A program made the translations under genes and the position numbers. Shown piece after piece: positions 1 through 64,000 of a DNA stretch of 64,000 bases. Every line of letters begins with the position of its first letter. Positions within the stretch are counted from its first letter, which is position 1. The notes under the pieces were generated by a model. It made no database searches. It worked only from the letters and a program-made list of their open reading frames with translations, and was not told the DNA's origin. The stretch is from Planktothrix paucivesiculata PCC 9631 (lineage in GTDB: Bacteria; Cyanobacteriota; Cyanobacteriia; Cyanobacteriales; Microcoleaceae), in contig NZ_LR735029.1 in NCBI RefSeq assembly GCF_900009265.2, positions 63,394 through 127,393 on the forward strand. Direction: 5' to 3'.

Positions 1-3000
1 AGGCAGTCCGGCGTGTTTAATCGAAGTTTGGGGAGATGCCCCCGTCCCACCATCAAAACCGGAGATTAATACCACATCGGCATGGGCTTTAGCTACCCCC
101 GCAGCAATGGTTCCCACTCCGACTTCCGAGACTAATTTCACACTGACCCGCGCCGCCCGGTTAGAGTTTTTCAGGTCGTGGATTAATTCAGCCAAGTCCT
201 CAATGGAATAAATATCGTGGTGAGGAGGGGGGGAAATCAAACCCACCCCCGGAGTTGAGTGGCGGACTTTAGCAATAGGCGGATAAACCTTGCGTCCGGG
301 AAGTTGTCCCCCTTCTCCGGGTTTAGCCCCCTGTGCCATTTTGATTTGAATTTCCTTAGCTTGGGAAAGGTACAAACTCGTTACCCCAAACCGACCGGAG
401 GCGACTTGCTTAATAGCGCTATTTTTCGAGTCCCCTTGTTCGTTTGTCCAGGTGTAACGTTCTGGGTCTTCGCCGCCTTCCCCTGTGTTAGACTTACCAC
501 CAATCCGATTCATGGCGATCGCTAAGGTTTCATGGGCTTCCTTAGAAATCGAGCCATAACTCATCGCCCCGGTTTTAAAGCGCTTCATAATTGCTTCAAT
601 GGGTTCGACTTCTTCTAATAGAATCGGTTGACGATCTTTAAATTCCAATAAGCCGCGCAGGGTAAAATATTTTTGGTTTTGCTCATTCACTAACTGGGCG
701 TATTTTTTGAACAATTCATAATCTCCCAGGCGCACTGCTTTCTGTAAAGAATGAATCGCTTCCGGGCTTAATAAATGGGCTTCTCCTTCCTTACGCCATT
801 GATATTCACCACCCACATCTAGGGTATGGGTTTTATCTCCGGGTTGGTTGGGGAAAGCGTGGGTATGGCGGATAATTGCTTCTTGAGCAATAATATCTAA
901 ATCAGCGCCTTCAATCCGGGTAGCTGTCCAACTAAAGTATCGATCAATCACTGATTGATTTAAACCAATGGCTTCAAAAATTTGGGCACCACGATAACTT
1001 TGTAAAGTGGAAATACCGATTTTTGAAGCAACTTTAACCACCCCTTTTGTGGCGGCTTTGATGTAGTTTTTACAGGCGGTTTTATAGTCCACACCGACTA
1101 ATAATCCTTGCTCGATCATGTCGTGGATACTTTCAAACGCCATATAGGGATTAATCGCACCACAGCCATAACCGACTAAAAGGGCATAATGATGGACTTC
1201 TCGCGGTTCACCGGATTCTAAAATAATTCCTACCCGGGTGCGAGTCCCCTGACGAATTAGATGGTGATGTAAACCGGATACCGCTAATAAAGCCGGGATG
1301 GGGGCATTGTTGGAATCAACACCGCGATCGCTCAAAACTAACAGGTTCACCCCGGCTGCAATTGCTTCGTCAGCCTGGGCAAAAATCCCTTCCATGACCG
1401 CTTCTAACCCTTTTACCCCATCTTTGGGGTTAAATAGAATTGGCAGGGTAACGGCTTGAAAACCGTCTTCATTAACAAATTTGAGTTTAGCTAATTCTTC
1501 GTTACTCAGAATGGGGCTTTTGAGTTCGATCAGGTGGCAACTTTCCGGTTCGGGTTTTAATAAGTTGCGTTCAGACCCGATAGTAGTTTCGGCTGAGGTG
1601 ATAATTTCTTCCCGAATGGAGTCAATAGGGGGGTTTGTTACCTGAGCAAACAGTTGTTGAAAATAATCATAAAGCAGTTTCGGGCGATCGGATAACACCG
1701 CCAACGGGGTATCAGTTCCCATCGAACCCACCGCCTCAACGCCATCCCGCGCCATTGGCGTTAATAATAGGCGCAGATCCTCGAAGGTATAACCGAAAGC
1801 CGTTTGTAGCTGAACTAACCCATCCGTAGACGCACCATCGCTGGTTTCTACGGGGTCTTTCAGGTTGGCTAATTCCACCATATTCTGGTTGATCCAGTCC
1901 CGATAGGGCTGTTCCGTAGCGATTTTGGTTTTAATTTCCTCATCGGCAATGATCCGCCCCTGTTCCATATCCACCAGGAACATCCGCCCGGGTTGTAACC
2001 GACCTTTATGGGCCACCCGCTCCGGTTCAATAGGTAGGACTCCGGCCTCGGAGGCCATAATCACCAAATCATCCTTAGTGACATAATAGCGGGAGGGTCG
2101 TAAACCGTTCCGGTCAAGGACAGCACCCATCATTGTGCCATCGGTAAAGGCAATAGAAGCCGGGCCATCCCAAGGTTCCATTAAGCAGGAATGGTATTCA
2201 TAGAAGGCCTTTTTCTCGTCACTCATGGACTCGTGGGCCGTCCAAGGTTCGGGGATCATCATCATCACCGCATGGGGAAGCGATCGCCCTGCCAAGACTA
2301 ACAATTCTAGGGCATTATCAAAAATAGTAGAATCGCTACCGTTAATATTAATTACGGGTTTAATTTTTTTCAGATCCTCCCCAAACAATTCCGACTCAAA
2401 CATCGACTGGCGGGCGGTCATCCAGTTAATATTGCCTCGCAGGGTATTAATTTCGCCGTTATGGGCAATATAACGATAGGGGTGGGAACGTTCCCAACTG
2501 GGGAAAGTATTGGTACTGAAGCGCGAGTGAACCAACGCTAAGGCACTTTCCATATCGGGATCATGGAGTTCGGGGTAATAATCACCCACCTGTACAGGCA
2601 TCAACATCCCCTTATATACCATTGTCCGACAGGAGAGACTCGACAAATACAAATAGGTGTCAACTTGTGTCACCCGGATCTCAGTATGGGCCCGTTTACG
2701 GATCACATACAGTTTCCGTTCAAAGGCCAAATCATCAACTAAGCCCGAACCCCGTTGAATAAACACCTGCTGCATGAAGGGTTCACTCATTTTAGCGGTA
2801 TTTCCCAGGGAGGAGTTATCCGTCGGTACGTCCCGCCACCCTAAGACCTGTTGACCTTCATCCGCCGCAATTTTCTCAAATATCCGGCGACCGCTTTCCC
2901 TGGCGTTGGTATCGGGGGAAGCGTACATCATCCCGACGCCATACTGACCGGGTGCGGGGAGGGTAATATTCTCCGCCGCGGCCACTTTTTTCAGGAACTT

Positions 3001-3219
3001 GTGGGGGAGTTGCATTAAAATTCCCGCCCCGTCACCCGTATTGGTTTCCGCACCACAGGCGCCGCGATGGTCGAGGTTGAGGAGAATAGTTAACCCCTGT
3101 TCCACAATATCGTGGGACTGTTTACCTTTCATCTGCACAATAAACCCGACCCCACAGGCGTCGTGTTCAAATTGTGGATCGTATAAACCCTGTTTTTCGG
3201 GGAATGTGTGAGTATTCAT
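1..3219 (-). CDS. gltB: Glutamate synthase large subunit, ferredoxin type (5' part; runs off the window)
   Basis: Transfers the amide nitrogen of glutamine to 2-oxoglutarate, giving two glutamates; the main ammonium-assimilation step after glutamine synthetase. The frame is open from ATG at 3219 to the window edge (1073 codons of an expected ~1550). Cys22 in the context HDACGVGF is the class II amidotransferase nucleophile, exposed after removal of a short propeptide; [12 protein letters not shown] follows as in the family. The last visible residues, [10 protein letters not shown], belong to the FMN-binding synthase domain, so the 3' end (FMN/Fe-S part and C-terminal beta-helix) is missing only because the window stops. 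The upstream 230 bases hold a 62-bp repeat copy and the divergent hicB. A plant/cyanobacterial ferredoxin enzyme (also called glsF) is inferred from the organism; the NAD(P)H type cannot be excluded from this part. Confidence 0.95.
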
Positions 3220-3344
3220 GGCAGTCAATTTCAGGTTATGAATGTAGATACCTAGGGCTTTACAGTCTCCGAGGGCAACAAAGGCCCATTAAGGGAGGGA
3301 AAAACCTATTATGTCAGCTTACCTTGGTTCAGGGGAGTTGTGGG

Positions 3345-3406
3345 GGAGTTAGGGGGGTTGGGGAAAACAAAAAATTGTTCTGTTTGTTGGGATACATTTG
3401 GACTAA
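3345..3406. repeat. 62-bp direct repeat, copy 1
   Basis: Identical over 62 bases to 4583-4644. It lies between the divergent glutamate synthase and hicB genes. Just inside its 3' end, TTGTTG (3384-3389) and TAGAAT (3408-3413, outside the repeat) are spaced 18 bases and could form a promoter for hicB; that is inference. The pair brackets hicB/hicA and the EF-hand gene. Confidence 0.9.
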
Positions 3407-3458
3407 ATAGAATGATGCCGAGGTAAAATTAGGTAGATTACTAACAAGTTAAAAACTT

Positions 3459-3698
3459 ATGGATAACAATAATAAACAGGTTTACAATTATACAGTGATT
3501 CTGCAAAAAGAACCCGAGGTCGGTTATCATGCTTTTTGCCCTATTCTAAAAGGTTGTCATTCTCAAGGAGATTCTTTTGAAGAAGCCATTGATAATATTA
3601 CAGAAGCGATTGAATTATATATTGAAAGTTTAAGGGCTGATGATCAGCCAATTCCTAGAGAAGATTTAATTGTTAAGCCCTTAAGGATCTTAGCATGA
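3459..3698 (+). CDS. hicB: HicB-family antitoxin
   Basis: A 79-residue HicB-fold protein with the family pattern of a beta strand (YTVILQKEP), a glycine-rich turn (EVGYHAFCPILKGCHSQG), then DSFEEAIDNITEAIELYI. HicB proteins neutralise the mRNA interferase HicA and repress their own operon. The stop codon overlaps the ATG of a hicA remnant (ATGA, 3695-3698), the usual hicBA coupling. Because that hicA is broken (next entry), this antitoxin is probably an orphan, able only to counter a HicA encoded elsewhere. It lacks an obvious C-terminal DNA-binding extension, so it is the short solo-domain type. Confidence 0.85.
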   Translation: MDNNNKQVYNYTVILQKEPEVGYHAFCPILKGCHSQGDSFEEAIDNITEAIELYIESLRADDQPIPREDLIVKPLRILA

Positions 3699-3784
3699 GT
3701 AATTTTCCAAGCGTCAAAGCTAAAGACTTTATCAAAGTTATCGAAAATTTGGGTTCTAATTCATCCCCCAAAAATAATCAATAA
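3695..3784 (+). pseudogene. hicA: hicA toxin remnant, truncated after ~29 codons
   Basis: Starts by ATGA overlap with hicB and reads MSNFPSVKAKDFIKVIENLG, the typical HicA N-terminus (first helix), then diverges and stops at 3782-3784. Full HicA is ~60-80 residues, and the catalytic His that follows in the double-stranded RNA-binding-like fold is missing. Downstream sequence has no continuation; instead a palindromic repeat (3845-3889) and an IS701 end relic (3914-3944) occur, which suggests the gene was cut by mobile-element activity. Confidence 0.75.
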
Positions 3785-3844
3785 GACCCAGAAAATAATC
3801 CAGAATCTATTGAATCTAATCCCAAATTTCTTGAACTTTAAACC

Positions 3845-3889
3845 GTAGTAAGCCCTTCAGGGCTTTCTGAGTCCTAAAGGACTCACTAC
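3845..3889. repeat. Palindromic dispersed repeat (GTAGT...ACTAC), copy 1
   Basis: Two hairpins in a row (AAGCCCTTCAGGGCTTT and GAGTCCTAAAGGACTC) inside outer arms GTAGT/ACTAC. The same unit, with a 4-base insertion, is at 10505-10553. Both copies are preceded by AAACC. Not coding here. Confidence 0.85.
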
Positions 3890-3913
3890 AAACAATTACA
3901 CAATTCCAGTTAA

Positions 3914-3944
3914 TGGGACTTAAACAAAAATAAGGAGCTAAATA
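3914..3944. mobile_element. Relic of an IS701-type terminal end
   Basis: These 31 bases (TGGGACTTAAACAAAAATAA... to AAATA) equal the outermost right end, read inward, of the complete IS701 element at 49168-50537. The preceding TTAA fits the YTAR target used by that family. The opposite end and transposase are absent, so this is a solo end left by deletion or imperfect excision. Confidence 0.75.
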
Positions 3945-3999
3945 TAGCAATCCGCGCCGAGGTTGTGGAAAAATTCCATACTGATATGTTAATCTAGGT

Positions 4000-4563
4000 A
4001 TGTTAATTAAGCAAAAGGAAAAAGCATTGTTAAGCGAATATCATAGAAAAAAGTTACTGCATCACTTTTACTGTCTGGATGCAGATAGTTCGGGCTTCAT
4101 TGGCAAAGAAGATGCTGAGATCTTTGCTGAGAGATTTGCCGATCTCCGTAGCGCAGAGCTTGGTTCAGATATTCACAAAGATTTGTTGTTTAAGTGGCTT
4201 GATGTTTGGGAGAATTTTTGGTCTAAAGCGGATTTGGATGGAGATGGTAAGGTTAATCCCGAAGAATTTTGTCAGGGCATAGAAGAAGCGGTTTCAAATC
4301 CAGATTACAACGACCCTTTAATAGAGACTTTGTTTGACATTGTTGATTTAGACAGTGATGGTCACATCTCACAACAAGAGCATCGTCTCTTTTTCAGTGT
4401 GTTTGACCTAGATGCTGAAAAATCAGCTTTGGTCTTCTCCAAACTTGATATCGACCAGGACGGCATTCTCTCTAAAAAAGAGTTTGTTTCTGCTAAGAGA
4501 GAATTTCTAACTGAAAAGGAACCCGGTGCTGTAGGTAACTGGTTTTGGGGTTCTGTGGAGTAA
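4000..4563 (+). CDS. Four-EF-hand calcium-binding protein (calmodulin/calerythrin-like)
   Basis: A 187-residue acidic protein with four 12-residue EF-hand loops: 27-38 (DADSSGFIGKED), 78-89 (DLDGDGKVNPEE), 116-127 (DLDSDGHISQQE) and 150-161 (DIDQDGILSKKE). Loops 2-4 carry Asp at 1, 3, 5, Gly at 6 and Glu at 12. Loop 1 has Ser at positions 4-5 and Asp rather than Glu at 12 and may bind weakly. No signal peptide, so a cytosolic Ca2+ sensor or buffer is likely. The spacing (long gap between hands 1 and 2) resembles sarcoplasmic/calerythrin-type proteins. No strong ribosome-binding site precedes the ATG. The gene stands alone between the two 62-bp repeat copies. Confidence 0.85.
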   Translation: MLIKQKEKALLSEYHRKKLLHHFYCLDADSSGFIGKEDAEIFAERFADLRSAELGSDIHKDLLFKWLDVWENFWSKADLDGDGKVNPEEFCQGIEEAVSNPDYNDPLIETLFDIVDLDSDGHISQQEHRLFFSVFDLDAEKSALVFSKLDIDQDGILSKKEFVSAKREFLTEKEPGAVGNWFWGSVE

Positions 4564-4582
4564 TGCACGCCATGATTGTGGT

Positions 4583-4644
4583 GGAGTTAGGGGGGTTGGG
4601 GAAAACAAAAAATTGTTCTGTTTGTTGGGATACATTTGGACTAA
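4583..4644. repeat. 62-bp direct repeat, copy 2
   Basis: Perfect copy of 3345-3406, starting 20 bases after the EF-hand stop codon and ending ~80 bases before the WD40 fusion gene. See copy 1. Confidence 0.9.
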
Positions 4645-4725
4645 GTTGAGACTGAGTTATAGTTACGCTATCTTGTCCAATACAGAGTTACAATCCTACT
4701 TAACCTAGTGCAAGGTAGATTTAAC

Positions 4726-7700
4726 ATGAATCAAGATCTTCAAAAAATTAAGTCTCAACTTGATCAAGGCACTGAACAAGAAAAATTGTTAGCTTTGTCA
4801 AAGGCTCTGAACTATGGAGAAGAAGGTTTAGAGTTATTCATTAATTACTCTTTAAAAGCTACAGATAGAATTAAACAGTCTGCTTATTGGATTTTACATG
4901 GCTATAATCCTTATTTAGCCAATAACACCAGTAATAAAAATATCAATCCTGCTGACACTATAACTTGTTTAGCAGTCAGCCCTGATAATAAGCTATTAAT
5001 TGGGGGAAGTTGGAAAAAACTCTGGATTTGGTACTTGAACACAGGAGAAATCTGTCATAGCTATGAAGCGCACGATAGCTGGATTTTATCAGTTGCTATT
5101 AGCTCAGATGGCAAGAAAATTGTTAGTGCTAGTGCTGATAAAACGATTAAGATTTGGAATCTTAGCCCTTGGCGACTTGATCATACTTTAAAAGAACATA
5201 CCAGTTGGGTTAATGCTGTTACGATTACCCCGGACAATGAAACTATTGTTAGTGGTAGTGCTGATAAAACGATTAAACTCTGGAATTTACAAACCGGAAA
5301 ATTATGCAAGACCCTTAAAAATGAACAAGAGTTAGGAATTGTATTAAGTTTAAAACTTGATTCTACAGGCAAATGTTTATTCTGTGGAAGTGCAAATAAC
5401 AAGATAACGATTTGGAGTTTAAACAACCATACATTAGTTAAAACACTGGAAGGACATTCAAATTGGGTTCAATCACTTACTTTTATTCCAGATGAAAATA
5501 GTTTAATTAGTGGTAGCCGTGATGGTATTGTTAAATATTGGAAGCCTAAAAATAAATCTAATCCATCTCAATATGATAATGTACAAAAAGCTTTAATTAG
5601 TGTTTGTGATATTGGATTTACTGTGTCTGCTTTTACAGGAAATTGGTGGTTAGCTGCTCCAGCGTTTATTGCAGGTGCAGTAATTAAAGCATCCCCTGAT
5701 CCAGATGAATATGTTTTAAAAAAATTAGCTCTTGTTCGCAGTAAAGAATTTTATCCGCAGGGAATTAACTCTTTGATTAAAGACTCGCAGAAAGAATGTA
5801 TTATTAGCTGTAGTGATGAGTCAATTCTCAAAAAATATAATTTAAAAGATAAAAATCTTGAAATTTTCTTAAAAGATGATTCTAATTTTATTAGTGCTTT
5901 AGCAATTAGTTCTGGTCACAAAATTATTGTTACTGCCAGTGAAGATTGGGTAACGCTATGGGATACTAATACTGGAGAAGTTTTGCATCCCATCAAAGGA
6001 TGCTCTTACCAAAAATTGAGCAAATTAACTATTAACTCACGCAAGTTAGAAAAAATTTATTGTGGAGAATCGCAGCAATTTACAATCCAAGGGTTTGATC
6101 AGGATGGTTCAAAACTCTCTCTTAATCCTAAAGATATTATTTGGGAGTTTTCTACAAAGTCACCTGTGGGAACTATAGAAAATGGTTTATTTACAGCCGG
6201 AAAAATCGAAGATTATTTTGAAATAGTAGCTCGTGTTGGTAAATTTAAAGTATCTGTTTCTATTACTGTTATTGAGCCTCCTAAAGTGACTAAATTAGAG
6301 GTAGATCCCTCATCTGCTAAACTTCAATTTAATCAATCTCAAAAATTTAGATGTAAAGTATTCGATCAACGTCATCAAGTAATGCTTAATCAAGCTATTT
6401 CTTGGAAAGTTAGTTCACCCAATGCGGGAACAGTTGATAAAAATGGTGAGTTTAAAGCAGGTAAAAAAGCAGGAAAATTTGAAATCATTGCTTCAGCAGG
6501 TGGTAAAGAAGAAAGAGTAACTATTTATGTAATTAAACTTGATAAATTAAAATTTACAAAATCAGTATCAGAACTTAAGTTTAAAGAATGTTTTCAATTT
6601 GAAGTTAAAGGAATAGATCAATATGGAGATGATATAAAACTTGAAAAAATTACCTGGGAAATTAGCCCAGAATTTGCTGGAAAAATTGATCAATATGGTT
6701 ATTTTACGGCAGGTGAACAAGAAGGTATAGTTAAAATAATTGCTTCAGCTAAAGGCATAAAAGAAAGCCTCAATATTTCTATAATTGAATCTTCAAAACT
6801 TTATAAATTGGAATTTATAAAATTAGTATCAGAACTTAAGTTTGAAGAAAGTTTTCAATTTGAACTTAAAGGAATAGATCAATATGGAGATGATATAAAA
6901 GTTGAAAAAGTTACTTGGAAAGTTAAACCAGAATTTGCTGGAATAATTGATAGAACGTCCGGCTATTTTATAGCAGATAAGCAAAAGTTAGACACAGTTC
7001 AAATAATTGCTTCAGCCCAGGGTATAGAAGAAAGCGTCACTATTTCTATACTTGAGCCTTCGATACTTGCTGGTATACGAATTGAACCGTCATCTGTTAC
7101 ATTAAAACCTGAAGAAAAGCAAACGTTCTTTGTGATTGGTGTAGATCAATACAATAATGATTTTCCGATTAATAATCCAAAATGGAGTGCAACAGATGGT
7201 TATATTAATGGTTTTGGTCTGGTCGCAGATTATCGGGCTGGGGTAGATCAAATAGGAAATTCTGAAGTTACTGTTACTGTCGGAAAATACACAGCTAAAG
7301 CTAGTATTCATGTACCTTCTATTCTGAAACGTATAGAAATATCTCCTAAAGAAAAAGAATTAAAACCTGATGAAGAATATACTTTTTCTGTAACTGGATT
7401 TAATCAAGTTAATCAAAATATTCCTATTGACAGAGTTAAATGGAGTAGTACAGCAGGTGGAACAATTAATAATCAAGGTGTATTTATTGGAGGGTATAAA
7501 AAACGGGAAGTTACTATTACGGTGGAAGTTGGTAATGTAAATGATACCGCTCAGGTGATTCTTCTTCCTGTTTTAAGGAAGTTAAAAATTAATCCTAGTT
7601 TTGTTTATCTCGAACTCATAGGAAAACAACAATTTATAGTTAAAGGGTTGGATCAATTTGGTAATAATATTGATCCTGGTAAAATTGAGTGGACAACAAC

Positions 7701-9378
7701 AGGATGCAAAATTGATCAAAATGGATTATTCAGTGTAACCAGTAATGCTCAAGGTTATTTTCAAGTTACTGCTACATCGAAGTTAACTCCAAAGTATACT
7801 AAAAATATGAGAATGTTTCTTTTAGATGTAGGAGTTTCCAGTTTAGTTTTATCGTGGTTAATTTCTTTAACTCCTGTTTTAGAAGATTTATTCGCTTTAA
7901 ATTCTGATGAAAATGCTTACCTAGAAGAAACACTAGAAGATGATGACCAATCTGATATAGATTTGCTTCCTTCTATCGAAGAAAATACTAATGACGTAGT
8001 ATTAGAAGAAAGTTTAGATGAGCAACTGGATGAAAATCAAGATATCAATTCATCATTGTTAGCTCAAGAGCTTGATATCCAGATTAATGAAGAACGTTTA
8101 GCACTTATAAAAGATGAAGAATCTCCAATTATAGATTTTGATGTAGCCTTAGAAAATTGGTTATTTAATAAATTATTAAAATTAATAGCTCGTTGTTTAC
8201 GATTTATTGGTCGTTGGTGTATTAATGAAGCGACAAGCAGCTTAAGTGCAACGGCGGATGTTTTTGTGTTAGCGGTTCAATATAATCCTTATCGGTATTT
8301 GGAGTGTCTTCATACTTTAAATAATTATTTGGAAGATGATGCACCTTATAACAAAATTAAAAATAAAAAGTATTATTATACTAATGAATTCATCCCTGTT
8401 GCAATTACACCAGACGGGAAAAAACTGGTTAGTGGCTGTAATTATAGTATATATGAGTATGATGAAACTCATTATTTTAATGCTATAAAAATTTGGGATT
8501 TGAATGACGGACAACTACTCGATTTATTAGAAACTAAATCTAATAATTATTATAATCATTATTATCATAATCGTAGTATTACCATTACCTCACATGGGGA
8601 TAAAGTTATTATCAGTGGAAGAAGTTATTATGAAATTTATAAAGGTTCTTACGAGACTATCTGGAAAACCAATATAGAAGTATGGCATTTGAATAGGAAA
8701 GAATTTTTAAACTCTATTGAGATTGAGTGTGATCATGATAATGGTTATCATTTAATAGCAATAACTCCTGATGACATTCAGCTAATTAGTGTTGGAGTAG
8801 ATGTTATTAATTTTTTTGATTTAGAAACAAGTGTTTTAATGAAAAAACTAGAATTTAATCGAAACTTTTTTGCTCACAAATCTATTGCTATTACTCCTGA
8901 TGCACAAAAAATAATTACCGCCAATAAAATTATTAAAGAATATGACTTGAAAAATGGGAAGTTGCTTTCTATAATAGGAATTGCAAGCACTAATAATTAT
9001 CATTTAACTATTACTCCTAATGCAGATCGACTAATCAGCACTGATGGTAAAAATATTAATGTTTGGAATTTGAAAGAAAAAACATCCAAACCATTACTTA
9101 CTATTGAAAGTTCTTTACCTTGGGTTGGCACTCTAGCGATTACACCTGATGGTAAAACATTGGTTTTAGGGGGTGGTGATCACTATTATTCTCAATCCAA
9201 ATATCAATTAGTTATTGAAGTCTGGAATTTAGAAACAGGAACATTACTTAGTTCTATTAAGAATTGTTCTAAATCTGTTTATTCCCTTGCAGTTACGCCT
9301 GATGGCACAAAAATTATTAGCGGACACGGAAATGGAACGATTAAAGTTTGGGGAATACCAGAGTTATCCGATGTATAG
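4726..9378 (+). CDS. Giant WD40 / Ig-like (Big_2-type) / WD40 fusion protein
   Basis: About 1550 residues. Helical N-terminus (1-60; DLQKIKSQLDQGTEQEKLLA) of a kind also seen before GUN4 domains; about five WD40 repeats (~80-275; IKIWNLS, IKLWNLQ); a hydrophobic stretch near 295-322; about seven ~85-residue Ig-like repeats (~428-1031; pattern L-x-I-x-P ... GIDQYGDD ... W ... G-x-F-x-A), repeats 3 and 4 being very alike in DNA; a second hydrophobic stretch; an acidic Glu/Asp linker (~1060-1140); then a degenerate WD40 propeller (~1218-1548) ending FKVWGIP-like. No signal peptide is visible although Big_2-type domains are normally extracellular. ATG at 4726 is preferred because AAGG lies 11-14 bases upstream; an in-frame GTG at 4708 would add six residues. 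The function is unknown; a scaffold is likely. Confidence 0.85.
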   Translation: MNQDLQKIKSQLDQGTEQEKLLALSKALNYGEEGLELFINYSLKATDRIKQSAYWILHGYNPYLANNTSNKNINPADTITCLAVSPDNKLLIGGSWKKLWIWYLNTGEICHSYEAHDSWILSVAISSDGKKIVSASADKTIKIWNLSPWRLDHTLKEHTSWVNAVTITPDNETIVSGSADKTIKLWNLQTGKLCKTLKNEQELGIVLSLKLDSTGKCLFCGSANNKITIWSLNNHTLVKTLEGHSNWVQSLTFIPDENSLISGSRDGIVKYWKPKNKSNPSQYDNVQKALISVCDIGFTVSAFTGNWWLAAPAFIAGAVIKASPDPDEYVLKKLALVRSKEFYPQGINSLIKDSQKECIISCSDESILKKYNLKDKNLEIFLKDDSNFISALAISSGHKIIVTASEDWVTLWDTNTGEVLHPIKGCSYQKLSKLTINSRKLEKIYCGESQQFTIQGFDQDGSKLSLNPKDIIWEFSTKSPVGTIENGLFTAGKIEDYFEIVARVGKFKVSVSITVIEPPKVTKLEVDPSSAKLQFNQSQKFRCKVFDQRHQVMLNQAISWKVSSPNAGTVDKNGEFKAGKKAGKFEIIASAGGKEERVTIYVIKLDKLKFTKSVSELKFKECFQFEVKGIDQYGDDIKLEKITWEISPEFAGKIDQYGYFTAGEQEGIVKIIASAKGIKESLNISIIESSKLYKLEFIKLVSELKFEESFQFELKGIDQYGDDIKVEKVTWKVKPEFAGIIDRTSGYFIADKQKLDTVQIIASAQGIEESVTISILEPSILAGIRIEPSSVTLKPEEKQTFFVIGVDQYNNDFPINNPKWSATDGYINGFGLVADYRAGVDQIGNSEVTVTVGKYTAKASIHVPSILKRIEISPKEKELKPDEEYTFSVTGFNQVNQNIPIDRVKWSSTAGGTINNQGVFIGGYKKREVTITVEVGNVNDTAQVILLPVLRKLKINPSFVYLELIGKQQFIVKGLDQFGNNIDPGKIEWTTTGCKIDQNGLFSVTSNAQGYFQVTATSKLTPKYTKNMRMFLLDVGVSSLVLSWLISLTPVLEDLFALNSDENAYLEETLEDDDQSDIDLLPSIEENTNDVVLEESLDEQLDENQDINSSLLAQELDIQINEERLALIKDEESPIIDFDVALENWLFNKLLKLIARCLRFIGRWCINEATSSLSATADVFVLAVQYNPYRYLECLHTLNNYLEDDAPYNKIKNKKYYYTNEFIPVAITPDGKKLVSGCNYSIYEYDETHYFNAIKIWDLNDGQLLDLLETKSNNYYNHYYHNRSITITSHGDKVIISGRSYYEIYKGSYETIWKTNIEVWHLNRKEFLNSIEIECDHDNGYHLIAITPDDIQLISVGVDVINFFDLETSVLMKKLEFNRNFFAHKSIAITPDAQKIITANKIIKEYDLKNGKLLSIIGIASTNNYHLTITPNADRLISTDGKNINVWNLKEKTSKPLLTIESSLPWVGTLAITPDGKTLVLGGGDHYYSQSKYQLVIEVWNLETGTLLSSIKNCSKSVYSLAVTPDGTKIISGHGNGTIKVWGIPELSDV

Positions 9379-9415
9379 TTCATCCCCAGACCCTACAAAA
9401 TTTATTGTCGCCGAG

Positions 9416-9835
9416 TCATCGCCATGGTTGACGCGAGATATCAATTAACCAAGCTAATTGTGTTCCGTTACTGAGACAGTGGAGAATCTTCTTCTGTAAG
9501 TCTAAAGTATTTTGATCCGGTGAGCGAATTTCAATTAACCAATCTGGCGCTCCGTTAAATGGCCCGTCTTCATCGGCAAGGCGATCGCAATTAATAATAG
9601 CAACATCGGGTACAGGTGAGTAGGGAGGCACCAGACAGCGTAACTCTTGCACCGCCTCAAACTGATCGGTATGCTGATTAATATAATTAACGAGATTGCG
9701 TTGTAACCTTGAGTGAAACAGCGTTGGCATTGGTTTTTGAATCGCTTGGCCATTAATTAATTCCCATGCGGGAGAAGCCTCAATATTAGGTTGAGAGAGA
9801 AACTCTGGAAGTGGGATTTTTGCGACTGACTTCAT
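9416..9835 (-). CDS. Uma2-family (DUF820) PD-(D/E)XK nuclease-like protein, C-terminally short
   Basis: 139 residues against the usual ~185-200. It keeps the family core: ELINGQAIQKPMPT, the metal-binding Asp77 in VPDVAI and Glu102 in WLIEIRSPDQ, followed by the helix KILHCLSNGTQLAWLID. It then stops at WR where the final beta strands should follow. Neither alternative frame restores a convincing tail, so it may be a truncated, decaying member. Uma2 proteins are hugely expanded in cyanobacteria and their role is unsettled. The gene converges on the WD40 fusion gene, 37 bases apart. Confidence 0.8.
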   Translation of the reverse strand: MKSVAKIPLPEFLSQPNIEASPAWELINGQAIQKPMPTLFHSRLQRNLVNYINQHTDQFEAVQELRCLVPPYSPVPDVAIINCDRLADEDGPFNGAPDWLIEIRSPDQNTLDLQKKILHCLSNGTQLAWLIDISRQPWR

Positions 9836-9884
9836 AATTTTTGAGATAAGACAGAAACCCGATTTCTGGGCGGCTGGGTATTCT

Positions 9885-10481
9885 TTAATCTAACTCTCGC
9901 CGCCCTTCTAAGGCCCGGGCTAAGGTGATTTCATCGGCATATTCTAACTCGCCGCCCATCGGTAAACCAAAGGCAATTCTAGTGACTCTGGTAAAAGGTC
10001 TTAATAGTTGACCTATATATAATGTTGTAGTTTCCCCCTCAATACTGGGACTAATAGCAATAATCACTTCTTTAATGTGTTGTTGACTCACCCGACGCAC
10101 TAGGGGTTGAATGGTTAATTGTTCTGGCCCAACCCCATCCATCGGGGAAATGACACCGCCCAAAACATGATATTTGCCCTTATATTCCCGGGTTTTTTCT
10201 AAAGCGATGACATCCCGGGAGTCGGAGACCACACAAATTGTATCGGGGTCGCGTTGGGGGTTGCGACAAATATCACAAACGGGTTCAGCCGAGAGATGAA
10301 AACAAACCTGACAAAAACCGACTTGCTGTTTCGCATCCAATAACGCCTGAGCTAAGGCTTGCACATCTTCATCGGGACGCTTAATAATATGAAGCGCTAG
10401 GCGTTGGGCGGTTTTTGGCCCCACACCGGGTAAATGCTGTAATTGCTCAATGAGTCGAGCTAAGGGACGAGTATAAACCGT
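9885..10481 (-). CDS. recR: Recombination mediator RecR
   Basis: RecR works with RecF/RecO to load RecA on gapped DNA. Domains in order: helix-hairpin-helix ([19 protein letters not shown]), a four-Cys zinc finger (CQVC ... CDIC) and a Toprim domain ([16 protein letters not shown] ... [12 protein letters not shown]). Family proteins begin around [13 protein letters not shown], but no ATG, GTG or TTG is there. The best-placed start is ACG at 10481-10479, seven bases after a perfect GGAGG (10493-10489), giving a normal ~198-residue protein. The only conventional in-frame alternative is GTG at 10550, inside a dispersed palindromic repeat, which would add 23 repeat-derived residues. The core gene is certain; the start is not. 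Confidence 0.93.
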
Positions 10482-10488
10482 CGGACTG

Positions 10489-10493
10489 CCTCC
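10489..10493 (-). promoter_or_regulatory. Strong ribosome-binding site pointing to a non-standard recR start
   Basis: GGAGG on the minus strand, followed by a 7-base spacer and ACG. It is the only good Shine-Dalgarno sequence near the conserved N-terminus of RecR and decides between ACG at 10481 and the repeat-borne GTG at 10550. Confidence 0.6.
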
Positions 10494-10504
10494 AATTCCA
10501 AACC

Positions 10505-10553
10505 GTAGTAAGCCCTTCAGGGCTTTCTGAGAGAGTCCTTTAGGACTCACTAC
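10505..10553. repeat. Palindromic dispersed repeat, copy 2 (at the recR 5' end)
   Basis: Same double-hairpin unit as 3845-3889, with GAGA inserted between the hairpins. Its left edge lies 12 bases from the recR ribosome-binding site, so it occupies the recR leader or promoter. Confidence 0.85.
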
Positions 10554-10702
10554 ATTTTACCTTAAAAATTCCCCCTCTCCTTCTCGCGCCATCTATTCGG
10601 TTTCCGCATGGAAATTATGCTCAATGGGTTTTGATTGTTTGAACAAGTGTGACTAAGCTAGGGATAACCCACAAAAAAACGAATCCTCTAAACAAAATCT
10701 GT

Positions 10703-11194
10703 ATGTTTGAATTAATCCCCTTTCATAAATTCCGTGATACCCCCAGTGTCCGTTTTTTTGATATTACTATTGCCAATTCAAACGCCCGTGATTTAGTATT
10801 CCATGAGGGGCCAGCCATTAGTCCGAATAACACCGAAACTGGATATTGGCAATTTTATCTTCATCCCCATCAAGAAGATAATTTGTTAGCGGTGAGTGGG
10901 GGACGTACTTTTTATTTAGTTAATTTTGCTTGGAAAGATCCCTATCATATTGTTAGATTAGATGCCAACCGTCACATTTTGAGGATTCCCCCCGGAACCT
11001 TCCATCGTTCTGTTTCTGACCCTGATGGTTCGTTGGTTTTAAATCAAGCCGTTAGAACCGCAGAAGCTACTATTCAAAGCGAGTTTCGCGTTTATAATAG
11101 TTTTGAAATTCCCCGTTTGCTCAGAGTGACTTCTAAGTTCGGCCCGGAACCTATTCTACACGGTTTTGATCACGAAGAACGACAAGCGGCTTAA
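10703..11194 (+). CDS. Cupin-like protein of unknown function
   Basis: 163 residues from ATG at 10703 (MFELIPFHKFRD); an in-frame GTG at 10649 would add 18 poorly conserved-looking residues. The central part (YLHPHQEDNLLAVSGGRTFYLV ... ILRIPPGTFHRS) has the His-rich strand, glycine turn and PPG-x-x-H segment of RmlC-like cupins, so a small beta-barrel metal- or sugar-binding protein is inferred. No signal peptide. Single gene, divergent from recR, with ~150 bases between. The substrate cannot be told. Confidence 0.7.
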   Translation: MFELIPFHKFRDTPSVRFFDITIANSNARDLVFHEGPAISPNNTETGYWQFYLHPHQEDNLLAVSGGRTFYLVNFAWKDPYHIVRLDANRHILRIPPGTFHRSVSDPDGSLVLNQAVRTAEATIQSEFRVYNSFEIPRLLRVTSKFGPEPILHGFDHEERQAA

Positions 11195-11404
11195 ATTAGC
11201 AACTCAGTCATTCCGCTATAAAAGTAAAAGAATGGCTGGGGATGCAAATAATTGAGATTATTCAGTTTAGTCTGCTAAAACGATAGTTAAATAGTCAGGA
11301 AGAATCAACAATAGTTATTTTTAAGTTGAGTCCCAGAGACATGATTTAAAAATAGGGATTTTTCCTGAATCGGGTTTTTGAGTTGTTTTTGTAGGAAAAT
11401 TAGA

Positions 11405-12436
11405 CTATAGACCTAAAAATTTCCTGATTTTACTCAGTATTCCCCTATTAAACTCTGAAGGTTGATTCTGGAAATTAATTTCAACATTCATAAAATTAAT
11501 ATTATTTTTTTTCTCAGTTTGTTTTTTTTTCTCAGTTCGTTTTAAATCCACTTCTGCTAAACATTGCAAGATTTCTTGAGTATTTTGAGGGCGATTTGCC
11601 AGAAAAGAAGCCATTAAATAATCAATGAAGGCAGCCAATTCATAAGAAAGATTGGGCGCGCCTTTTCCCCATAATAATTTTCCAGTGCGAGGATTTTCTG
11701 GATAAGCAGTGGGAGGTTTTCCCGTTAATAAATAAACAAAGGTTCGTCCCAGGGCAAAAAAATCAGATTGAGGGAAAGGTTTCCCCGCCCATTTTAGAGT
11801 TAGAGAACATCCAGGGGAAACAAACCCTGTTACCCTTTGCATCTTAATAAAGGCGTCTCTCTCTGAAAGTTCTTCCTGTATAGCTCCAAAATCAATTAAT
11901 ACTAATTGTCCATTGGGTTTCCTGATAATATTTTGAGGCTTAATATCCCGATGGAAGTATTGCAAATTATGAACTTGCTCTAGGATCTTAGTCAGTTGTT
12001 TTAGCCATTCCAAAGCGAGTTCTTGACTGATGGGTTCTTTTTTCCGCTCCTTCATCCAGTCTTGTAAATTTAGCCCTTCAATTTTCTCTATTACTAAACA
12101 GTGGAACACTTCTTCGCTCCCCTTGGGAAAATGGGTAAAATATCCATCAGAATCAACTTTAGGAATTCCGGGATGATTAATTTGACTCAAAACTTCTGCT
12201 TGTTGTTTCAACAAAGCGACTCCTTTACGATTGTTTTTTAATAAAACTTTTAGAACCTTAACTTTCCCTTGATCATCAATTTCAAATGTTTTGATAAAAT
12301 CTCCGCCTCCCAGTTGTTTAGTCACACGATAACGTCCTTGCAGCAAAAGATTAGAGCCACATTGACGACAAGTGTGATGATTCTCGTTTGCTGGATCTGT
12401 TGGATTTGGACATTGAGGATTAAGGCAATAACTCAT
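11405..12436 (-). CDS. Serine/threonine protein kinase with N-terminal zinc ribbon
   Basis: 343 residues. A four-Cys knuckle (Cys4, Cys9, Cys23, Cys26) precedes a Hanks-type kinase domain (~36-290): degenerate glycine loop GGGDFIKTF, Lys63 in VLKVLL, catalytic HRDIKPQN with Asp164, and DFG at 182-184 (LIDFGAIQEE). The C-terminus is a Lys-rich linker with no membrane segment or WD40/TPR tail, so it is a short soluble version of the zinc-ribbon kinases common in filamentous cyanobacteria. Single gene. Targets unknown. Confidence 0.9.
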   Translation of the reverse strand: MSYCLNPQCPNPTDPANENHHTCRQCGSNLLLQGRYRVTKQLGGGDFIKTFEIDDQGKVKVLKVLLKNNRKGVALLKQQAEVLSQINHPGIPKVDSDGYFTHFPKGSEEVFHCLVIEKIEGLNLQDWMKERKKEPISQELALEWLKQLTKILEQVHNLQYFHRDIKPQNIIRKPNGQLVLIDFGAIQEELSERDAFIKMQRVTGFVSPGCSLTLKWAGKPFPQSDFFALGRTFVYLLTGKPPTAYPENPRTGKLLWGKGAPNLSYELAAFIDYLMASFLANRPQNTQEILQCLAEVDLKRTEKKKQTEKKNNINFMNVEINFQNQPSEFNRGILSKIRKFLGL

Positions 12437-12656
12437 AACGAGAAAACCTCAAGCGAGATGACTAAATTAATTATACTCTGGAAAATTTATTATTTCTAAT
12501 AAGCTTAATATTTAACTCCAAAGACATCAAGAATATCAAGAAGTTGCCAGGAGTAACCCTGGAAGACCCAGTAAACCAGGAAATTAAATAGCGATCGCAC
12601 CTTTTTTGGTACAATAGCGGTGATTTGTTTGGTGCAACTAATAGCAACTATTAACC

Positions 12657-14246
12657 GTGAGTAAAGATTTATTTGCCCGTGAAGCGTTAACTCAAATTCC
12701 TAAAATTTTAACGTTATTAGATCGAAATCCCCATAGTCCAACCTATGGTTGTTTTGATCGGAATTTTTGGCATTATAAAACTAAAGATTTTGCCAATGGC
12801 AGAATGCAAGAATTGGTATTACCTTTGGCTTTAGTTTATGATCTACCTATTTCTGATAATCCCTATTATCAACAACCTGCAATTAAAAATTGGGTAGAGG
12901 CGGGGATTATTTATAACATTGATAGCATTCATATTAATAGTTTTTGTGATGAAAATTTACCCTTAGAACATTCTGCTAGGGCAACGGCTTTTTCCTTATT
13001 TGCTAGTATAGAAAGTTATCATTTATTGGGGTTAATGAATTATGAAGCCTTACAAGGTTTTGAACGTCAAGCCCAGGGTTTAGCCCATGGTAAATTCAGT
13101 CAGAGTGCCAGTCAGGAAGCTCTAATTCTTTTGTGTTTAGAACGTTTGGGTCAAATGTTACAAACCTCTAAATGGCATCGAATTAAAGCCTCTCGTTTAG
13201 AAAAGTTATTGTCTTTACAAAGTCAAGAGGGATGGTTTAAAGAAAGTGATACTTTTGATCCGGGTTATCATAGCTTAACGATTTCTTTTTTAGCTCAATT
13301 AGATGATTTGAGATCGGATTTACGGTTGAAAGAATCTTTAATAAAAGCGGTAGAATTAGTGACGTATTTTATTCATCCTGATGGGTCGTATGGCGGGGAA
13401 TATGGAAGTTTGAATACCTATCAATTTTTTCCCTATGGGTTTGAATTAGTGGGGGAATGGCTACCCGATGCGTTGAGAATTAATGACCGATTTTTACTGG
13501 GAATTAAAAATGGTTTATCCGCTTGTTATGGCGATGATTATTCCCTGGGAAATCAGGTTTGGAATTATTTACTAGCTTGGCGAGATTTTGTCCCGGGAAG
13601 ACCCCAACCTGTGCCGCGAGATGTGGCGAGTATTTGGTTAAAGGAAGCAGAAATTTTAATTAAACGTCGTCCCTATGTGGAATTATATGTGGCTTTAAAT
13701 AAAGGGGGAGTTTTTAAGTTATTTAGAGAAAATAAACTGATTTTATCAGATACTCATTTTTCCCTACAAGTTCGTCAGGGTCGTCAAATTAAAAATGCTG
13801 TAGCCCATTTAATGAGTGATTATACAATTCATGTCGAACAGGATGAAATTTTAATTGAAGGCGGATTAAGTTGGGTTAAATCGAATCAATTATCTTCGTT
13901 AAAATTGGTTTTTATGCGAGTTTTAATGTTATTATTAGGTAAGTTTTTCTCCAAGCAAATTCAGAGGTTAAATGCTGCTGAAATTGTTAGAGGAAAACAA
14001 GATTCACCCTTTAGATTTACCCGGCGATTTCGTTGGGAAAAAAATCAATGGCAGATTATTGATGAATTATATGCTGATTCTTGGCGCGGGGTGATTTCCG
14101 TGGGAATGGGTTGTGATCAAACCTCTATGGATATTCCCCTAAGTCGCACGTTTCAACGGGGACAGTTACAACCTTGGTTAGATTTAACGGATGAAATTAG
14201 AAAGTTAACTCCGGGTCAATGTTTGAAGTTAGAAAGACGGTTTTAG
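12657..14246 (+). CDS. Conserved hypothetical, possibly glycan-lyase-like (alpha/alpha-toroid)
   Basis: 529 residues, GTG start, no clear ribosome-binding site and no signal peptide. The N-terminal two thirds are helical with aromatic and Gly motifs (GCFDRNFWHYKTKDFANGRMQ, DGSYGGEYGSLNTYQFFPYG); the C-terminal part (RFTRRFRWEKNQWQIIDEL) looks beta-rich. This layout resembles heparinase II/III-like and alginate-lyase-like proteins, but I cannot name a catalytic residue, so the function is inference. It is followed after ~150 bases (holding an inverted-repeat element) by a membrane glycosyltransferase on the same strand, which favours a role in polysaccharide metabolism. Confidence 0.7.
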   Translation: MSKDLFAREALTQIPKILTLLDRNPHSPTYGCFDRNFWHYKTKDFANGRMQELVLPLALVYDLPISDNPYYQQPAIKNWVEAGIIYNIDSIHINSFCDENLPLEHSARATAFSLFASIESYHLLGLMNYEALQGFERQAQGLAHGKFSQSASQEALILLCLERLGQMLQTSKWHRIKASRLEKLLSLQSQEGWFKESDTFDPGYHSLTISFLAQLDDLRSDLRLKESLIKAVELVTYFIHPDGSYGGEYGSLNTYQFFPYGFELVGEWLPDALRINDRFLLGIKNGLSACYGDDYSLGNQVWNYLLAWRDFVPGRPQPVPRDVASIWLKEAEILIKRRPYVELYVALNKGGVFKLFRENKLILSDTHFSLQVRQGRQIKNAVAHLMSDYTIHVEQDEILIEGGLSWVKSNQLSSLKLVFMRVLMLLLGKFFSKQIQRLNAAEIVRGKQDSPFRFTRRFRWEKNQWQIIDELYADSWRGVISVGMGCDQTSMDIPLSRTFQRGQLQPWLDLTDEIRKLTPGQCLKLERRF

Positions 14247-14265
14247 GGGGTTATTTATTTTTATT

Positions 14266-14355
14266 AGGACTTACGCAGAATACCCGATTATACACCATCT
14301 GTAGGGGCGAACGGCCGTTCGCCCCTACTAGATATGGTTATTTTGCGTAAGTCCT
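14266..14355. repeat. Inverted-repeat element (MITE-like), copy A
   Basis: Bounded by AGGACTTACGCA and TGCGTAAGTCCT, with an inner palindrome (GTAGGGGCGAACGGC...CCCCTAC). Shares its ends, not its core, with copies at 23600, 39202 and 40783. Non-coding; no transposase. Confidence 0.85.
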
Positions 14356-14395
14356 ATTTATAATAGGGGTTTAGTTTTTGTGAGGATTGTTTTAA

Positions 14396-16096
14396 GTGCT
14401 TAAAATTGTTAATCACCGATGGTTTCATCCGGGTTTACTGTTGTTTTGGGTGGGACTGGGAATTTTATTGAGATTTATGGGTTTAGGAAATAAGTCAGCA
14501 TCGAGTATTGAAATTTCTACTTTAGTCTTTAGTTTGGGTCACGGTCTGAAAACTATTCCTTTAGATCAAATCATTTCGGCGGATATTTTATTATCTCCTT
14601 TGCGCTTGGAAACCGCTAGTCAACCCTCGGATGTTATTTATCATTTATTTACTGAAAGTAATCATCCACCGTTATATTTTTTGCTGAATCATTTCTGGAT
14701 GAATTTATTTTCAACAGATGGAGAATTAGTTTCTTTAACGGTGGCGCGCGCTCTCAGTTCTATTTTAGGGGTTTTATCAATTCCGGCTATCTTTAGTTTA
14801 AGTTATTTTGCCTTTGGGTCTTTAACTTTTGCCCAAATTACCGCCGCATTAATCGCTATTTGTCCCTACGGAATTTATCTATCACAAGAAGCACGACACT
14901 ATACTATAACTATACTTTTTATTATCGCATCTTTAGGCTATTTAGTCAAGGCAATTAGAAGTTTACAAGGAGAAAAACCTTTATCTATTATTCAAGTCAT
15001 GGGTTGGATTATTGTCAATGGATTAGGAATCGCTAGTCACTATTTTTTTATTGTATTATTAGGGGCGGAAGGGTTGGTTGTAGCCGGATTTTGGTTAAAG
15101 GATTGGCGAAATAAATTAGGACTTTTTAGCAGATCTTGGTTAAGGATTTATGCGGTAATATTCGGAACATTAATCACTGGATTAGTTTGGATTCCAATTT
15201 TAAAAGCTCTCCCTAATGATCAACTAACAGAATGGATTGCAACCGAATTTGAGGGATTAGGATTTATAGAGCCTTTATTTCGTTTATTCGCCTGGTTAAT
15301 TACCCAGATATTCTTATTACCCGTTGAAGGAACTCCTCTAATTATAACAGCAATTTCAGGATTAATTTTATTGACGGTTTTAGTTTGGATAAGTCCGGGG
15401 ATAATTCAAGGCATTAGGTTAAATCTTCAATCCTCTGAAACTCAACTTGAAACTAAAATTTTTGGCGGTATTTTAATTAGTATTTTTACACTGTTTTTGA
15501 TTATAATTTATGGATTACAAAAGGACGTATCCCTGGCGGCTAGATATCAATTTGTTTACTTTCCTGTATTTATTTTAATTTTAGGCTCTGCATTAGGAGT
15601 TATTTGGAAAAAACCTGAAACTTTTAATAATTCTTGGGTTTCACTTCCTCCTATTTTACAAGCTAACGGAAAAAAAATTGTAATTGTCACCTTAATTATG
15701 GGATGTTTGGGTGCGTTAACAGTTGGGGGAAACTATGGGTTTCAAAAATCCCAACAAGCGGATCGTTTAGCGAGTTATATGATTAATCAAGCTAAAACAC
15801 CTGCGATCATTGCTACGACTAAAATAACCCACGCAGAAACTCGAGCTTTAATGGGATTAGGATTAGAATTTAAGCGTCAAAAAGCCAAAAATTTACCTGA
15901 ATTTATGTTGGTTAAAAAAACCGATTATCCTTCTCCAGCTTTAGCAACTGCTTTAACTCAAATTAAACCTCCTTTTGATTTATGGACGGTGAATTTAAAA
16001 GATAATACGGATTTTAGCCAATTCCGGTGTCAACAAGATCCCCGTCCTCAACCTAAGTTTAATGGATATCGATATCGACGATATTATTGTCGATAG
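14396..16096 (+). CDS. Membrane glycosyltransferase, PMT/GT39-like
   Basis: 566 residues, GTG start. About eleven hydrophobic segments follow an N-terminal one (LLLFWVGLGILLRFMGLG). The first extracytoplasmic loop holds an acidic SIEIS segment and SNHPPLYFLLNHFW, matching the D/E-rich loop and HPPLY motif of GT39-type (PMT/ArnT-like) transferases that take sugars from polyprenyl phosphate; SLTVARALSSILGVLSIP and SQEARHY follow as expected. The soluble C-terminus ends in a Cys/Arg-rich tail (YRYRRYYCR). Together with the preceding gene it suggests envelope glycan assembly. The exact donor and acceptor are unknown. Confidence 0.82.
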   Translation: MLKIVNHRWFHPGLLLFWVGLGILLRFMGLGNKSASSIEISTLVFSLGHGLKTIPLDQIISADILLSPLRLETASQPSDVIYHLFTESNHPPLYFLLNHFWMNLFSTDGELVSLTVARALSSILGVLSIPAIFSLSYFAFGSLTFAQITAALIAICPYGIYLSQEARHYTITILFIIASLGYLVKAIRSLQGEKPLSIIQVMGWIIVNGLGIASHYFFIVLLGAEGLVVAGFWLKDWRNKLGLFSRSWLRIYAVIFGTLITGLVWIPILKALPNDQLTEWIATEFEGLGFIEPLFRLFAWLITQIFLLPVEGTPLIITAISGLILLTVLVWISPGIIQGIRLNLQSSETQLETKIFGGILISIFTLFLIIIYGLQKDVSLAARYQFVYFPVFILILGSALGVIWKKPETFNNSWVSLPPILQANGKKIVIVTLIMGCLGALTVGGNYGFQKSQQADRLASYMINQAKTPAIIATTKITHAETRALMGLGLEFKRQKAKNLPEFMLVKKTDYPSPALATALTQIKPPFDLWTVNLKDNTDFSQFRCQQDPRPQPKFNGYRYRRYYCR

Positions 16097-16139
16097 TTGG
16101 GTTATAATTTGAGTTTAATTAAAATAGGATGAGTTCAAC

Positions 16140-16892
16140 GTGCAGTTATCTCTAACCTTGTCTCCCTTAAAATTAGCTAAACGCCTAACAATGGGAGTAG
16201 GATTTTTTACCTTTACGAGTATTCTCGTACAAATTGGTAGATTTGGATTTAACTATCGAAAAGATTGGACATCAATGTTTAATGTTGATCGAGAGATGAA
16301 TTTACCGACTTGGTTTAGTGCGTTTATGTTGGCTTTTTGTGCTTGGTTATTAGGGGCGATCGCCTCAGCAAAACAAGCGGAAATCGAACAACAAAACTCC
16401 TTAAATGCTCCTGATGATCATGCTTCGGTAAAATATCGTTATTTTCAACAATGGAAATGGTTATCGATTATTTTTTGGTTATTTGCTATTGATGAAGTAG
16501 CTACAATTCATGAAATTTTAATTATTCCTGATATTGCTAAAGGGTTAAATTTACCTCCTTTTTTACGTTCAATGTGGGTAATTCCAGGAATAATTTTAGT
16601 AGTTTTTTTCCTGCGTAAATATTGGAAGTTTTGGTTACATCTGCCCCGAAAAACCCGTTATCATTTTATTTTAGCCGCCTCTTTATATATTGGTGGAGCA
16701 TTATTGATGGAAATGGTCGGGAGTGTTGTGGCGTTTTATTACCATCAACAAACTCTGATTTATTCATTAGTAGCTATGGTAGAAGAAATTATGGAAATGA
16801 TCGGGGTAATTGTGTTTATGTATGGGTTGTTAGTTTATATTCGAGAATGGCAAGAAAAGATTAATGTTGAGATTCAAATTTTGCCACAATAG
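16140..16892 (+). CDS. Integral membrane protein of unknown function
   Basis: 250 residues, GTG start, 43 bases after the glycosyltransferase and probably cotranscribed. About six hydrophobic segments (for example LTMGVGFFTFTSILVQIG, WVIPGIILVVFFL and a C-terminal MIGVIVFMYGLLVYI). Acidic and His residues sit next to the membrane (FAIDEVATIHEI, VEEIMEMIG), which could be functional. I do not recognise a named family; a role linked to the upstream glycan gene is inference from position only. Confidence 0.75.
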   Translation: MQLSLTLSPLKLAKRLTMGVGFFTFTSILVQIGRFGFNYRKDWTSMFNVDREMNLPTWFSAFMLAFCAWLLGAIASAKQAEIEQQNSLNAPDDHASVKYRYFQQWKWLSIIFWLFAIDEVATIHEILIIPDIAKGLNLPPFLRSMWVIPGIILVVFFLRKYWKFWLHLPRKTRYHFILAASLYIGGALLMEMVGSVVAFYYHQQTLIYSLVAMVEEIMEMIGVIVFMYGLLVYIREWQEKINVEIQILPQ

Positions 16893-16932
16893 GCTATATA
16901 ATAAAAGGATGTGATCTAGGTAGGAGAATAAT

Positions 16933-17520
16933 ATGGTTATGCAAGTGAAACCTCTCCTCTATTCTCCAGAGGAGTATTTCAAACTCGAAGAAACCGCAGA
17001 ATTTAAACATGAATATCGAGACGGAGACATTATTCCTATGACGGGAGGTACGACGAATCATAATCAAATTGCTGGAAACGCTTACTTTCAACTCAAATTA
17101 GGATTAAGAGGTCAAAAATATAGATTATTTATTGGGGATGTCCGTCTATGGATGCCTGATTATCGGTTATATACCTATCCCGATTTAATGGTGATTAAAG
17201 GGGATGTTATTTTTCACGAAAATCGCACGGATACGGTTTTAAATCCCTTAGTTATTGTAGAAATTCTATCTCAATCAACGGGAAGTTATGATCGCGGGGA
17301 TAAATTCAAGTATTATCGTTCTATTTCCGAATTTCAAGAATATATTTTAATCGATCAATATCAATATTCCGTTGAACAATTTGTCAAAACAGAAACGGGA
17401 AAATGGCAAGTTAATTTTTATGAGTCGGCGGATTCTATTCTAACATTAAGCACCCTAGATTTTCCTATCAATTTAACCGATCTCTATGAACAAGTAAATC
17501 TTGAACAATCAGAGGAATAA
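16933..17520 (+). CDS. Uma2-family (DUF820) PD-(D/E)XK nuclease-like protein, full length
   Basis: 195 residues. AGGAG lies 8-12 bases before the ATG. Typical features: PEEYFKLEETAEFKHEYRDG, TGGTTNHNQIAGNAYFQL, the metal-site Asp in YPDLMVIKG, Glu in VIVEILSQST and the helix RGDKFKYYRSISEFQEYILID. The fold is that of restriction-type nucleases, but biological activity is not established for most members. Full length, in contrast to the shortened copy at 9416-9835. Confidence 0.9.
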   Translation: MVMQVKPLLYSPEEYFKLEETAEFKHEYRDGDIIPMTGGTTNHNQIAGNAYFQLKLGLRGQKYRLFIGDVRLWMPDYRLYTYPDLMVIKGDVIFHENRTDTVLNPLVIVEILSQSTGSYDRGDKFKYYRSISEFQEYILIDQYQYSVEQFVKTETGKWQVNFYESADSILTLSTLDFPINLTDLYEQVNLEQSEE

Positions 17521-17524
17521 AACT

Positions 17525-18118
17525 CTAACGTCCCATATTCCGTTTCAACTGTTCTAATTCTTCGTCCATTTCCCATTGTTTAAATTTCCCTTCTAAGGAA
17601 TCATTAAAAGCATTAGAACTACCATAGGATTTACTCTGATTCCAACCTTGGGTTTCCCTGGAATTTTGAGGGTTTTGTTGGGCTTTTGATTTCGCGCGGT
17701 TCGCTTCTACTTCTGCGGCTTTAACTTTAACTTCTTTGTGACGTTGTTGTACTTGATAATAGACCTCTTTAGATTTTTGAATCCGCTCTTTCACCCCTTG
17801 CATTTGTCCCCAAAGTTGATTTCCTTGACGCAAAAATCCCGCCTCTCGTTCTTGAGCCGCCTCTGCCAAATCTAAACGATTAGCGGCTTGTGCTTTTTGC
17901 ACCCATTTATGCCATTTTTGGACATCTTGAGCCACGGCTAAAATTTCAGTTTGTAGCTTTTTTTCCTCTTGGTTCAACTTAGCAATTAACCGGAGGGTAT
18001 CCTCCTCTTGTTCCCGCAATTGTTCTTCTAACGCTTGTAATTCTAAATGGGGATTATCCTTGAGAAATTCATCTAAACGAGTCTCAAAAAAATGACTAAA
18101 ATCTTCAAATAAACCCAT
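17525..18118 (-). CDS. TIGR04376-type coiled-coil protein (PspA/IM30-like)
   Basis: 197 residues, mostly coiled coil from ~25 to 145 (LEEQLREQEEDTLRLIAKLNQ; AAQEREAGFLRQGNQLWGQM), then a Gln/Asn/Ser-rich linker and a conserved acidic end (FKQWEMDEELEQLKRNMGR). Starts MGLFEDFSHFFETRLDEFL, the signature of a small cyanobacterial family with PspA-like layout. No membrane segment. Converges with the Uma2 gene 4 bases away. Function unknown; membrane-associated scaffolding is inferred from the PspA resemblance. Confidence 0.8.
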   Translation of the reverse strand: MGLFEDFSHFFETRLDEFLKDNPHLELQALEEQLREQEEDTLRLIAKLNQEEKKLQTEILAVAQDVQKWHKWVQKAQAANRLDLAEAAQEREAGFLRQGNQLWGQMQGVKERIQKSKEVYYQVQQRHKEVKVKAAEVEANRAKSKAQQNPQNSRETQGWNQSKSYGSSNAFNDSLEGKFKQWEMDEELEQLKRNMGR

Positions 18119-18145
18119 AATTAAAAATAAAAATTAAAGGGACAG

Positions 18146-18189
18146 TAGAGACGTGCCACGGCGCGTCTCTCTCCATAGCGCGTCTCTCC
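18146..18189. repeat. AGAGACG / CGTCTCT palindromic repeat
   Basis: TAGAGACGtGCCacGGCgCGTCTCT (18146-18170) forms a near-perfect hairpin and a further GCGCGTCTCT follows at 18178-18187. It lies in the 87-base gap between two minus-strand genes and could act as a transcript-processing or termination hairpin. A repeat of this kind is common in cyanobacterial intergenic DNA. Confidence 0.7.
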
Positions 18190-18205
18190 ACAGGGATTCA
18201 CCAAT

Positions 18206-19378
18206 TTAGAATTGTTGTCCCACAAAGATTGTTTTAACCTCGCCATTCCGACGAATAACCGCTTCTTGGTTAACAACTTCCACCAGTGACCAACCACTGG
18301 CACCAATGGTTTCACCCACATAAATCCGACGAGCGACTCCATTAATTTCAAACAGAGCCGCGGAACGATCGCCCAATTCCAAAATACCCACTAAGGTATG
18401 GGCGGTTACGGGTGCTGGATTAACTGCTGTCGGCTGTTCTGTGGGGGTTTCCGTCACCGCCGGTGGGGGAGGTAAGGGAATAGTTGCTGCTGGGACTTCC
18501 TGCCGAACTTGAGGGGTTGAGGGAGTGACTTGGGTGGGTGTGGCTGGTTTGGGGGCGGTGGCGGGGGCTGAAGCCGTGGCTTTAGGGGCTGCTGCGGGGG
18601 CAGAACCCGAACCCCTGCCACCAGGAACCGTAACCGGAGCCGGGGGCGGGGTTTGTTGTCCCTTGGCCAAGCTGTTCATCACCTGTTGAGATAGAGAGGC
18701 CGTTTGATTAGAGGCATCCTGGATCGCCCCAGCCACTCGGTTAATCGCGGCGACGAGGTTATTGGTATCCACCGCCGGAGCCACGGGAGCCACGGTGGGA
18801 GTTGCCGGAACGGGCAAGGTCGGTAAGGTGGCATTGGCAACGGGAGGAGGCAACAGGGGCAACCCTAGCCCGGTTTGTTGATTCCGTTGTTCAATATTGG
18901 TGAGCGATCGCTGAATATAATTGGAAAATTGAATATCCGCTTTTGTCTTAGCATCTAAGACGGGTTCGGGGGCTACGGCCACGGGTTCGGGGGCAAATAA
19001 ACGGCCCAAACCCCCTCGGGTAGCCAACCATAATAATAGAGTAATAAATAATGAGGAAAACGCCGCAATTAATAGAATCCGATCCAAGGAGGGAGCGGAC
19101 TTTTTCACACTCGCATCCCGTAATTTGTCGGGGTCTTCTGCCTCCTCCCGTGGCATCGGAGGTAGAATAATTTGAGGGACTTTAATCGATTTTAGGGAGA
19201 CAAATTCCGGTTTTACCGCTTCTTTCGGGAGCCGAGATTGTCCCTGGATCACCCGATCCACATCGGAAAAAATGTCGTCCATCAGTTCATCGGCATAGGC
19301 TTCTACCGATATCGGTGCTTTGGCGATCGGAACTTCTGAGAATTCCAATTGGGTTTTATTCATCGTTTTTTGAGCCAT
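18206..19378 (-). CDS. Membrane-anchored protein with GspC/PilP-like C-terminal domain
   Basis: 390 residues. Acidic cytoplasmic N-terminus (1-100), one transmembrane helix at ~101-120 (ILLIAAFSSLFITLLLWLAT), a long Ala/Pro/Thr-rich linker (~130-315), and a compact C-terminal domain (~320-390; TLVGILELGDRSAALFEING ... YVGETIG ... VEVVNQEAVIRRNGE), which is the homology-region layout of GspC/PilP-type inner-membrane linkers of type II secretion and type IV pilus systems. Such proteins couple the inner-membrane platform to outer components. The downstream coiled-coil gene is probably in the same operon. No other secretion gene is adjacent, so the assignment rests on domain layout. Confidence 0.8.
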   Translation of the reverse strand: MAQKTMNKTQLEFSEVPIAKAPISVEAYADELMDDIFSDVDRVIQGQSRLPKEAVKPEFVSLKSIKVPQIILPPMPREEAEDPDKLRDASVKKSAPSLDRILLIAAFSSLFITLLLWLATRGGLGRLFAPEPVAVAPEPVLDAKTKADIQFSNYIQRSLTNIEQRNQQTGLGLPLLPPPVANATLPTLPVPATPTVAPVAPAVDTNNLVAAINRVAGAIQDASNQTASLSQQVMNSLAKGQQTPPPAPVTVPGGRGSGSAPAAAPKATASAPATAPKPATPTQVTPSTPQVRQEVPAATIPLPPPPAVTETPTEQPTAVNPAPVTAHTLVGILELGDRSAALFEINGVARRIYVGETIGASGWSLVEVVNQEAVIRRNGEVKTIFVGQQF

Positions 19379-19644
19379 TGATCGCTCCTTGTGTCCGTAA
19401 ATCGTTAACCTCGATTTATTGATGATACAGCTATTTTATTGATATTTTTATATCATTTGTAGAGCGGAATCTGATCTTGATCGCCCACAAATTTGATTAA
19501 ATTTTAGAATAGCTGCAAAATCAACTATGCTTACCATGTAATTTTGAATTTGTCAACATCTTTGAGATAGAGATATCTGAGTCTTAATGGTTTAATGGTA
19601 TATTTAAGTTAATCAATTGTGACTTTAAAAGGAGTATAAATTCT

Positions 19645-20247
19645 ATGTTCAGGTTGTATGAGTATTCCACCTCTGGAAATTGCTATAAAGTTCGTTTGCT
19701 GTTAACTCAACTGCATCTTCCCTTTGAACGTATTGAAATTGATATTGTCAAAGGAGAAAGTCGCACACCTGAATTTTTGAGGAAAAATTATAACGGACGA
19801 GTTCCCGTTTTAGAATTAGAAACCGGACAATTTTTAGCAGAATCAAATGCTATTTTATTTTATTTAAGTCAAGGAACACAGTTTTTTCCAGATCATCGCT
19901 TTGAACAAACTCAAGTGCTGCAATGGATGTTTTTTGAACAATATAGTCATGAACCTTATATTGCCACCTCCCGCTATTGGATCAAAATTTTAGGAAAAGC
20001 TCAGGACTATCAACAAGCATTAGAACAAAAACGTCAACCAGGTTATGCAGCCTTACAAGTTATGGAAAACCATTTAGAAACTCATCGTTTTTTTGTAGGC
20101 GATCGCTATACTATTGCCGATATCAGTTTATTTGCTTATACCCATGTTGCCGAAGAAGGAGGTTTTAAATTAACTTCATTTCCGGCTATTCAATCTTGGA
20201 TCAAACGGTTTATTGATCAAGGTAATTATATTTCTATTAATTCTTAA
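19645..20247 (+). CDS. Glutathione S-transferase family protein
   Basis: 200 residues; AGGAG (19631-19635) precedes the ATG. N-terminal thioredoxin-like domain (1-80) with Ser/Cys at the active-site region (STSGNCYKVRLLL), the cis-Pro NGRVPVLEL and the ESNAI motif that binds the glutathione gamma-glutamyl group. The C-terminal helical domain (90-200) contains the hydrophobic staple FVGDRYTIADISLFAYTHVA. Likely cytosolic detoxification or redox role; the substrate is not predictable. Stands alone upstream of cphA. Confidence 0.92.
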   Translation: MFRLYEYSTSGNCYKVRLLLTQLHLPFERIEIDIVKGESRTPEFLRKNYNGRVPVLELETGQFLAESNAILFYLSQGTQFFPDHRFEQTQVLQWMFFEQYSHEPYIATSRYWIKILGKAQDYQQALEQKRQPGYAALQVMENHLETHRFFVGDRYTIADISLFAYTHVAEEGGFKLTSFPAIQSWIKRFIDQGNYISINS

Positions 20248-20534
20248 AATAGCCAGAAAAAATTACTCCTATATGCTTCAGATATTGCAGGTAATTTTGT
20301 CCAAATAAAAACCAACATCAGCGTTTAAATAATCATAAATCAGTGAATTATTGCTAAAGGGACTTCCGAGGCTGATGATCAAGTTTTAACAGAATCTAAT
20401 ATTTTCCTTAAATTTTTGACAATTTACCCAACTTCAGGAATCTTGGTGTTTATATTGTCTGAAATTGTGGGATAATCCATCACGATGTTGACTGGCCGAA
20501 ATGACCGTATTCATCAGCTTAGGAGGGAATACCA

Positions 20535-23132
20535 ATGAAAATTATAAAAACTCAAACCCTATCAGGGCCTAATTTTTGGAGTATTGATGTTCACAATCTG
20601 ATTATTATTCATCTCGATTTAGAAAAGGATAATCGCTACACCCATGAAATTGTGGATTTCTCCGATGGACTTTGTGAGATTTTCCCCCATTTAACCCAAC
20701 CAAAATATCAAGATTTCCTGACAAATCTAAAAACTGGAATCTTGATCACGGATGTGATTCTACAACTTGTCCTAGAATTGCAAAGATTAGCCGGAATGCC
20801 CGTGGAATTTGGCTGTACCCGGGGGAGTTCCCAACCCGGAGTCCAGAGAGTTATCTTTGAATATAAAATCCCGGAAGCGGGACGCTATGCAGCTAGGGCG
20901 GCAGTAAGATTATGCCATCGTTTAATTGATCATGGATTTTATCGGGAAACCGAACTAAGACAGGATTTAGAAGACTTACAAGAAATTTTCTTAGCCGCTC
21001 AACTTGGCCCGACAACGGAAGCCATTGTTCAAGAAGCCGAAGCCCGTGGAATTCCCTGGAAAGAATTACCCGCCCGCCATGTTATTCAACTGGGTTATGG
21101 CAAACAACAACGACGAATTCAAGCCTCCCAAACCGATGGAACCAGTATTTTAGGCATTGAATTTGCTGGAGATAAAGAAGGTACAAAAACCCTCCTGGAT
21201 GCAGCCCGTTTACCCGTGCCCAAGGGAACCGTTATTGATAGTTTAGATGATTTAGAAAATGCTATTGATGATATTGGGGGATTTCCGATTGTTTTAAAAC
21301 CCCTAGACGGGAATCATGGTCGGGGAATTACCCTAGATATTCAAACTTGGCATGAGGCAGAAAAAGCCTATGCAATGGCTAAAAATGAATCAAAAATTGG
21401 GAGTATAATTGTTGAAAGATTCTATAAAGGAAATGACTATCGGGTATTAGTAGTTCAAGGAAAATTAGTGGCGGTTGCCCAACGAATTCCAGCCCATGTT
21501 ATCGGAGATGGTCGTTCAAATTTAGTGGAATTAGTCGAAGAAACCAACCTTGATCCCCGTCGAGGTAGTGGCCACGAAAATATGTTAACTCGGATTGAAA
21601 TTGATCGCAACAGTATTGATATTTTAAAACAACAGGGCTATCGCTTAGAAAGTGTTCCCAAAAAAGGAGAAATTTGTTACCTCAAAGCCACTGCTAATTT
21701 AAGTACGGGGGGGATTGCCATTGATAAAACCGATGAAATTCACCCAGAAAATATTTGGATTGCCGAACGCGCCGCCCAAATTATTGGCTTAGATATTGCT
21801 GGAATTGATATTACCGCCCCCGATATTAGTCGCCCCCTGCGAGAAGTGGACGGGGTGATTGTGGAAGTTAACGCCGCTCCCGGGTTACGGATGCACATTC
21901 AACCCAATGAAGGCACACCCAGGAACGTGGCAGTTCCGATTGTGGATATGCTCTATCCCCCCGGAACCTCCAGTCAGATTCCGATTACCGCCATTACCGG
22001 AACTAATGGTAAAACTACTACCACCCGTTTAATTGCCCATATTCTTAAAGAAACCAAAAAAGTTGTAGGTTTTACTACCACCGACGGGACTTATATCGGA
22101 GACTTTTTAGCAGAAGCCGGAGATAATACCGGGCCTCAAAGTGCCGCCTTAATTTTAAATGATCCGACCGTGGAACTGGCCGTATTAGAAGCCGCCCGGG
22201 GAGGGATTCTCCGGTCTGGATTGGGGTTTGCTCGCTGTGATGTGGGCGTGGTCTTGAATGTTTCCGAAGACCATATGGGGTTACAGGATATTAACACCGT
22301 CGAGGAGATGGCAGAGGTAAAAAGCGTTGTGGCCAGGGTGGCGAGTGAGTATGCGGTGTTAAATGCCGATGATCCTTTAGTGGTTGCCATGGCATCACAG
22401 GTAAAGGCGAAAGTGGCTTATTTTTCCATGAACCCCGATAACCCCATTGTGAGTCAACACATTGCTCAAGGAGGAGTGGCTGCGATTTATGAATCCGGTT
22501 ATTTATCCTTTTTAAAAGCAGATCAAATGATTCGGGTGGAACAGATGACTAATGTTCCCCTCACCTTACGGGGGTTAGCACCATTTATGATAGCCAATGC
22601 CCTCGCCGCCAGTTTAGCCGCCTATGTCCAGGGAGTCAGCATTGAGGAGATTAGTCAGGGGTTACGGACATTTCAGATGTCGGTGGAACAAACCCCCGGA
22701 CGGATGAATTTAATTCCCTATCAGTCCTTCCATGTTCTACTCGATTATGCCCATAACCGTGCTAGTTTTCAAGCGATTCTGGAGTTTGTTCGCAACTGGC
22801 CCGATGGTAAACGGATTGGGGTGGTCTGTGCCCCGGGAGACCGTCGCCCAGAAGACTTTATCGAATTAGGACGATTGGCTGCCCAAATGTTCGAGCGGAT
22901 TATTATTAAGGAAGACGAGGATAATCGCGGCTGTCCCCGGGGAGATGTGGCTAAATATATTGAAATTGGGGTTAAACAGGAAAATCCTGATTTTGATTAT
23001 GAGATTATTCTCGAAGAAGTAAAAGCGATTGAAACTGCTCTAGGTGAAGCAACTCCGGGTAGTCTGGTGGTGATTTTTCCCGAAGGTGTTAAGAAAGTTT
23101 TAGCTCTGCTTCAGTCCCATAATTGCCCTTAA
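20535..23132 (+). CDS. cphA: Cyanophycin synthetase
   Basis: Polymerises Asp and Arg into multi-L-arginyl-poly-L-aspartate, the nitrogen reserve of cyanobacteria, using ATP for each bond. 865 residues, normal for the family. Order: N-terminal domain (1-160) with GCTRGSSQPGVQRVIFEY, an ATP-grasp domain (~210-480; FPIVLKPLDGNHGRG, VEVNAAPGLRMH) that adds Asp, and a Mur-ligase-like domain (~487-865; P-loop TGTNGKTTTTRL, ARGGILRSGLGF, LLDYAHNRASF) that adds Arg. AGGAGG at 20521-20526 is an excellent ribosome-binding site. Cyanophycinase (cphB), frequently next to cphA, is not on either side here. Confidence 0.97.
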   Translation: MKIIKTQTLSGPNFWSIDVHNLIIIHLDLEKDNRYTHEIVDFSDGLCEIFPHLTQPKYQDFLTNLKTGILITDVILQLVLELQRLAGMPVEFGCTRGSSQPGVQRVIFEYKIPEAGRYAARAAVRLCHRLIDHGFYRETELRQDLEDLQEIFLAAQLGPTTEAIVQEAEARGIPWKELPARHVIQLGYGKQQRRIQASQTDGTSILGIEFAGDKEGTKTLLDAARLPVPKGTVIDSLDDLENAIDDIGGFPIVLKPLDGNHGRGITLDIQTWHEAEKAYAMAKNESKIGSIIVERFYKGNDYRVLVVQGKLVAVAQRIPAHVIGDGRSNLVELVEETNLDPRRGSGHENMLTRIEIDRNSIDILKQQGYRLESVPKKGEICYLKATANLSTGGIAIDKTDEIHPENIWIAERAAQIIGLDIAGIDITAPDISRPLREVDGVIVEVNAAPGLRMHIQPNEGTPRNVAVPIVDMLYPPGTSSQIPITAITGTNGKTTTTRLIAHILKETKKVVGFTTTDGTYIGDFLAEAGDNTGPQSAALILNDPTVELAVLEAARGGILRSGLGFARCDVGVVLNVSEDHMGLQDINTVEEMAEVKSVVARVASEYAVLNADDPLVVAMASQVKAKVAYFSMNPDNPIVSQHIAQGGVAAIYESGYLSFLKADQMIRVEQMTNVPLTLRGLAPFMIANALAASLAAYVQGVSIEEISQGLRTFQMSVEQTPGRMNLIPYQSFHVLLDYAHNRASFQAILEFVRNWPDGKRIGVVCAPGDRRPEDFIELGRLAAQMFERIIIKEDEDNRGCPRGDVAKYIEIGVKQENPDFDYEIILEEVKAIETALGEATPGSLVVIFPEGVKKVLALLQSHNCP

Positions 23133-23135
23133 TTC

Positions 23136-23183
23136 GTTGTTGGGCTTTAGCCCGCTAAATTCTTGGGCTTTAGCAGCAACAAC
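23136..23183. repeat. Double-hairpin repeat after cphA, possible terminator
   Basis: Outer arms GTTGTTG/CAACAAC enclose GGGCTTTAGCCC and a second GGGCTTTAGC segment. It begins 4 bases after the cphA stop, so the RNA hairpin may end or stabilise the cphA transcript; there is no long T run. A related element with the same GGGCTTTAGCCC core is at 61837-61880. Confidence 0.65.
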
Positions 23184-23264
23184 AAATAAAGATTAAAGGC
23201 AATTTCTGATAAAATGTTATAAAACTTAAAATTATCCGCAACTGAAATTAGCGGGAGGGTCAAG

Positions 23265-23576
23265 ATGGCATTATTCGGCTTGTTTGGCAAAAAAGGAGAT
23301 TCTAAACCCCCTGAAGAAACGGGCAGTGGTTTCTATCTGGAGGGTAATACGGCCCAAGGTCTGGGGGATGTGGATCGATTCAAGAATATGCCGGCGGTGA
23401 AAAAGACTTTCCCCGTTGAAGTTGAGGCCCCTAAATCCACCAAAGCAAAGCCACAGAGTTCTTCAACGGCTTCTAATTCGGTGACGGAGGAACCATCTAG
23501 CAAGAGTGAACGCCGTCGGGCTGACAGCAGCATGGATATGTATCGGAATCTTGCCCGGGAAATCAAAAAACCGTAA
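23265..23576 (+). CDS. Small conserved cyanobacterial protein, unknown
   Basis: 103 residues. GGGAGG lies 9-14 bases before the ATG. Short Gly/Phe-rich start (MALFGLFGKKGDS), a middle patch (GSGFYLEGNTAQGLGD), a Ser/Thr/Lys-rich disordered stretch, and a conserved-looking C-terminal helix (DSSMDMYRNLAREIKKP). No membrane segment or catalytic motif. Codon use resembles its neighbours and the ribosome-binding site is good, so the gene is real. Function unknown. Confidence 0.75.
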   Translation: MALFGLFGKKGDSKPPEETGSGFYLEGNTAQGLGDVDRFKNMPAVKKTFPVEVEAPKSTKAKPQSSSTASNSVTEEPSSKSERRRADSSMDMYRNLAREIKKP

Positions 23577-23599
23577 CCTCGAGCTAAAAGCAATTTAAC

Positions 23600-23700
23600 A
23601 GGACTTACGCACGCGAGGTCAGAAACCGGGTTTCTTGTTAGATATCTAGTGAAAAACCTTCATATTTTCCCTAGAAACCCGGTTTCTTTACGTAAGCCCT
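23600..23700. repeat. Inverted-repeat element (MITE-like), copy B
   Basis: Left end AGGACTTACGCA; right end TACGTAAGCCCT has two mismatches to the family. Inner arms GAAACCGGGTTTC and GAAACCCGGTTTC form a long hairpin. Starts 24 bases after the preceding stop codon. Confidence 0.85.
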
Positions 23701-23936
23701 ATTTGACTTTTAATAGGGTTTGGAATAGTAATAGTGGCGTTAACAACTCCTCTAGCTATTGTTCTAAACCCTATTTTAATTTTATGGGAGAGAAATTCCC
23801 CCTAGAGCAGTGTAATAATCGATACAAACAATAGGGCAATAAGTTTAGACAATTGAGATATAGGGAATCAAGATTAGTCTTTGTTGAGTTAATTCAAGGA
23901 CATAATCAATTATTAGCAAGTGAGGAAGGGTTAGCC

Positions 23937-25406
23937 ATGATTAAACTTGATGATTATTTTAATCTCGATGAAATTCATGCAGTTCAAAATATTAGTGCAG
24001 CAATCATTAATCTCAGTGGTCGTCAACGAATGTTATCTCAACGAATTGCTTTATTTTGTTTGAGGTTAGTTAATCATAAAAATTTAGGGGAAAGAGAGCA
24101 GATTATCAGGATTTTACAAGAGAATCTCCACAGTTTTGAGGAATCTCATCAAATGTTAATTTCCGGTCAGTTTAATCACAGTTTAAAATCTACTCTATCC
24201 TCAGACATTCATAAAATATATTATCTACCTCCCCATAATCTGGATCAACAGGTTCGCGATTATATTACTGCCGCTAAATCTTTGTTAAATACACCAGATC
24301 AGAATTTGGGACTGGATAATTTGGATCTGAATTTAATTTTAAAATCGGCTTCGGGTCAATTATTAGATGCTTTAGATGCTGTAGTCAGTCAATATCAGCT
24401 TGAAAGCGAGGCAGAACAATTAGAACTAGAAAATCAGCAAATTTTCTTGTATAAAAAAAGCTGTGAAACTACTGCGATCGCCTATGCTCAAGCCCAACAA
24501 CTCTCTCATACTTTAAAACAACTCAAAGAAACCCAAGCGCAGATGTTCCATCAGGAAAAAATGGCTTCTTTAGGTCAACTGATTGCCAGTTTAGCCCATG
24601 AAATTAATAATCCTGTTAACTGTATTTATGGAAATATTAATTGTATTGATAACTATATTCAAGATTTAATTTATGTCCTGCGACTGTATCAAAAACAATG
24701 TCCTCAACCCATTTCCGAGATTACAAGTTATATGCAAGGAGTAAGTTTGGATTTTGTGATTGAGGATTTACCGGAAGTTTTCAACTCCGTAAAAATATCT
24801 GCGGATCGGATTTTTGAAATTGCCCGATCCCTGAGAAATTTTTCGAGGAAAGATGAATTAACCGTAAAACCGATTAATTTACATGAAGGGTTAGAAAGTA
24901 CATTATTAATTTTAAAAAGTCGGTTAAAGGCAAAATCTAATCGCCCGGAAATTATGATTCAAAAGGACTATGGAAATTTGCCTTTAGTTGAATGTTATGG
25001 GGGTAAAATTAATCAGGTATTTATGAATCTTTTAGGTAATGCAATTGATGCTTTGGAAGAAGCGACAGCAAAATGGCAAAATGGTCAGGAAACTCCTATA
25101 ATTCATATTGAAACAGAACTGATCCAACCCGATAGAGTTAGGGTAAAAATTACCGATAATGGGTTAGGAATGGATGGGGATGTAAAAATGCGGCTATTTG
25201 AACAGTTTTTTACAACAAAAGCCATCGGAAAAGGTACGGGACTCGGACTATTTATTAGCCGTGAAATTCTTGAAGATTATCACGAAGGAATGCTATCATT
25301 TCAATCTGAATTGGGAAAAGGAACCGAATTTATGATCACAATTCCAATTCAATTTTATTCGCCCGCATCCCTAAATTGTTGCCTGGATTCTATGACCTGT
25401 TCTTAA
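23937..25406 (+). CDS. Soluble sensor histidine kinase with PilJ/NarX-like sensor region
   Basis: 489 residues from ATG at 23937, chosen because GAGGAAGGG lies just upstream; an in-frame TTG at 23853 would add 28 residues. The N-terminus (~15-75; ISAAIINLSGRQRMLSQRIALF) matches the type IV pili/NarX sensor helix pattern (LSGRQRMLSQR), but no transmembrane helix is present. A linker coiled coil leads to the HisKA box, His221 in SLAHEINNP, and an HATPase with N box NLLGNAIDAL, G1 DNGLGMD and G2 GKGTGLGL. It autophosphorylates and should pass phosphate to a response regulator, none of which is adjacent (orphan kinase). Stimulus unknown. Confidence 0.9.
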   Translation: MIKLDDYFNLDEIHAVQNISAAIINLSGRQRMLSQRIALFCLRLVNHKNLGEREQIIRILQENLHSFEESHQMLISGQFNHSLKSTLSSDIHKIYYLPPHNLDQQVRDYITAAKSLLNTPDQNLGLDNLDLNLILKSASGQLLDALDAVVSQYQLESEAEQLELENQQIFLYKKSCETTAIAYAQAQQLSHTLKQLKETQAQMFHQEKMASLGQLIASLAHEINNPVNCIYGNINCIDNYIQDLIYVLRLYQKQCPQPISEITSYMQGVSLDFVIEDLPEVFNSVKISADRIFEIARSLRNFSRKDELTVKPINLHEGLESTLLILKSRLKAKSNRPEIMIQKDYGNLPLVECYGGKINQVFMNLLGNAIDALEEATAKWQNGQETPIIHIETELIQPDRVRVKITDNGLGMDGDVKMRLFEQFFTTKAIGKGTGLGLFISREILEDYHEGMLSFQSELGKGTEFMITIPIQFYSPASLNCCLDSMTCS

Positions 25407-25449
25407 CTGAAATAGATATAATTGTTTAAGGGATTGGCGATCGCCAAAT

Positions 25450-26628
25450 TCAGCGACTTGGGTTTGGGGTTGACCGATGATCAGCTAAAGAAATCACCTG
25501 GGCTTGGTTTTCTTCCCTAGCAACCCGAATCAGTAACCCCGCTAAAGCTAAACTAGCAATCATAGAACTTCCCCCATAACTAAATAGGGGTAAAGGTAAA
25601 CCCGTTGTGGGTAAAACACCCGTTGCTACCCCAATATTTAATAAAGATTGTCCCACCATCACCACCATCACCCCAATCGCAATTAATTGATGTTCAATTT
25701 GTCGAGCTTTCATCGCCACCTGTAGGGCTAAAGTTCCATAAGTTGCTAACAATAATAAAAATAATATTCCCCCAATAAAGCCAAATTCTTCCGCATAAAC
25801 CGAGAAAATAAAATCACTATATTGAATCGGTAAATAATATAATTTTTGGTGAGACAATCCTAATCCCGTACCCCACAATCCACCGGAACCCACCGCCAAA
25901 AGACTTTGAACTAACTGATATCCGTCTCCCATCGGATCAACCCAAGGATCTAAAAAAGATAAAATTCGTCGTCTTTGATATTCTTTAATAGTAACACTTA
26001 AAATAGCTAAAAATACCCCCCCTAAAGCCGTTCCTCCTAAATAGGAAAAAGGCAGTCCCGCCGCTAAAGCTACTAACCAAATAGTCATCCCACACAGGGC
26101 GGTGGTACTGAGATTCGGTTGGGCAAGAATCGATAATAAAACGATCCCAAAAATTCCCAACCAAATCAACCGAATTTGCCAATTTAAACGATACCAATTG
26201 CCAAAAAAACGCGCACTTTGTAAGACTAAAAATGGCTTCATTAACTCCGAAGGTTGAATCGGAATCGGCCCAATAGAAATCCAACGAGTAGCCCCATTAA
26301 TAGTAGTTCCTAACCCGGGAACTAAAGTCAGAAACAATAATCCCAGAACAATTAAAACCCCCCATTGGGCAATTTTTAACCAAAATTTCAGGGAAGATTG
26401 AACAATAAAACTAAACCCGACTAAACCTACGGCTGTCCAAATTAATTGACGTTTAAAATAATATAATCCATCTCCCTGTTCGGCGTAGGCGATGGGATAG
26501 GAGGCAGAAAACATCACAATTAAGCCAATGAATAACCAGAGAAAGGTAATCCCCCGTAACCATCGGGCTGACCTTGACCAATGGGTCACAGAAGATGCTG
26601 AAAAAGGGAAAAATTGCCGTAAGTTCAT
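25450..26628 (-). CDS. ftsW: FtsW/RodA SEDS-family peptidoglycan glycosyltransferase, FtsW-like
   Basis: 392 residues with ~10 membrane helices. SEDS polymerases build septal (FtsW) or lateral (RodA) peptidoglycan from lipid II. Diagnostic stretches: NGATRWISIGPIPIQPSEL, the catalytic-loop region with FLDPWVDPMGDGYQLVQSL, GTGLGLSHQKLYYLPIQYSD, FIFSVYAEEFGFIGG and the C-terminal LPLPLFSYGGSS. The short N-terminus and the YLPIQYSDFIFSVYAEE signature favour FtsW over RodA. Downstream of tkt on the same strand but separated by a terminator, so probably its own unit. Confidence 0.93.
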   Translation of the reverse strand: MNLRQFFPFSASSVTHWSRSARWLRGITFLWLFIGLIVMFSASYPIAYAEQGDGLYYFKRQLIWTAVGLVGFSFIVQSSLKFWLKIAQWGVLIVLGLLFLTLVPGLGTTINGATRWISIGPIPIQPSELMKPFLVLQSARFFGNWYRLNWQIRLIWLGIFGIVLLSILAQPNLSTTALCGMTIWLVALAAGLPFSYLGGTALGGVFLAILSVTIKEYQRRRILSFLDPWVDPMGDGYQLVQSLLAVGSGGLWGTGLGLSHQKLYYLPIQYSDFIFSVYAEEFGFIGGILFLLLLATYGTLALQVAMKARQIEHQLIAIGVMVVMVGQSLLNIGVATGVLPTTGLPLPLFSYGGSSMIASLALAGLLIRVAREENQAQVISLADHRSTPNPSR

Positions 26629-26642
26629 CCCAAAAGTATAAC

Positions 26643-26700
26643 TGTAATTGTTAATTCTTAACTCGTAATTCCTAATTCGTAATTCATAATTCCTAATTTA
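26643..26700. repeat. Degenerate heptamer tandem repeat (TAATTC-type)
   Basis: A run of TAATTC/CGTAATTC-like units. It is the reverse complement of the AATTACG heptamer at 30288-30319 and lies in the 136-base gap between ftsW and tkt. It fits the short tandemly repeated repetitive sequences described in filamentous cyanobacteria. Confidence 0.65.
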
Positions 26701-26718
26701 TTTCCACCTCACAAAATT

Positions 26719-26745
26719 AAAAAGGCAGGTCTAGCCCACCTTTTT
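26719..26745 (-). terminator. Hairpin terminator after tkt
   Basis: On the minus strand AAAAAGG...CCTTTTT forms a short stem ending in a T run, 20 bases after the tkt stop. The A/T tails on both sides would also let it work on the opposite strand. Confidence 0.65.
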
Positions 26746-26764
26746 AATCAAATTAAATTCCGAT

Positions 26765-28771
26765 TTAACCTAATAACGCTTTCGCTTTAGCCAAAACATT
26801 ATCAACGGTGTAGCCGAATTTCTCCATCAACACACCACCTGGGGCTGAAGCACCAAAGGTATCAATACCGATGATGTCGCCTTCGCTACCCGTGTAACGT
26901 TCCCAACCGAAACTGCAACCCGCTTCCACAGCCAGACGTTTGGTAACTGCTTTCGGTAACACAGATTCTTTGTAAGCAGCATCTTGTTCTTCAAACAGTT
27001 CCCAACAGGGCATAGAAACCACCCGAACTTTTGTTCCGGCTTGGGTTAATTTTTCGGCCGCTTCCACACACAGAGACACTTCGCTTCCAGTTCCGATCAG
27101 AATTAAATCAGGAGTCCCGTCACTATCGGACAGAACATAAGCCCCTTTGCTGACCACATCAATCGAACTACCGTTCAAATTCGGTAATGCTTGACGAGTT
27201 AAAGCTATCAATGTGGGGCGATGACGATTTTCCACGGCGATTTTATATGCACCAGAGGTTTCGTTACCATCGGCCGGACGCATTACCAACAAGTTAGGAA
27301 TCACCCGCAAGGAGGCAATGGTTTCCACAGGTTGGTGAGTGGGGCCATCTTCCCCAAGGGCGATGGAGTCGTGGGTCATCACATAAATCACACCGACTTC
27401 TGATAACGCCGATAAACGAATCGCCGCCCGCATATAGTCAGCAAAGACTAAGAAGGTTGCACAATAGGGAATTAATCCCGAACCATGCAAGCCAATCCCA
27501 TTACAAATTGCCCCCATTCCGTGTTCCCGAACACCGAAACGCAGGTTACGATTTTGATATTGTCCTTTTTGGAAATTACCAAAACCCTTAATCTCCGTTA
27601 AGTTGGAGTGGGTTAAGTCCGCCGAACCCCCAATTAATTCGGGAATAGCCGGAGCTAGGGCATTCAAACAGCCTTCAGAATATTGGCGAGTGGCTTTACC
27701 TTTTTCTGCGGGAGTGAATGTCGGTAGGGATTTTTCCCAACCTTCGGGGAGTATTCCACTGGTGCGGCGTTCAAATTCCGCGGCTTCTTGGGGATATTTG
27801 GCTTTATAATCTTCCCAAGTTTTATTCCATTCGGTTTCCAGATTAGCCCCACGTTCAACGGCTTTGCGGGTATGGGCTAAGGCATCTTCAGGAACTTCAA
27901 AGGGTTCATAGTTCCAACCCAGGTTTTTCCGAGTCGCGGCGACTTCATCCGTACCCAAGGCAGCCCCGTGAACTCCAGCAGTATTTTGTTTATTAGGAGA
28001 ACCGTAACCAATGATGGTGGTGACTTTAATGAAAGTGGGTTTATCGGTGACAGCCTTGGCTTTAGCAATGGCGTCGGCGATACCATCTAAGTCGGTATTC
28101 CCATTTTCAACGTGCAGAACGTGCCAGCCATAGGCTTCAAACCGTTTGCTCACATCTTCGGTAAAGGAAATCTCGGTATTTCCATCAATGGAAATATGGT
28201 TATCGTCATAAAGGGCAATTAATTTACCCAGTCCCAGGTGTCCAGCTAAGGAACAGGCTTCACCAGAAACCCCTTCCATGTTGCAACCATCACCCAGGAT
28301 GACATAAGTATAGTGGTCTACCAGTGTAGAATCCGGTTTATTGAAGGTCGCCGCCATGTGAGCTTCGGCCATGGCTAACCCAACGCCATTGGCAATCCCT
28401 TGACCCAAGGGGCCAGTTGTGACTTCCACACCCAAGGTTTCAAAGTTCTCCGGGTGACCAGGAGTCACAGAACCCCACTGACGGAATTGTTTAATATCAT
28501 CTAAACTGACGCTATCATATCCCGTTAAATAAAGTAGGGCATACTGCAACATACAGCCATGACCCGCCGACAGTACGAAGCGATCGCGGTTATACCATTT
28601 AGGATTTTTGGGATTGAACCGCATAAACCGATCCCACAACACAAAGGCCATGGGCGCGGCACCCATGGGGAGTCCTGGGTGGCCGGATTTAGCTTTTTCT
28701 ACCGCATCAATAGCTAGGAAGCGAATCGAATTAATGCAAAGTTCTTCAAGTGATTGGGCTGCAAAAACCAT
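26765..28771 (-). CDS. tkt: Transketolase
   Basis: Thiamine-diphosphate enzyme moving two-carbon units between sugar phosphates in the Calvin cycle and pentose phosphate pathway. 668 residues from ATG at 28771 ([18 protein letters not shown]), the family length; the frame stays open 46 codons further upstream to 28909, but that part looks like untranslated leader. Motifs: [16 protein letters not shown], the ThDP/Mg motif [18 protein letters not shown] ... [22 protein letters not shown] in the pyrimidine-binding domain, and the C-terminal domain [19 protein letters not shown] perfect TTGACA occurs about 195 bases upstream. Confidence 0.97.
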
Positions 28772-29166
28772 AATTATGTTATCTGTAGACTTTAGTGAGT
28801 GCGTGAGCGCGGATTGTATAGATATAGATTCTATGCCATAAGTCGCTCTGGAATTACCCTTAGACCGCATCACAATCATCTCACCACTTGGGACACGCAA
28901 GCAACCCAATTCTTAATTTTCTGTCTAAAGTTGATCATTCAGCTAGAGCATAAGAGGTGAATTTTGTCAACCAATTAGCATCCGGCCTACGATATTTGGT
29001 TCAAGAACGCTTCTAAATTCCTACAATTGTATATTAAAGAAGGTTTCTGAAAAAATCATAAGTTAAAACACCAAACCCTATTTCTTTCAGGTAAATGTTT
29101 GATTTTCTTTTTGTTTTTTCTGTAAATCCTGCCTGATTTCTGTGATCTCCCCTTTCCTGAATTATT
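28772..29166. other. Intergenic region, tkt leader and promoter side
   Basis: 395 bases between the divergently positioned tkt 5' end and the 3' end of the 2Fe-2S protein gene. It contains an open but probably untranslated extension of the tkt frame to 28909 and the promoter candidate at 28942-28970. I see no RNA gene or other coding sequence. Confidence 0.5.
28942..28970 (-). promoter_or_regulatory. Candidate tkt promoter
   Basis: Minus strand TTGACA (28970-28965), 17-base spacer, then TCTAGC (28947-28942). The -35 is a perfect match; the -10 matches 3 of 6. Position relative to tkt (~170 bases from the ATG) is plausible for a long leader. Confidence 0.35.
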
Positions 29167-29778
29167 TTAAAAATGTTGCTCAACTAATCCTGGAATTTTG
29201 TGGATTTCAACTTTATTATAATGGGTCTTATCCGGTAACATTACAATATTAGGGCCAGACTTACATTTTTTCAGACATCCTGTTTTTTGAATAGTTACCC
29301 GATCTTCTAGTCCCCGTTGGATTAACTCTTGTTTTAATAACGCACAAACCTGATCGCTTCCCCGTTTACGACAATCGGATTTTTGACAAATTAGGATTTT
29401 TGCTGGTCTAACCGGAGATAGTTGTGCAGGTTCAGAACTAATAAAATCTGAGGAGATTTGATCATCTTGATCAGTCTTTTCCTTGATTGAAGATGATCGG
29501 GTTAGAGTGGATAGGGGTTCTGAATTGGAAAGCACCCGCGTCGCTTTTAACTTAATTTTTCCGGTTTTAAAATCTTGTTTTTTCCGACCTGTAACCTTGA
29601 CTTGATAACCCGGTGCTAAATCAGAAATTCCGGTGATTCTGGCTTGTTTGGAAATTTCAATCAATAATAATCCCAAAGAAGTCATCAGGGTAATAACTTT
29701 AGGTTTTCCATCTTTAATCCCAACATTTTGGATCGTTCCAGTCAGATTGAATTCCGTATTTAATGAATGGGTTGACAT
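29167..29778 (-). CDS. OB-like plus thioredoxin-fold [2Fe-2S] ferredoxin domain protein
   Basis: 203 residues. N-terminal ~1-85 (FNLTGTIQNVGIKDGKPKVI ... GYQVKVTGRKK) looks like a small beta-barrel or OB domain; a Ser-rich linker follows; the C-terminal ~125-203 is a thioredoxin-like [2Fe-2S] domain with Cys131 and Cys136 (CQKSDC) and Cys168 and Cys172 (TGCLKKC), followed by KSGPNIVMLPD. Such domains occur in HoxE/NuoE-type subunits and as stand-alone ferredoxins. No hydrogenase or NDH gene is adjacent, so the partner is unknown; electron transfer or sensing is inferred. Confidence 0.82.
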   Translation of the reverse strand: MSTHSLNTEFNLTGTIQNVGIKDGKPKVITLMTSLGLLLIEISKQARITGISDLAPGYQVKVTGRKKQDFKTGKIKLKATRVLSNSEPLSTLTRSSSIKEKTDQDDQISSDFISSEPAQLSPVRPAKILICQKSDCRKRGSDQVCALLKQELIQRGLEDRVTIQKTGCLKKCKSGPNIVMLPDKTHYNKVEIHKIPGLVEQHF

Positions 29779-30069
29779 GATTGAACTCTATTTTTAATCA
29801 CGGGGACAAACCAGCCCACGGATCAAGGCCTAGACTTTGATCGGTGAACCTCTATTGACTAGGATAGCTCAAATGCAAATTATTCTCAATAGACAAAATA
29901 AAATTTGTCTGAATTCTGACGAGATGGCGATCGCCAGTTATAACCAGGGAGAAACCCCGAACTCAAATACTGAGAAATGCTAAGTTTATAAAAATTTCTG
30001 TTACTTAGGATACATTTTACTAAAAATATGTAAGAATTTTAGATAGGCCAATTATAGGAGTCCATAAAT

Positions 30070-30285
30070 ATGAATCTACAAGATAAAGCTCGGGAACTCT
30101 TGGTAGAAGATCGCCAACACCAAGAACACCTACAAGAAAATATGCTCAACCGAGTCGCCGAAGAAGAACAAGCGATGGAACAAACCCACGAACAAGCGCG
30201 AGAGTTATTGGTTCAAGATCGTCTACATGACGACCATATCCAAGAAGCAATGTTGAGTCGGGTCGAGGAAAAACCAAGTCATTAG
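30070..30285 (+). CDS. Small acidic protein made of two copies of a helical motif
   Basis: 71 residues. GGAG lies ~12 bases before the ATG. Residues 6-31 (KARELLVEDRQHQEHLQENM...) and 42-67 (QARELLVQDRLHDDHIQEAM...) are a tandem duplication with the pattern ARELLV-x-DR-x-H-x-x-H-x-Q-x-x-ML-x-RV. Charged, helical and cytosolic. I do not recognise a family. The conserved His pairs could bind metal or serve as a helix interface; that is speculation. Ends 2 bases before a heptamer tandem repeat. Confidence 0.75.
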   Translation: MNLQDKARELLVEDRQHQEHLQENMLNRVAEEEQAMEQTHEQARELLVQDRLHDDHIQEAMLSRVEEKPSH

Positions 30286-30287
30286 GG

Positions 30288-30319
30288 AATTACGAATTAC
30301 GAATTACGAATTACGAATT
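30288..30319. repeat. Heptamer tandem repeat AATTACG, four units
   Basis: Four perfect AATTACG units plus a partial fifth, immediately after the stop of the small duplicated-motif protein. Type of short tandem repeat typical of filamentous cyanobacteria; copy number is likely variable between strains. Confidence 0.85.
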
Positions 30320-30386
30320 GGGGATAGTTATATTCCATCCTTTAATGTTTGCTAAAAATACTTAATCAGGTGACTATTCCCTGTTC

Positions 30387-30435
30387 CCTATTACCTATTA
30401 CCTATTACCTATTACCTATTACCTATTCCCTATTC
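30387..30435. repeat. Heptamer tandem repeat CCTATTA, about five units
   Basis: CCTATTA repeated five times and flanked by degenerate CCCTATT units, lying just downstream of the minus-strand gene at 30440-31669. Second, different heptamer array within 70 bases of the first. Confidence 0.85.
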
Positions 30436-30439
30436 CTCG

Positions 30440-31669
30440 CTATACTTTTAACTTTCCCCAGTTAAGACCAAAAGCAATATTGAGATTTTCTAAAGATTCA
30501 ACTAGCCAGAATACTTTATCTCGGGGAAAAGTGGCATAATGGTTAAATAGAATCGAAAATCGTTTTTCCAGATCTGATTTAACCTTGCGACAAATTAAAA
30601 CAATTTTTAACAGTAACCCAATCGAACGAGTCACACCCAAGTTACTACTTAAATCTAAAAACACAAAGTGATGGGGTTGTTGGGGACTTTCTACGACTAG
30701 GAAATTTAATAACTTGCGACAGGTTCCCGCCATTAAAGTCTCATTCACTTTTTGACTATCGTTGTGTGAAAGAGTTCCTTGGAGTTCCCGATACAGACGG
30801 TTATTAAAATGGTTTTTTGCGTATTTAGTATCAACTGCATCCGTTAAATATTCATAAAATTCTTCTTTAAACGTGCGATAAGTGCGCGTATTTTGGCTTT
30901 GGTTTACAAAAATTTTGGCTAAATCACCATAGGTGTGATAACCGTCAATTCTGCCCGTAAAATGTTTGACGGCAAAATTCAATTTTTTGTCGGTTAATAG
31001 GGTGGGGTTTTCCACAGTTGGTAAGATCAACCGTTGTTCCCGAGGAGCATTTTTAAAGGTGAGATATTGAGATAAATCCTGTTCAAAAGTTTCTTGAGCT
31101 TGCATCCGCATCTCTCGAATTTCCTGACGCTGTTCGTCGGGACTATCATCGGTTAAAAAACAATGATCATATAAATAGGGATAACGACTAATTAAACCCT
31201 CGACATTATCACTCTTTTTATTTTCTGCGGCTTGAATTTTTTCTTCAAAAACCTTACTCAAACGCCGGAGAGCTTTATATTGTTCGGTTTGAGTAAATTG
31301 TTTAACTAACGAACGCAGGCGTTTCGCCGTCCAACAGGAGGGTAAACCCGAGGGTGTTTGCTCAAAACTATGAATCAGGTCAGGAATCGCCCACTGATCC
31401 CGTGGTTGTTTGCGCCATCGGTTAATTAAAATATAGCAACTGCGGTTAAGAACATAGTGAAATTCTATATTGGCTAAATCGGAATCAACAATCCGACCGA
31501 CGGCTAAATTAACAGCTAAATCGGGGTATTCCCCCCCTTGGATAAACAGATTAAAGAAACGCTGAATCAGTTTTCGAGGGCTTTCAATATCAACACAGTA
31601 TTGTAGATGAGCATAAATGACTTGCTCATCTGACGAATGGTAATACTGGCTGAACCCCGAACTATTCAC
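30440..31669 (-). CDS. Conserved hypothetical protein, ~409 residues
   Basis: Mostly helical soluble protein with many charged residues; no signal peptide, membrane segment or repeat. Notable stretches: YCVDIESPRKLIQRFFNLFI (N-terminal), SRYPYLYDHCFLTDDSPDEQ (middle), and HHFVFLDLSSNLGVTRSIG (C-terminal, beta strand then helix). I do not recognise a characterised family or catalytic motif. Codon use matches surrounding genes and there is one long uninterrupted frame, so it is a real gene. It stands alone between the heptamer repeats and the NB-ARC/WD40 gene. Confidence 0.75.
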   Translation of the reverse strand: MNSSGFSQYYHSSDEQVIYAHLQYCVDIESPRKLIQRFFNLFIQGGEYPDLAVNLAVGRIVDSDLANIEFHYVLNRSCYILINRWRKQPRDQWAIPDLIHSFEQTPSGLPSCWTAKRLRSLVKQFTQTEQYKALRRLSKVFEEKIQAAENKKSDNVEGLISRYPYLYDHCFLTDDSPDEQRQEIREMRMQAQETFEQDLSQYLTFKNAPREQRLILPTVENPTLLTDKKLNFAVKHFTGRIDGYHTYGDLAKIFVNQSQNTRTYRTFKEEFYEYLTDAVDTKYAKNHFNNRLYRELQGTLSHNDSQKVNETLMAGTCRKLLNFLVVESPQQPHHFVFLDLSSNLGVTRSIGLLLKIVLICRKVKSDLEKRFSILFNHYATFPRDKVFWLVESLENLNIAFGLNWGKLKV

Positions 31670-32062
31670 GGTATAACCCCTCTTTTTCTAGGGATGGATC
31701 AAAAACAACGAGAAAACGATTAAAACCCCACACTAACAACCCACATTAGTTTAACCTCCTTGAGTCCGTTTTCCTACCCGTCGGTGATAGTAGAGTTAGT
31801 CAGATTGCGATTTTCCCTCCGATCTGTCTCCGACTATGGTTATATCCGAATCAGGGCGAGCACAACATCCAGCTATCTTTAACCCACTTTCTGTGTAATA
31901 ACAGCAGAAATTTCAATAAGAATCAACCAAGGATGACTGAAAACTTGAGGTAGAGTGTGGCTTCTGTATGAATACATATATTCTATTGATAAATCATTAC
32001 AACTTCTATCAAGATTTAGCAAAAATCAAGCATAAATTGTAAAGATTCGGTAAAGCTATTTC
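31670..32062. other. Intergenic region without visible gene
   Basis: 393 A/T-rich bases between two minus-strand genes: leader of the 409-residue protein and 3' flank of the NB-ARC/WD40 gene. No convincing coding frame, RNA gene or repeat was seen. Confidence 0.5.
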
Positions 32063-35000
32063 TTATGAACCTTGATCCCGGTTAAGATCAATAGCTCCCA
32101 GGGCTTTAAGTGTAACTTTTTGTGCCGTTGTGATTCCGGTCACACCCGTAATATTTAAGCCATTATAGGGCTTATCAGCGCGTAGGGTTTTTAAACATTC
32201 ATTGGTGTGTAAATCCCACACCTTAATCCCTTGATCATGACTTCCACTCGCTAAAAAATACCCTTGGCGATCGCTATGAACCGACCAAACGGGGTAATCA
32301 TGACCCTCTAGGTTTTTCACACATTCCCCGGTGGCCATATCCCACAATTTAACATTATGATCGTAGCTGCCACTCACCCAAACCTTTCCCTGGAGATGAA
32401 ATAAAATTCCTTGGACTCGTTCGAGTTCACCCCGCCAGGTTTGCAGACATTCACCGGTTTGAACATTCCAAGATTTTACCGAACGGTCATAACTCCCACT
32501 CACTAAAATAGAACCCTTGTCCGTAAACCCCAGAATATGAACCCGATCACTATGACCTTCGAGAACCGCCAAACATTCACCGGTTTCCAGATTCCAAACT
32601 CGGATCTGATGGTCATTACTCCCACTAGCTAAAATCCGATCTCGGGGGCTAAAAGCTACCGAACCCACCCAACGCTGATGACCTTCTAAGGTTTGTAACA
32701 GTTCTCCAGTCTGCACATCCCAAACCTTCACCGTTTGGTCATCACTAGCACTGGCGAGTAGCATACCCTCGGAACTAAACGTCACAGCTTGAATCCGATC
32801 GCTATGACCATGTAAGGTTTTTAGACATTCCCCCGTCTGTGCATCCCAAACTTTGACCGTGCGGTCATAACTGCCACTGGCGATTAACCCACCATCGGGA
32901 TTAAAAGCCACTGACCATACCCAGTCCTGATGACCGGGTAACTGTTTGAGACAGCGACCCGTCCCCACATCCCAGAGTCGCACCTGATTATCGTCACTCC
33001 CACTCACCAAACGCCGACCATCGGGACTCAGAACAAACGACCATACCTGATGACGATGACCCCGTAAGGTTCGCAACCGTTGTCCGGTTTGCACATCCCA
33101 TAACTGCACCATCCGATCCATACTTCCGGTGGCCAGGGTTTGGCTATCGGGACTAAAAGCTAAGGAACAGACCTGACTTTCTATTCCGGTTAAAGTCTTT
33201 AAACACATTCCCGTTCGGATATTCCAGAGTTTCACGGTTTGGTCATCGCTGCTACTCGCCAATTGTTCGCCATCGGGACTAAAAACCACGATCCAAACCG
33301 AGTCCTGATGACCCTCAAACGTATGGAAACTGTGACCAGTATTAACATCCCATAGACGAACTGTTTTTTCCTGGGTACTGCTGGCGATCAAATGAATTTT
33401 GCCCGGAGTTGAGCCCGAAGGGACGAAGGTAAGTGCCCAGTTCCAAGCGTCATTTCCATAGAAAGTGTGTAAACAGGTGGCGGTTTGGATATCCCAGAGT
33501 TTGACCGTCTGATCCTCACTGGTGCTGGCGATCTGTTGACCATTGGGACTCCAGATGAGGGTGGATAAACGGTCAGTATGACCGATAAACTGATGCACAC
33601 ATTGTCCCGAATCAATATCCCAGACCCGAATCCTTTGGTCATCGCTACCACTAGCTAATAAATCGCCTTGGGGACTAAAACCCACGCAATTTACCGTTCC
33701 TTGATGGTCTGACCAACGGTTTAAGCATTCTCCGGTGGAGACTTTCCACAGTCGCACGGTTTGATCATCACTCCCACTAGCCAGTAAAGTACCATCAGAA
33801 TTGAAACTCAGGGACTTGACGCTTCCGGTTTGGCCTTGACAGACTAATAATTGTTGACCTTCTTCGACTGTCCATAAAATAATTTTGCCTTCCGCGTCTC
33901 CGGTGGCTAAAATTCCGTTATTTCCCAGGGCGACGGTGAGGGAATTTCCCAGGGTTTTCGCAAAAACAGATCGGGATAAATCGGAACCGGAAAAATCAAC
34001 ATTTTGTAAGTTAGCATCTTGTAAATAGGCTTGCCAGAGGGTGAGGTGAGAAAAGTCATAGGCCGCTAAATCGAGATCTAAATGGTGGCAAAGATTCAGG
34101 ATATTCCCGCCGCCATAACCGGAGGAATGAGGTTGTTGTTTTAACCGTTCAACTAGGGTTTGAAATTTTTGCTGAAGTTCTCCAGAAATTCGATAACGGT
34201 TGAGGAGTTTTTGAACAATCGGTTGCAGAATTAAACGGGTTTGACTTTCTCGAATATAATCCTTAGCCTGGGATTTAATTAGGGGATATTGATTTAAAAT
34301 ATTTAGGGTTTCGGCTTCTATGTCTTGAAGGATTTTTTCAATCAACCGTTCAATAATATATTCCATGACTACGGGTTGTTGGGTGAAGCTCCCACTACTT
34401 TTTTCAATTAGCGATCGCCGACTCAATGATTCTAAGGCTTCGATCAGTTCTACGGGGGAAATAATTGATAATAAATCTTTCCTTAAATCAACCATTGTAC
34501 AGGGTTCTCGATTAATCGCTAACCAGTACATGGTTTCTAATTCTAGTTCGGAAATTCTTCCTAATTGTTGTTCTAATAAATCCCGAATATCCCCAAATAT
34601 TGCGGTTCCGTGTTGAATTTGTTCTAAAAATTCCCCCACATTCCCGGCAAATAAATCATAAATTGTTGTCGTAACAATTTTTACAGCCAAGGGATTTCCC
34701 GCATAACGTTTAATTAATTCTTGCCATTGTTCTGAGGAACTATAGACACCTTTAGCTTGAATAATTTCTTGACAATTTTCCGTATCTAGTCCGGGTAAAG
34801 GTAAACAACGAACTTTCAAGGTTTGACCTTCTAAGGCGGCAATTTCCCGGGGTTTTTCTCGACTGGTCATGAGTAGACAACTTTGGTGTTGGGTTTCTCC
34901 CAGACGCTTAAATAGATCTCCATAATTTTCATACCCCGGATAATAGCATCCGACCCGATTTCCTTCTTGTAAAATTGATTCTATATTATCTAAAATAATT

Positions 35001-35677
35001 AAGCAGCGAGAGGTTCTTAAAAGTTCGATTAATTGGGAAATTTGACGGCCGGCTTCGGCAGATAAACGACCTTCGGTTTTAGGGGATAGAAATTGAATTA
35101 AATCGCTTAAAATTTCGGTTAAGGGCGGTGAATTTCTGAGCGATCGCCAAATCACAAATTCAAAATCAGAATGGATTTTTTGAGTTAATTTCACCGATAA
35201 CGAAGTTTTGCCCATTCCCCCCATTCCTAAGATCGCAATTACTCGACAATCTTCGCCTAAAATCCACTGTTCCAGTTGAGCAAGTTCTTGAAGACGGCCA
35301 TAAAACTGAGAGACATCCGGCGCTTCTCCCCAGTCCACCTCGGAGGCGTTCAAGGACTTGGGGGGGGCGGGGGTCGGAGTCGGGTCGGGAGGGGCATTGG
35401 GGGAGGAATTGGGGGCCGGAAGACGTTCAATTACGCTGCGAAAATTCTTTTTCCCGACTCTTTCCCCTAACTCATCCGATAATAATTTCCATAATTTTGG
35501 CCCCACGTCCTGCTTGAGATATTCGGGAGTGCAGCGATATTCTAAAGCAATTTCATGATATTTCTGACAGTACCAAGTCCCTTGAAGAACTGCGGTCTGT
35601 GCGTCAGTCAAGTGTTTTCCGGTTTTTTTGAAAACCAATGTATCGGTAATTGCCAGTACCTGTTCAAAGTTCATCAT
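32063..35677 (-). CDS. NB-ARC ATPase with 14 WD40 repeats (STAND-type signalling protein)
   Basis: ~1204 residues. N-terminal helical domain (1-85; MNFEQVLAITDTLVFKKTGK) of the type found before cyanobacterial NB-ARC proteins, a Pro-rich linker, then NB-ARC (~130-400) with Walker A GMGGMGKTSLSVKL and Walker B CLIILDNIES. A helical region follows, then a short pentapeptide-like patch (LQDANLQNVDFSGSDLSRSVF minus edges), then 14 WD40 repeats to the end, enough for two seven-bladed propellers. STAND ATPases switch to an oligomer on ligand binding; the propellers would be the sensor. The effector would be the N-terminal domain or a partner. ATG at 35677 is taken; GTG and ATG codons lie on either side. 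Confidence 0.88.
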   Translation of the reverse strand: MMNFEQVLAITDTLVFKKTGKHLTDAQTAVLQGTWYCQKYHEIALEYRCTPEYLKQDVGPKLWKLLSDELGERVGKKNFRSVIERLPAPNSSPNAPPDPTPTPAPPKSLNASEVDWGEAPDVSQFYGRLQELAQLEQWILGEDCRVIAILGMGGMGKTSLSVKLTQKIHSDFEFVIWRSLRNSPPLTEILSDLIQFLSPKTEGRLSAEAGRQISQLIELLRTSRCLIILDNIESILQEGNRVGCYYPGYENYGDLFKRLGETQHQSCLLMTSREKPREIAALEGQTLKVRCLPLPGLDTENCQEIIQAKGVYSSSEQWQELIKRYAGNPLAVKIVTTTIYDLFAGNVGEFLEQIQHGTAIFGDIRDLLEQQLGRISELELETMYWLAINREPCTMVDLRKDLLSIISPVELIEALESLSRRSLIEKSSGSFTQQPVVMEYIIERLIEKILQDIEAETLNILNQYPLIKSQAKDYIRESQTRLILQPIVQKLLNRYRISGELQQKFQTLVERLKQQPHSSGYGGGNILNLCHHLDLDLAAYDFSHLTLWQAYLQDANLQNVDFSGSDLSRSVFAKTLGNSLTVALGNNGILATGDAEGKIILWTVEEGQQLLVCQGQTGSVKSLSFNSDGTLLASGSDDQTVRLWKVSTGECLNRWSDHQGTVNCVGFSPQGDLLASGSDDQRIRVWDIDSGQCVHQFIGHTDRLSTLIWSPNGQQIASTSEDQTVKLWDIQTATCLHTFYGNDAWNWALTFVPSGSTPGKIHLIASSTQEKTVRLWDVNTGHSFHTFEGHQDSVWIVVFSPDGEQLASSSDDQTVKLWNIRTGMCLKTLTGIESQVCSLAFSPDSQTLATGSMDRMVQLWDVQTGQRLRTLRGHRHQVWSFVLSPDGRRLVSGSDDNQVRLWDVGTGRCLKQLPGHQDWVWSVAFNPDGGLIASGSYDRTVKVWDAQTGECLKTLHGHSDRIQAVTFSSEGMLLASASDDQTVKVWDVQTGELLQTLEGHQRWVGSVAFSPRDRILASGSNDHQIRVWNLETGECLAVLEGHSDRVHILGFTDKGSILVSGSYDRSVKSWNVQTGECLQTWRGELERVQGILFHLQGKVWVSGSYDHNVKLWDMATGECVKNLEGHDYPVWSVHSDRQGYFLASGSHDQGIKVWDLHTNECLKTLRADKPYNGLNITGVTGITTAQKVTLKALGAIDLNRDQGS

Positions 35678-35899
35678 CACGCCTGTTGATGCAACCGATG
35701 TTTATTTTTGCTGTCTATCTTGCACCTTTCTATACCGTCGCAGAGATTGTAACAGAAACCGGTCGTATTAGCACTCGGGCTCAGATATTCTCAGGATCAG
35801 AATTTTGTTTTTTGTAGAGAAGATCTCATTCGGTGTGGGTATTGCTGAACCTTGAAAGCCTTCTTTTTTTAGGATTTATAACGCTTAAATAAAATTAAA

Positions 35900-35923
35900 G
35901 CCAGCCTTTGGTGAAAGCTGACT
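35900..35923 (-). terminator. Rho-independent terminator after the DUF2949 gene
   Basis: Minus strand GTCAGCTTT-CACC-AAAGGCTGGC followed by TTTAATTTTATT. It sits 120 bases past the DUF2949 stop and before the NB-ARC gene, so it would insulate the two. The rest of 35681-36042 shows no gene. Confidence 0.65.
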
Positions 35924-36042
35924 TCTGATAATTAAATTGGGATTGTGATCGTTGAAATCTTTTGATTAAACATCTGAACATAGACAAAACTTTAAAAATT
36001 GGATTTAAGACATTTTCTCAAAATGGTTTAACCCGCAGAAAA

Positions 36043-36333
36043 TTACGCCGCCAGGGAAATCGAGATATCAAGGGTTTCATCAACGGAAGATGGGGAAGAA
36101 TCCTGATAGGAATACATTACAGGTTTTGCTTCCATCATGCTCCCAAACCGTTCTAACCAATCAAAAATTCGATCAAGTTGTTCAAGTGTAACTAATCCAT
36201 ACTGCCATAGGATCATGGGTAACTGACCAGAATCTTGTTCTGGATGGCGTAGAGCCGTTGCAATTGAGGATGCGGGGATCGCTAACTCCCAGCGTAAAAA
36301 TTGAATCAATTGTGCTTGTTTGGGTGAAATCAT
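36043..36333 (-). CDS. DUF2949 family protein
   Basis: 96 residues with the family pattern LIQFLRWELAIPASSIATAL ... PMILWQYGLVTLEQLDRIFDWL. This is a small helical domain known almost only from cyanobacteria, of unknown function. The C-terminal ~25 residues are low-complexity. No membrane segment. Single gene, followed by a terminator at 35900-35923. Confidence 0.88.
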   Translation of the reverse strand: MISPKQAQLIQFLRWELAIPASSIATALRHPEQDSGQLPMILWQYGLVTLEQLDRIFDWLERFGSMMEAKPVMYSYQDSSPSSVDETLDISISLAA

Positions 36334-36701
36334 TTTGAGGTTCCTACAAATGGGGCATAGAAAAGTTAGATTAAAGTAGAATTAGATTCTACAGTTTTAA
36401 TTCTAGTGGAAATCTAGGACAACTAAGTGACAGATATCCGGTTAATTTTGTGATTTAATCAAGTTAATGATGTGATCATCATCACAAAGTAACCCCTGAT
36501 CCTAATCAGTCTCTACCCAATTTTATTTTTGGGTTTGAATGGAGATGATGCCACTCTGGTTTTGGCAAAGATTGTGGTTTTATCATACTTGAGGAATAGA
36601 AGTTGGAGTCTCTTGGCTCAACGTTATTTAACAAAATTTGATTCCTTAAAAAAATATTAAAAATTTCCGAATTTGATTAATTGTTTAACTGACGAGGGGG
36701 T
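36334..36701. other. Intergenic region upstream of DUF2949, no gene seen
   Basis: A/T-rich spacer between the DUF2949 start and the left end of the IS200/IS605-type element. GTGATCATCATCAC near 36472 is a short palindrome. No coding frame or RNA gene was recognised. Confidence 0.45.
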
Positions 36702-36786
36702 TTGGGGGAGCGATAAGTCCCACACTGAATTTCACAAAACAAAAAAATAACCACCAAATCAGTGTGGGTTACATGGACTCCCCCAA
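36702..36786. mobile_element. Left end of an IS200/IS605-type element
   Basis: Nested inverted repeats: outer TTGGGGGAG (36702-36710)/CTCCCCCAA (36778-36786), inner CCCACACTGA (36719-36728)/TCAGTGTGGG (36759-36768). The CCCACACT stem recurs in the right end at 39078-39105. Subterminal hairpins rather than terminal inverted repeats are the mark of single-strand-transposing IS605-type elements. Confidence 0.7.
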
Positions 36787-36863
36787 GTTAATTTTGCGTT
36801 TGTCAATCCCGACAAAATTAACAATAATATGTTAAAGTACATCCAAGAGTTTTGAAAGCGACA

Positions 36864-37745
36864 ATGTTTCAGGCATACAAATTCCGAATCTATCCAAATA
36901 CTGAACAGCAAATCGCCTTAGCCAAAAGCTTTGGTTGTTGCCGTTGGTATTGGAATTATGCCCTGAACTTGTGCCAAGAAACCTATAAAACAACAGGGAA
37001 AGGATTATCCAGAAAAGTGATTCAAGGATTGTTACCTCAACTAAAAAAGGAATATCCTTGGCTGACAGATACCTATTCTCAATGCCTACAAGTTGTCGCA
37101 CTCAACTTATCTACGTCTTACAAAAACTTCTTTGAGAAACGGGCGAGATTACCTCGGTTCAAATCCAAACATGGTAGACAATCAATCAGTTATCCCCAAA
37201 ACGTTAAGTTTAAAGGGGATTATCTAAAACTACCTGGTAAAGTAGGGTTAGTTTATTGTTTGCGCCATCGGGAATTTCAAGGCGTAATTAAAACCGTTAC
37301 TGTCTCAAAAAATCCTGATGGGAAATATTATGCTTCTATCTTAGTTGATGACGGCAAGGAAACACCCAACCTATCAACCAATGGAAAAGCAATTGGGATT
37401 GATTTAGGGTTAACTCATTTTGCGATTACTAGCGATGGGGACAAGTATAGCAACCCCAAACATTTTGCTAAACATCAACGCAACTTAAAACGAAAACAAC
37501 AGAAATTATCCCACAAACAAAAGGGAAGTAATAGTAGACAAAAAGCACGATTAAAAGTTGCCAAAGTCCACGCTAAAATCTCTCGTTGCCGGGAAGATTT
37601 TCTCCACAAACTATCCCGCAAGATAGTGAACGAAAACCAAGTGATTGCTGTAGAAAATCTAGCAGTTAAGAATATGGTAAGAAACCATAAATTAGCCAGA
37701 GCGATTAGTGATTGTGGTTGGGGAATGTTCTGTACAATGCTCAAA
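36864..37745 (+). pseudogene. tnpB: TnpB (IS605-type RNA-guided nuclease) truncated by an IS630 insertion
   Basis: From ATG at 36864 the frame gives ~294 of the usual ~370-400 residues. Present: N-terminal wedge part (FQAYKFRIYPNTEQQIALAK), first RuvC motif AIGIDLGLTHFAI with its Asp, the basic bridge region, and second RuvC motif IAVENLAVKNM with its Glu. Missing: the CxxC...CxxC zinc finger and third RuvC Asp, normally after GWGMFCTMLKY. An IS630-type element starts at 37748 inside codon context CTC AAA TA; beyond it the frame would resume as Y-Q-K and stop, so the 3' part was also deleted. It cannot be an active nuclease. No tnpA is present. Confidence 0.9.
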
Positions 37746-37747
37746 TA

Positions 37748-38930
37748 AGTAGGTGGTCATAAATAGAGTTAAAATAAGAAATGAAGAAATATCAGAGGAA
37801 TAGTCATGCCACTGAGGTTAAGAATTCAACTAACAGAAGAAGAAAAACAAGAGCTACTAACTCTGTATCAGCAAGAGAAAGTTCCGAAAAGAACAAGGCA
37901 GAGAATAGATATATTAATGTTTAGTGATGGAGGATGGATGGTCTCAAAAATAGCCCAGACTTTAAGGTGTTCAGAAGCCATGGTAAGAAAAACAATAACT
38001 CGATGGATAAATCAAGAAAAAGAAGGATTATTTGATGCTCCTCGTTCGGGAAGAAAACGGAGGTGGAAAGAAGAAGATATAGAATATTTAGAAACTTGTA
38101 TAGAGTCAGATGAAAGAACTTATAATAGCCGTCAACTGTCGGAAAAACTTCTGCGAGAGAGAGCGATCGCACTAAGCGCAGAAAGAATTAGAAAAATCTT
38201 AAAAAAAAAAGACTGGCGCTGGAAAAGAACAAAAGCCAGTTTAAAGAAAAAACAGAATCCCGAAAAAACAGCGAGCAAGAAAAGAGATTTGGAGACGTTA
38301 AAGCGTTATGAAGAAGAGGGTTTGGTCAGATTAAAATATTTAGATGAGGCAGGTTTTTGTTTATGGAGTCCTGTGAGTTACACCTATGTAAAAAAGGGGA
38401 AGCAGAAACAAATAAACCAGACGAAAAAGCGAGGAAAAAGATTGAATGTAATTGGAGTATTAGAAAAAGGAAAAAGTTTTGAGTACGGTTTAAGTTTGTC
38501 AGGAATTACAAGTGAGAATTACATAAAATTTATAGATTGGCAAGCGGAAAAAGCTGAAAAGCATTTTCAAAATACTCGACAAATTACCGTACTGATTCAA
38601 GATAACTACAGTGTCCATAAAAGTCAAAAAATACAAGAAAAAGAAAGGGAGTGGCAAGACAAAAAATTAGAATTTTTCTTCCTGTCTGCTTATAGCCCTG
38701 AATTGAATGAAATCGAACCAGAATGGCATCAATTAAAAACTCATGAACTGGCGGGAAGAATGTTTGAAGATGAATATGATTTGAGCCAAGCTGTGATTCA
38801 AGCCATTGAAGATAGAAACGAAAGAAATGATTGTACCTGCGATCGCTTGCGATTTAATTCCCTGAGTAACTCTCAAGAATTATCCTAAACAATCTTTTTC
38901 TATTATTGACTTTATTTATGACCACCTACT
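37748..38930. mobile_element. IS630-family insertion sequence, intact, 1183 bp
   Basis: Terminal inverted repeats start AGTAGGTGGTCATAAATA on both sides (18 identical outer bases, then similar). The element is flanked by TA (37746-37747 and 38931-38932), the target duplicated by this Tc1/mariner-related family. One full-length transposase gene fills it. The clean ends suggest recent movement into the tnpB gene. Confidence 0.93.
37806..38888 (+). CDS. IS630-family transposase, single full-length frame
   Basis: 360 residues. N-terminal helix-turn-helix (MVSKIAQTLRCSEAMVRKTI), a second DNA-binding part with KKKDWRWKRTKASLKKK, and the DDE catalytic triad: Asp in RLKYLDEAGFCLWSP, Asp in TVLIQDNYSVHKS and Glu in SPELNEIEPEWHQLKT. 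Many IS630 elements need a frameshift to join two frames; here one frame is enough. It moves the element by cut-and-paste at TA sites. Confidence 0.95.
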   Translation: MPLRLRIQLTEEEKQELLTLYQQEKVPKRTRQRIDILMFSDGGWMVSKIAQTLRCSEAMVRKTITRWINQEKEGLFDAPRSGRKRRWKEEDIEYLETCIESDERTYNSRQLSEKLLRERAIALSAERIRKILKKKDWRWKRTKASLKKKQNPEKTASKKRDLETLKRYEEEGLVRLKYLDEAGFCLWSPVSYTYVKKGKQKQINQTKKRGKRLNVIGVLEKGKSFEYGLSLSGITSENYIKFIDWQAEKAEKHFQNTRQITVLIQDNYSVHKSQKIQEKEREWQDKKLEFFFLSAYSPELNEIEPEWHQLKTHELAGRMFEDEYDLSQAVIQAIEDRNERNDCTCDRLRFNSLSNSQELS

Positions 38931-38932
38931 TA

Positions 38933-39114
38933 TCAAAAATGAAGCCTTGCGGATACTTCGACTACGCTCAGTACAAGTTTTGTCGTTAGGAACTAGCGAC
39001 ACTGCCATGTTGAGGGGGTGTAAGTCGTCTGATGAAACTTCTGTTTCTTCAGATGCTATCCCCATTGAAACTGGAAGCCCACACTTACTCGTAGAGAAGT
39101 GTGGGTAGTTCACA
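38933..39114 (+). ncRNA. Remnant right end / omega-RNA-like region of the IS605-type element
   Basis: Several stems follow each other: GTCG...CGAC near 38981, TCTGATGAAAC...GTTTCTTCAGA near 39029-39054, and CCCACACTT (39078-39086)/AAGTGTGGG (39097-39105). In TnpB elements the right end and tnpB 3' region make the guide RNA scaffold, so this may be a leftover scaffold. Its junction with the tnpB gene has been lost, and TACTTCGACTACGCTCAG looks like a separate repeat. Expression is not shown. Confidence 0.45.
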
Positions 39115-39201
39115 TCTAGCTTTTATGAGAAATTCTATTGTTCAGAGCGTTAAAACAGCAGAATTCATCTATCACCCACCCAAAATTGCATTAACGGCAA
39201 C

Positions 39202-39301
39202 AGGACTTACGCACAAGACCAAAGAAACCGGGTTTCTGGCCCTGATTTTGCGGATGAAATCTGGATTTCTGGTTCAGAAACCCGGTTTCTGCGTAAGTCC
39301 T
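39202..39301. repeat. Inverted-repeat element (MITE-like), copy C
   Basis: AGGACTTACGC...GCGTAAGTCCT ends; inner GAAACCGGGTTTCT and AGAAACCCGGTTTCT arms. Lies 20 bases past the stop of the GH1 gene, so it could serve as its terminator hairpin. A spurious reading frame runs through it. Confidence 0.88.
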
Positions 39302-39320
39302 AATAGGCTTAAAAATGAGG

Positions 39321-40694
39321 TTAAACGACCCGATTTTGCCGAATACATTCAGCATACCATTGAAAACTAGCTTTAGGAATCCGTTTTTGTGTGGGATAAT
39401 CGACATAAATTAACCCAAAACGGCGTTGATAACCCCAAGCCCATTCAAAGTTATCCATTAAGCTCCAAACAAAATATCCTTTTAAGGGATAACCTTCAGC
39501 AATCGCCCGATGGGCTGAGTTAAAATGCTGACGTAAATACATAATCCGATCGGTATCAATTACCTCGACCTTTTGGTTTAATTCATCTTCAGCCGCACAG
39601 CCACTTTCTGTAATTAAAATCGGTAAATCGGCTCGATTTAAGGTTTCACTAATATGACGAATTCCCCAATAAATACATTCCGGCACGATATTTAACCAAG
39701 GCATATTCATCCGAGGATATCCTTTGGGAAGTCCTAGAAATTCAAACCCCATTTGATTATCTGAAGCCCGGACATAGGTGGCAGAATAAATATTTAATCC
39801 TAATTGGTCTAAAGGTTGATGAATAATCTCTAAATCTCCGGGTAATATATCCGGGGCTTCATTGCCTAATAATTCTAATAAAGCCGGACTATAGGAACCA
39901 GTTAAGGCGGGAACTGTAATACCTCCATTTTGACCACACAAATGAAAGGCTTTTTTGGCGGCCAAAATATGTTCTGGAGTTTCCGCAATTGGAACCGTTA
40001 CCGCACAATTATCGACTAGAGAAATAGTACAAGGAACGGGAGAATTAGCTCGAATTGCTTGTACTCCTAATCCATGGGCTAATAGGGCATGATGGGAGGT
40101 TTGCCAAACTTCTTTGGGACGGGAAACAATGGTTCCAGGTGCATGGGGTGGCACAGTATTCACCTGATAGCCTAAATGGGTAAAACAGGGAATTTCATTA
40201 ATTGTCATCCAATGGGTAATTTGATCGCCCAATTGACTGACTACAACCGCCACATAATCGGCAAAATCCTGAGCCATTTCTCGACTGCGCCACGACCCAT
40301 ATAAATCCTCTAAAGCCTGGGGACTATCCCAATGAAATAGGGTGGCATGGGGGGTAATTCCATGGTTTAATAAACTATCAACTAAGCGTTTATAAAAATC
40401 AATTCCGGCTTGATTGACCGCCCCTCTGCCATTAGGAATAATTCGCGGCCAAGCGATACTAAATCGATAATGTTTAATCCCTAATTCAAGCATCAGTTGA
40501 ATATCGGTTTCATAAAGATGATAATGGTCACAAGCATTTTCCCCTGTGTCTCCATTTAAAACCCTTCCCGGTGTGGCACTGAAGGTATCCCAGACACTCG
40601 GTAGACGGCCCCCCTCCCCAACCGCCCCTTCAATCTGATAGGATGCGGTGGCTGCTCCCCAGATAAAATCCGGTGGAAATTGATTATTTACCAT
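39321..40694 (-). CDS. Family 1 glycoside hydrolase (beta-glucosidase-like)
   Basis: 457 residues from ATG at 40694 (GGGAG about 10 bases upstream; an in-frame TTG at 40703 is less likely). (beta/alpha)8 barrel with family signatures: FIWGAATASYQIEGA, HYRFSIAWPRI, HWDSPQALEDLYGSW, the acid/base Glu167 in TINEIP, NIYSATYVR, the nucleophile Glu363 in ITESGC, and the C-terminal GYFVWSLMDNFEWAWGYQRRFG. Both catalytic Glu are kept, but the motifs differ from the usual T-x-NEP and ITENG. It should release terminal beta-glucose or galactose; no signal peptide, so intracellular. Single gene flanked by two inverted-repeat elements. Confidence 0.93.
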   Translation of the reverse strand: MVNNQFPPDFIWGAATASYQIEGAVGEGGRLPSVWDTFSATPGRVLNGDTGENACDHYHLYETDIQLMLELGIKHYRFSIAWPRIIPNGRGAVNQAGIDFYKRLVDSLLNHGITPHATLFHWDSPQALEDLYGSWRSREMAQDFADYVAVVVSQLGDQITHWMTINEIPCFTHLGYQVNTVPPHAPGTIVSRPKEVWQTSHHALLAHGLGVQAIRANSPVPCTISLVDNCAVTVPIAETPEHILAAKKAFHLCGQNGGITVPALTGSYSPALLELLGNEAPDILPGDLEIIHQPLDQLGLNIYSATYVRASDNQMGFEFLGLPKGYPRMNMPWLNIVPECIYWGIRHISETLNRADLPILITESGCAAEDELNQKVEVIDTDRIMYLRQHFNSAHRAIAEGYPLKGYFVWSLMDNFEWAWGYQRRFGLIYVDYPTQKRIPKASFQWYAECIRQNRVV

Positions 40695-40782
40695 TGATAT
40701 CAAGCTCCCTCAATAATAATTTAACTGATGTTGAAATTGTTTGGTGAAATTGCTCGAAAACTAGAAACCGTTTAATTAAAAT

Positions 40783-40891
40783 AGGACTTACGCATGGGGC
40801 CCGAGAAACCGGGTTTTTTAGAAAATATGTGGGTCACAACGCAGTATTTTTGTAAAAAAACCCGGTTTCTTTGGTTGGGTGCGTAAGTCCT
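40783..40891. repeat. Inverted-repeat element (MITE-like), copy D
   Basis: AGGACTTACGCA...TGCGTAAGTCCT ends; inner GAAACCGGGTTTTTT and AAAAAAACCCGGTTTCT arms. It lies 89 bases upstream of the GH1 start. With copy C it brackets the GH1 gene. Confidence 0.88.
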
Positions 40892-41110
40892 GTAAAATAT
40901 AGTTTATCAGAGGACAAAACAAATGATTGTGATGATTGTGATTCAGGGAATAGAAAAATTATTTTTCGGTTTCAGTTGTAGAATTTGATCGGATTTAAGG
41001 AAATTCTGCGGAAGTGTTAGAATCAAAGAACTGCCCTATTACACCGGACGGGGGTTGCTCCCAAGTCAAATAAAGGATAAATTCCTTACATCTGAAAAAA
41101 TCCTAATTCA
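40892..41110. other. Intergenic leader of the secreted protein gene
   Basis: 219 bases. ACCGGACGGGGGTTGCTCC near 41043 is G/C-rich compared with its surroundings. No ribosome-binding site stronger than AATGAGG at the start itself. No RNA gene recognised. Confidence 0.4.
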
Positions 41111-41791
41111 ATGAGGACTATGATGCTAAACCGATTTAAAGCGATTTATAGGATAGTGATTTTGAGTTTAGGGTTGGTTTTCCTCCTGGGAATCACACCG
41201 ACTTGGGCGGCTCAGTCCCTCCCTGAACCCAATGCTCAAGGTAACTATGTGAGTCTATCTTCCCATCTGTATTGGCAAGTTGTTGATCCCGATCCCAAAG
41301 GATTGAATTGTCGGATGGGAAATGCCAGTATTGAAGAAATTTGGAATCCCGATAACCCTGGATTTCCTACTATTGGTAACTGGCCAGTAGCTACCACATT
41401 GAAACCCGAGGAGATTTTTCGAGCACAAGTCAGTTATAGTGGCTTTGTTTTCACCAGAGACGAGCAATTTTTACCTTGGATTTTTGTTAAGAAAAAACTT
41501 GATGGTACACCTGCAAATTGTTTTGTCCGGGCGAATAGTGCGTTAATTAAACCTGTTGAAGAACCCAAGAATAATAATATTTCAACTCCACCTGTTGAAG
41601 CGCCAAAGGATAACAATATTTCCACCGAAACCGTTGAAACGCCACCCGTTGAAACCCCTCCTGATACTAACGTTGTGGAAATTCCACCCGTTGAAATTCC
41701 TCCCGATACTAAGGTTGTGGAAACTTCACCCGTTGAAACTCCTCCTGATACTAGCATCATTGACGAACCCGAACCATTTATTGACTTGTAA
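41111..41791 (+). CDS. Secreted protein with Pro/Val/Glu/Thr repeat tail
   Basis: 226 residues. Signal peptide ~1-34 (IVILSLGLVFLLGITPTWAA, cleavage after the Ala pair). A ~110-residue globular part follows (YVSLSSHLYWQVVDPDPKGL, NCRMGNASIEEIW, Cys pair possible), compatible with an SH3-like domain. The C-terminal ~75 residues are tandem units of the type PPVE-x-PPDT-x-VVE (repeat unit ~12-15 residues), likely an extended wall- or surface-spanning stalk. The DNA there is minisatellite-like. No anchor motif at the end. It is the gene before the export island, but no shared regulatory site was found. Confidence 0.8.
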   Translation: MRTMMLNRFKAIYRIVILSLGLVFLLGITPTWAAQSLPEPNAQGNYVSLSSHLYWQVVDPDPKGLNCRMGNASIEEIWNPDNPGFPTIGNWPVATTLKPEEIFRAQVSYSGFVFTRDEQFLPWIFVKKKLDGTPANCFVRANSALIKPVEEPKNNNISTPPVEAPKDNNISTETVETPPVETPPDTNVVEIPPVEIPPDTKVVETSPVETPPDTSIIDEPEPFIDL

Positions 41792-41841
41792 GCCTCTGGG
41801 GTTTTTAGGATCTACCGAGAAACCTTTATAAACAAAACTGT

Positions 41842-41869
41842 AGGGGTTAGGCTGGAAGACCGAACCCCT
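41842..41869. terminator. Hairpin after the secreted-protein gene
   Basis: AGGGGTT (41842-41848) and AACCCCT (41863-41869) form a 7-bp stem with a 14-base loop, 51 bases past the stop; no T run, so termination is uncertain. HIP1 GCGATCGC follows. Confidence 0.45.
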
Positions 41870-42355
41870 GCGATCGCATATTTTAGTTTTAACGAACATT
41901 TATTTAAAAAACTTCATAAAGTTCAGCAATTGTTATGGCAGTTGCGTCAGTCTTCTTTATATTAACTTTTGTCAAAAAAGTCCCTCAACCTAGCTTCTGA
42001 TCAATCTTACAAGCCCCAAATTTTCAACTATCAATATAAAGATTCAGTTAAAGATTCTATAAAGATGATCAGGATTTCCCGAAGTTAAAGGACATCCCTG
42101 ATTAAAGTATAGGATAATCTAAATAAATCCAACGAAAATCGGCAACTTGCTTAACTATCAGAATCCTCTACTCATCTGAAAAGTAATCCCGTTGTCAGAC
42201 CACAGTTTTTGCTCAATTTGAGTTGACTCTTGTGTGCCGGAGTTTCCTTGATCTCTGCCTAAGAAGGTTTGAGACCCTGGCTATAGATCTTTAATACACG
42301 ATTTCAGGGGTTGCTTGATGATGGCTCACCCATAATATTTACTTTCCCTCGAATC
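41870..42355. other. Intergenic region before the HetC-like exporter
   Basis: About 490 bases with no convincing gene. The TGCCA-N3-TGGCA palindrome found at other genes of the island was not found here. An in-frame TTG at 42311 could extend the exporter by 15 residues. Confidence 0.45.
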
Positions 42356-45300
42356 ATGATCAACCCTAATTTGACCTTAACGAATCGGGCGTTTAATTCT
42401 CAGCAGGAAATGTCTCAATCCTTATTAATTTCCAGCTTAGAAGATTTCCTAACACAAATCCCCGTCAAGACCATTAACCCAGCAACTTGGTGTCAACATT
42501 GGCATCTGCAAGCCTTTTCCATGGGAGATCCGATTGAGAATTTATCAATTTCCGACGAAAAAACCGTTCACACCGCACCTAGCCTGGAATCGGTTTATTT
42601 AGTCGTTGAGGGTCGAGTCCGACTCCTGACTTGGGACAAACAGTTAAATCGACAGGTTTCGGTTGCTGTCGTTGAACCCGGTGAAACCTTTGGCGGAGAT
42701 CAGGATTTATCCTATGAAGCGATCGCGGCTAGTGAGGTCATCCTCGCTTCAATTCCCCTGGCTAAAATTCAAACCCAGATCAAACAAATTCCTCAGCTAC
42801 AAACCTATCTACAAACCACCATCGAAAACCGACAACGGTTATTATTCTTCAAAACCCAAACGGACTGGCGACGGTTCACCTGTCACCGACTACAAGAACT
42901 TTTATCCCACTGCACCCAACACCACATCAAGGCTGGAACTCCCCTGATCTCGGCACTTCCAACCAAAGACAGCCGATTTTGGCTGTACCAAGGACAAATT
43001 GCAGGCGCCGATCACGTTCCCCAGGTGGGCGAAAGTTGGGGAGAACCCGATCCCATCCCCCCAGAATGGATCGCCGCCACGGAGTTAGTCGTGTATCAAC
43101 TTCCCGCAGAAACCTTACAGACAACATCCGTACAAGGTGGGAAATCTCTGATACGCAAACAGGAAAAAACCTTTTATCTTCAACCCGCTACGGTGAAACC
43201 CTATCCAGTGATCGCTCCGCCAACGCCCCAAACCCTCAGCTTCCCCAAACCCAAACGTCAACGAGTCTGGCGAGGATTTTGGCAAGGGTATCCTTTTATA
43301 GAACAGCAAAGCTCCTCCGACTGTGGGATCGCTTGTTTGGCGATGATTAGTCAGTATTGGGGAAAATATTTAAGCATTAATAACCTCCGTAATATTTCGG
43401 ATGTAGGGCGATCAGGAGTCTCCTTAAAAAATCTCACTCTCACCTCAGAACGTTTAGGTTATCAAGCGCGACCAGTCCGGGCAAGTTTGAATCGTTTAGA
43501 AACCGAAAAAAACCCTTGGATTGCCCATTGGCAAGGGGATCATTATATTGTGGTCTATAAAGTCCGACGCCATCAAGTGGTGATTGCTGATCCGGGTGAG
43601 GGCAGAAAAACCCTCTCTCGTCAGGCGTTTTTAACCGGATGGACAGGCTATGCTTTACTTTTGGAACCCACCGATCAATTCCATGAACTCCAAGAGCAGA
43701 AACGCTCTCTTGGTCGGTTTGCTGGGGTAATTTGGCCCCATCGGTTTTTGGGATTACAAATTGTTTTGTTATCCCTATTAATTCAGATATTTGGGATTGT
43801 TACTCCCTTATTAACCCAGATTATTTTAGATCGGGTTGTGGTGAATAAAAGTCTCACCAGTTTGAATGTATTTGCCTTGGGGTTGTTATTATTTGGCGTG
43901 TGGAGTTTGGGGTTATCTTCAATTCGAGAATATCTATTGAGTTACTTATCAAATCGTTTGGATTTAACCCTGATTGGTGGGTTTATTAACCACGCCCTAA
44001 AACTTCCTTTAAAGTTCTTTGAGTCCCGCCGCGTCGGGGATATCATTACCCGAGTTCAAGAAAATCAGAAAATTCAACGTTTTCTAGTTAGTCAAATTTT
44101 GTTGTCGGTTTTGAATGTTTTAACAGGGTTTGTGTATTTGGGTTTGATGCTTTATTACAACTGGAAACTAACAGTATTAATTTTAGGAATTGTGCCTTTA
44201 ATTATCATTCTAACCTTAGCAGCAACGCCAATGTTACGGCATATTTCCCGTCAAGTATTTAATGCAGCCGCGGATCAAAATTCAACCTTAGTGGAAATTT
44301 TGAATGGAATTAATACGGTGAAAGCGGTATCGGCGGAACCGGAATTACGCTGGCGTTGGGAAGAAAAATTAACCCAACAGATCAATGTTCAGTTTAAAGC
44401 CCAGAAATTAGGAATTAATTTAGGATTTGTGAGTGGGTTAATTAATTCTATTGGGAGTACGGCTTTACTTTGGTTTGGTGCAACTTTAGTCATTCAAGAT
44501 CAATTAACTATTGGTCAGTTTGTTGCCTTTAATATGATGCAGGGTTATGTAATTAGTCCGATTCTTGCCTTAGTAGGATTATGGGATGAATTGCAAGAAG
44601 TATTAATTTCAGTGGAACGGTTAAATGATGTCTTTGAGCAAGAACCGGAAGAAACCCCGCAAAAACCGTTAATTGTATTACCCAGAATCCAAGGAGAAAT
44701 TCATTTTGATAATGTGACTTTTCGTTATCAAGAAGATGCGGAAACAAATATTCTGCAAAATCTTTCTTTTAAATTTCCTCCGGGTCAAACTATTGCGATT
44801 GTTGGGCGCAGTGGTTCAGGAAAAAGCACCCTAGTTAAATTAATTCAAGGTTTGTACCATCCTACAACCGGAAATATTTATGTAGATGGACATGATATTC
44901 GTCATGTTTCTCCCCCTTCTTTGCGTATACAAATGGGCGTTGTTCCCCAGGATTGTTATTTATTTTCAGGAACACTTTTAGAAAATATTACTCTGTATCG
45001 GGATGAATATACTTTAGATCAAGTTATTGAGGCGGCAAAATTAGCAGAAGTTCATGGATTTATTCAGGGTTTACCCTTAGGATATTATACCAAAGTTGGA
45101 GAACGGGGATCAAGTTTATCGGGAGGACAACGGCAACGAGTAGCGATCGCCAGAGCCTTATTAGGAAGTCCTCGAATTCTAATTTTAGATGAGGCAACCA
45201 GTTCTTTAGATACCGAAAGTGAAAGCCGTTTTCAACGCAATTTAGAACAAATGCAACGCGATCGCACTACGATTATTATTGCCCATCGTCTCTCAACCGT

Positions 45301-45424
45301 GAGAAGTGCCGATTGTATTTTAGTTATAGACAAAGGCATTTTAGTTGAACAAGGCAACCATGAACACCTCATGGCAATTCAAGGACTCTATTATCATTTA
45401 GCCCAGCAACAACTGGCTTTATAG
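42356..45424 (+). CDS. HetC-like peptidase-containing ABC exporter (CNBD + C39 + ABC)
   Basis: 1022 residues from ATG at 42356. Order: a cyclic-nucleotide-binding-like domain (~60-170; YLVVEGRVRLLTW), a less clear second one, a C39 bacteriocin-processing peptidase (~315-440) with Cys323 in SSSDCGIACL, His396 in GDHYIVVY and Asp412 in IADPGEG, a six-helix ABC membrane domain, and an ATPase with Walker A GRSGSGKST (817-825), signature LSGGQRQRVAIARAL and Walker B ILILDEATSSLD. All catalytic residues are present, so it should cleave double-glycine-type leaders and export the cargo. This layout and length match HetC of heterocyst formers, whose gene also lies by hetP. It heads the hlyD-hetP-peptide island. 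Confidence 0.92.
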   Translation: MINPNLTLTNRAFNSQQEMSQSLLISSLEDFLTQIPVKTINPATWCQHWHLQAFSMGDPIENLSISDEKTVHTAPSLESVYLVVEGRVRLLTWDKQLNRQVSVAVVEPGETFGGDQDLSYEAIAASEVILASIPLAKIQTQIKQIPQLQTYLQTTIENRQRLLFFKTQTDWRRFTCHRLQELLSHCTQHHIKAGTPLISALPTKDSRFWLYQGQIAGADHVPQVGESWGEPDPIPPEWIAATELVVYQLPAETLQTTSVQGGKSLIRKQEKTFYLQPATVKPYPVIAPPTPQTLSFPKPKRQRVWRGFWQGYPFIEQQSSSDCGIACLAMISQYWGKYLSINNLRNISDVGRSGVSLKNLTLTSERLGYQARPVRASLNRLETEKNPWIAHWQGDHYIVVYKVRRHQVVIADPGEGRKTLSRQAFLTGWTGYALLLEPTDQFHELQEQKRSLGRFAGVIWPHRFLGLQIVLLSLLIQIFGIVTPLLTQIILDRVVVNKSLTSLNVFALGLLLFGVWSLGLSSIREYLLSYLSNRLDLTLIGGFINHALKLPLKFFESRRVGDIITRVQENQKIQRFLVSQILLSVLNVLTGFVYLGLMLYYNWKLTVLILGIVPLIIILTLAATPMLRHISRQVFNAAADQNSTLVEILNGINTVKAVSAEPELRWRWEEKLTQQINVQFKAQKLGINLGFVSGLINSIGSTALLWFGATLVIQDQLTIGQFVAFNMMQGYVISPILALVGLWDELQEVLISVERLNDVFEQEPEETPQKPLIVLPRIQGEIHFDNVTFRYQEDAETNILQNLSFKFPPGQTIAIVGRSGSGKSTLVKLIQGLYHPTTGNIYVDGHDIRHVSPPSLRIQMGVVPQDCYLFSGTLLENITLYRDEYTLDQVIEAAKLAEVHGFIQGLPLGYYTKVGERGSSLSGGQRQRVAIARALLGSPRILILDEATSSLDTESESRFQRNLEQMQRDRTTIIIAHRLSTVRSADCILVIDKGILVEQGNHEHLMAIQGLYYHLAQQQLAL

Positions 45425-45466
45425 CCTTAATTGCATTACAATTCCTTGACTTTCTGTAAGCTCCTC

Positions 45467-45525
45467 GATCCCCCCTAACCCCTTGAATAAGCGCAAACCG
45501 CGCTTGAAAGTCCTTTAGGGGGATC
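45467..45525. repeat. Inverted repeat / hairpin after the exporter gene
   Basis: Outer arms GATCCCCCCTAA (45467-45478) and TTTAGGGGGATC (45514-45525) enclose AAGCGC-AAACC-GCGCTT. It forms a stable two-part hairpin 43 bases past the exporter stop. May act as terminator; a dispersed palindromic repeat is equally possible. Confidence 0.6.
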
Positions 45526-45610
45526 TGATTTTTGATCAAAAATAAAACAGTCCCAAACCCTACGTTCATCTTCTCCGATCTCCTCTCTTAACAAAACTTT
45601 TCAAACAAAT

Positions 45611-45625
45611 CTGCCAATTTGGCAG
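45611..45625. promoter_or_regulatory. Palindromic operator candidate, site 1 (hlyD-hetP)
   Basis: CTGCCA-ATT-TGGCAG. The core TGCCA-N3-TGGCA is shared with sites at 48120, 48312 and 50787. A -10-like TATAAA starts at 45649, 31 bases from the palindrome centre, so the site would be centred near -41 to -43 of that promoter, the usual place for an activator. The regulator is unknown. Confidence 0.65.
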
Positions 45626-45795
45626 TTTTGAATCAGAAGTTATCCTAGTATAAACACAGAGGATTTTGATAGAAACAAGAACACTGGCTTAGACGTAGGA
45701 TCACTTAAACCCTAGGGACTGGTTATAGGGTGCTTGTATGCGTTTGTTAGTCTCAACCCCTTTTAAGCGGTCGTTACTTTTTGTTAACAGTGGAT

Positions 45796-45824
45796 TTGAC
45801 TTAATTTCATTTAAAAAAAACAAT
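45796..45824 (+). promoter_or_regulatory. Second candidate promoter for hlyD
   Basis: TTGACT, 17-base spacer, AACAAT (4 of 6), ending 41 bases before the hlyD ATG. Independent of the palindrome. Low certainty. Confidence 0.3.
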
Positions 45825-45864
45825 TAAAACACCAACCTTTGTTGGCCAGTTTTTACATAACCCT

Positions 45865-47541
45865 ATGAAACCGTATAAACTGTTCTCCCCTCTGAGTAAA
45901 AACACTGATAATTCAGACTCCCAATTGTCTGTAACGGTGCAGGAGGAATACTTAGAGGATCTGCAATTTAGTCTGGAACACATAGAACAAACCGATCAGA
46001 TTTATGGCGGTATTGCCGGTTCTGTTCCCTTTCCTCCCCTGGCTCCCCCCCAAACAGTCCCCAAAAAATCTCCCCCTCTCCCCAATATTCCCTCGGCGAA
46101 ACCAGACTGGTCAAATGCCTTACAATCTTTGCTGGATCAACCTCCTGCGTCTTTTCCTCTGCAATTAATGTTGGGAGGATTTATTTTTTGTATCGCCTTT
46201 GGTGCTTGGGGATATTTTGGAACCGTTGATGAAGTCGGTCAAGCTAGAGGGAAACTAGCTCCCCAAGGAGAAGTTTACAAAATCCATCCCGTTGAGTTGG
46301 GAAAAGTTTCTCGAATTCCGATTAAAGAAGGGCAAACTGTTAAAAAAGGTCAGGTTTTAGCCGAACTAGATCGACAAATTGCCACCCAAGAATTAGCGGG
46401 ATTACAACAACAACTCACCGCCTTTAAAGCCGAACTGATTCAAAAACAAGGGTTAATTGAACGGATTGATTTAGAAGCCCAAACCCAAGCCGCGATCGCC
46501 ACGGCTCAACTTCAATCTCAACAGGCTAGTATTGAACGAGTTAAAAGCCAAATTACCTCGAATCAGCGATTACTAAGTCAACTCAATTTTGAAGCGTCAG
46601 CAACTCAAAAACGAGTGGAATCTTTACAACCATTGAAGGCAGAAACTCAAACCCTAATTGCCAAATTGCAGGAGGGAGAATTAGCAGCTAAAGAAAGACT
46701 AGAAAGGCTCCAACCTCTGTTAGAAAGTGGTGCTATTTCTAAAGATATATTATTTCAAGCCGAACAAAATTTGCGGGATCAACAAAGAGGCATTGTTCAA
46801 GCGCAATTATCAGAAAAAAATAGTACCCAAGAACTTATTTTTCAAGCGGAACAAGGTTTTCGGGATCGCCAACGATTAATCACCCAATCTCAAGGAGAAT
46901 TAAAACAATATCAAGTTGAAATTGAACGATTAAATGCGGAATTAGCACAGAAACAAGCGGAAGCCAAAACAATTCAAGTAGGAACCCAGCAAAAAATTCA
47001 ACAAACTGAGTTAGAAGTAACTCAATTCAAAGCTAAAATTACAGAAACACAAAATTTAATTACAAGGGCTGAGGCTAAACTTCAAGACAGATATCTCCAT
47101 TCTCCTATTGATGGAGTTATTTCTGCCTTGAATGTGTTTAATGTGGGAGAAGTGATTCAACCCGGACAAACCATTGCTGAAATTACGCCCAAAAATGCAC
47201 CCCTAATTTTAACAGCTAGTCTCCCGAATGAGAAAGCTGGATTTGTGAAAACCGGAATGTCGGTTAAAGTCAAATTTGATGCTTATCCCTATCAAAATTA
47301 TGGGGTATTTGAAGGAACAGTTCGCTCAATTTCACCCGATACAAAAGTTGATCAAGGAGTTGGGCCAGTTTACAAATTAGAAATTTTGTTAAAAAAAGAC
47401 TACGTTTTGCAACGGGATCAGAAAATTCAGTTAAAATCTGGACAAACGGCTAGTGCGGATATTATTATTCGTCGTCGTCGGATTATGGATATTCTACTTA
47501 ATCCTATTCTGCAATTGCAGAAAAATGGCATCGATTTGTAG
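45865..47541 (+). CDS. HlyD-family membrane fusion protein
   Basis: 558 residues. A long cytoplasmic N-terminus with a Pro-rich stretch (~50-75), one transmembrane helix at ~95-118 (LQLMLGGFIFCIAFGAWGYF), a first lipoyl half (KIHPVELGKVSRIPIKEGQTV), a long Gln/Glu/Ala-rich coiled-coil hairpin (~175-410), the second lipoyl half (YLHSPIDGVISALNVFNVGE) and a beta barrel (VKVKFDAYPYQNYGVFEGTV). It bridges an ABC exporter to an outer-membrane channel (TolC-like, not in the window). Partner is the exporter encoded just upstream. The N-terminus is longer than in E. coli HlyD, as in many cyanobacterial peptide exporters. Confidence 0.93.
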   Translation: MKPYKLFSPLSKNTDNSDSQLSVTVQEEYLEDLQFSLEHIEQTDQIYGGIAGSVPFPPLAPPQTVPKKSPPLPNIPSAKPDWSNALQSLLDQPPASFPLQLMLGGFIFCIAFGAWGYFGTVDEVGQARGKLAPQGEVYKIHPVELGKVSRIPIKEGQTVKKGQVLAELDRQIATQELAGLQQQLTAFKAELIQKQGLIERIDLEAQTQAAIATAQLQSQQASIERVKSQITSNQRLLSQLNFEASATQKRVESLQPLKAETQTLIAKLQEGELAAKERLERLQPLLESGAISKDILFQAEQNLRDQQRGIVQAQLSEKNSTQELIFQAEQGFRDRQRLITQSQGELKQYQVEIERLNAELAQKQAEAKTIQVGTQQKIQQTELEVTQFKAKITETQNLITRAEAKLQDRYLHSPIDGVISALNVFNVGEVIQPGQTIAEITPKNAPLILTASLPNEKAGFVKTGMSVKVKFDAYPYQNYGVFEGTVRSISPDTKVDQGVGPVYKLEILLKKDYVLQRDQKIQLKSGQTASADIIIRRRRIMDILLNPILQLQKNGIDL

Positions 47542-47571
47542 AACACTATTTACCAATTAGGAGTACAAGAA

Positions 47572-47961
47572 ATGTCTGCTCAATATTCCTACAATAACTC
47601 GAAAGTCGCTAAGGCGATGAGTGAAGAACAGTTTGAACAAATCCTAGATGCGATTTTATCGGGGAAATATTCTTGGGCTTGTGTTTTAATTTTGCGTTTT
47701 GCTGGATATAACCCACTCCATTATATTCCCTATCGCACCTATAACCGACTAACTAAGGATCATAATTCTAATTCTCAGTCTCAAAGTCATACAACATCTG
47801 TTAAATCAAGTCTTTACGCTGAAGTTACACCTTCTGGTGCTGGCAAAGTTCGGGACTTAACTTATTTAGAACCTATTCCTGAATTGAGTCGGGGGGTTTC
47901 GGGAGGATTTCGGCATTTAGAAGTTGTCGAAAACTTTCCCAGTCCTTGGAAACTGAACTAA
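47572..47961 (+). CDS. hetP: HetP-family protein with double-glycine-like tail motif
   Basis: 129 residues, 30 bases after hlyD and probably cotranscribed; AGGAG lies ~10 bases before the ATG. The conserved HetP core is at ~16-60 ([41 protein letters not shown] minus one). HetP proteins modulate commitment to heterocyst formation in Anabaena, and homologues occur in strains that make no heterocysts. The C-terminal part has KVRDLTYLE (92-100) ... GVSGG (108-112), which aligns with the leader of the nearby peptide 1 (DLNHLE ... IEGA), and then a second copy-like HLEVVE (115-120). This suggests the tail may be read by the C39 peptidase of the exporter. In Anabaena hetC and hetP are neighbours too. 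Confidence 0.88.
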
Positions 47962-48075
47962 ACGACCGATCCAACTTTAACCTTTTGTTCGCCTAAGTTT
48001 AAAATCATTTTTTTGAGTCTGTTTTTCACTTTTTTTAAAAAATCCGCTTTTCCCCCTCTTTTCATCTTTTATAAC

Positions 48076-48101
48076 AACCTGTATTCAAGCAGGTTTTTTT
48101 T
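48076..48101 (+). terminator. Rho-independent terminator after hetP
   Basis: AACCTG (48076-48081), loop TATTCAAG, CAGGTT (48090-48095), then a run of Ts. It closes the hlyD-hetP unit and separates it from the peptide genes. Confidence 0.85.
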
Positions 48102-48119
48102 TGGAAAATATAAAAAAAC

Positions 48120-48132
48120 TGCCAAAATGACA
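48120..48132. promoter_or_regulatory. Palindromic operator candidate, site 2 (one mismatch)
   Basis: TGCCA-AAA-TGACA, one mismatch to the consensus. TACAAT (48154-48159, 5 of 6 to a -10) starts 28 bases from the centre, the same geometry as the other sites. No annotated gene begins directly after it; see the small RNA candidate. Confidence 0.5.
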
Positions 48133-48164
48133 ACAATTATCCTGAAACGTAATTACAATACCAC

Positions 48165-48245
48165 TTATACAACTTTAAATACTAAAGATTGAATAAAACG
48201 AACTCCTCTGAAAGTCATTTCTGATTTTCAGAGCCTTATTTATGA
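48165..48245 (+). ncRNA. Candidate small RNA controlled by operator site 2
   Basis: If TACAAT (48154-48159) is a -10 box, transcription starts near 48166. A hairpin CTCTGAAA (48206-48213)/TTTCAGAG (48226-48233) then precedes CCTTATTT and, after a few bases, a run of Ts. The product would be ~70-85 bases with no coding frame of note. Alternatively this is just a long leader to peptide 1, or a terminator for readthrough. Inference only. Confidence 0.3.
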
Positions 48246-48311
48246 TCATTTTTTCAAAATTAATTCTTTTTCATCTATTGATTTAAACTCCAGAAAAAAA
48301 TTCAACAAATA

Positions 48312-48324
48312 TGCCAAAATGGCA
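48312..48324. promoter_or_regulatory. Palindromic operator candidate, site 3 (peptide 1)
   Basis: TGCCA-AAA-TGGCA, perfect 5-3-5 palindrome, with ACAT on its right as in site 4. TATATT (48347-48352, 5 of 6) starts 29 bases from the centre, which puts the site near -41 of the resulting transcript. Peptide 1 starts at 48410. Confidence 0.7.
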
Positions 48325-48409
48325 ACATAACCCACAAAGGAAAGATTATATTAGAAACATCAACAAACAAAGTTGATACCCAAATAAACGATTATTTAGG
48401 AAGAAAACC

Positions 48410-48637
48410 ATGTTTATTCAAGATTTAAACCATTTAGAAGTCGTTACCGAAGCATCCAATATCGAAGGTGCTCGTCGTCGTGGCAGTGGATCGGCTTTTG
48501 CTGATGCTTATAGCAGTGCCTATGCCAGTGGTAGTAATTTTGCTGCAACTTATACCTCTACTTATACAGATGCATACGTGAGTCGTTGGGGTACTTCGGC
48601 TAGCTCTAATTCTTCTGCTTCTTCGACTGCTTTCTAA
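48410..48637 (+). CDS. Small precursor-like peptide 1, Ser/Ala/Tyr/Thr-rich (likely exporter cargo)
   Basis: 75 residues; AGGAAG precedes the ATG by ~8 bases. Leader-like start DLNHLEVVTEASNIEGA (5-21) ends at Gly-Ala, similar to double-glycine sites and to the HetP tail. The following part starts with ARRRGSGS and is built of Ser, Ala, Tyr and Thr with Tyr recurring every 4-6 residues (DAYSSAYASG, TYTSTYTDAYVS), ending in a Ser tract. No Cys, so no disulfide or lanthionine. The composition suggests a self-assembling or adhesive surface peptide rather than a classical bacteriocin. Own promoter with the palindrome. No maturation enzyme (cyclodehydratase, LanM, protease) is nearby apart from the C39 domain. 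Confidence 0.8.
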   Translation: MFIQDLNHLEVVTEASNIEGARRRGSGSAFADAYSSAYASGSNFAATYTSTYTDAYVSRWGTSASSNSSASSTAF

Positions 48638-48685
48638 TCAAATTACAAATTTAGTTTGGATGTATAGCTAGTTGCAATACCATCG

Positions 48686-48723
48686 CTGAAAGCTAGTTCA
48701 ATTTAATCGTTGACGGCTTTCAG
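48686..48723 (+). terminator. Hairpin between peptides 1 and 2
   Basis: CTGAAAGC (48686-48693) and GCTTTCAG (48716-48723) form an 8-bp stem; followed by TGCTTTGCTATTCTT, weakly T-rich. It could reduce readthrough from peptide 1 to peptide 2, allowing unequal expression from one promoter. Confidence 0.5.
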
Positions 48724-48750
48724 TGCTTTGCTATTCTTGTGGAGAAAATT

Positions 48751-49026
48751 ATGACTCAGATGACCATTAGTGATTTAAGTTTTTGTGAAAATACAGGTAC
48801 TAATGCACAGGCAATAAAAGGAAGTGTTTCTTCGCCTCGTGTTTCTACATCTGTCAGTAAAAATGTAAGTTCCCGTCACAATGCCTTCTTCAATATTGAG
48901 CAGTTAAATAGTGGCTACTTGATATCTGCTGGTTATGCTGTCGCTGTTGCTGCTGGAGTTGCTGCTGCGATTTCTGTTGGTGGAACTACATATACATCGG
49001 TCAATGTTTTTAGCCAAGTGGGTTAA
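48751..49026 (+). CDS. Small precursor-like peptide 2 with hydrophobic Gly/Ala/Val segment (likely exporter cargo)
   Basis: 91 residues from ATG at 48751; GGAG lies 7-10 bases upstream, and this is preferred over an in-frame GTG at 48739. Leader-like DLSFCENTGTNAQAIKGS (8-25) has the same D-to-G distance (16) as the HetP tail and ends Gly-Ser. After a Ser/Val/Arg segment comes a strongly hydrophobic stretch (YLISAGYAVAVAAGVAAAIS) rich in Gly and Ala, which may insert into membranes or stack as beta sheet. It resembles class II bacteriocin or cyanobacterial secreted peptides in layout only. Followed by a strong terminator. Confidence 0.78.
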   Translation: MTQMTISDLSFCENTGTNAQAIKGSVSSPRVSTSVSKNVSSRHNAFFNIEQLNSGYLISAGYAVAVAAGVAAAISVGGTTYTSVNVFSQVG

Positions 49027-49091
49027 CTTCTGGTGAAGTGGTTTTATCCCTCAAGATTCACTTTTTGATTAAGTAAAAATATTCAACACAG

Positions 49092-49128
49092 AAAAGTTCC
49101 TATTTTGTCGGAAATAGGGACTTTTTTA
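49092..49128. terminator. Rho-independent terminator, bidirectional
   Basis: AAAAGTTCCTATTT-tgtcgg-AAATAGGGACTTTT is a long stem with T runs outside. It ends peptide 2 on the plus strand and, before the IS701 insertion, would have ended peptide 3 on the minus strand. Confidence 0.85.
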
Positions 49129-49167
49129 TTTTAAAATTGTTAATCACAAATTAATTGGGATAGCTAG

Positions 49168-50537
49168 TGGGACTTAAACAAAAATTAAGACCAAACAAAG
49201 CCTAAACTAGCTTTATAGGCTGCAAATACATCCCTATTATCCTGGAGCCACTCCACAAATCGAAAAGAAATCGCTGTGCGAAAGGCTTCAAGGGCATCAA
49301 CAAATGTGTTTAAGGGTTTGTTCGCCCATCGACGTCTTAACCCTCCAGTTAAACTATGCCAGAGAATAAAAGTATAGGCACAAAATACCAAAATCCAATG
49401 TCTGATTAGACTTCTTTTATCTCGGACTTGATATTCTTTTAGCCCTAACCAGCCCTTTGCTTCCCTGTAAAAAACTTCTATCCAATTTCTTTGTGAATAG
49501 GTCGTTACTATCCACTCTCCTGTAGCTTTTGAAGCTTCAACATTAGTCATTAAATAATCAATATCACTGGCTTGGTCGAAAGTAGCAGCATTCATGACGA
49601 TGGCTATTACTTTCTTCCCTGCATACTTTGATAATTCAATTTCTTTTGTTGCTACCCACACAGTTTTGGGTTTTTCCAGTTGGAGTTGAATTTCACTAAA
49701 AGCTCCTTGGGGCAACGATTTAGCTAAATTATCTAATCGAGTTTCCTCGGTTTCATCTTCCCCTTTTTTGAGGATTACCTTTCGATTCTTGGCGACTCCC
49801 CCTATATATTTTAATCCTTTTTTCTCTAACTCTTGTAAAAAACTTGTGTTATTTCCATACCCGGCATCTGTTAGCACAATTCCCGGTCGATATCCTCTGT
49901 CTAAGCTCCTCTCTATTAATTCTAATGCTATTTCTGGTTTCTTTTTAAATTCGGGGTCGGCTTTTCCTAAGGGTAATGACTCGGCTTTTTGATATAATTC
50001 TATATCTAATGGTAAGCTTTTTTTGCCATCGTATAGATGGCTCGTTACTGCTACAATTCCATTGTCGGTTTTTCCGATTTCTCCGATGTATTGTCGTCCG
50101 ACTCCATCGGTAAAATTTCCGCTTTTTCGATGTCCTGAATCATCAATAATTAGAGCAAATCCCCGACTAATCTGGGTTTGCTTACACTGATTCATCACCT
50201 CCAGCCGACGCTGATTTAGTTTCATTGCTGACCAAGGAGCTTCGGTTAAAAAGTGGTGTAATCGGTGGTAAGTTACTCCTACGGCGTTATTCGCCATTTG
50301 CGACAGGTTTTTTCGCTCACTTTCTCCCAATAATCCCCCTAAATAGTTCCTAAATTCCCGTTTTTGCGCTTGATGGCTGAAAATATCGTCAAATCGACCA
50401 CACCATCTATCGAAGCAAGGGGGCATTGCTGCCGGGGTTGTCTCTTTCATTCGTTATTCTTGAATATTCTTGAATGTTATGTGCTTGCTATATAATCATT
50501 ATCACCTATTTAGCTCCTTATTTTTGTTTAAGTCCCA
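49168..50537. mobile_element. IS701-family insertion sequence, intact, 1370 bp
   Basis: Terminal inverted repeats begin TGGGACTTAAACAAAAAT at both ends. Flanked by a 4-bp duplication CTAG (49164-49167 and 50538-50541), which fits the YTAR target of IS701 elements. One full-length transposase on the minus strand. It sits in the last codons of the Ser-rich peptide 3 gene. A solo end of the same element is at 3914-3944. Confidence 0.93.
49185..50450 (-). CDS. IS701-family transposase
   Basis: 421 residues, one frame. DDE catalytic residues: Asp in FALIIDDSGHRKSG, Asp in GIVLTDAGYGN and Glu in WIEVFYREAKGWLGLKEYQV. N-terminal region with RWCGRFDDIFSHQAQKREF and TYHRLHHFLTEAPW matches the family. 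It inserts its element with 4-bp duplications. No frameshift or internal stop, so probably active. Confidence 0.95.
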   Translation of the reverse strand: MKETTPAAMPPCFDRWCGRFDDIFSHQAQKREFRNYLGGLLGESERKNLSQMANNAVGVTYHRLHHFLTEAPWSAMKLNQRRLEVMNQCKQTQISRGFALIIDDSGHRKSGNFTDGVGRQYIGEIGKTDNGIVAVTSHLYDGKKSLPLDIELYQKAESLPLGKADPEFKKKPEIALELIERSLDRGYRPGIVLTDAGYGNNTSFLQELEKKGLKYIGGVAKNRKVILKKGEDETEETRLDNLAKSLPQGAFSEIQLQLEKPKTVWVATKEIELSKYAGKKVIAIVMNAATFDQASDIDYLMTNVEASKATGEWIVTTYSQRNWIEVFYREAKGWLGLKEYQVRDKRSLIRHWILVFCAYTFILWHSLTGGLRRRWANKPLNTFVDALEAFRTAISFRFVEWLQDNRDVFAAYKASLGFVWS

Positions 50538-50731
50538 CTAGAGGTTGAAGAAGAACTAGAACTCGATTTAGCCTCACTTCTGTAACCATGAACAGATGAA
50601 ATATTGACAAAAATACTTTGACTAATTTTATTTTCTTGATCATCTGATGTTGAAACTACGCTTTTAGCCTCTGCAATAACTTTACCATCGGGTGAGACTA
50701 TCCGTTTAAATACGACTTTATAGTTAGACAT
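50528..50731 (-). CDS. Small Ser-rich protein (peptide 3), last residues replaced by IS701
   Basis: 67 residues as it stands. Begins MSNYKVVFKRIVSPDGKVIA, continues EAKSVVSTSDDQENKISQSI and ends in a Ser tract. The stop TAA comes from the IS end (TGG GAC TTA AAC read as ...AGT GGG ACT TAA). Removing the IS and one CTAG restores ...TCT AGC TAT CCC AAT TAA, i.e. an end of SSYPN, so only the last residues changed. No double-glycine leader; small phosphoprotein-like composition. Divergent from the gene at 50919, with operator site 4 between them, so likely part of the same regulon. Part of its composition resembles the N-terminus of the 50919 product. Confidence 0.72.
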   Translation of the reverse strand: MSNYKVVFKRIVSPDGKVIAEAKSVVSTSDDQENKISQSIFVNISSVHGYRSEAKSSSSSSSTSSGT

Positions 50732-50782
50732 GATTTTAATACCAACTTATTAGAATGAAGCATAAAATAATTCATTAAGCTA

Positions 50783-50803
50783 ATGTTGCCATTTTGGCAA
50801 CAT
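50783..50803. promoter_or_regulatory. Palindromic operator candidate, site 4 (divergent genes)
   Basis: 21-bp perfect palindrome ATGTTGCCA-TTT-TGGCAACAT, the strongest copy. It lies between divergent peptide 3 (start 50731) and the gene at 50919, so it could control both. TAAACT at 50822 (29 bases from centre; 4 of 6) is a possible -10 on the plus strand. Confidence 0.7.
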
Positions 50804-50918
50804 TTATCAAAATAATTTAGTTAAACTTTAATTTTATAGCTTGTCTTGAAAAAGTTATTAAAGTTACCGACTTTGACAATGATCTTGCTACTACATTACT
50901 TAATTTTCCGTAACAGCA

Positions 50919-51596
50919 ATGAACAACATTACCAACAATTCCAACGATATTCTCGTCATCCTAGATGAGCTTATAAATACAGTATCTCCGACTACCACAA
51001 TTAACTCCCCCGATGCCAATTTTCAGGAGAGTAGTTCCAGTTCTAGTTCCACTGCTATTGTCAATGACATGGGTGCGGGAGGAGCCAGTCAAGCTACAAC
51101 AATTTCCCCAACCGGAGAAGTCCAAAACAGTAGTGAGTCTGTGTTTATTCCTGGTGCTACTTCTAGTCAAGCGACAGCAACAGCTATTAGTGGTACGGAT
51201 ATATTACCAACGACGGAGGCAACAGTAATCATAGAACCGGAAAATCACAACCCACCACCACCGACTCCTATGATTAATGCGGATGTATTTATCTTAAACA
51301 CAAATCCCAATTTCCCCAACACCGACCCCAATTTAGCAGATATAATTACCAACTTTAATGCTGCTGAAGGTGATAAGATTGGATTGTCAGAAAACTTAAT
51401 CGGACAACCGTTAATATTAGAAACCTTTGATTCTAATGCTGATGGAAGTCTTGATGCTACTGTAATTAAACTTGCTAGTAATAGTCAATCTGAAGTTCTT
51501 GGAGTTGTCTTAGGTACAGTTTCTGCACATGGACAAACGACATTAACGCCAACCGATTTCACCATAATTTCTAACAACCTGCTAATATTAAGCTAA
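50919..51596 (+). CDS. Ser/Thr-rich protein with type I secretion-like C-terminus
   Basis: 225 residues. N-terminal helix (NDILVILDELINTVSP), a long Ser/Thr/Ala-rich region with a Ser tract and ISPTGEVQNSSESV, a Pro-rich hinge (NHNPPPPTPM), and a C-terminal ~105-residue domain: DVFILNTNPN ... LADIITNFNAAEGDKIGLSE ... FDSNADGSLDATVI ... LGVVLGTVSAHGQTTLTPTDF. This last part is the layout (I-x-DF-x-x-x-x-GD-x-I-x-L) seen at the end of RTX/peptidase-type substrates of type I secretion. It may be exported by the HetC-like/HlyD machine or another HlyB system. No GGXGXDXXX repeats. Starts an operon with the isomerase 21 bases downstream. Confidence 0.75.
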   Translation: MNNITNNSNDILVILDELINTVSPTTTINSPDANFQESSSSSSSTAIVNDMGAGGASQATTISPTGEVQNSSESVFIPGATSSQATATAISGTDILPTTEATVIIEPENHNPPPPTPMINADVFILNTNPNFPNTDPNLADIITNFNAAEGDKIGLSENLIGQPLILETFDSNADGSLDATVIKLASNSQSEVLGVVLGTVSAHGQTTLTPTDFTIISNNLLILS

Positions 51597-51617
51597 GAAA
51601 GCTGGGGTTGAATAAAA

Positions 51618-52358
51618 ATGATCATGGCGCAACTTTCCAAGGGTTCACTTGATGATGAGGAAATTATTGGCTTCCTGAAACAAAACCTGGAATTCAAGGA
51701 AGTCTATCAGAAAATTTTGTCTCAAAAAGTTATCAATCAAGTTGCTGAGGAAAGAGGTATTATTGTAACCGATGAGGAAATTCAAAACCAAGCTAACCAA
51801 CAACGTTATGAAAAACGCTTAGAAAAAGCGGCGGATACTTTAGCTTGGTTAGCTGACCAAATGATCACTTCCGATGACTGGGAAGCGGGAATTCGAGAAC
51901 GTCTTTTAGCCGAAAAATTAGCAGAATCTTTATTTGCTAAAGATGTCGAAAAATACTTTGTTCAAAATCGCTTGAGTTTTGAGCAAGTTTCATTATATCA
52001 AATTATTGTTCCCTACGAGCGCTTGGCTAGGGAATTATTTTATCAAATAGAAGAAGAAGAAATCAGTTTTTATCACGCCGCCCATTTATATGATATTGAC
52101 CCCCGACGTCGTGAACAATGCGGCTATGAAGGTAAACTTTATCGTTGGGGATTAAAAGCGGATTTTGCAGCAATTGTATTTGGTTCAAACCCAGGAGAAA
52201 TATTAAGTCCTGTCAAAACTGACCAAGGTTATCATCTAATCTTAGTTGAGGAGTTTATTCAAGCTGAATTGACCCCTCAACGTTATCAAGAGATTCTTCA
52301 GAAACTATTTAAAGACTGGTTAGCTAGTGAATTAAATTATCGGCTATATAACACTTAA
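51618..52358 (+). CDS. PpiC/SurA-like peptidyl-prolyl isomerase (parvulin)
   Basis: 246 residues (a second ATG at 51624). N-terminal SurA-like helical part (QLSKGSLDDEEIIGFLKQNL, VINQVAEERGIIVTDEEIQ) and a C-terminal parvulin fold (~130-225; SFYHAAHLYDIDPRR, GEILSPVKTDQGYHLILVEEF). No signal peptide is seen, so it acts in the cytoplasm or travels by the exporter. Such isomerases are recurrent companions of cyanobacterial peptide-exporting HlyB/HlyD loci, where they may keep cargo unfolded or assist its maturation. Directly downstream of the Ser-rich protein, same operon. The active-site GGxLG-type motif is replaced by CGYEGKLYRWG. Confidence 0.85.
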   Translation: MIMAQLSKGSLDDEEIIGFLKQNLEFKEVYQKILSQKVINQVAEERGIIVTDEEIQNQANQQRYEKRLEKAADTLAWLADQMITSDDWEAGIRERLLAEKLAESLFAKDVEKYFVQNRLSFEQVSLYQIIVPYERLARELFYQIEEEEISFYHAAHLYDIDPRRREQCGYEGKLYRWGLKADFAAIVFGSNPGEILSPVKTDQGYHLILVEEFIQAELTPQRYQEILQKLFKDWLASELNYRLYNT

Positions 52359-52420
52359 AACTTTAATTTAAGTTATTACAACCCAATAAAATGCACCCTG
52401 AAACTGATTACTTGACAGAA

Positions 52421-53248
52421 TTAATCAGATAAACTGGATCTTTTTTTCAAGCCTAATGCTGCTCCTAATGCACCGACAATTAATAACCAGACGGAGGTTG
52501 ATGGTTCAGGTGCTTGGACAATTGTGGCACTCTTTTGATAGGTAATTAACGTTAGGTTTTGACCTTTAGTAAAGTGACGAGAATATAATCCCGATAACAA
52601 AATATTGACAGATGCTTGATTTTCTTCAACGTTTGTTATTGCTGAGGGCGATAATTGAAAACCCGGACTTTTTTGGATGAATAAATCATAGTCGTTAGCA
52701 GAATTTAACGAGCTATTTAGACTAAAGAAATCTAACAAATTATTGGTAGAATCTTCAAACAAATAGAAAGCGATATAATTCGCGGCTTGAGTCGATTCTT
52801 GTTGCTGTGTTTTTTGGGTTTCTAAATTTAAAATCGAGATAAAATCAAAAGAAAATTCTTGATTTTCAGCAATCTCAAATTGATAACCAATAGCTGCTGC
52901 TTGACTTTGAGCTAAACCCAAATATTCTTTACCTTCTCCTAGAGTTATCGCCTGGGAACCATTGTTAGCCAAGGGAAAACAATAGTCAGGTTCCAAACAG
53001 AAATTAACATTAAAATAGGCACTAGCATTTGCTTCAGCCAGTACAGTTCCTTTCCAAGCTAATGCTAGGGTTTGAGTATCTGTAAACGTGGAAATGCTGG
53101 TAGGAACTTGACTAAAATTATAAATCAAGGTTTCAGTTTCAGCCTTAGCGAATGTACCCGCAAGACCAGGAGAAACACTACTTAATAAAGCAATAACTGG
53201 AGTAGCAATGATGAATAATTTCATACTTGCTTTGGGTGCAGTATTCAT
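52421..53248 (-). CDS. PEP-CTERM-anchored exported protein
   Basis: 275 residues. Signal peptide ~1-31 (LFIIATPVIALLSSVSPGLA). A ~215-residue beta-rich body (YNFSQVPTSISTFTDTQTLA, one Cys pair around FCLEPDYCFP). Sorting signal at the end: APEPSTSVW, then LLIVGALGAALGL and KKRSS. PEP-CTERM proteins are handled by exosortase and end up on the envelope or in the matrix. It converges with the isomerase gene; no exosortase is in the window. Confidence 0.9.
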   Translation of the reverse strand: MNTAPKASMKLFIIATPVIALLSSVSPGLAGTFAKAETETLIYNFSQVPTSISTFTDTQTLALAWKGTVLAEANASAYFNVNFCLEPDYCFPLANNGSQAITLGEGKEYLGLAQSQAAAIGYQFEIAENQEFSFDFISILNLETQKTQQQESTQAANYIAFYLFEDSTNNLLDFFSLNSSLNSANDYDLFIQKSPGFQLSPSAITNVEENQASVNILLSGLYSRHFTKGQNLTLITYQKSATIVQAPEPSTSVWLLIVGALGAALGLKKRSSLSD

Positions 53249-53493
53249 GTCAAATCCTTTTATTGAATTTTAAATCAAAACTGATCACGGTATCAATACC
53301 GATAACCTATAGATGTAATGTAGTCTGTGGAGTAGGGAAATTAACAGGGGTTAGTTTAAAGATTTTAGTTTTTTTTGTAAAGATCTGATAAAATGTTTTG
53401 GTTTAAATAGTAGTGCTAATTTTATCTGTAATTGAGTCAACAGCTATTCCGTTCAAGCTATAACAGAAACGATAAACACCCCAAGTTTCCATT

Positions 53494-55053
53494 ATGAACC
53501 CACCTATCCGCCCCATACAAATTGAAGAACCCGAGGGTCAAGTACCCCTAAACTCTCCTTTATATATTGAACGTCCTCCGATTGAAACCGACTGTTATCA
53601 GGCTTTAATACGACCTACAGCCTTAATTCGGATTAAAGCACCTCGACAAATGGGAAAAAGCTCCCTCATGCACCGAATTCTCCACTATGGAACTCAACAA
53701 GGATATCACACAGCTTGTTTGAACTTTCAGTTAGCAGACTATGAATTTTTTAGTAATTTGGATCAATTTTTACAATGGTTTTGTGCCAGTATTGCCGAAG
53801 AATTAGGCTTTGATGACCAACTCGAAGAATATTGGAAAGGGGTAATTGGCAGTAAAAATAAATGTACCAAATATTTACAACGATATTTACTGGCTCAACT
53901 CAATTCTCCGTTAGTTTTAGGATTAGATGAAGTCGATTTAATCTTTCAACACCCTGAAATTGCCGTTGATTTTTTTGGACTATTAAGAGCTTGGCATGAA
54001 CGCAGCAAAAATGAACCGACTTGGCAGAATATTCGCTTAGTTATTTCCCATTCTAAAGAAGTTTATATTCCCCTGAATATTAATCAATCTCCCTTTAATG
54101 TGGGATTACCCGTGGAACTTCCCGAACTCACCCCGGAACAAATTCAAGATTTAATTAACCGTCATGGATTGGAATTTTCCGAGGCTCAATTCACCGCTTT
54201 ATTAGATATGATTGGCGGACATCCCTATTTAGTCAGAGTGGCACTCTATCAAATCGCTAAAGATAAAATTACCTTAGAAGAATTTCTCCAAACTGCCCCC
54301 ACAGAAGCCGGATGTTACTATGATCATTTACGGCGTCATTTATCCAATTTAGAAAAGAATGAAGAATTAAATCATATTTTAAGACAAGTAATTAATAGTG
54401 ATTATCCCGTTTCTATTCCTTCGGCTGAAGCCTTTAAACTGAGGAGTATGGGATTAGTTAAATTTCAAGGAAATGACGTTTCACCGTTATGTAATCTCTA
54501 TCGCATTTATTTTAAAGAAAAATTAGGACAATCCTCAAAAACTCCCCTTCAAGAAACGACATTAGCCGCGATTATGTTCACAGATGTTGTGGATTCAACA
54601 CCCCAGATGGAACGCAATCAAAAACAGATGTTAGAGTGTTTAAAACGGGATTTTACTCGGATGCGAGACTTAATTCGTCAACACAACGGACAAGAACTTA
54701 AAAGTATGGGGGATGGATTATTACTCTATTTTAGTTCTGCGGTAGAAGCGGTGCGTTGTGGGCTAGAAATTCAACGAGCTTTAGCCGCCGCCGAAATTAG
54801 TCCAGAAACCCGTTTAAAACATCGGATTGGGATTCATGTTGGGGATGTATTTTTAAGCGGTGGAGATGTGTTAGGAACAGGAGTTAATATTGCTTCCAGG
54901 TTACAATCTCAAGCCATGCCAGGAGAACTTTGTATTTCTCAAACGGTCTATGATGTGGTTAAAAATCATTTATCCTTGCAAATCACTTATTTAGGAGAAC
55001 GTAAACTTAAAGGTATTGAATCTCCGATGCCTTTATATCGAGTTATCCCTTAA
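53494..55053 (+). CDS. AAA-like ATPase fused to a class III nucleotidyl cyclase
   Basis: 519 residues. N-terminal AAA_35-type domain (~1-340) with P-loop [10 protein letters not shown] (GKSS at 54-57) and Walker B LVLGLDEVDLIF. C-terminal cyclase (~350-519) with metal Asp in AAIMFTDVVDST, KSMGDGLLLYF (purine-binding Lys and second metal Asp), and VNIASRLQ (transition-state Asn/Arg). Most likely makes cAMP. Opens a same-strand pair with the next AAA-like gene (16 bases apart). The exporter of the island has a cyclic-nucleotide-binding domain, so a link is possible but not shown. Confidence 0.9.
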   Translation: MNPPIRPIQIEEPEGQVPLNSPLYIERPPIETDCYQALIRPTALIRIKAPRQMGKSSLMHRILHYGTQQGYHTACLNFQLADYEFFSNLDQFLQWFCASIAEELGFDDQLEEYWKGVIGSKNKCTKYLQRYLLAQLNSPLVLGLDEVDLIFQHPEIAVDFFGLLRAWHERSKNEPTWQNIRLVISHSKEVYIPLNINQSPFNVGLPVELPELTPEQIQDLINRHGLEFSEAQFTALLDMIGGHPYLVRVALYQIAKDKITLEEFLQTAPTEAGCYYDHLRRHLSNLEKNEELNHILRQVINSDYPVSIPSAEAFKLRSMGLVKFQGNDVSPLCNLYRIYFKEKLGQSSKTPLQETTLAAIMFTDVVDSTPQMERNQKQMLECLKRDFTRMRDLIRQHNGQELKSMGDGLLLYFSSAVEAVRCGLEIQRALAAAEISPETRLKHRIGIHVGDVFLSGGDVLGTGVNIASRLQSQAMPGELCISQTVYDVVKNHLSLQITYLGERKLKGIESPMPLYRVIP

Positions 55054-55068
55054 TTTTAACCCAAAATC

Positions 55069-56772
55069 ATGGCTGAAGCATCTCCGAATTTTTCCTATCA
55101 AGTGGGGGGAAGTTTACCCGTTAATTCCCCCACTTATATTTATAGACAAGCAGATGAACAATTTTATCAGGGGTTAAAAGCGGGAGAATTTTGTTATGTT
55201 TTGAACTCCCGACAAATGGGAAAATCCAGTTTACGAGTGCAAACGATGCAACGCTTACAAGCAGAAAATATTGTTTGTGCTGCGATTGATTTAACGGCTA
55301 TTGGTACATCTGATATTACGGCTGAAGAATGGTATGCCGGGTTAATTGATAGTATTGTCAGTAGTTTAAATCTATATGATGATTTTGATTTAGATGAATG
55401 GTGGACTAAAAATCAACGCCTTTCCAATGTCAGACGATGGAATAAGTTTATTGAATCGATTTTACTATCTGCTATTGATCAAAAAATTGTGATTTTTATT
55501 GATGAAATTGATAGTATTTTAAGGCTAAATTTCAATGTAGATGATTTTTTTGCCTCCATTCGAGCCTGTTATAATAAACGGGCAGAACAACCGGATTTTA
55601 ACCGTTTAACTTTTGCTTTATTAGGGGTAGCCACTCCTAATGATTTAATTAATAGTCAATATCACAGCACCCCCTTTAATATTGGTCAAGCGATTGAATT
55701 AACAGGTTTTCAATTTCAAGAAGCGAAACCCTTAGCGTTAGGATTTATTCAAAAATCTGCTAACCCAGAAATTGTGTTACAGGAAGTTTTAAACTGGACA
55801 GGGGGACAACCCTTTTTAACCCAAAAAGTTTGTCAGTTAGTGCGGTTAAGTGAGGAAATTATTCCTGAAGGAGAGGAGAAAAAATGGGTTGAGAAGTTAG
55901 TGCGATCGCGTATCATAGAAAATTGGGAAGTTCAGGACGAACCGGAACATTTAAGAACAATCCGCGATCGTTTATTATGGGAAAGTGAGCGTTCTGAAGA
56001 ACTATTAGAATTATATTCTCAAATTTTAACCTCTGAATCAACCCTTTGCAAAGAAACCAAGGAATATTTGGAATTACGATTAACCGGAATTGTGATTAAA
56101 TCTAAGGAAAAAGTCGCAATCTGTAATTACATATATTTAGAAATATTTAATTTATCATGGCTAGAAAATTTAGGAATCATTACGAAAAAAGAATTTTTAT
56201 CTACAATCTATAAAAATGTTTTTAAAATCTCTCAAATCGATTTGTTTAAAAATTTATCAAGTCCAGAAATCATTCAAATTATTAATAACTCTAAACTCTT
56301 AAAAGATATTAGTTTTAATCCCACAACTTTACCGAATCACATAGAAATGGGTATACAAAAATTTCAAAAAGCTTATGCGAACCAAGATATTAACCTCCTG
56401 AATTCATTGATTTCTAAAAATTTTAGTGGAAGTTTATGTGGATCTATCTCCAAATCAACACTAATTGATTTTTACAAAAATTTCTTTATTTACTTTCCCC
56501 CCGAATCTAATCTCAGATTAATTGTTGATAAAATTTATATTTTAGATGAATCAGAACTATTTTTAAGATTGATTGTTAGTTTTGTTTTAAAGGGTTATAA
56601 TCGGGACAGACAATGGTTCTCTAATCAGTTTGATTCAGGTGATTTTTATATCGAAATCGGCTTTGAACCTGCTAATAAACACTGGGAAATTTTACGTTTA
56701 GATAAGGTTTATTGGCAGGCTAAAAAATTTATTAATGATGGAGATTGGTTTAATCCTAATCTTCATCTATAG
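55069..56772 (+). CDS. AAA-like ATPase with C-terminal NTF2/SnoaL-like domain
   Basis: 567 residues, probably cotranscribed with the cyclase gene. Shared N-terminal module (~1-360) with [15 protein letters not shown]-loop [12 protein letters not shown] (GKSS 51-54), Walker [13 protein letters not shown] and [12 protein letters not shown]. The last ~150 residues (KFQKAYANQDINLLNSLISK ... DFYIEIGFEPANKHWEILRL) look like an NTF2/SnoaL-like cone fold, which would serve as ligand sensor or effector. The N-terminal half is paralogous to the 56920-60864 product. Role unknown; STAND-like switch inferred. Confidence 0.82.
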   Translation: MAEASPNFSYQVGGSLPVNSPTYIYRQADEQFYQGLKAGEFCYVLNSRQMGKSSLRVQTMQRLQAENIVCAAIDLTAIGTSDITAEEWYAGLIDSIVSSLNLYDDFDLDEWWTKNQRLSNVRRWNKFIESILLSAIDQKIVIFIDEIDSILRLNFNVDDFFASIRACYNKRAEQPDFNRLTFALLGVATPNDLINSQYHSTPFNIGQAIELTGFQFQEAKPLALGFIQKSANPEIVLQEVLNWTGGQPFLTQKVCQLVRLSEEIIPEGEEKKWVEKLVRSRIIENWEVQDEPEHLRTIRDRLLWESERSEELLELYSQILTSESTLCKETKEYLELRLTGIVIKSKEKVAICNYIYLEIFNLSWLENLGIITKKEFLSTIYKNVFKISQIDLFKNLSSPEIIQIINNSKLLKDISFNPTTLPNHIEMGIQKFQKAYANQDINLLNSLISKNFSGSLCGSISKSTLIDFYKNFFIYFPPESNLRLIVDKIYILDESELFLRLIVSFVLKGYNRDRQWFSNQFDSGDFYIEIGFEPANKHWEILRLDKVYWQAKKFINDGDWFNPNLHL

Positions 56773-56919
56773 CTTGATTAGAATGATTAATTTATACCGT
56801 CGCATAATGTTTACCTCACTAGCTTGGAAATTTCTATAACTCCTTTGGGATTCCTATATCAAAGCATTTATATAACTAATTAAAATTGACTATATCTATT
56901 ATTAATCATGAACTAATGA

Positions 56920-59900
56920 CTACTTCAATTTCTCTAATACCTCTGGAGTAAACGGATTTTTACCCGCTTTTAATTCCTTAATCCAGCCTTGTCTTTGTGC
57001 CTTCATTTCATCATCATTAGTCCATTCAACAAAATATTTAAAATCCTCAATTGCCCCTTTAAAATCACCTGTTAAAGCCCTGGCTAATCCTCGACCATCT
57101 CGAATATTTCCATTGTTAGGAGAAAGTTTAACAGCGTTTTCACAGGCATAGAGAACATCTTTTGCAGATCCATTCAGACTACCATTCCAACATAAACTAT
57201 CCCATTGTTTCACAGAAATATCTAGAGTTTTATCCAGATAAATTGCTTGATTATAATACTTAATTGCTGCTTTAATATTCTTTTTATTAAGATGATCAAT
57301 TGCTTCTGCAAGAGTAATTTGTGCTTCTATATTTATCTTGAGATTAGGATTAATTTTTAGAGCTTTATTAAAGAGAAATTTGGAAAATTTAGAATCTCCC
57401 TCAGCTACATAAATTTTAGCTTGATTAACCCAGTATAATGCTGCTGGTTGATAAACACCTTTTTGGCGATTAAATTGCAGACTAGAATCCAGTTTTTTCG
57501 CTTCTTCAAATAAAGCTAAAGACTGATGAACATTACCAATTCTTGCTGCCTCCTGGGCTTGCTTAAATAAAAGTAAGGGAGTCGCTTTCAATACCGCTTG
57601 ATCCTGACAGATAGATAATTCTTGTTTGACTTCTGGATGTGTAATAAAATAATCTTTTAACCAATGACAACCCAAAGCAGCTAATTCATCTATATCTATC
57701 GTTAAATCCCATAAAATGATCTTATTATCTCCACCAGCAGAAGCAAGAATGTTGCCATCGGGACTAAAACTGACGGCTGATACCCCATCACTATGACCCA
57801 ATAAAGTTTTAATCAGAGTGCCATCTCGTTTCCACAATTTTACGGTGTTGTCAGCACTAGCAGAAGCAATGATTTCTCCATCGGGACTAAAACTGACATC
57901 ATATACCCTATCACTATGATCCAATAAAGTTTTAATCAGAGTCCCATCAAGTTTCCGCAATTTTACGGTGTTGTCAGCACTAGCAGAAGCAATGATTTCT
58001 CCATCGGGACTAAAACTAACTGCTGATACCCAACCCGATAAAGTATTAATCAGAGTGCCATCTCGTTTCCATAATTTTACGGTTTTGTCACTACCCACAG
58101 AAGCAATCGTTTGCCCATCGGGACTAAAACTAACTTCATATACCCCATCACTATGACCCGATAAAGTATTAATCAGAGTCCCATCTCGTTTCCACAATTT
58201 CACAGTTTTGTCATGACTAGCAGAAGCAATGAATTCCCCATCGGGACTAAAGCTAACTCCTAATACCCAAGCACTATGACCCCGTAAAGTATTAATCAGA
58301 GTGCCATCTCGTTTCCATAATTTTACGGTTTTGTCAGCACTAGCAGAAGCAATCGTTTGCCCATCGGGACTAAAACTGACGGCTGATACCCCATCACTAT
58401 GACCCGATAAAGTTGTAATCAGAGTCCCATCTCGTTTCCACAATTTGATGGTGTTGTCACCACTAGCAGAAGCAATGATTTCCCCATCGGGACTAAAACT
58501 GACTGCATATACTCCCTCACTATGACCCGATAAAGTTGTAATCAGAGTCCCATCTCGTTTCCACAATTTGATGGTGTTGTCACCACTAGCAGAAGCAATC
58601 GTTTGCCCATCGAGACTAATATGGAGACCAAAATTGACGCCTGATACCCCATCACTATGACCCGATAAAGTGTTGAGGAGAGTGCCATCTCGTTTCCACA
58701 ATTTTACGGTTTTGTCACCACTAGCAGAAGCAATGATTTCCCCATCGGGACTAAAACTAACTTCATATACCACATCACGATGACCCGATAAAGTGTTGAG
58801 GAGAGTGCCATCTCGTTTCCACAATTTTACAGTTTTATCGGCACTAGCAGAAGCAATGATTTCTCCATCGGGACTAAAACTAACTGCTAATACCCCATCA
58901 CTATGACCCGATAAAGTTGTAATCAGAGTCCCATCTTGTTTCCACAATTTTACGGTTTTGTCACCACCCACAGAAGCAATGATTTCCCCATCGGGACTAA
59001 AACTGACGGCTGATACCCAATCACTATGACCCGATAAAGTTGTAATCAGAGTCCCATCTCGTTTCCACAATTTTACGGTGTTGTCACCACTAGCAGAAGC
59101 AATGATTTCTCCATCGGGACTAAAACTAACGGCTGATACCGAACCACTAGGATCAGAGAGAATTTGATAGTTTTTAATTGTGTAAATAGCTTGCTGAAGG
59201 GTACTAAAAACTTGTGCTTTAGTCTTGTCCTTATTCCAAATTGATTGATTTAATTGTTTTAATTGTTGTGTGGCTTTCAAACTTTCTATCAATGACTCAA
59301 GGTGTTGACCTGCTAAAAATTTTTCTTTGGCTGAAGCATTCGTTAAGCGAACATTTGCTAAGTCTAAAATTGTTAGCTTATTTTTAACAAAAATCAAAGA
59401 AGATAAGATGATGATTCCGGCGATAATGGCTGTAATTATGGTGAATCTCCGTCCTCGGCGAATTAGCTTTTCAGTTTGTTTTTTAATTTGAGTTAATTCT
59501 TGATTGGCTTCCACTAGGGATAAATCAGCGTTTTTTTTAGCTTCCGCTAAAATTTCATTGGCTTGTTTTTCGGCTTCTAATTCTAATTGAGTCGCTTTTT
59601 GTTCTAATTTCTGACTTGCTTCTAAAAAGCGATAATCTTCAGTAGATAAATTTTTATCCTGTTCCCAAACTAAGGCATCAATTAATGCTTGTCCCCGTAA
59701 TAACCGGGACTCATCTTGATATGCTGATTTTTTCCAAGCAATAAACGCTTCTGAATAAGGACGCAATTTTGTTAATTCTTGAGTTAACCAATCAAGATTA
59801 AAAACTTCTTGATAAATTAAATTAGAAACCTTGAGTTTTGCCCCCCGTTTCACAATTAATCCTGATAATTGTAATTCGGTTTGTTCTTGACTGCCATTGG

Positions 59901-60864
59901 TTTCTAGTTCTCCCTGATGTAAAATTTGTTGATAAATTCCTAATAACCGACTCGCTCGTTTTTCCTTAACCAAAAGGCGATCGCGAATGGTTCTTAAATG
60001 TTCCGGTTCATCTTGACTTTCCCAATCTTTTATGATATAATCTTTAACTAAATTATCAATAGCTTGGTGTTCATTTTCTTCCGCAATATTAGTAATTTTA
60101 TTTAAAACTAAATTACAAACTTTTTGGGTTAAAAACGGTTGTCCTCCCGTCCAATTTAAGATTTCTGCTATTACTTTTTCGGGATTTTGGCTTTTTATGG
60201 CTAAACCCGATGCTAAAGGTAAGGTTTCTAATAATTGAAATCCTTGTAAGGGAATGGCGCAACCAATATTAAAGGGTGTTCTGGTTTTATCTTTGATTAA
60301 ATCGGAAGGGGTGGCGACGCCTAATAACGCAAAGGTTAAACGGTTATATTCGGGTTCATCTACCCGTTGATTATAACAGGAACGAATTAAGGCAAAAAAA
60401 TCATCAACGGAAAATTTTAAACTTAGAACACTATCAATTTCATCAATAAAAATAACAATATTTTGCGGCGTGGAGGGTAATAATATATTGTCAATAAATT
60501 TATACCAGCGTCTTACATTCGATAAATTTTGATTCTGAGTCCACCATTCATCTAAATCAAAATCATCATATAAATCTAAACTACTAACAATACTATCAAT
60601 AATTCCCGCATACCATTCTTCTGGGGTAATATCCGCCGTCCCAATAGCTGTTAAATCAATAGAAACACATAAAACTCCCGCATCTTGTAACCGTTGCATG
60701 GTGCGGACTCGTAAAGAAGATTTTCCCATTTGTCGGGAGTTCAACACATAACAAAACTCTCCAGCTTTTAAGGCTTGATAGAGGTCTTCATCCGCTTGAC
60801 GTTTAATATAGGTAGGAGCATCAACGGGTAAACTCCCACCGACCTGATAAATGGAATACGACAT
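56920..60864 (-). CDS. AAA-like ATPase + membrane helix + 12 WD40 repeats + TPR protein
   Basis: 1314 residues. AAA_35-type module (~1-360; P-loop [10 protein letters not shown] with GKSS 47-50; Walker [13 protein letters not shown]), a coiled coil (~410-465), one transmembrane helix (~475-495; [20 protein letters not shown]), a helical spacer, then 12 WD40 repeats (~570-1080) of ~41 residues, mostly near-identical ([29 protein letters not shown]), and C-terminal TPR-like helices (~1095-1300; [20 protein letters not shown]). The AAA part is in the cytoplasm; the propeller and TPR would be on the other side of the membrane if the helix spans it. Convergent with the 55069 gene, its paralogue in the first module. 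Confidence 0.87.
57730..59150 (-). repeat. Tandem ~123-bp units coding the WD40 repeats
   Basis: Twelve units, mostly 123 bases. Two are irregular: one with four extra codons (FGLHISLDG, near 58610) and one where a few codons at the blade junction are missing (TLSG-WVS, near 58035). Near identity at DNA level points to recent expansion or gene conversion. Confidence 0.85.
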
Positions 60865-60911
60865 AGAATATAAAAGAAATTTTCAAGGGTGAAAAATAAA
60901 TCAATAATATT

Positions 60912-61078
60912 TCAGATTTGAGTTTTTGTATAATCTGTTAGATTTTGGGGTTCATTTTTTTCTTGATGTAATAGAAATTCCAGGTAATCTTCAAGTTGTC
61001 GCTGTCTGGTTTGGGATAGCTGACGTAACTTGTCTAAAATCGCTTCTTCCCTAGAAGACTGACTTAGGTGTTTTGATC
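60912..61078 (-). pseudogene. Fragment resembling the C-terminus of the DUF4926 gene product
   Basis: Minus-strand frame without a start codon reads SREEAILDKLRQLSQTRQRQLEDYLEFLLHQ (first 20: SREEAILDKLRQLSQTRQRQ), stopping at 60912. It equals the C-terminal part of the protein at 61948-62358 and then diverges into a tail typical of DUF2281-type small antitoxins. Likely a decayed partial duplicate. Confidence 0.65.
60988..61064. repeat. 77-bp direct repeat, copy 1
   Basis: Matches 62087-62163 with a single mismatch (ctagaaG/Tactg). Copy 2 lies inside the DUF4926 gene. The pair brackets the PIN toxin-antitoxin genes. Confidence 0.88.
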
Positions 61079-61143
61079 ATTGTGACGGTTGACACATCTC
61101 TTTTGTGTGGCATGATGAACTTAATTATCCACAATCTTTGAGA

Positions 61144-61632
61144 ATGATTCAAACTGTTTACATTGAGACCAGTATTATTGGCTACCTGACTGCCCGCCCT
61201 ACAGATAATTTAATTGTGGCAGCCAATATGAAGATTACTCAAGACTGGTGGGACGAGTATTGTAACTCACTGGTACTTTATACTTCAGAACTGGTTGAAG
61301 ATGAAGCCCAAAGAGGAGACTCAATCATCGCGACTCAACGCTTAATCCTACTACAATCTTTGACATTTCTGGAGTTGACAGAAGAAGCTACAGATCTCGC
61401 ACAGGAATTTCTACAGCAGAGTAACCTACCCCAAAAAGCCTCTAATGATGCTCTGCATATTGCCCTAGCTACGGTTTACGGGTTGAATTATCTGTTAACA
61501 TGGAACTGCAAGCACATGGCAAATTCTCAGATCCAAAGAAAGTTATCTGAAATTAGCTGTAATCTAGGATATACCCTACCATTTATCTGTACCCCTTACG
61601 AATTTCTTAACCTTGATCCTCTGGGAGAATAA
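61144..61632 (+). CDS. PIN-domain ribonuclease (VapC-like toxin)
   Basis: 162 residues from ATG at 61144 (MIQTVYIETSIIGYLTARP). Acidic PIN residues: Glu in YIETS (replacing the usual Asp, as in a known subset), Glu in ELVEDEA, Asp in SNDALHIALA, and the C-terminal LLTWNCKHMAN. PIN toxins cut RNA and are held in check by a partner; the next gene, 2 bases after the stop, is a plausible antitoxin. An in-frame GTG at 61105 would add 13 residues. Flanked by 77-bp direct repeats. Confidence 0.87.
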   Translation: MIQTVYIETSIIGYLTARPTDNLIVAANMKITQDWWDEYCNSLVLYTSELVEDEAQRGDSIIATQRLILLQSLTFLELTEEATDLAQEFLQQSNLPQKASNDALHIALATVYGLNYLLTWNCKHMANSQIQRKLSEISCNLGYTLPFICTPYEFLNLDPLGE

Positions 61633-61634
61633 CA

Positions 61635-61817
61635 ATGTATAAAGATCCAATTTTAGAAGAAATCCATAATTATAGAGAGGAGTACGCAAAATCATTTAAC
61701 TATGACCTCAAGGCTATATTTGATGATTTGCGAAATAAGCAAATGGCTAGTAGCCGAAAATTTGTCAAACTTCCCATCAATCGCTTACCTAATGCACCCC
61801 AGCACCCAACAGTATAG
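61635..61817 (+). CDS. Small antitoxin-like protein paired with the PIN toxin
   Basis: 60 residues. Acidic/basic helical start (MYKDPILEEIHNYREEYAKS ... YDLKAIFDDL) typical of small partners of PIN toxins; C-terminal basic tail (RKFVKLPINRLPN). AACA ATG spacing gives no strong ribosome-binding site of its own; translation is likely coupled to the toxin gene (2-base gap). Toxin-first order is the less common one. Confidence 0.8.
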   Translation: MYKDPILEEIHNYREEYAKSFNYDLKAIFDDLRNKQMASSRKFVKLPINRLPNAPQHPTV

Positions 61818-61836
61818 CAATTCCGGTGATCAGTTA

Positions 61837-61880
61837 GTAGTTGGGCTTTAGCCCTTATTTTTGCGCTTAAGCGCAACTAC
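61837..61880. repeat. Double-hairpin repeat after the antitoxin gene
   Basis: Outer arms GTAGTTG/CAACTAC enclose two hairpins, GGGCTTTAGCCC and GCGCTTAAGCGC. Same design as 23136-23183. Twenty bases after the stop codon, so may end transcription. Confidence 0.7.
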
Positions 61881-61947
61881 CGCATTTAAACTTTGTTGTG
61901 CTTTTAAGAGTAATTCAAGTTGATCGTTAGTCATGGTGTGATAAAAT

Positions 61948-62358
61948 CTAAAGTAAAATACCTTCTTTCCGAATATTTCTTAATAAAGGGCCTTGACGAT
62001 GTAAAAATCGGTTTTCTTCCATAAATATACAGTTGATCACTTCATTATTTTGTAAAGATAAATCGGCAATAAATTGACCTGTGTATTCTTCAAGTTGTCG
62101 CTGTCTGGTTTGGGATAGCTGACGTAACTTGTCTAAAATCGCTTCTTCCCTAGAATACTGACTAACGGGAATAATTTGTGAGGCGGCAACTTCAATGGTA
62201 ATATGCGGGACATCAAACCCTTCTAAACTATACCCATCTTCTTGATTATCCATTGGATAATACTCAACAATGGTGGCAATATCTCCTTGTTTGAGGTGAT
62301 ATTTGGGTAAATCTTCTGTTAGGGCGACTTGGGAAAATAGAGGATATTGTTGTTTCAT
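61948..62358 (-). CDS. DUF4926-domain protein
   Basis: 136 residues. N-terminal ~1-65 (LFSQVALTEDLPKYHLKQGD, IATIVEYYP, EVAASQIIPV) is the small beta-barrel DUF4926 domain. The C-terminal half (SREEAILDKLRQLSQTRQRQ) is a helix shared with the fragment at 60912-61078. Starts by one-base overlap (TAATG) with the upstream nucleotidyltransferase gene, so translation is coupled. DUF4926 proteins are often found in toxin-antitoxin-like gene groups; the role is not established. Confidence 0.8.
   Translation of the reverse strand: MKQQYPLFSQVALTEDLPKYHLKQGDIATIVEYYPMDNQEDGYSLEGFDVPHITIEVAASQIIPVSQYSREEAILDKLRQLSQTRQRQLEEYTGQFIADLSLQNNEVINCIFMEENRFLHRQGPLLRNIRKEGILL
62087..62163. repeat. 77-bp direct repeat, copy 2
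   Basis: Near-perfect copy of 60988-61064, here inside the coding sequence of the DUF4926-domain protein. Confidence 0.88.
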
Positions 62359-62798
62359 TAATCTTGTAAATTTTCGAGGTCTGCAAGGTCTTGATTTCTT
62401 CCTGATGCGAGTTTGTTTTTTCTGAGATTTTCCAAATCTATGAATTTTACAATTACATCATTAACTGTAATTTCAATGCGTGTTTGATAGCAGGTTTGGA
62501 AATCAACACCGTCGGGAGTTGTTAATAAATCAATCCGGCTTGGTGGGTAGCCTAATTGAATAATTTGATCGGCTTCAAGAAAGTCTTCTGGTTTTAAGTT
62601 TAATGTACCAAAGCCAAATTCATCTAAGGCTTTTACCAAATTTTCTGCATTATCTGGTTTCATTTCAATCCAGATATCAATGTCTTTAGTATAACGAGGA
62701 TGACCATGAATAGCAACGGCATAACCTCCAATCACTAGATATCGCACGTTATTGTTGTTTAATAATTCTATAAATTCTTTGAAGTCTTGGTTCAGCAT
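62358..62798 (-). CDS. DUF6036/MNT-type nucleotidyltransferase-like protein
   Basis: 146 residues with the minimal nucleotidyltransferase core: YLVIGGYAVAIHGHPRYTKD, then the metal pair in DIDIWIE and a further Asp in RIDLLTTPDG. Related proteins act as antitoxins that nucleotidylate a partner, or as parts of AbiE-like systems. It overlaps the 68-residue gene upstream by 50 bases and the DUF4926 gene downstream by 1 base, making a three-gene unit. Confidence 0.87.
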   Translation of the reverse strand: MLNQDFKEFIELLNNNNVRYLVIGGYAVAIHGHPRYTKDIDIWIEMKPDNAENLVKALDEFGFGTLNLKPEDFLEADQIIQLGYPPSRIDLLTTPDGVDFQTCYQTRIEITVNDVIVKFIDLENLRKNKLASGRNQDLADLENLQD

Positions 62799-62955
62799 GA
62801 TATTTCCATTGATGATAGTCTTGACGAATTTGTTCTAGGGCTGCAAGGCGTTCTAAATAGGGTTGTTTTTGCCAATAGGTGAAGTCGTTTTTTTGTTGTT
62901 TTTGATTAACTTTTGTGTAAGTTATGATCATGTTTCGTTGAGTCGGTGAGTCCAT
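62749..62955 (-). CDS. Small helical protein coupled to the nucleotidyltransferase
   Basis: 68 residues from ATG at 62955 (MDSPTQRNMIITYTKVNQKQ). Basic and aromatic (DFTYWQKQPYLERLAALEQI ... YHQWKYHAEPRLQRIYRII). The frame is open further upstream but overlaps the TPR gene, so that part is ignored. Overlap with the nucleotidyltransferase gene by 50 bases indicates tight coupling. Could be the small partner or toxin-side protein of the module; no catalytic motif is visible. Confidence 0.78.
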   Translation of the reverse strand: MDSPTQRNMIITYTKVNQKQQKNDFTYWQKQPYLERLAALEQIRQDYHQWKYHAEPRLQRIYRIIKQQ

Positions 62956-63019
62956 TTTATTTTCCTTAAAACATAGATTAAATTTGGGGGTTGATGTTAA
63001 CCGAAATATGGGGTTAGGA

Positions 63020-64000
63020 CTAGGAGAATAACTGGCGGAAAAATTGCTTGATTTGACTAAACCAGCGACGAATTTTTTGCCACCGGGTCGGGGATGGCGG
63101 AATGGGTGGGATTTCAAGTTGCTCAAGGGCGCGATCGCATTCTTGGATTTTGTGATCGAGTTGCATTTGTTGATAGAATTGGCGAGCATTACGGTACGCA
63201 CCTATGGCGTCGGGAATGCGGTTAAGTTTAGTTAGGGTTTTACCAAAGTTAAACCAGATTTCAGCTTGGGATTGAGGACTTTTGATTTCTGTTGCAATAG
63301 TCAAAGCCTCTTGATACAAAGAAAGAGCTTGTTGATAGTTTTCTAAAGCATCATAGACTTCTCCTAAACCATTTAAAGAAGCAGCTTCCCCCCCTCTATT
63401 CCCAATCTCTCGGCAAATTTCCAGAGATTGCTGATGATAGGATATAGCATCTTCGTAGCGTCCTAGGGAATTGTAAGCAACGCCTAAATAGAATAAAGAA
63501 GCAGCTACCCCCTGTCTATTCTCAATCTCTCGGTAAATTTCCAGAGATTGCTGGTAATAGGATATCGCTTCTTCGTAGCGTCCTAGGGAATTGTAAGCAT
63601 TACCTAAACCGATTAAAGAAATAGCTTCCCCCCCTCTATCCCCAATCTCTCGGTAAATTTCCAGAGATTGCTGGTAATAGGATATCGCTTCTTCGTAGCG
63701 TCCTAGGGAATTGTAAGTATTGCCTAAATTGTTTAAAGAATCAGCTTCCCCCCCTCTATTCCCAATCTCTCGTTGAATTTCCAGAGATTGTTGGTAATAG
63801 GATATGGCTTCTTCGTAGCGTCCTAGGGAATTGTAAGCAATGCCTAAACCGTATAAAAAATTAGCTACCCACAGTCTATTCTCAATCTCGCGGTAAATTT
63901 CCAGAGATTGCTGGTAATAGGATATGGCTTCTTCGTAGCGTCCTAGGGAATTGTAAGCATTGCCTAAATTGTTTAAAGAATCAGCTTCCCCCCCTCTATT
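63020..64000 (-). CDS. TPR-repeat protein, C-terminal part (continues beyond the window)
   Basis: 327 residues visible, 5' end outside. Six TPR-like units of exactly 40 residues (120 bases), each near RYEEAISYYQQSLEIYREIG plus an N-R-G-G-E-A type linker (kinesin-light-chain/NB-TPR style), then less regular TPR helices, and a basic amphipathic end (RRWFSQIKQFFRQLFS) after a Pro-rich hinge. The repeats are almost identical at DNA level. Such tails usually belong to NB-ARC or CHAT-type signalling proteins; the N-terminal domain is not in view. Confidence 0.88.
   Translation of the reverse strand, partial: NRGGEADSLNNLGNAYNSLGRYEEAISYYQQSLEIYREIENRLWVANFLYGLGIAYNSLGRYEEAISYYQQSLEIQREIGNRGGEADSLNNLGNTYNSLGRYEEAISYYQQSLEIYREIGDRGGEAISLIGLGNAYNSLGRYEEAISYYQQSLEIYREIENRQGVAASLFYLGVAYNSLGRYEDAISYHQQSLEICREIGNRGGEAASLNGLGEVYDALENYQQALSLYQEALTIATEIKSPQSQAEIWFNFGKTLTKLNRIPDAIGAYRNARQFYQQMQLDHKIQECDRALEQLEIPPIPPSPTRWQKIRRWFSQIKQFFRQLFS

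Follow-up and report, generated by a model that had tools for sequence, protein, structure and literature searches.

Our analysis of a 64,000-nucleotide stretch of Planktothrix paucivesiculata PCC 9631 DNA (the window, on which all positions are numbered) points to an island predicted to trim double-glycine leaders and to export small peptides. In this reading, which we consider probable as a whole, the HetP-family protein would likely be a further cargo, the genes would form a regulon under the palindrome TGCCANNNTGGCA, and the hetC-hetP pair of heterocyst formers would come from such an exporter after loss of hlyD. It is built on gene order and its conservation, protein domains, catalytic residues, leaders, a leader-like HetP tail, and palindromes. 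The gene set listed in a previous sequence-only reading of this DNA (HetC-like exporter, HlyD, HetP, two leader peptides, and Ser-rich, T1SS-like, and PpiC proteins) was found where that reading had placed it (Table 1).

Table 1. Features of the island, with positions in the window
Feature	Position	Strand	Remarks
HetC-like exporter	42311..45424	+	1037 aa from TTG; first in-frame ATG 42356; weak cNMP-binding, C39 peptidase, ABC transporter
Palindrome TGCCAATTTGGCA	45612..45624		upstream of hlyD
HlyD periplasmic adaptor	45865..47541	+	558 aa; TIGR01843 259.6 bits, cut-off 208.65
HetP-family protein	47572..47961	+	129 aa; start 30 bp past hlyD; NF037966 116.5 bits, cut-off 45
Leader-like stretch, HetP tail	47845..47907	+	21 residues, 92-112
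HetP end after GG	47908..47958	+	17 residues; candidate mature peptide, inferred
Hairpin and T run, terminator-like	48078..48102	+	3' of hetP; by eye
Palindrome TGCCAAAATGACA	48120..48132		one mismatch
Palindrome TGCCAAAATGGCA	48312..48324		85 bp 5' of peptide 1 start
-10-like TATATT	48347..48352	+	22 nt past palindrome
Small peptide 1	48410..48637	+	75 aa; leader MFIQDLNHLEVVTEASNIEGA; core rich in Ala/Ser/Thr
Small peptide 2	48739..49026	+	95 aa from GTG; in-frame ATG 48751; leader-like MTISDLSF...IKGS
IS701-like element	49164..50541		inverted ends of 32 nt; CTAG at each outer end
Transposase of IS701-like element	49185..50450	-	
Ser-rich small protein	50528..50731	-	stop codon within end of IS701-like element
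Palindrome TGCCATTTTGGCA	50787..50799		between divergent Ser-rich and T1SS-like genes
T1SS-like protein	50919..51596	+	225 aa; T1SS C-terminal match below threshold, 15.2 bits, cut-off 17.6
PpiC/SurA-type peptidyl-prolyl isomerase	51618..52358	+	246 aa; Rotamase 41.5 bits, cut-off 21.7

The exporter matches Peptidase_C39 (136.5 bits), ABC_membrane (164.9 bits), and ABC_tran (126.4 bits); it has some 300 extra N-terminal residues, and its N terminus matches cNMP_binding (PF00027) at 26.5 bits, slightly below the cut-off of 27.5. As had been claimed, it appears complete, with Cys338, His411, and Asp427 of the C39 domain as well as Walker A, LSGGQ, Walker B, and the H-loop all present, as expected of the catalytic residues and motifs of such a protein. 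The C39 Cys/His/Asp residues followed by the ABC membrane domain and the ATPase constitute the layout of a peptidase-containing ABC transporter (PCAT). Both small peptide open reading frames (ORFs) carry double-glycine leaders of the ISDL type. We propose that the C39 domain would recognize the (M)-I-I-S-D-L-N-Y/H-L/V-E...GG leader and cut it after GG (or GA, GS), and that the released peptide would exit via HlyD and an unlinked TolC-like protein; TolC-like OEP proteins are encoded elsewhere in the genome. By analogy, this peptide-export reading is supported by Synechococcus elongatus, in which the peptidase cysteine of the C39 exporter PteB is needed for efficient secretion of the small GG-motif EbfG proteins and for which the authors noted a HetC-like domain organization; the likeness is one of anatomy only, the cores are unrelated by that paper's account, and HetP goes unreported in the part consulted (PMC4997328). 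NHLP/N11P-type RiPP export clusters likewise combine a C39-ABC protein, HlyD, and GG leaders, but NHLM-type models score far below their cut-offs on the island (TIGR03796, 564 versus 853 bits; TIGR03794, 69 versus 156 bits), and their leaders, by reading, differ in type from those found here.

When gene order was compared around hetC/hetP homologues, the order of the island proved to exceed chance, recurring in 11 groups of family level, and GG peptides accompany exporter and HetP across the cyanobacterial phylum. Outside the heterocyst-forming family (f6), hlyD lies immediately upstream of 24 of the 26 HetP ORFs, and the HlyD-linked loci (n = 26, two of them in f6) have HetC upstream in 22 cases and PpiC downstream in 22. 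At 80 heterocystous hetP loci, the best 80 of 376 matches to an alignment of heterocystous HetP, hlyD is shortened or gone: hlyD-like pieces remain upstream of hetP in 26 of the 80 (17 at E below 1e-8, some weak, with E up to 0.001), and 23 of these 26 loci also have hetC sequence upstream. Most of the second, outgroup-side exporters are accompanied by hlyD as well. Because of these pieces and of the hlyD genes beside most second exporters, the hlyD linkage seems to predate the developmental pair that lacks hlyD, and because adaptor-gene remnants persist 5' of hetP in some heterocyst formers, the hetC-hetP pair likely descends from such an exporter after loss of hlyD. The hint from quick trees that hetC is nested among the exporters was not retained, as a topology in which the exporters form a clade of their own, separate from hetC, withstood the AU test (p = 0.575). 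The first tree held 51 of 65 exporters and came from a quick search without a mixture model; the second, likewise quick and without a mixture model, held 41 and omitted most second exporters, two long rows of hetC, and three distant ones. One separate scoring step took two candidates per genome. As to the ancestral role put forward in the sequence-only reading, support extends to the hlyD linkage as ancestral, but the tree by itself is no proof.

The host, which is Planktothrix-like and possesses HetR, had been described as apparently non-heterocystous, and this description was supported: in an assembly that is 97.5% complete, a Fer4_NifH search did not find NifH, the only full-length match being ChlL. 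The developmental layout, with hetC and hetP adjacent and hlyD absent, does not occur here, HlyD sitting between exporter and HetP. HetC-HetP of Anabaena/Nostoc PCC 7120 belongs to the same families in the same order, with the C39/ATPase residues, the HetP domain, and often a GG tail, but hetC there has no adjoining hlyD and is required for heterocysts, in contrast to the hlyD, leader peptides, and lack of a detected nifH in the present case (PMC10986499, PMC4133259). That hetC, unlike its homologues elsewhere, has no nearby membrane-fusion gene was already noted in 2024 in an article which, in the part consulted, states the HetC substrate to be unknown and reports that no double-glycine peptide gene was found near hetC (PMC10986499).

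Small ORFs with the leader number 45 and are spread over 21 of the 26 HlyD-linked loci, the other 5 having yielded none; their cores vary. Among 386 genomes, the leader start pattern gave 39 matches in 23 genomes, against 2 matches when read backwards, and 21 of the 23 genomes also encode HetP, so that the leader type appears nearly confined to genomes with HetP. Combined with the palindrome, the leader start was found at 12 places in 10 of the 386 genomes, every one within the loci compared here (control, 0). The palindrome TGCCANNNTGGCA itself is centred near -41 of the predicted peptide promoters, and across loci the -10 match peaks 22 nt past it. Of 68 hetP loci that are linked to an exporter or orthologous to such loci, 57 have it (19/26 HlyD-linked, the exact form being absent from the counted span in the other 7, and 38/42 hetP loci of f6), versus 2 of 79 solitary hetP paralogues; read backwards, it gave no site in the first two classes and one in the solitary class. 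In the host genome, exact N3 sites are not raised overall (7 versus 5 read backwards), only their clustering is, with 3 of 5 W3 sites falling in the island; with two mismatches allowed, the window holds 5 sites for 5.86 expected. Despite these chance-level counts, chance was dropped as an explanation in view of the clustering and the strong contrasts between loci. An activator would bind TGCCANNNTGGCA at about -41 and jointly switch on hlyD, the peptide genes, and the Ser-rich/T1SS-like pair. Among the heterocystous hetP loci, we also considered a conserved small peptide gene 3' of the palindrome, but no conserved ORF was seen, and an Rfam search of seven loci gave no match.

The tail of HetP carries the motif KVRDLTYLE-10-GG (residues 92-112), i.e., KIxDLxYLEx10GG with V for I, in which D95, L96, G111, and G112 are conserved in at least 90% of 43 HetPs. 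A profile trained on the 45 cargo leaders scored at least 5 bits on 22 of 25 tails from exporter loci and on 0 of 250 shuffled tails. Tails were long enough for this test in 25/26 HlyD-linked, 42/42 f6 hetP, and 69/79 solitary loci; as membership of the f6 hetP class depended on hetC lying upstream or on a regular expression for the tail, tail statistics of the latter two classes are partly a matter of construction, from which the HlyD-linked class is free. Past the GG, the end is short, at 6-20 residues, as well as aromatic and hypervariable, changing as fast as shuffled peptides (146 HetPs: the best 120 of 2148 homologues plus the 26 HlyD-linked). Since a leader-like tail is thus followed by GG and such an end, HetP is likely a cargo of the exporter, with predicted cleavage and export. 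The sequence-only reading had noticed neither this leader in HetP nor the palindrome that the loci share. Loss of GG along with hetC was dropped as proof of processing: GG is kept in 11/13 proteins with hetC versus 5/29 without in one set, but in the named set the difference is weak (38/45 versus 23/35; p = 0.066) and the rows are related.

HetP could also be an adaptor or regulator and no cargo at all, its tail docking on C39 and gating export or its domain acting on TGCCANNNTGGCA promoters, which we regard as possible though rather unlikely. The HetP domain is conserved far above the tail; palindrome, leader type, and HetP occur together; and no other conserved regulator gene was recognized by eye beside the exporters among ORF families common to at least three family groups. 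Moreover, Anabaena HetP with GFP fused to its C terminus seems to be functional and remains intracellular, and in the same organism a hetC peptidase deletion is compensated by extra HetP, data that argue against essential HetP processing there (PMC4133259). A pure docking motif, however, leaves the fast-changing aromatic end unexplained, and the structure model of HetP, of low confidence (mean pLDDT, 54.7), has three helices only and so does not demonstrate a DNA-binding fold.

Extending the cargo reading, we tentatively suggest that the ancestor of HetP was a precursor protein for a secreted peptide signal (HetP domain, C-terminal GG leader, and short aromatic fast-changing peptide), which HetC-HlyD would cut and export with matrix-like peptides bearing the same leader in one TGCCANNNTGGCA regulon; heterocyst formers would have inherited this communication cassette and lost HlyD, HetC and HetP being retained as a switch for commitment. 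If so, the HetP tail, to which the exporter clusters of non-heterocystous species point, would be a nearby candidate substrate of HetC, and the hetC-hetP pair would have originated as a peptide exporter minus its adaptor. The palindrome would provide a DNA element with which to fish for the regulator, and both the origin of heterocyst commitment and HetC export would become accessible to direct experiment.

An ordinary microcin-type bacteriocin cluster, with peptides that kill competitors and HetP as one more precursor, was proposed for such loci by Wang et al. in 2011 and seems to us a doubtful account of the island, although its make-up fits their groups I and II. These comprise a long C39-ABC protein with an N-terminal nucleotide-binding-like domain (CAP_ED), HlyD, SurA/rotamase, GG precursors, and an adjacent HetP with KIxDLxYLEx10GG; the island exporter has the N-terminal extension with its cNMP_binding match slightly under the cut-off, and the island has both the HlyD and SurA/rotamase genes and the adjacent HetP, and an M16 peptidase is named for group II (PMC3140520). 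The HetP-type precursor was repeated by Micallef et al. in 2015 (PMC4558948). Variable cores agree with a bacteriocin function; on the other hand, among the genes common to the loci no immunity gene was recognized by eye, and the Synechococcus GG-peptide system that has been tested serves biofilm formation (PMC4997328). With cluster type and HetP-type precursors in print since 2011, the earlier assertion that the export system as a whole is undescribed is refuted as worded and has hardly any probability left (PMC3140520), even though the open-access literature consulted yielded no paper that brings together the loss of hlyD, the palindrome, and a HetP leader of the cargo type. As far as that literature goes, the hlyD-hetP order with its remnants, the leader in the HetP tail, the palindrome, and the confinement of the leader to HetP genomes appear to be new: the consulted part of Wang et al. 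contains no comparison of the HetP motif with neighbouring cargo leaders and mentions neither the palindrome, nor aromatic post-GG ends, nor decaying hlyD at hetC-hetP (PMC3140520), and literal strings of the palindrome retrieved unrelated open-access papers only.

In PCC 9631, the island is split by the IS701-like element, so named by resemblance and absent from the sequence-only reading, and the Ser-rich ORF has its stop codon within the end of this element.

The gene list and order that the sequence-only reading had given for the island are present in the window as stated. In the HetC-like exporter, a C39 peptidase precedes the ABC membrane domain and ATPase, and the expected catalytic residues are all in place; N-terminal to C39 there is a sub-threshold match to a cNMP domain. 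It lies 440 bp from HlyD, which is separated from HetP by 30 bp. A terminator-like hairpin, recognized by eye, stands after HetP, followed by peptides 1 and 2, an IS701-like element, the Ser-rich ORF (minus strand), the T1SS-like gene, and the PpiC gene; the end of the Ser-rich ORF now falls in the inverted repeat of the IS701-like element. Cleavage and export by the island are predicted from its sequence. In the host assembly (6.15 Mb, 97.5% complete), HetR is found, the sole full-length NifH-family match is ChlL (TIGR01281, 485 bits versus 222 for nifH), and the OEP (TolC-like) proteins, two with good scores and a third weak one, are all on other contigs. The closest named relatives of the window HetP are mostly from Planktothrix (85 to 91% identity).

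Features in and around the island
Feature	Window position	Location	Details
Two transposase-like genes	36852-38888	upstream of island	TnpB-like and IS630-like, by reading
Peptide 1	48410-48637 (+)	within island	ISDL-type leader
Peptide 2	48739-49026 (+)	within island	ISDL-type leader
IS701-like element	49164-50541	within island	32-nt inverted ends, CTAG at both outer ends
Three AAA/STAND-like ATPase genes in tandem	53494-60864		by reading; one with adenylate-cyclase-like end, one with WD40-like repeat end

HetP was found in 64 of the 386 sampled genomes of the phylum, and the 145 regions fetched around the matches hold 147 distinct HetP ORFs, the window included. These fall into 26 HlyD-linked loci, in which HlyD immediately precedes HetP (11 family groups), 42 orthologous hetP loci in the heterocyst-forming family f6 (whose named loci are from Anabaena, Nostoc, Fischerella, Calothrix, Scytonema, and similar genera), and 79 solitary paralogues, 77 of them in f6. 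Outside f6, 24/26 HetP ORFs are HlyD-linked, and the HlyD-linked class as a whole has HetC upstream in 22/26 loci and PpiC downstream in 22/26. A shared leader, M-I-I-S-D-L-N-Y/H-L/V-E...G-G/A/S, starts 45 small ORFs, which come from 21 HlyD-linked loci; the remaining five of the 26 gave no leader ORF. Searched phylum-wide as a DNA pattern, the leader start gave 39 matches in 23/386 genomes (backwards control, 2 matches); 21 of these genomes bear HetP, and the other two have one match each. In heterocystous genomes, comparison of positions placed some of the matches near a second exporter. A second C39-ABC exporter, accompanied by its own HlyD, is present at many heterocystous hetP loci, lying ~5 to 6 kb downstream of hetP in L055, L059, L064, L065, L073, and L081.

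The HetP tail itself resembles a leader with its peptide. A profile trained solely on the 45 cargo leaders scored at least 5 bits on 22/25 HetP tails of the HlyD-linked class versus 0/250 shuffled tails, and D95, L96, G111, and G112 each reach at least 90% conservation among 43 HetP homologues. The HetP motif, KIxDLxYLEx10GG, was reported by Wang 2011 (PMC3140520), where HetP is already named a possible precursor. The description of the export system as undescribed is not supported; the accessible part of that paper contains no comparison with neighboring cargo leaders. Motif and GG occur in 135/146 HetPs, followed by a median of 17 residues (6 to 53), and aromatic residues make up 17% of the post-GG end versus 1.2% of the linker. 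At 85 to 90% identity of the HetP domain (1,618 pairs from 103 proteins), median identity is 0.43 for the leader, 0.13 for the post-GG end, and 0.12 for shuffled peptides. Plain drift of this end is disfavored because it would not retain aromatic residues; rapid change with retained composition would rather fit a short peptide that is recognized or secreted. In Anabaena, according to the accessible part of one study (PMC4133259), a C-terminal HetP-GFP fusion located near the poles appears functional and extra HetP compensates for deletion of the hetC peptidase, which argues against HetP processing being essential there. The GG was kept in 11/13 loci with hetC versus 5/29 without (P = 6e-5, rows related) in a first set and in 38/45 versus 23/35 (P = 0.066) in a second. 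The HetP structure model was too weak for naming a fold.

The sequence-only reading had also proposed an ancestral export role for hetC and hetP, which is supported in outline. Neighborhood sorting of the 42 f6 orthologous hetP loci placed hetC upstream in 13 and hlyD in none; HetC-HlyD-HetP is retained at two further f6 loci, which belong to the HlyD-linked class. Among 80 named loci, the best of 376 matches to a heterocystous HetP alignment, hetC of at least 900 amino acids lies upstream of hetP in 45, shortened HlyD ORFs (265 to 412 amino acids versus 558 in the window) in 10, and hlyD-like stretches (tblastn) are found in 26, 17 of them at E < 1e-8. hetC sequence is also upstream in 23 of these 26, and PpiC is still downstream of hetP in many loci. 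In the clearer remnants both HlyD ends match and the part between them, the expected site of the periplasmic hairpin, is missing. These remnants, together with hlyD beside most second exporters, argue for hlyD loss. The nesting of hetC among exporters is not established by the trees: hetC genes lacking hlyD group together (support 100) beside two f6 exporters with hlyD (support 94 in one tree, 90 in the other), but the AU test did not reject a single exporter clade separate from hetC (P = 0.575). Upstream of hetP in heterocystous genomes (loci L051, L069, L199, L212, L220, and L232), hetC is cut to a short C39/ABC-like fragment in several, and in others no hetC was seen there.

HlyD-linked and f6 hetP loci share an exact palindrome, TGCCANNNTGGCA. 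Within a span reaching 2.5 kb upstream and 6 kb downstream of hetP, it occurs in 19/26 HlyD-linked loci (47 sites) and is absent from this span in the other 7, and it occurs in 38/42 f6 hetP loci (48 sites) and 2/79 solitary loci (2 sites); the backwards-read control gave 0, 0, and 1 site, respectively. The island holds three of the five palindromes with a W3 centre in the host genome, where the total with any centre is 7, close to the backwards control of 5. Twenty-four palindromes lie 64 to 180 bp upstream of GG-peptide starts, in 16 loci. TATAAT matches peak 22 nt past the palindrome (mean score of 3.96 of 6, versus 1.2 to 3.0 at other offsets), which places its centre near -41, the usual class II activator position, as a candidate activator site. 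The arrangement of palindrome, 64 to 94 nt, and leader start was found at 12 places in 10/386 genomes (control, 0), all in HetP-bearing genomes and inside the exporter/hetP loci. The palindrome, the hlyD remnants, the shared-leader test, and the aromatic post-GG ends were not found in print in the open-access literature. hetP is followed by the palindrome within 1.5 kb in 67 of the 80 named heterocystous loci. In L055, L069, L081, and others, a conserved stretch follows the palindrome and a TATAAA-like box just downstream of hetP; it holds no conserved ORF and is perhaps a non-coding RNA. Seven loci searched gave no Rfam match.
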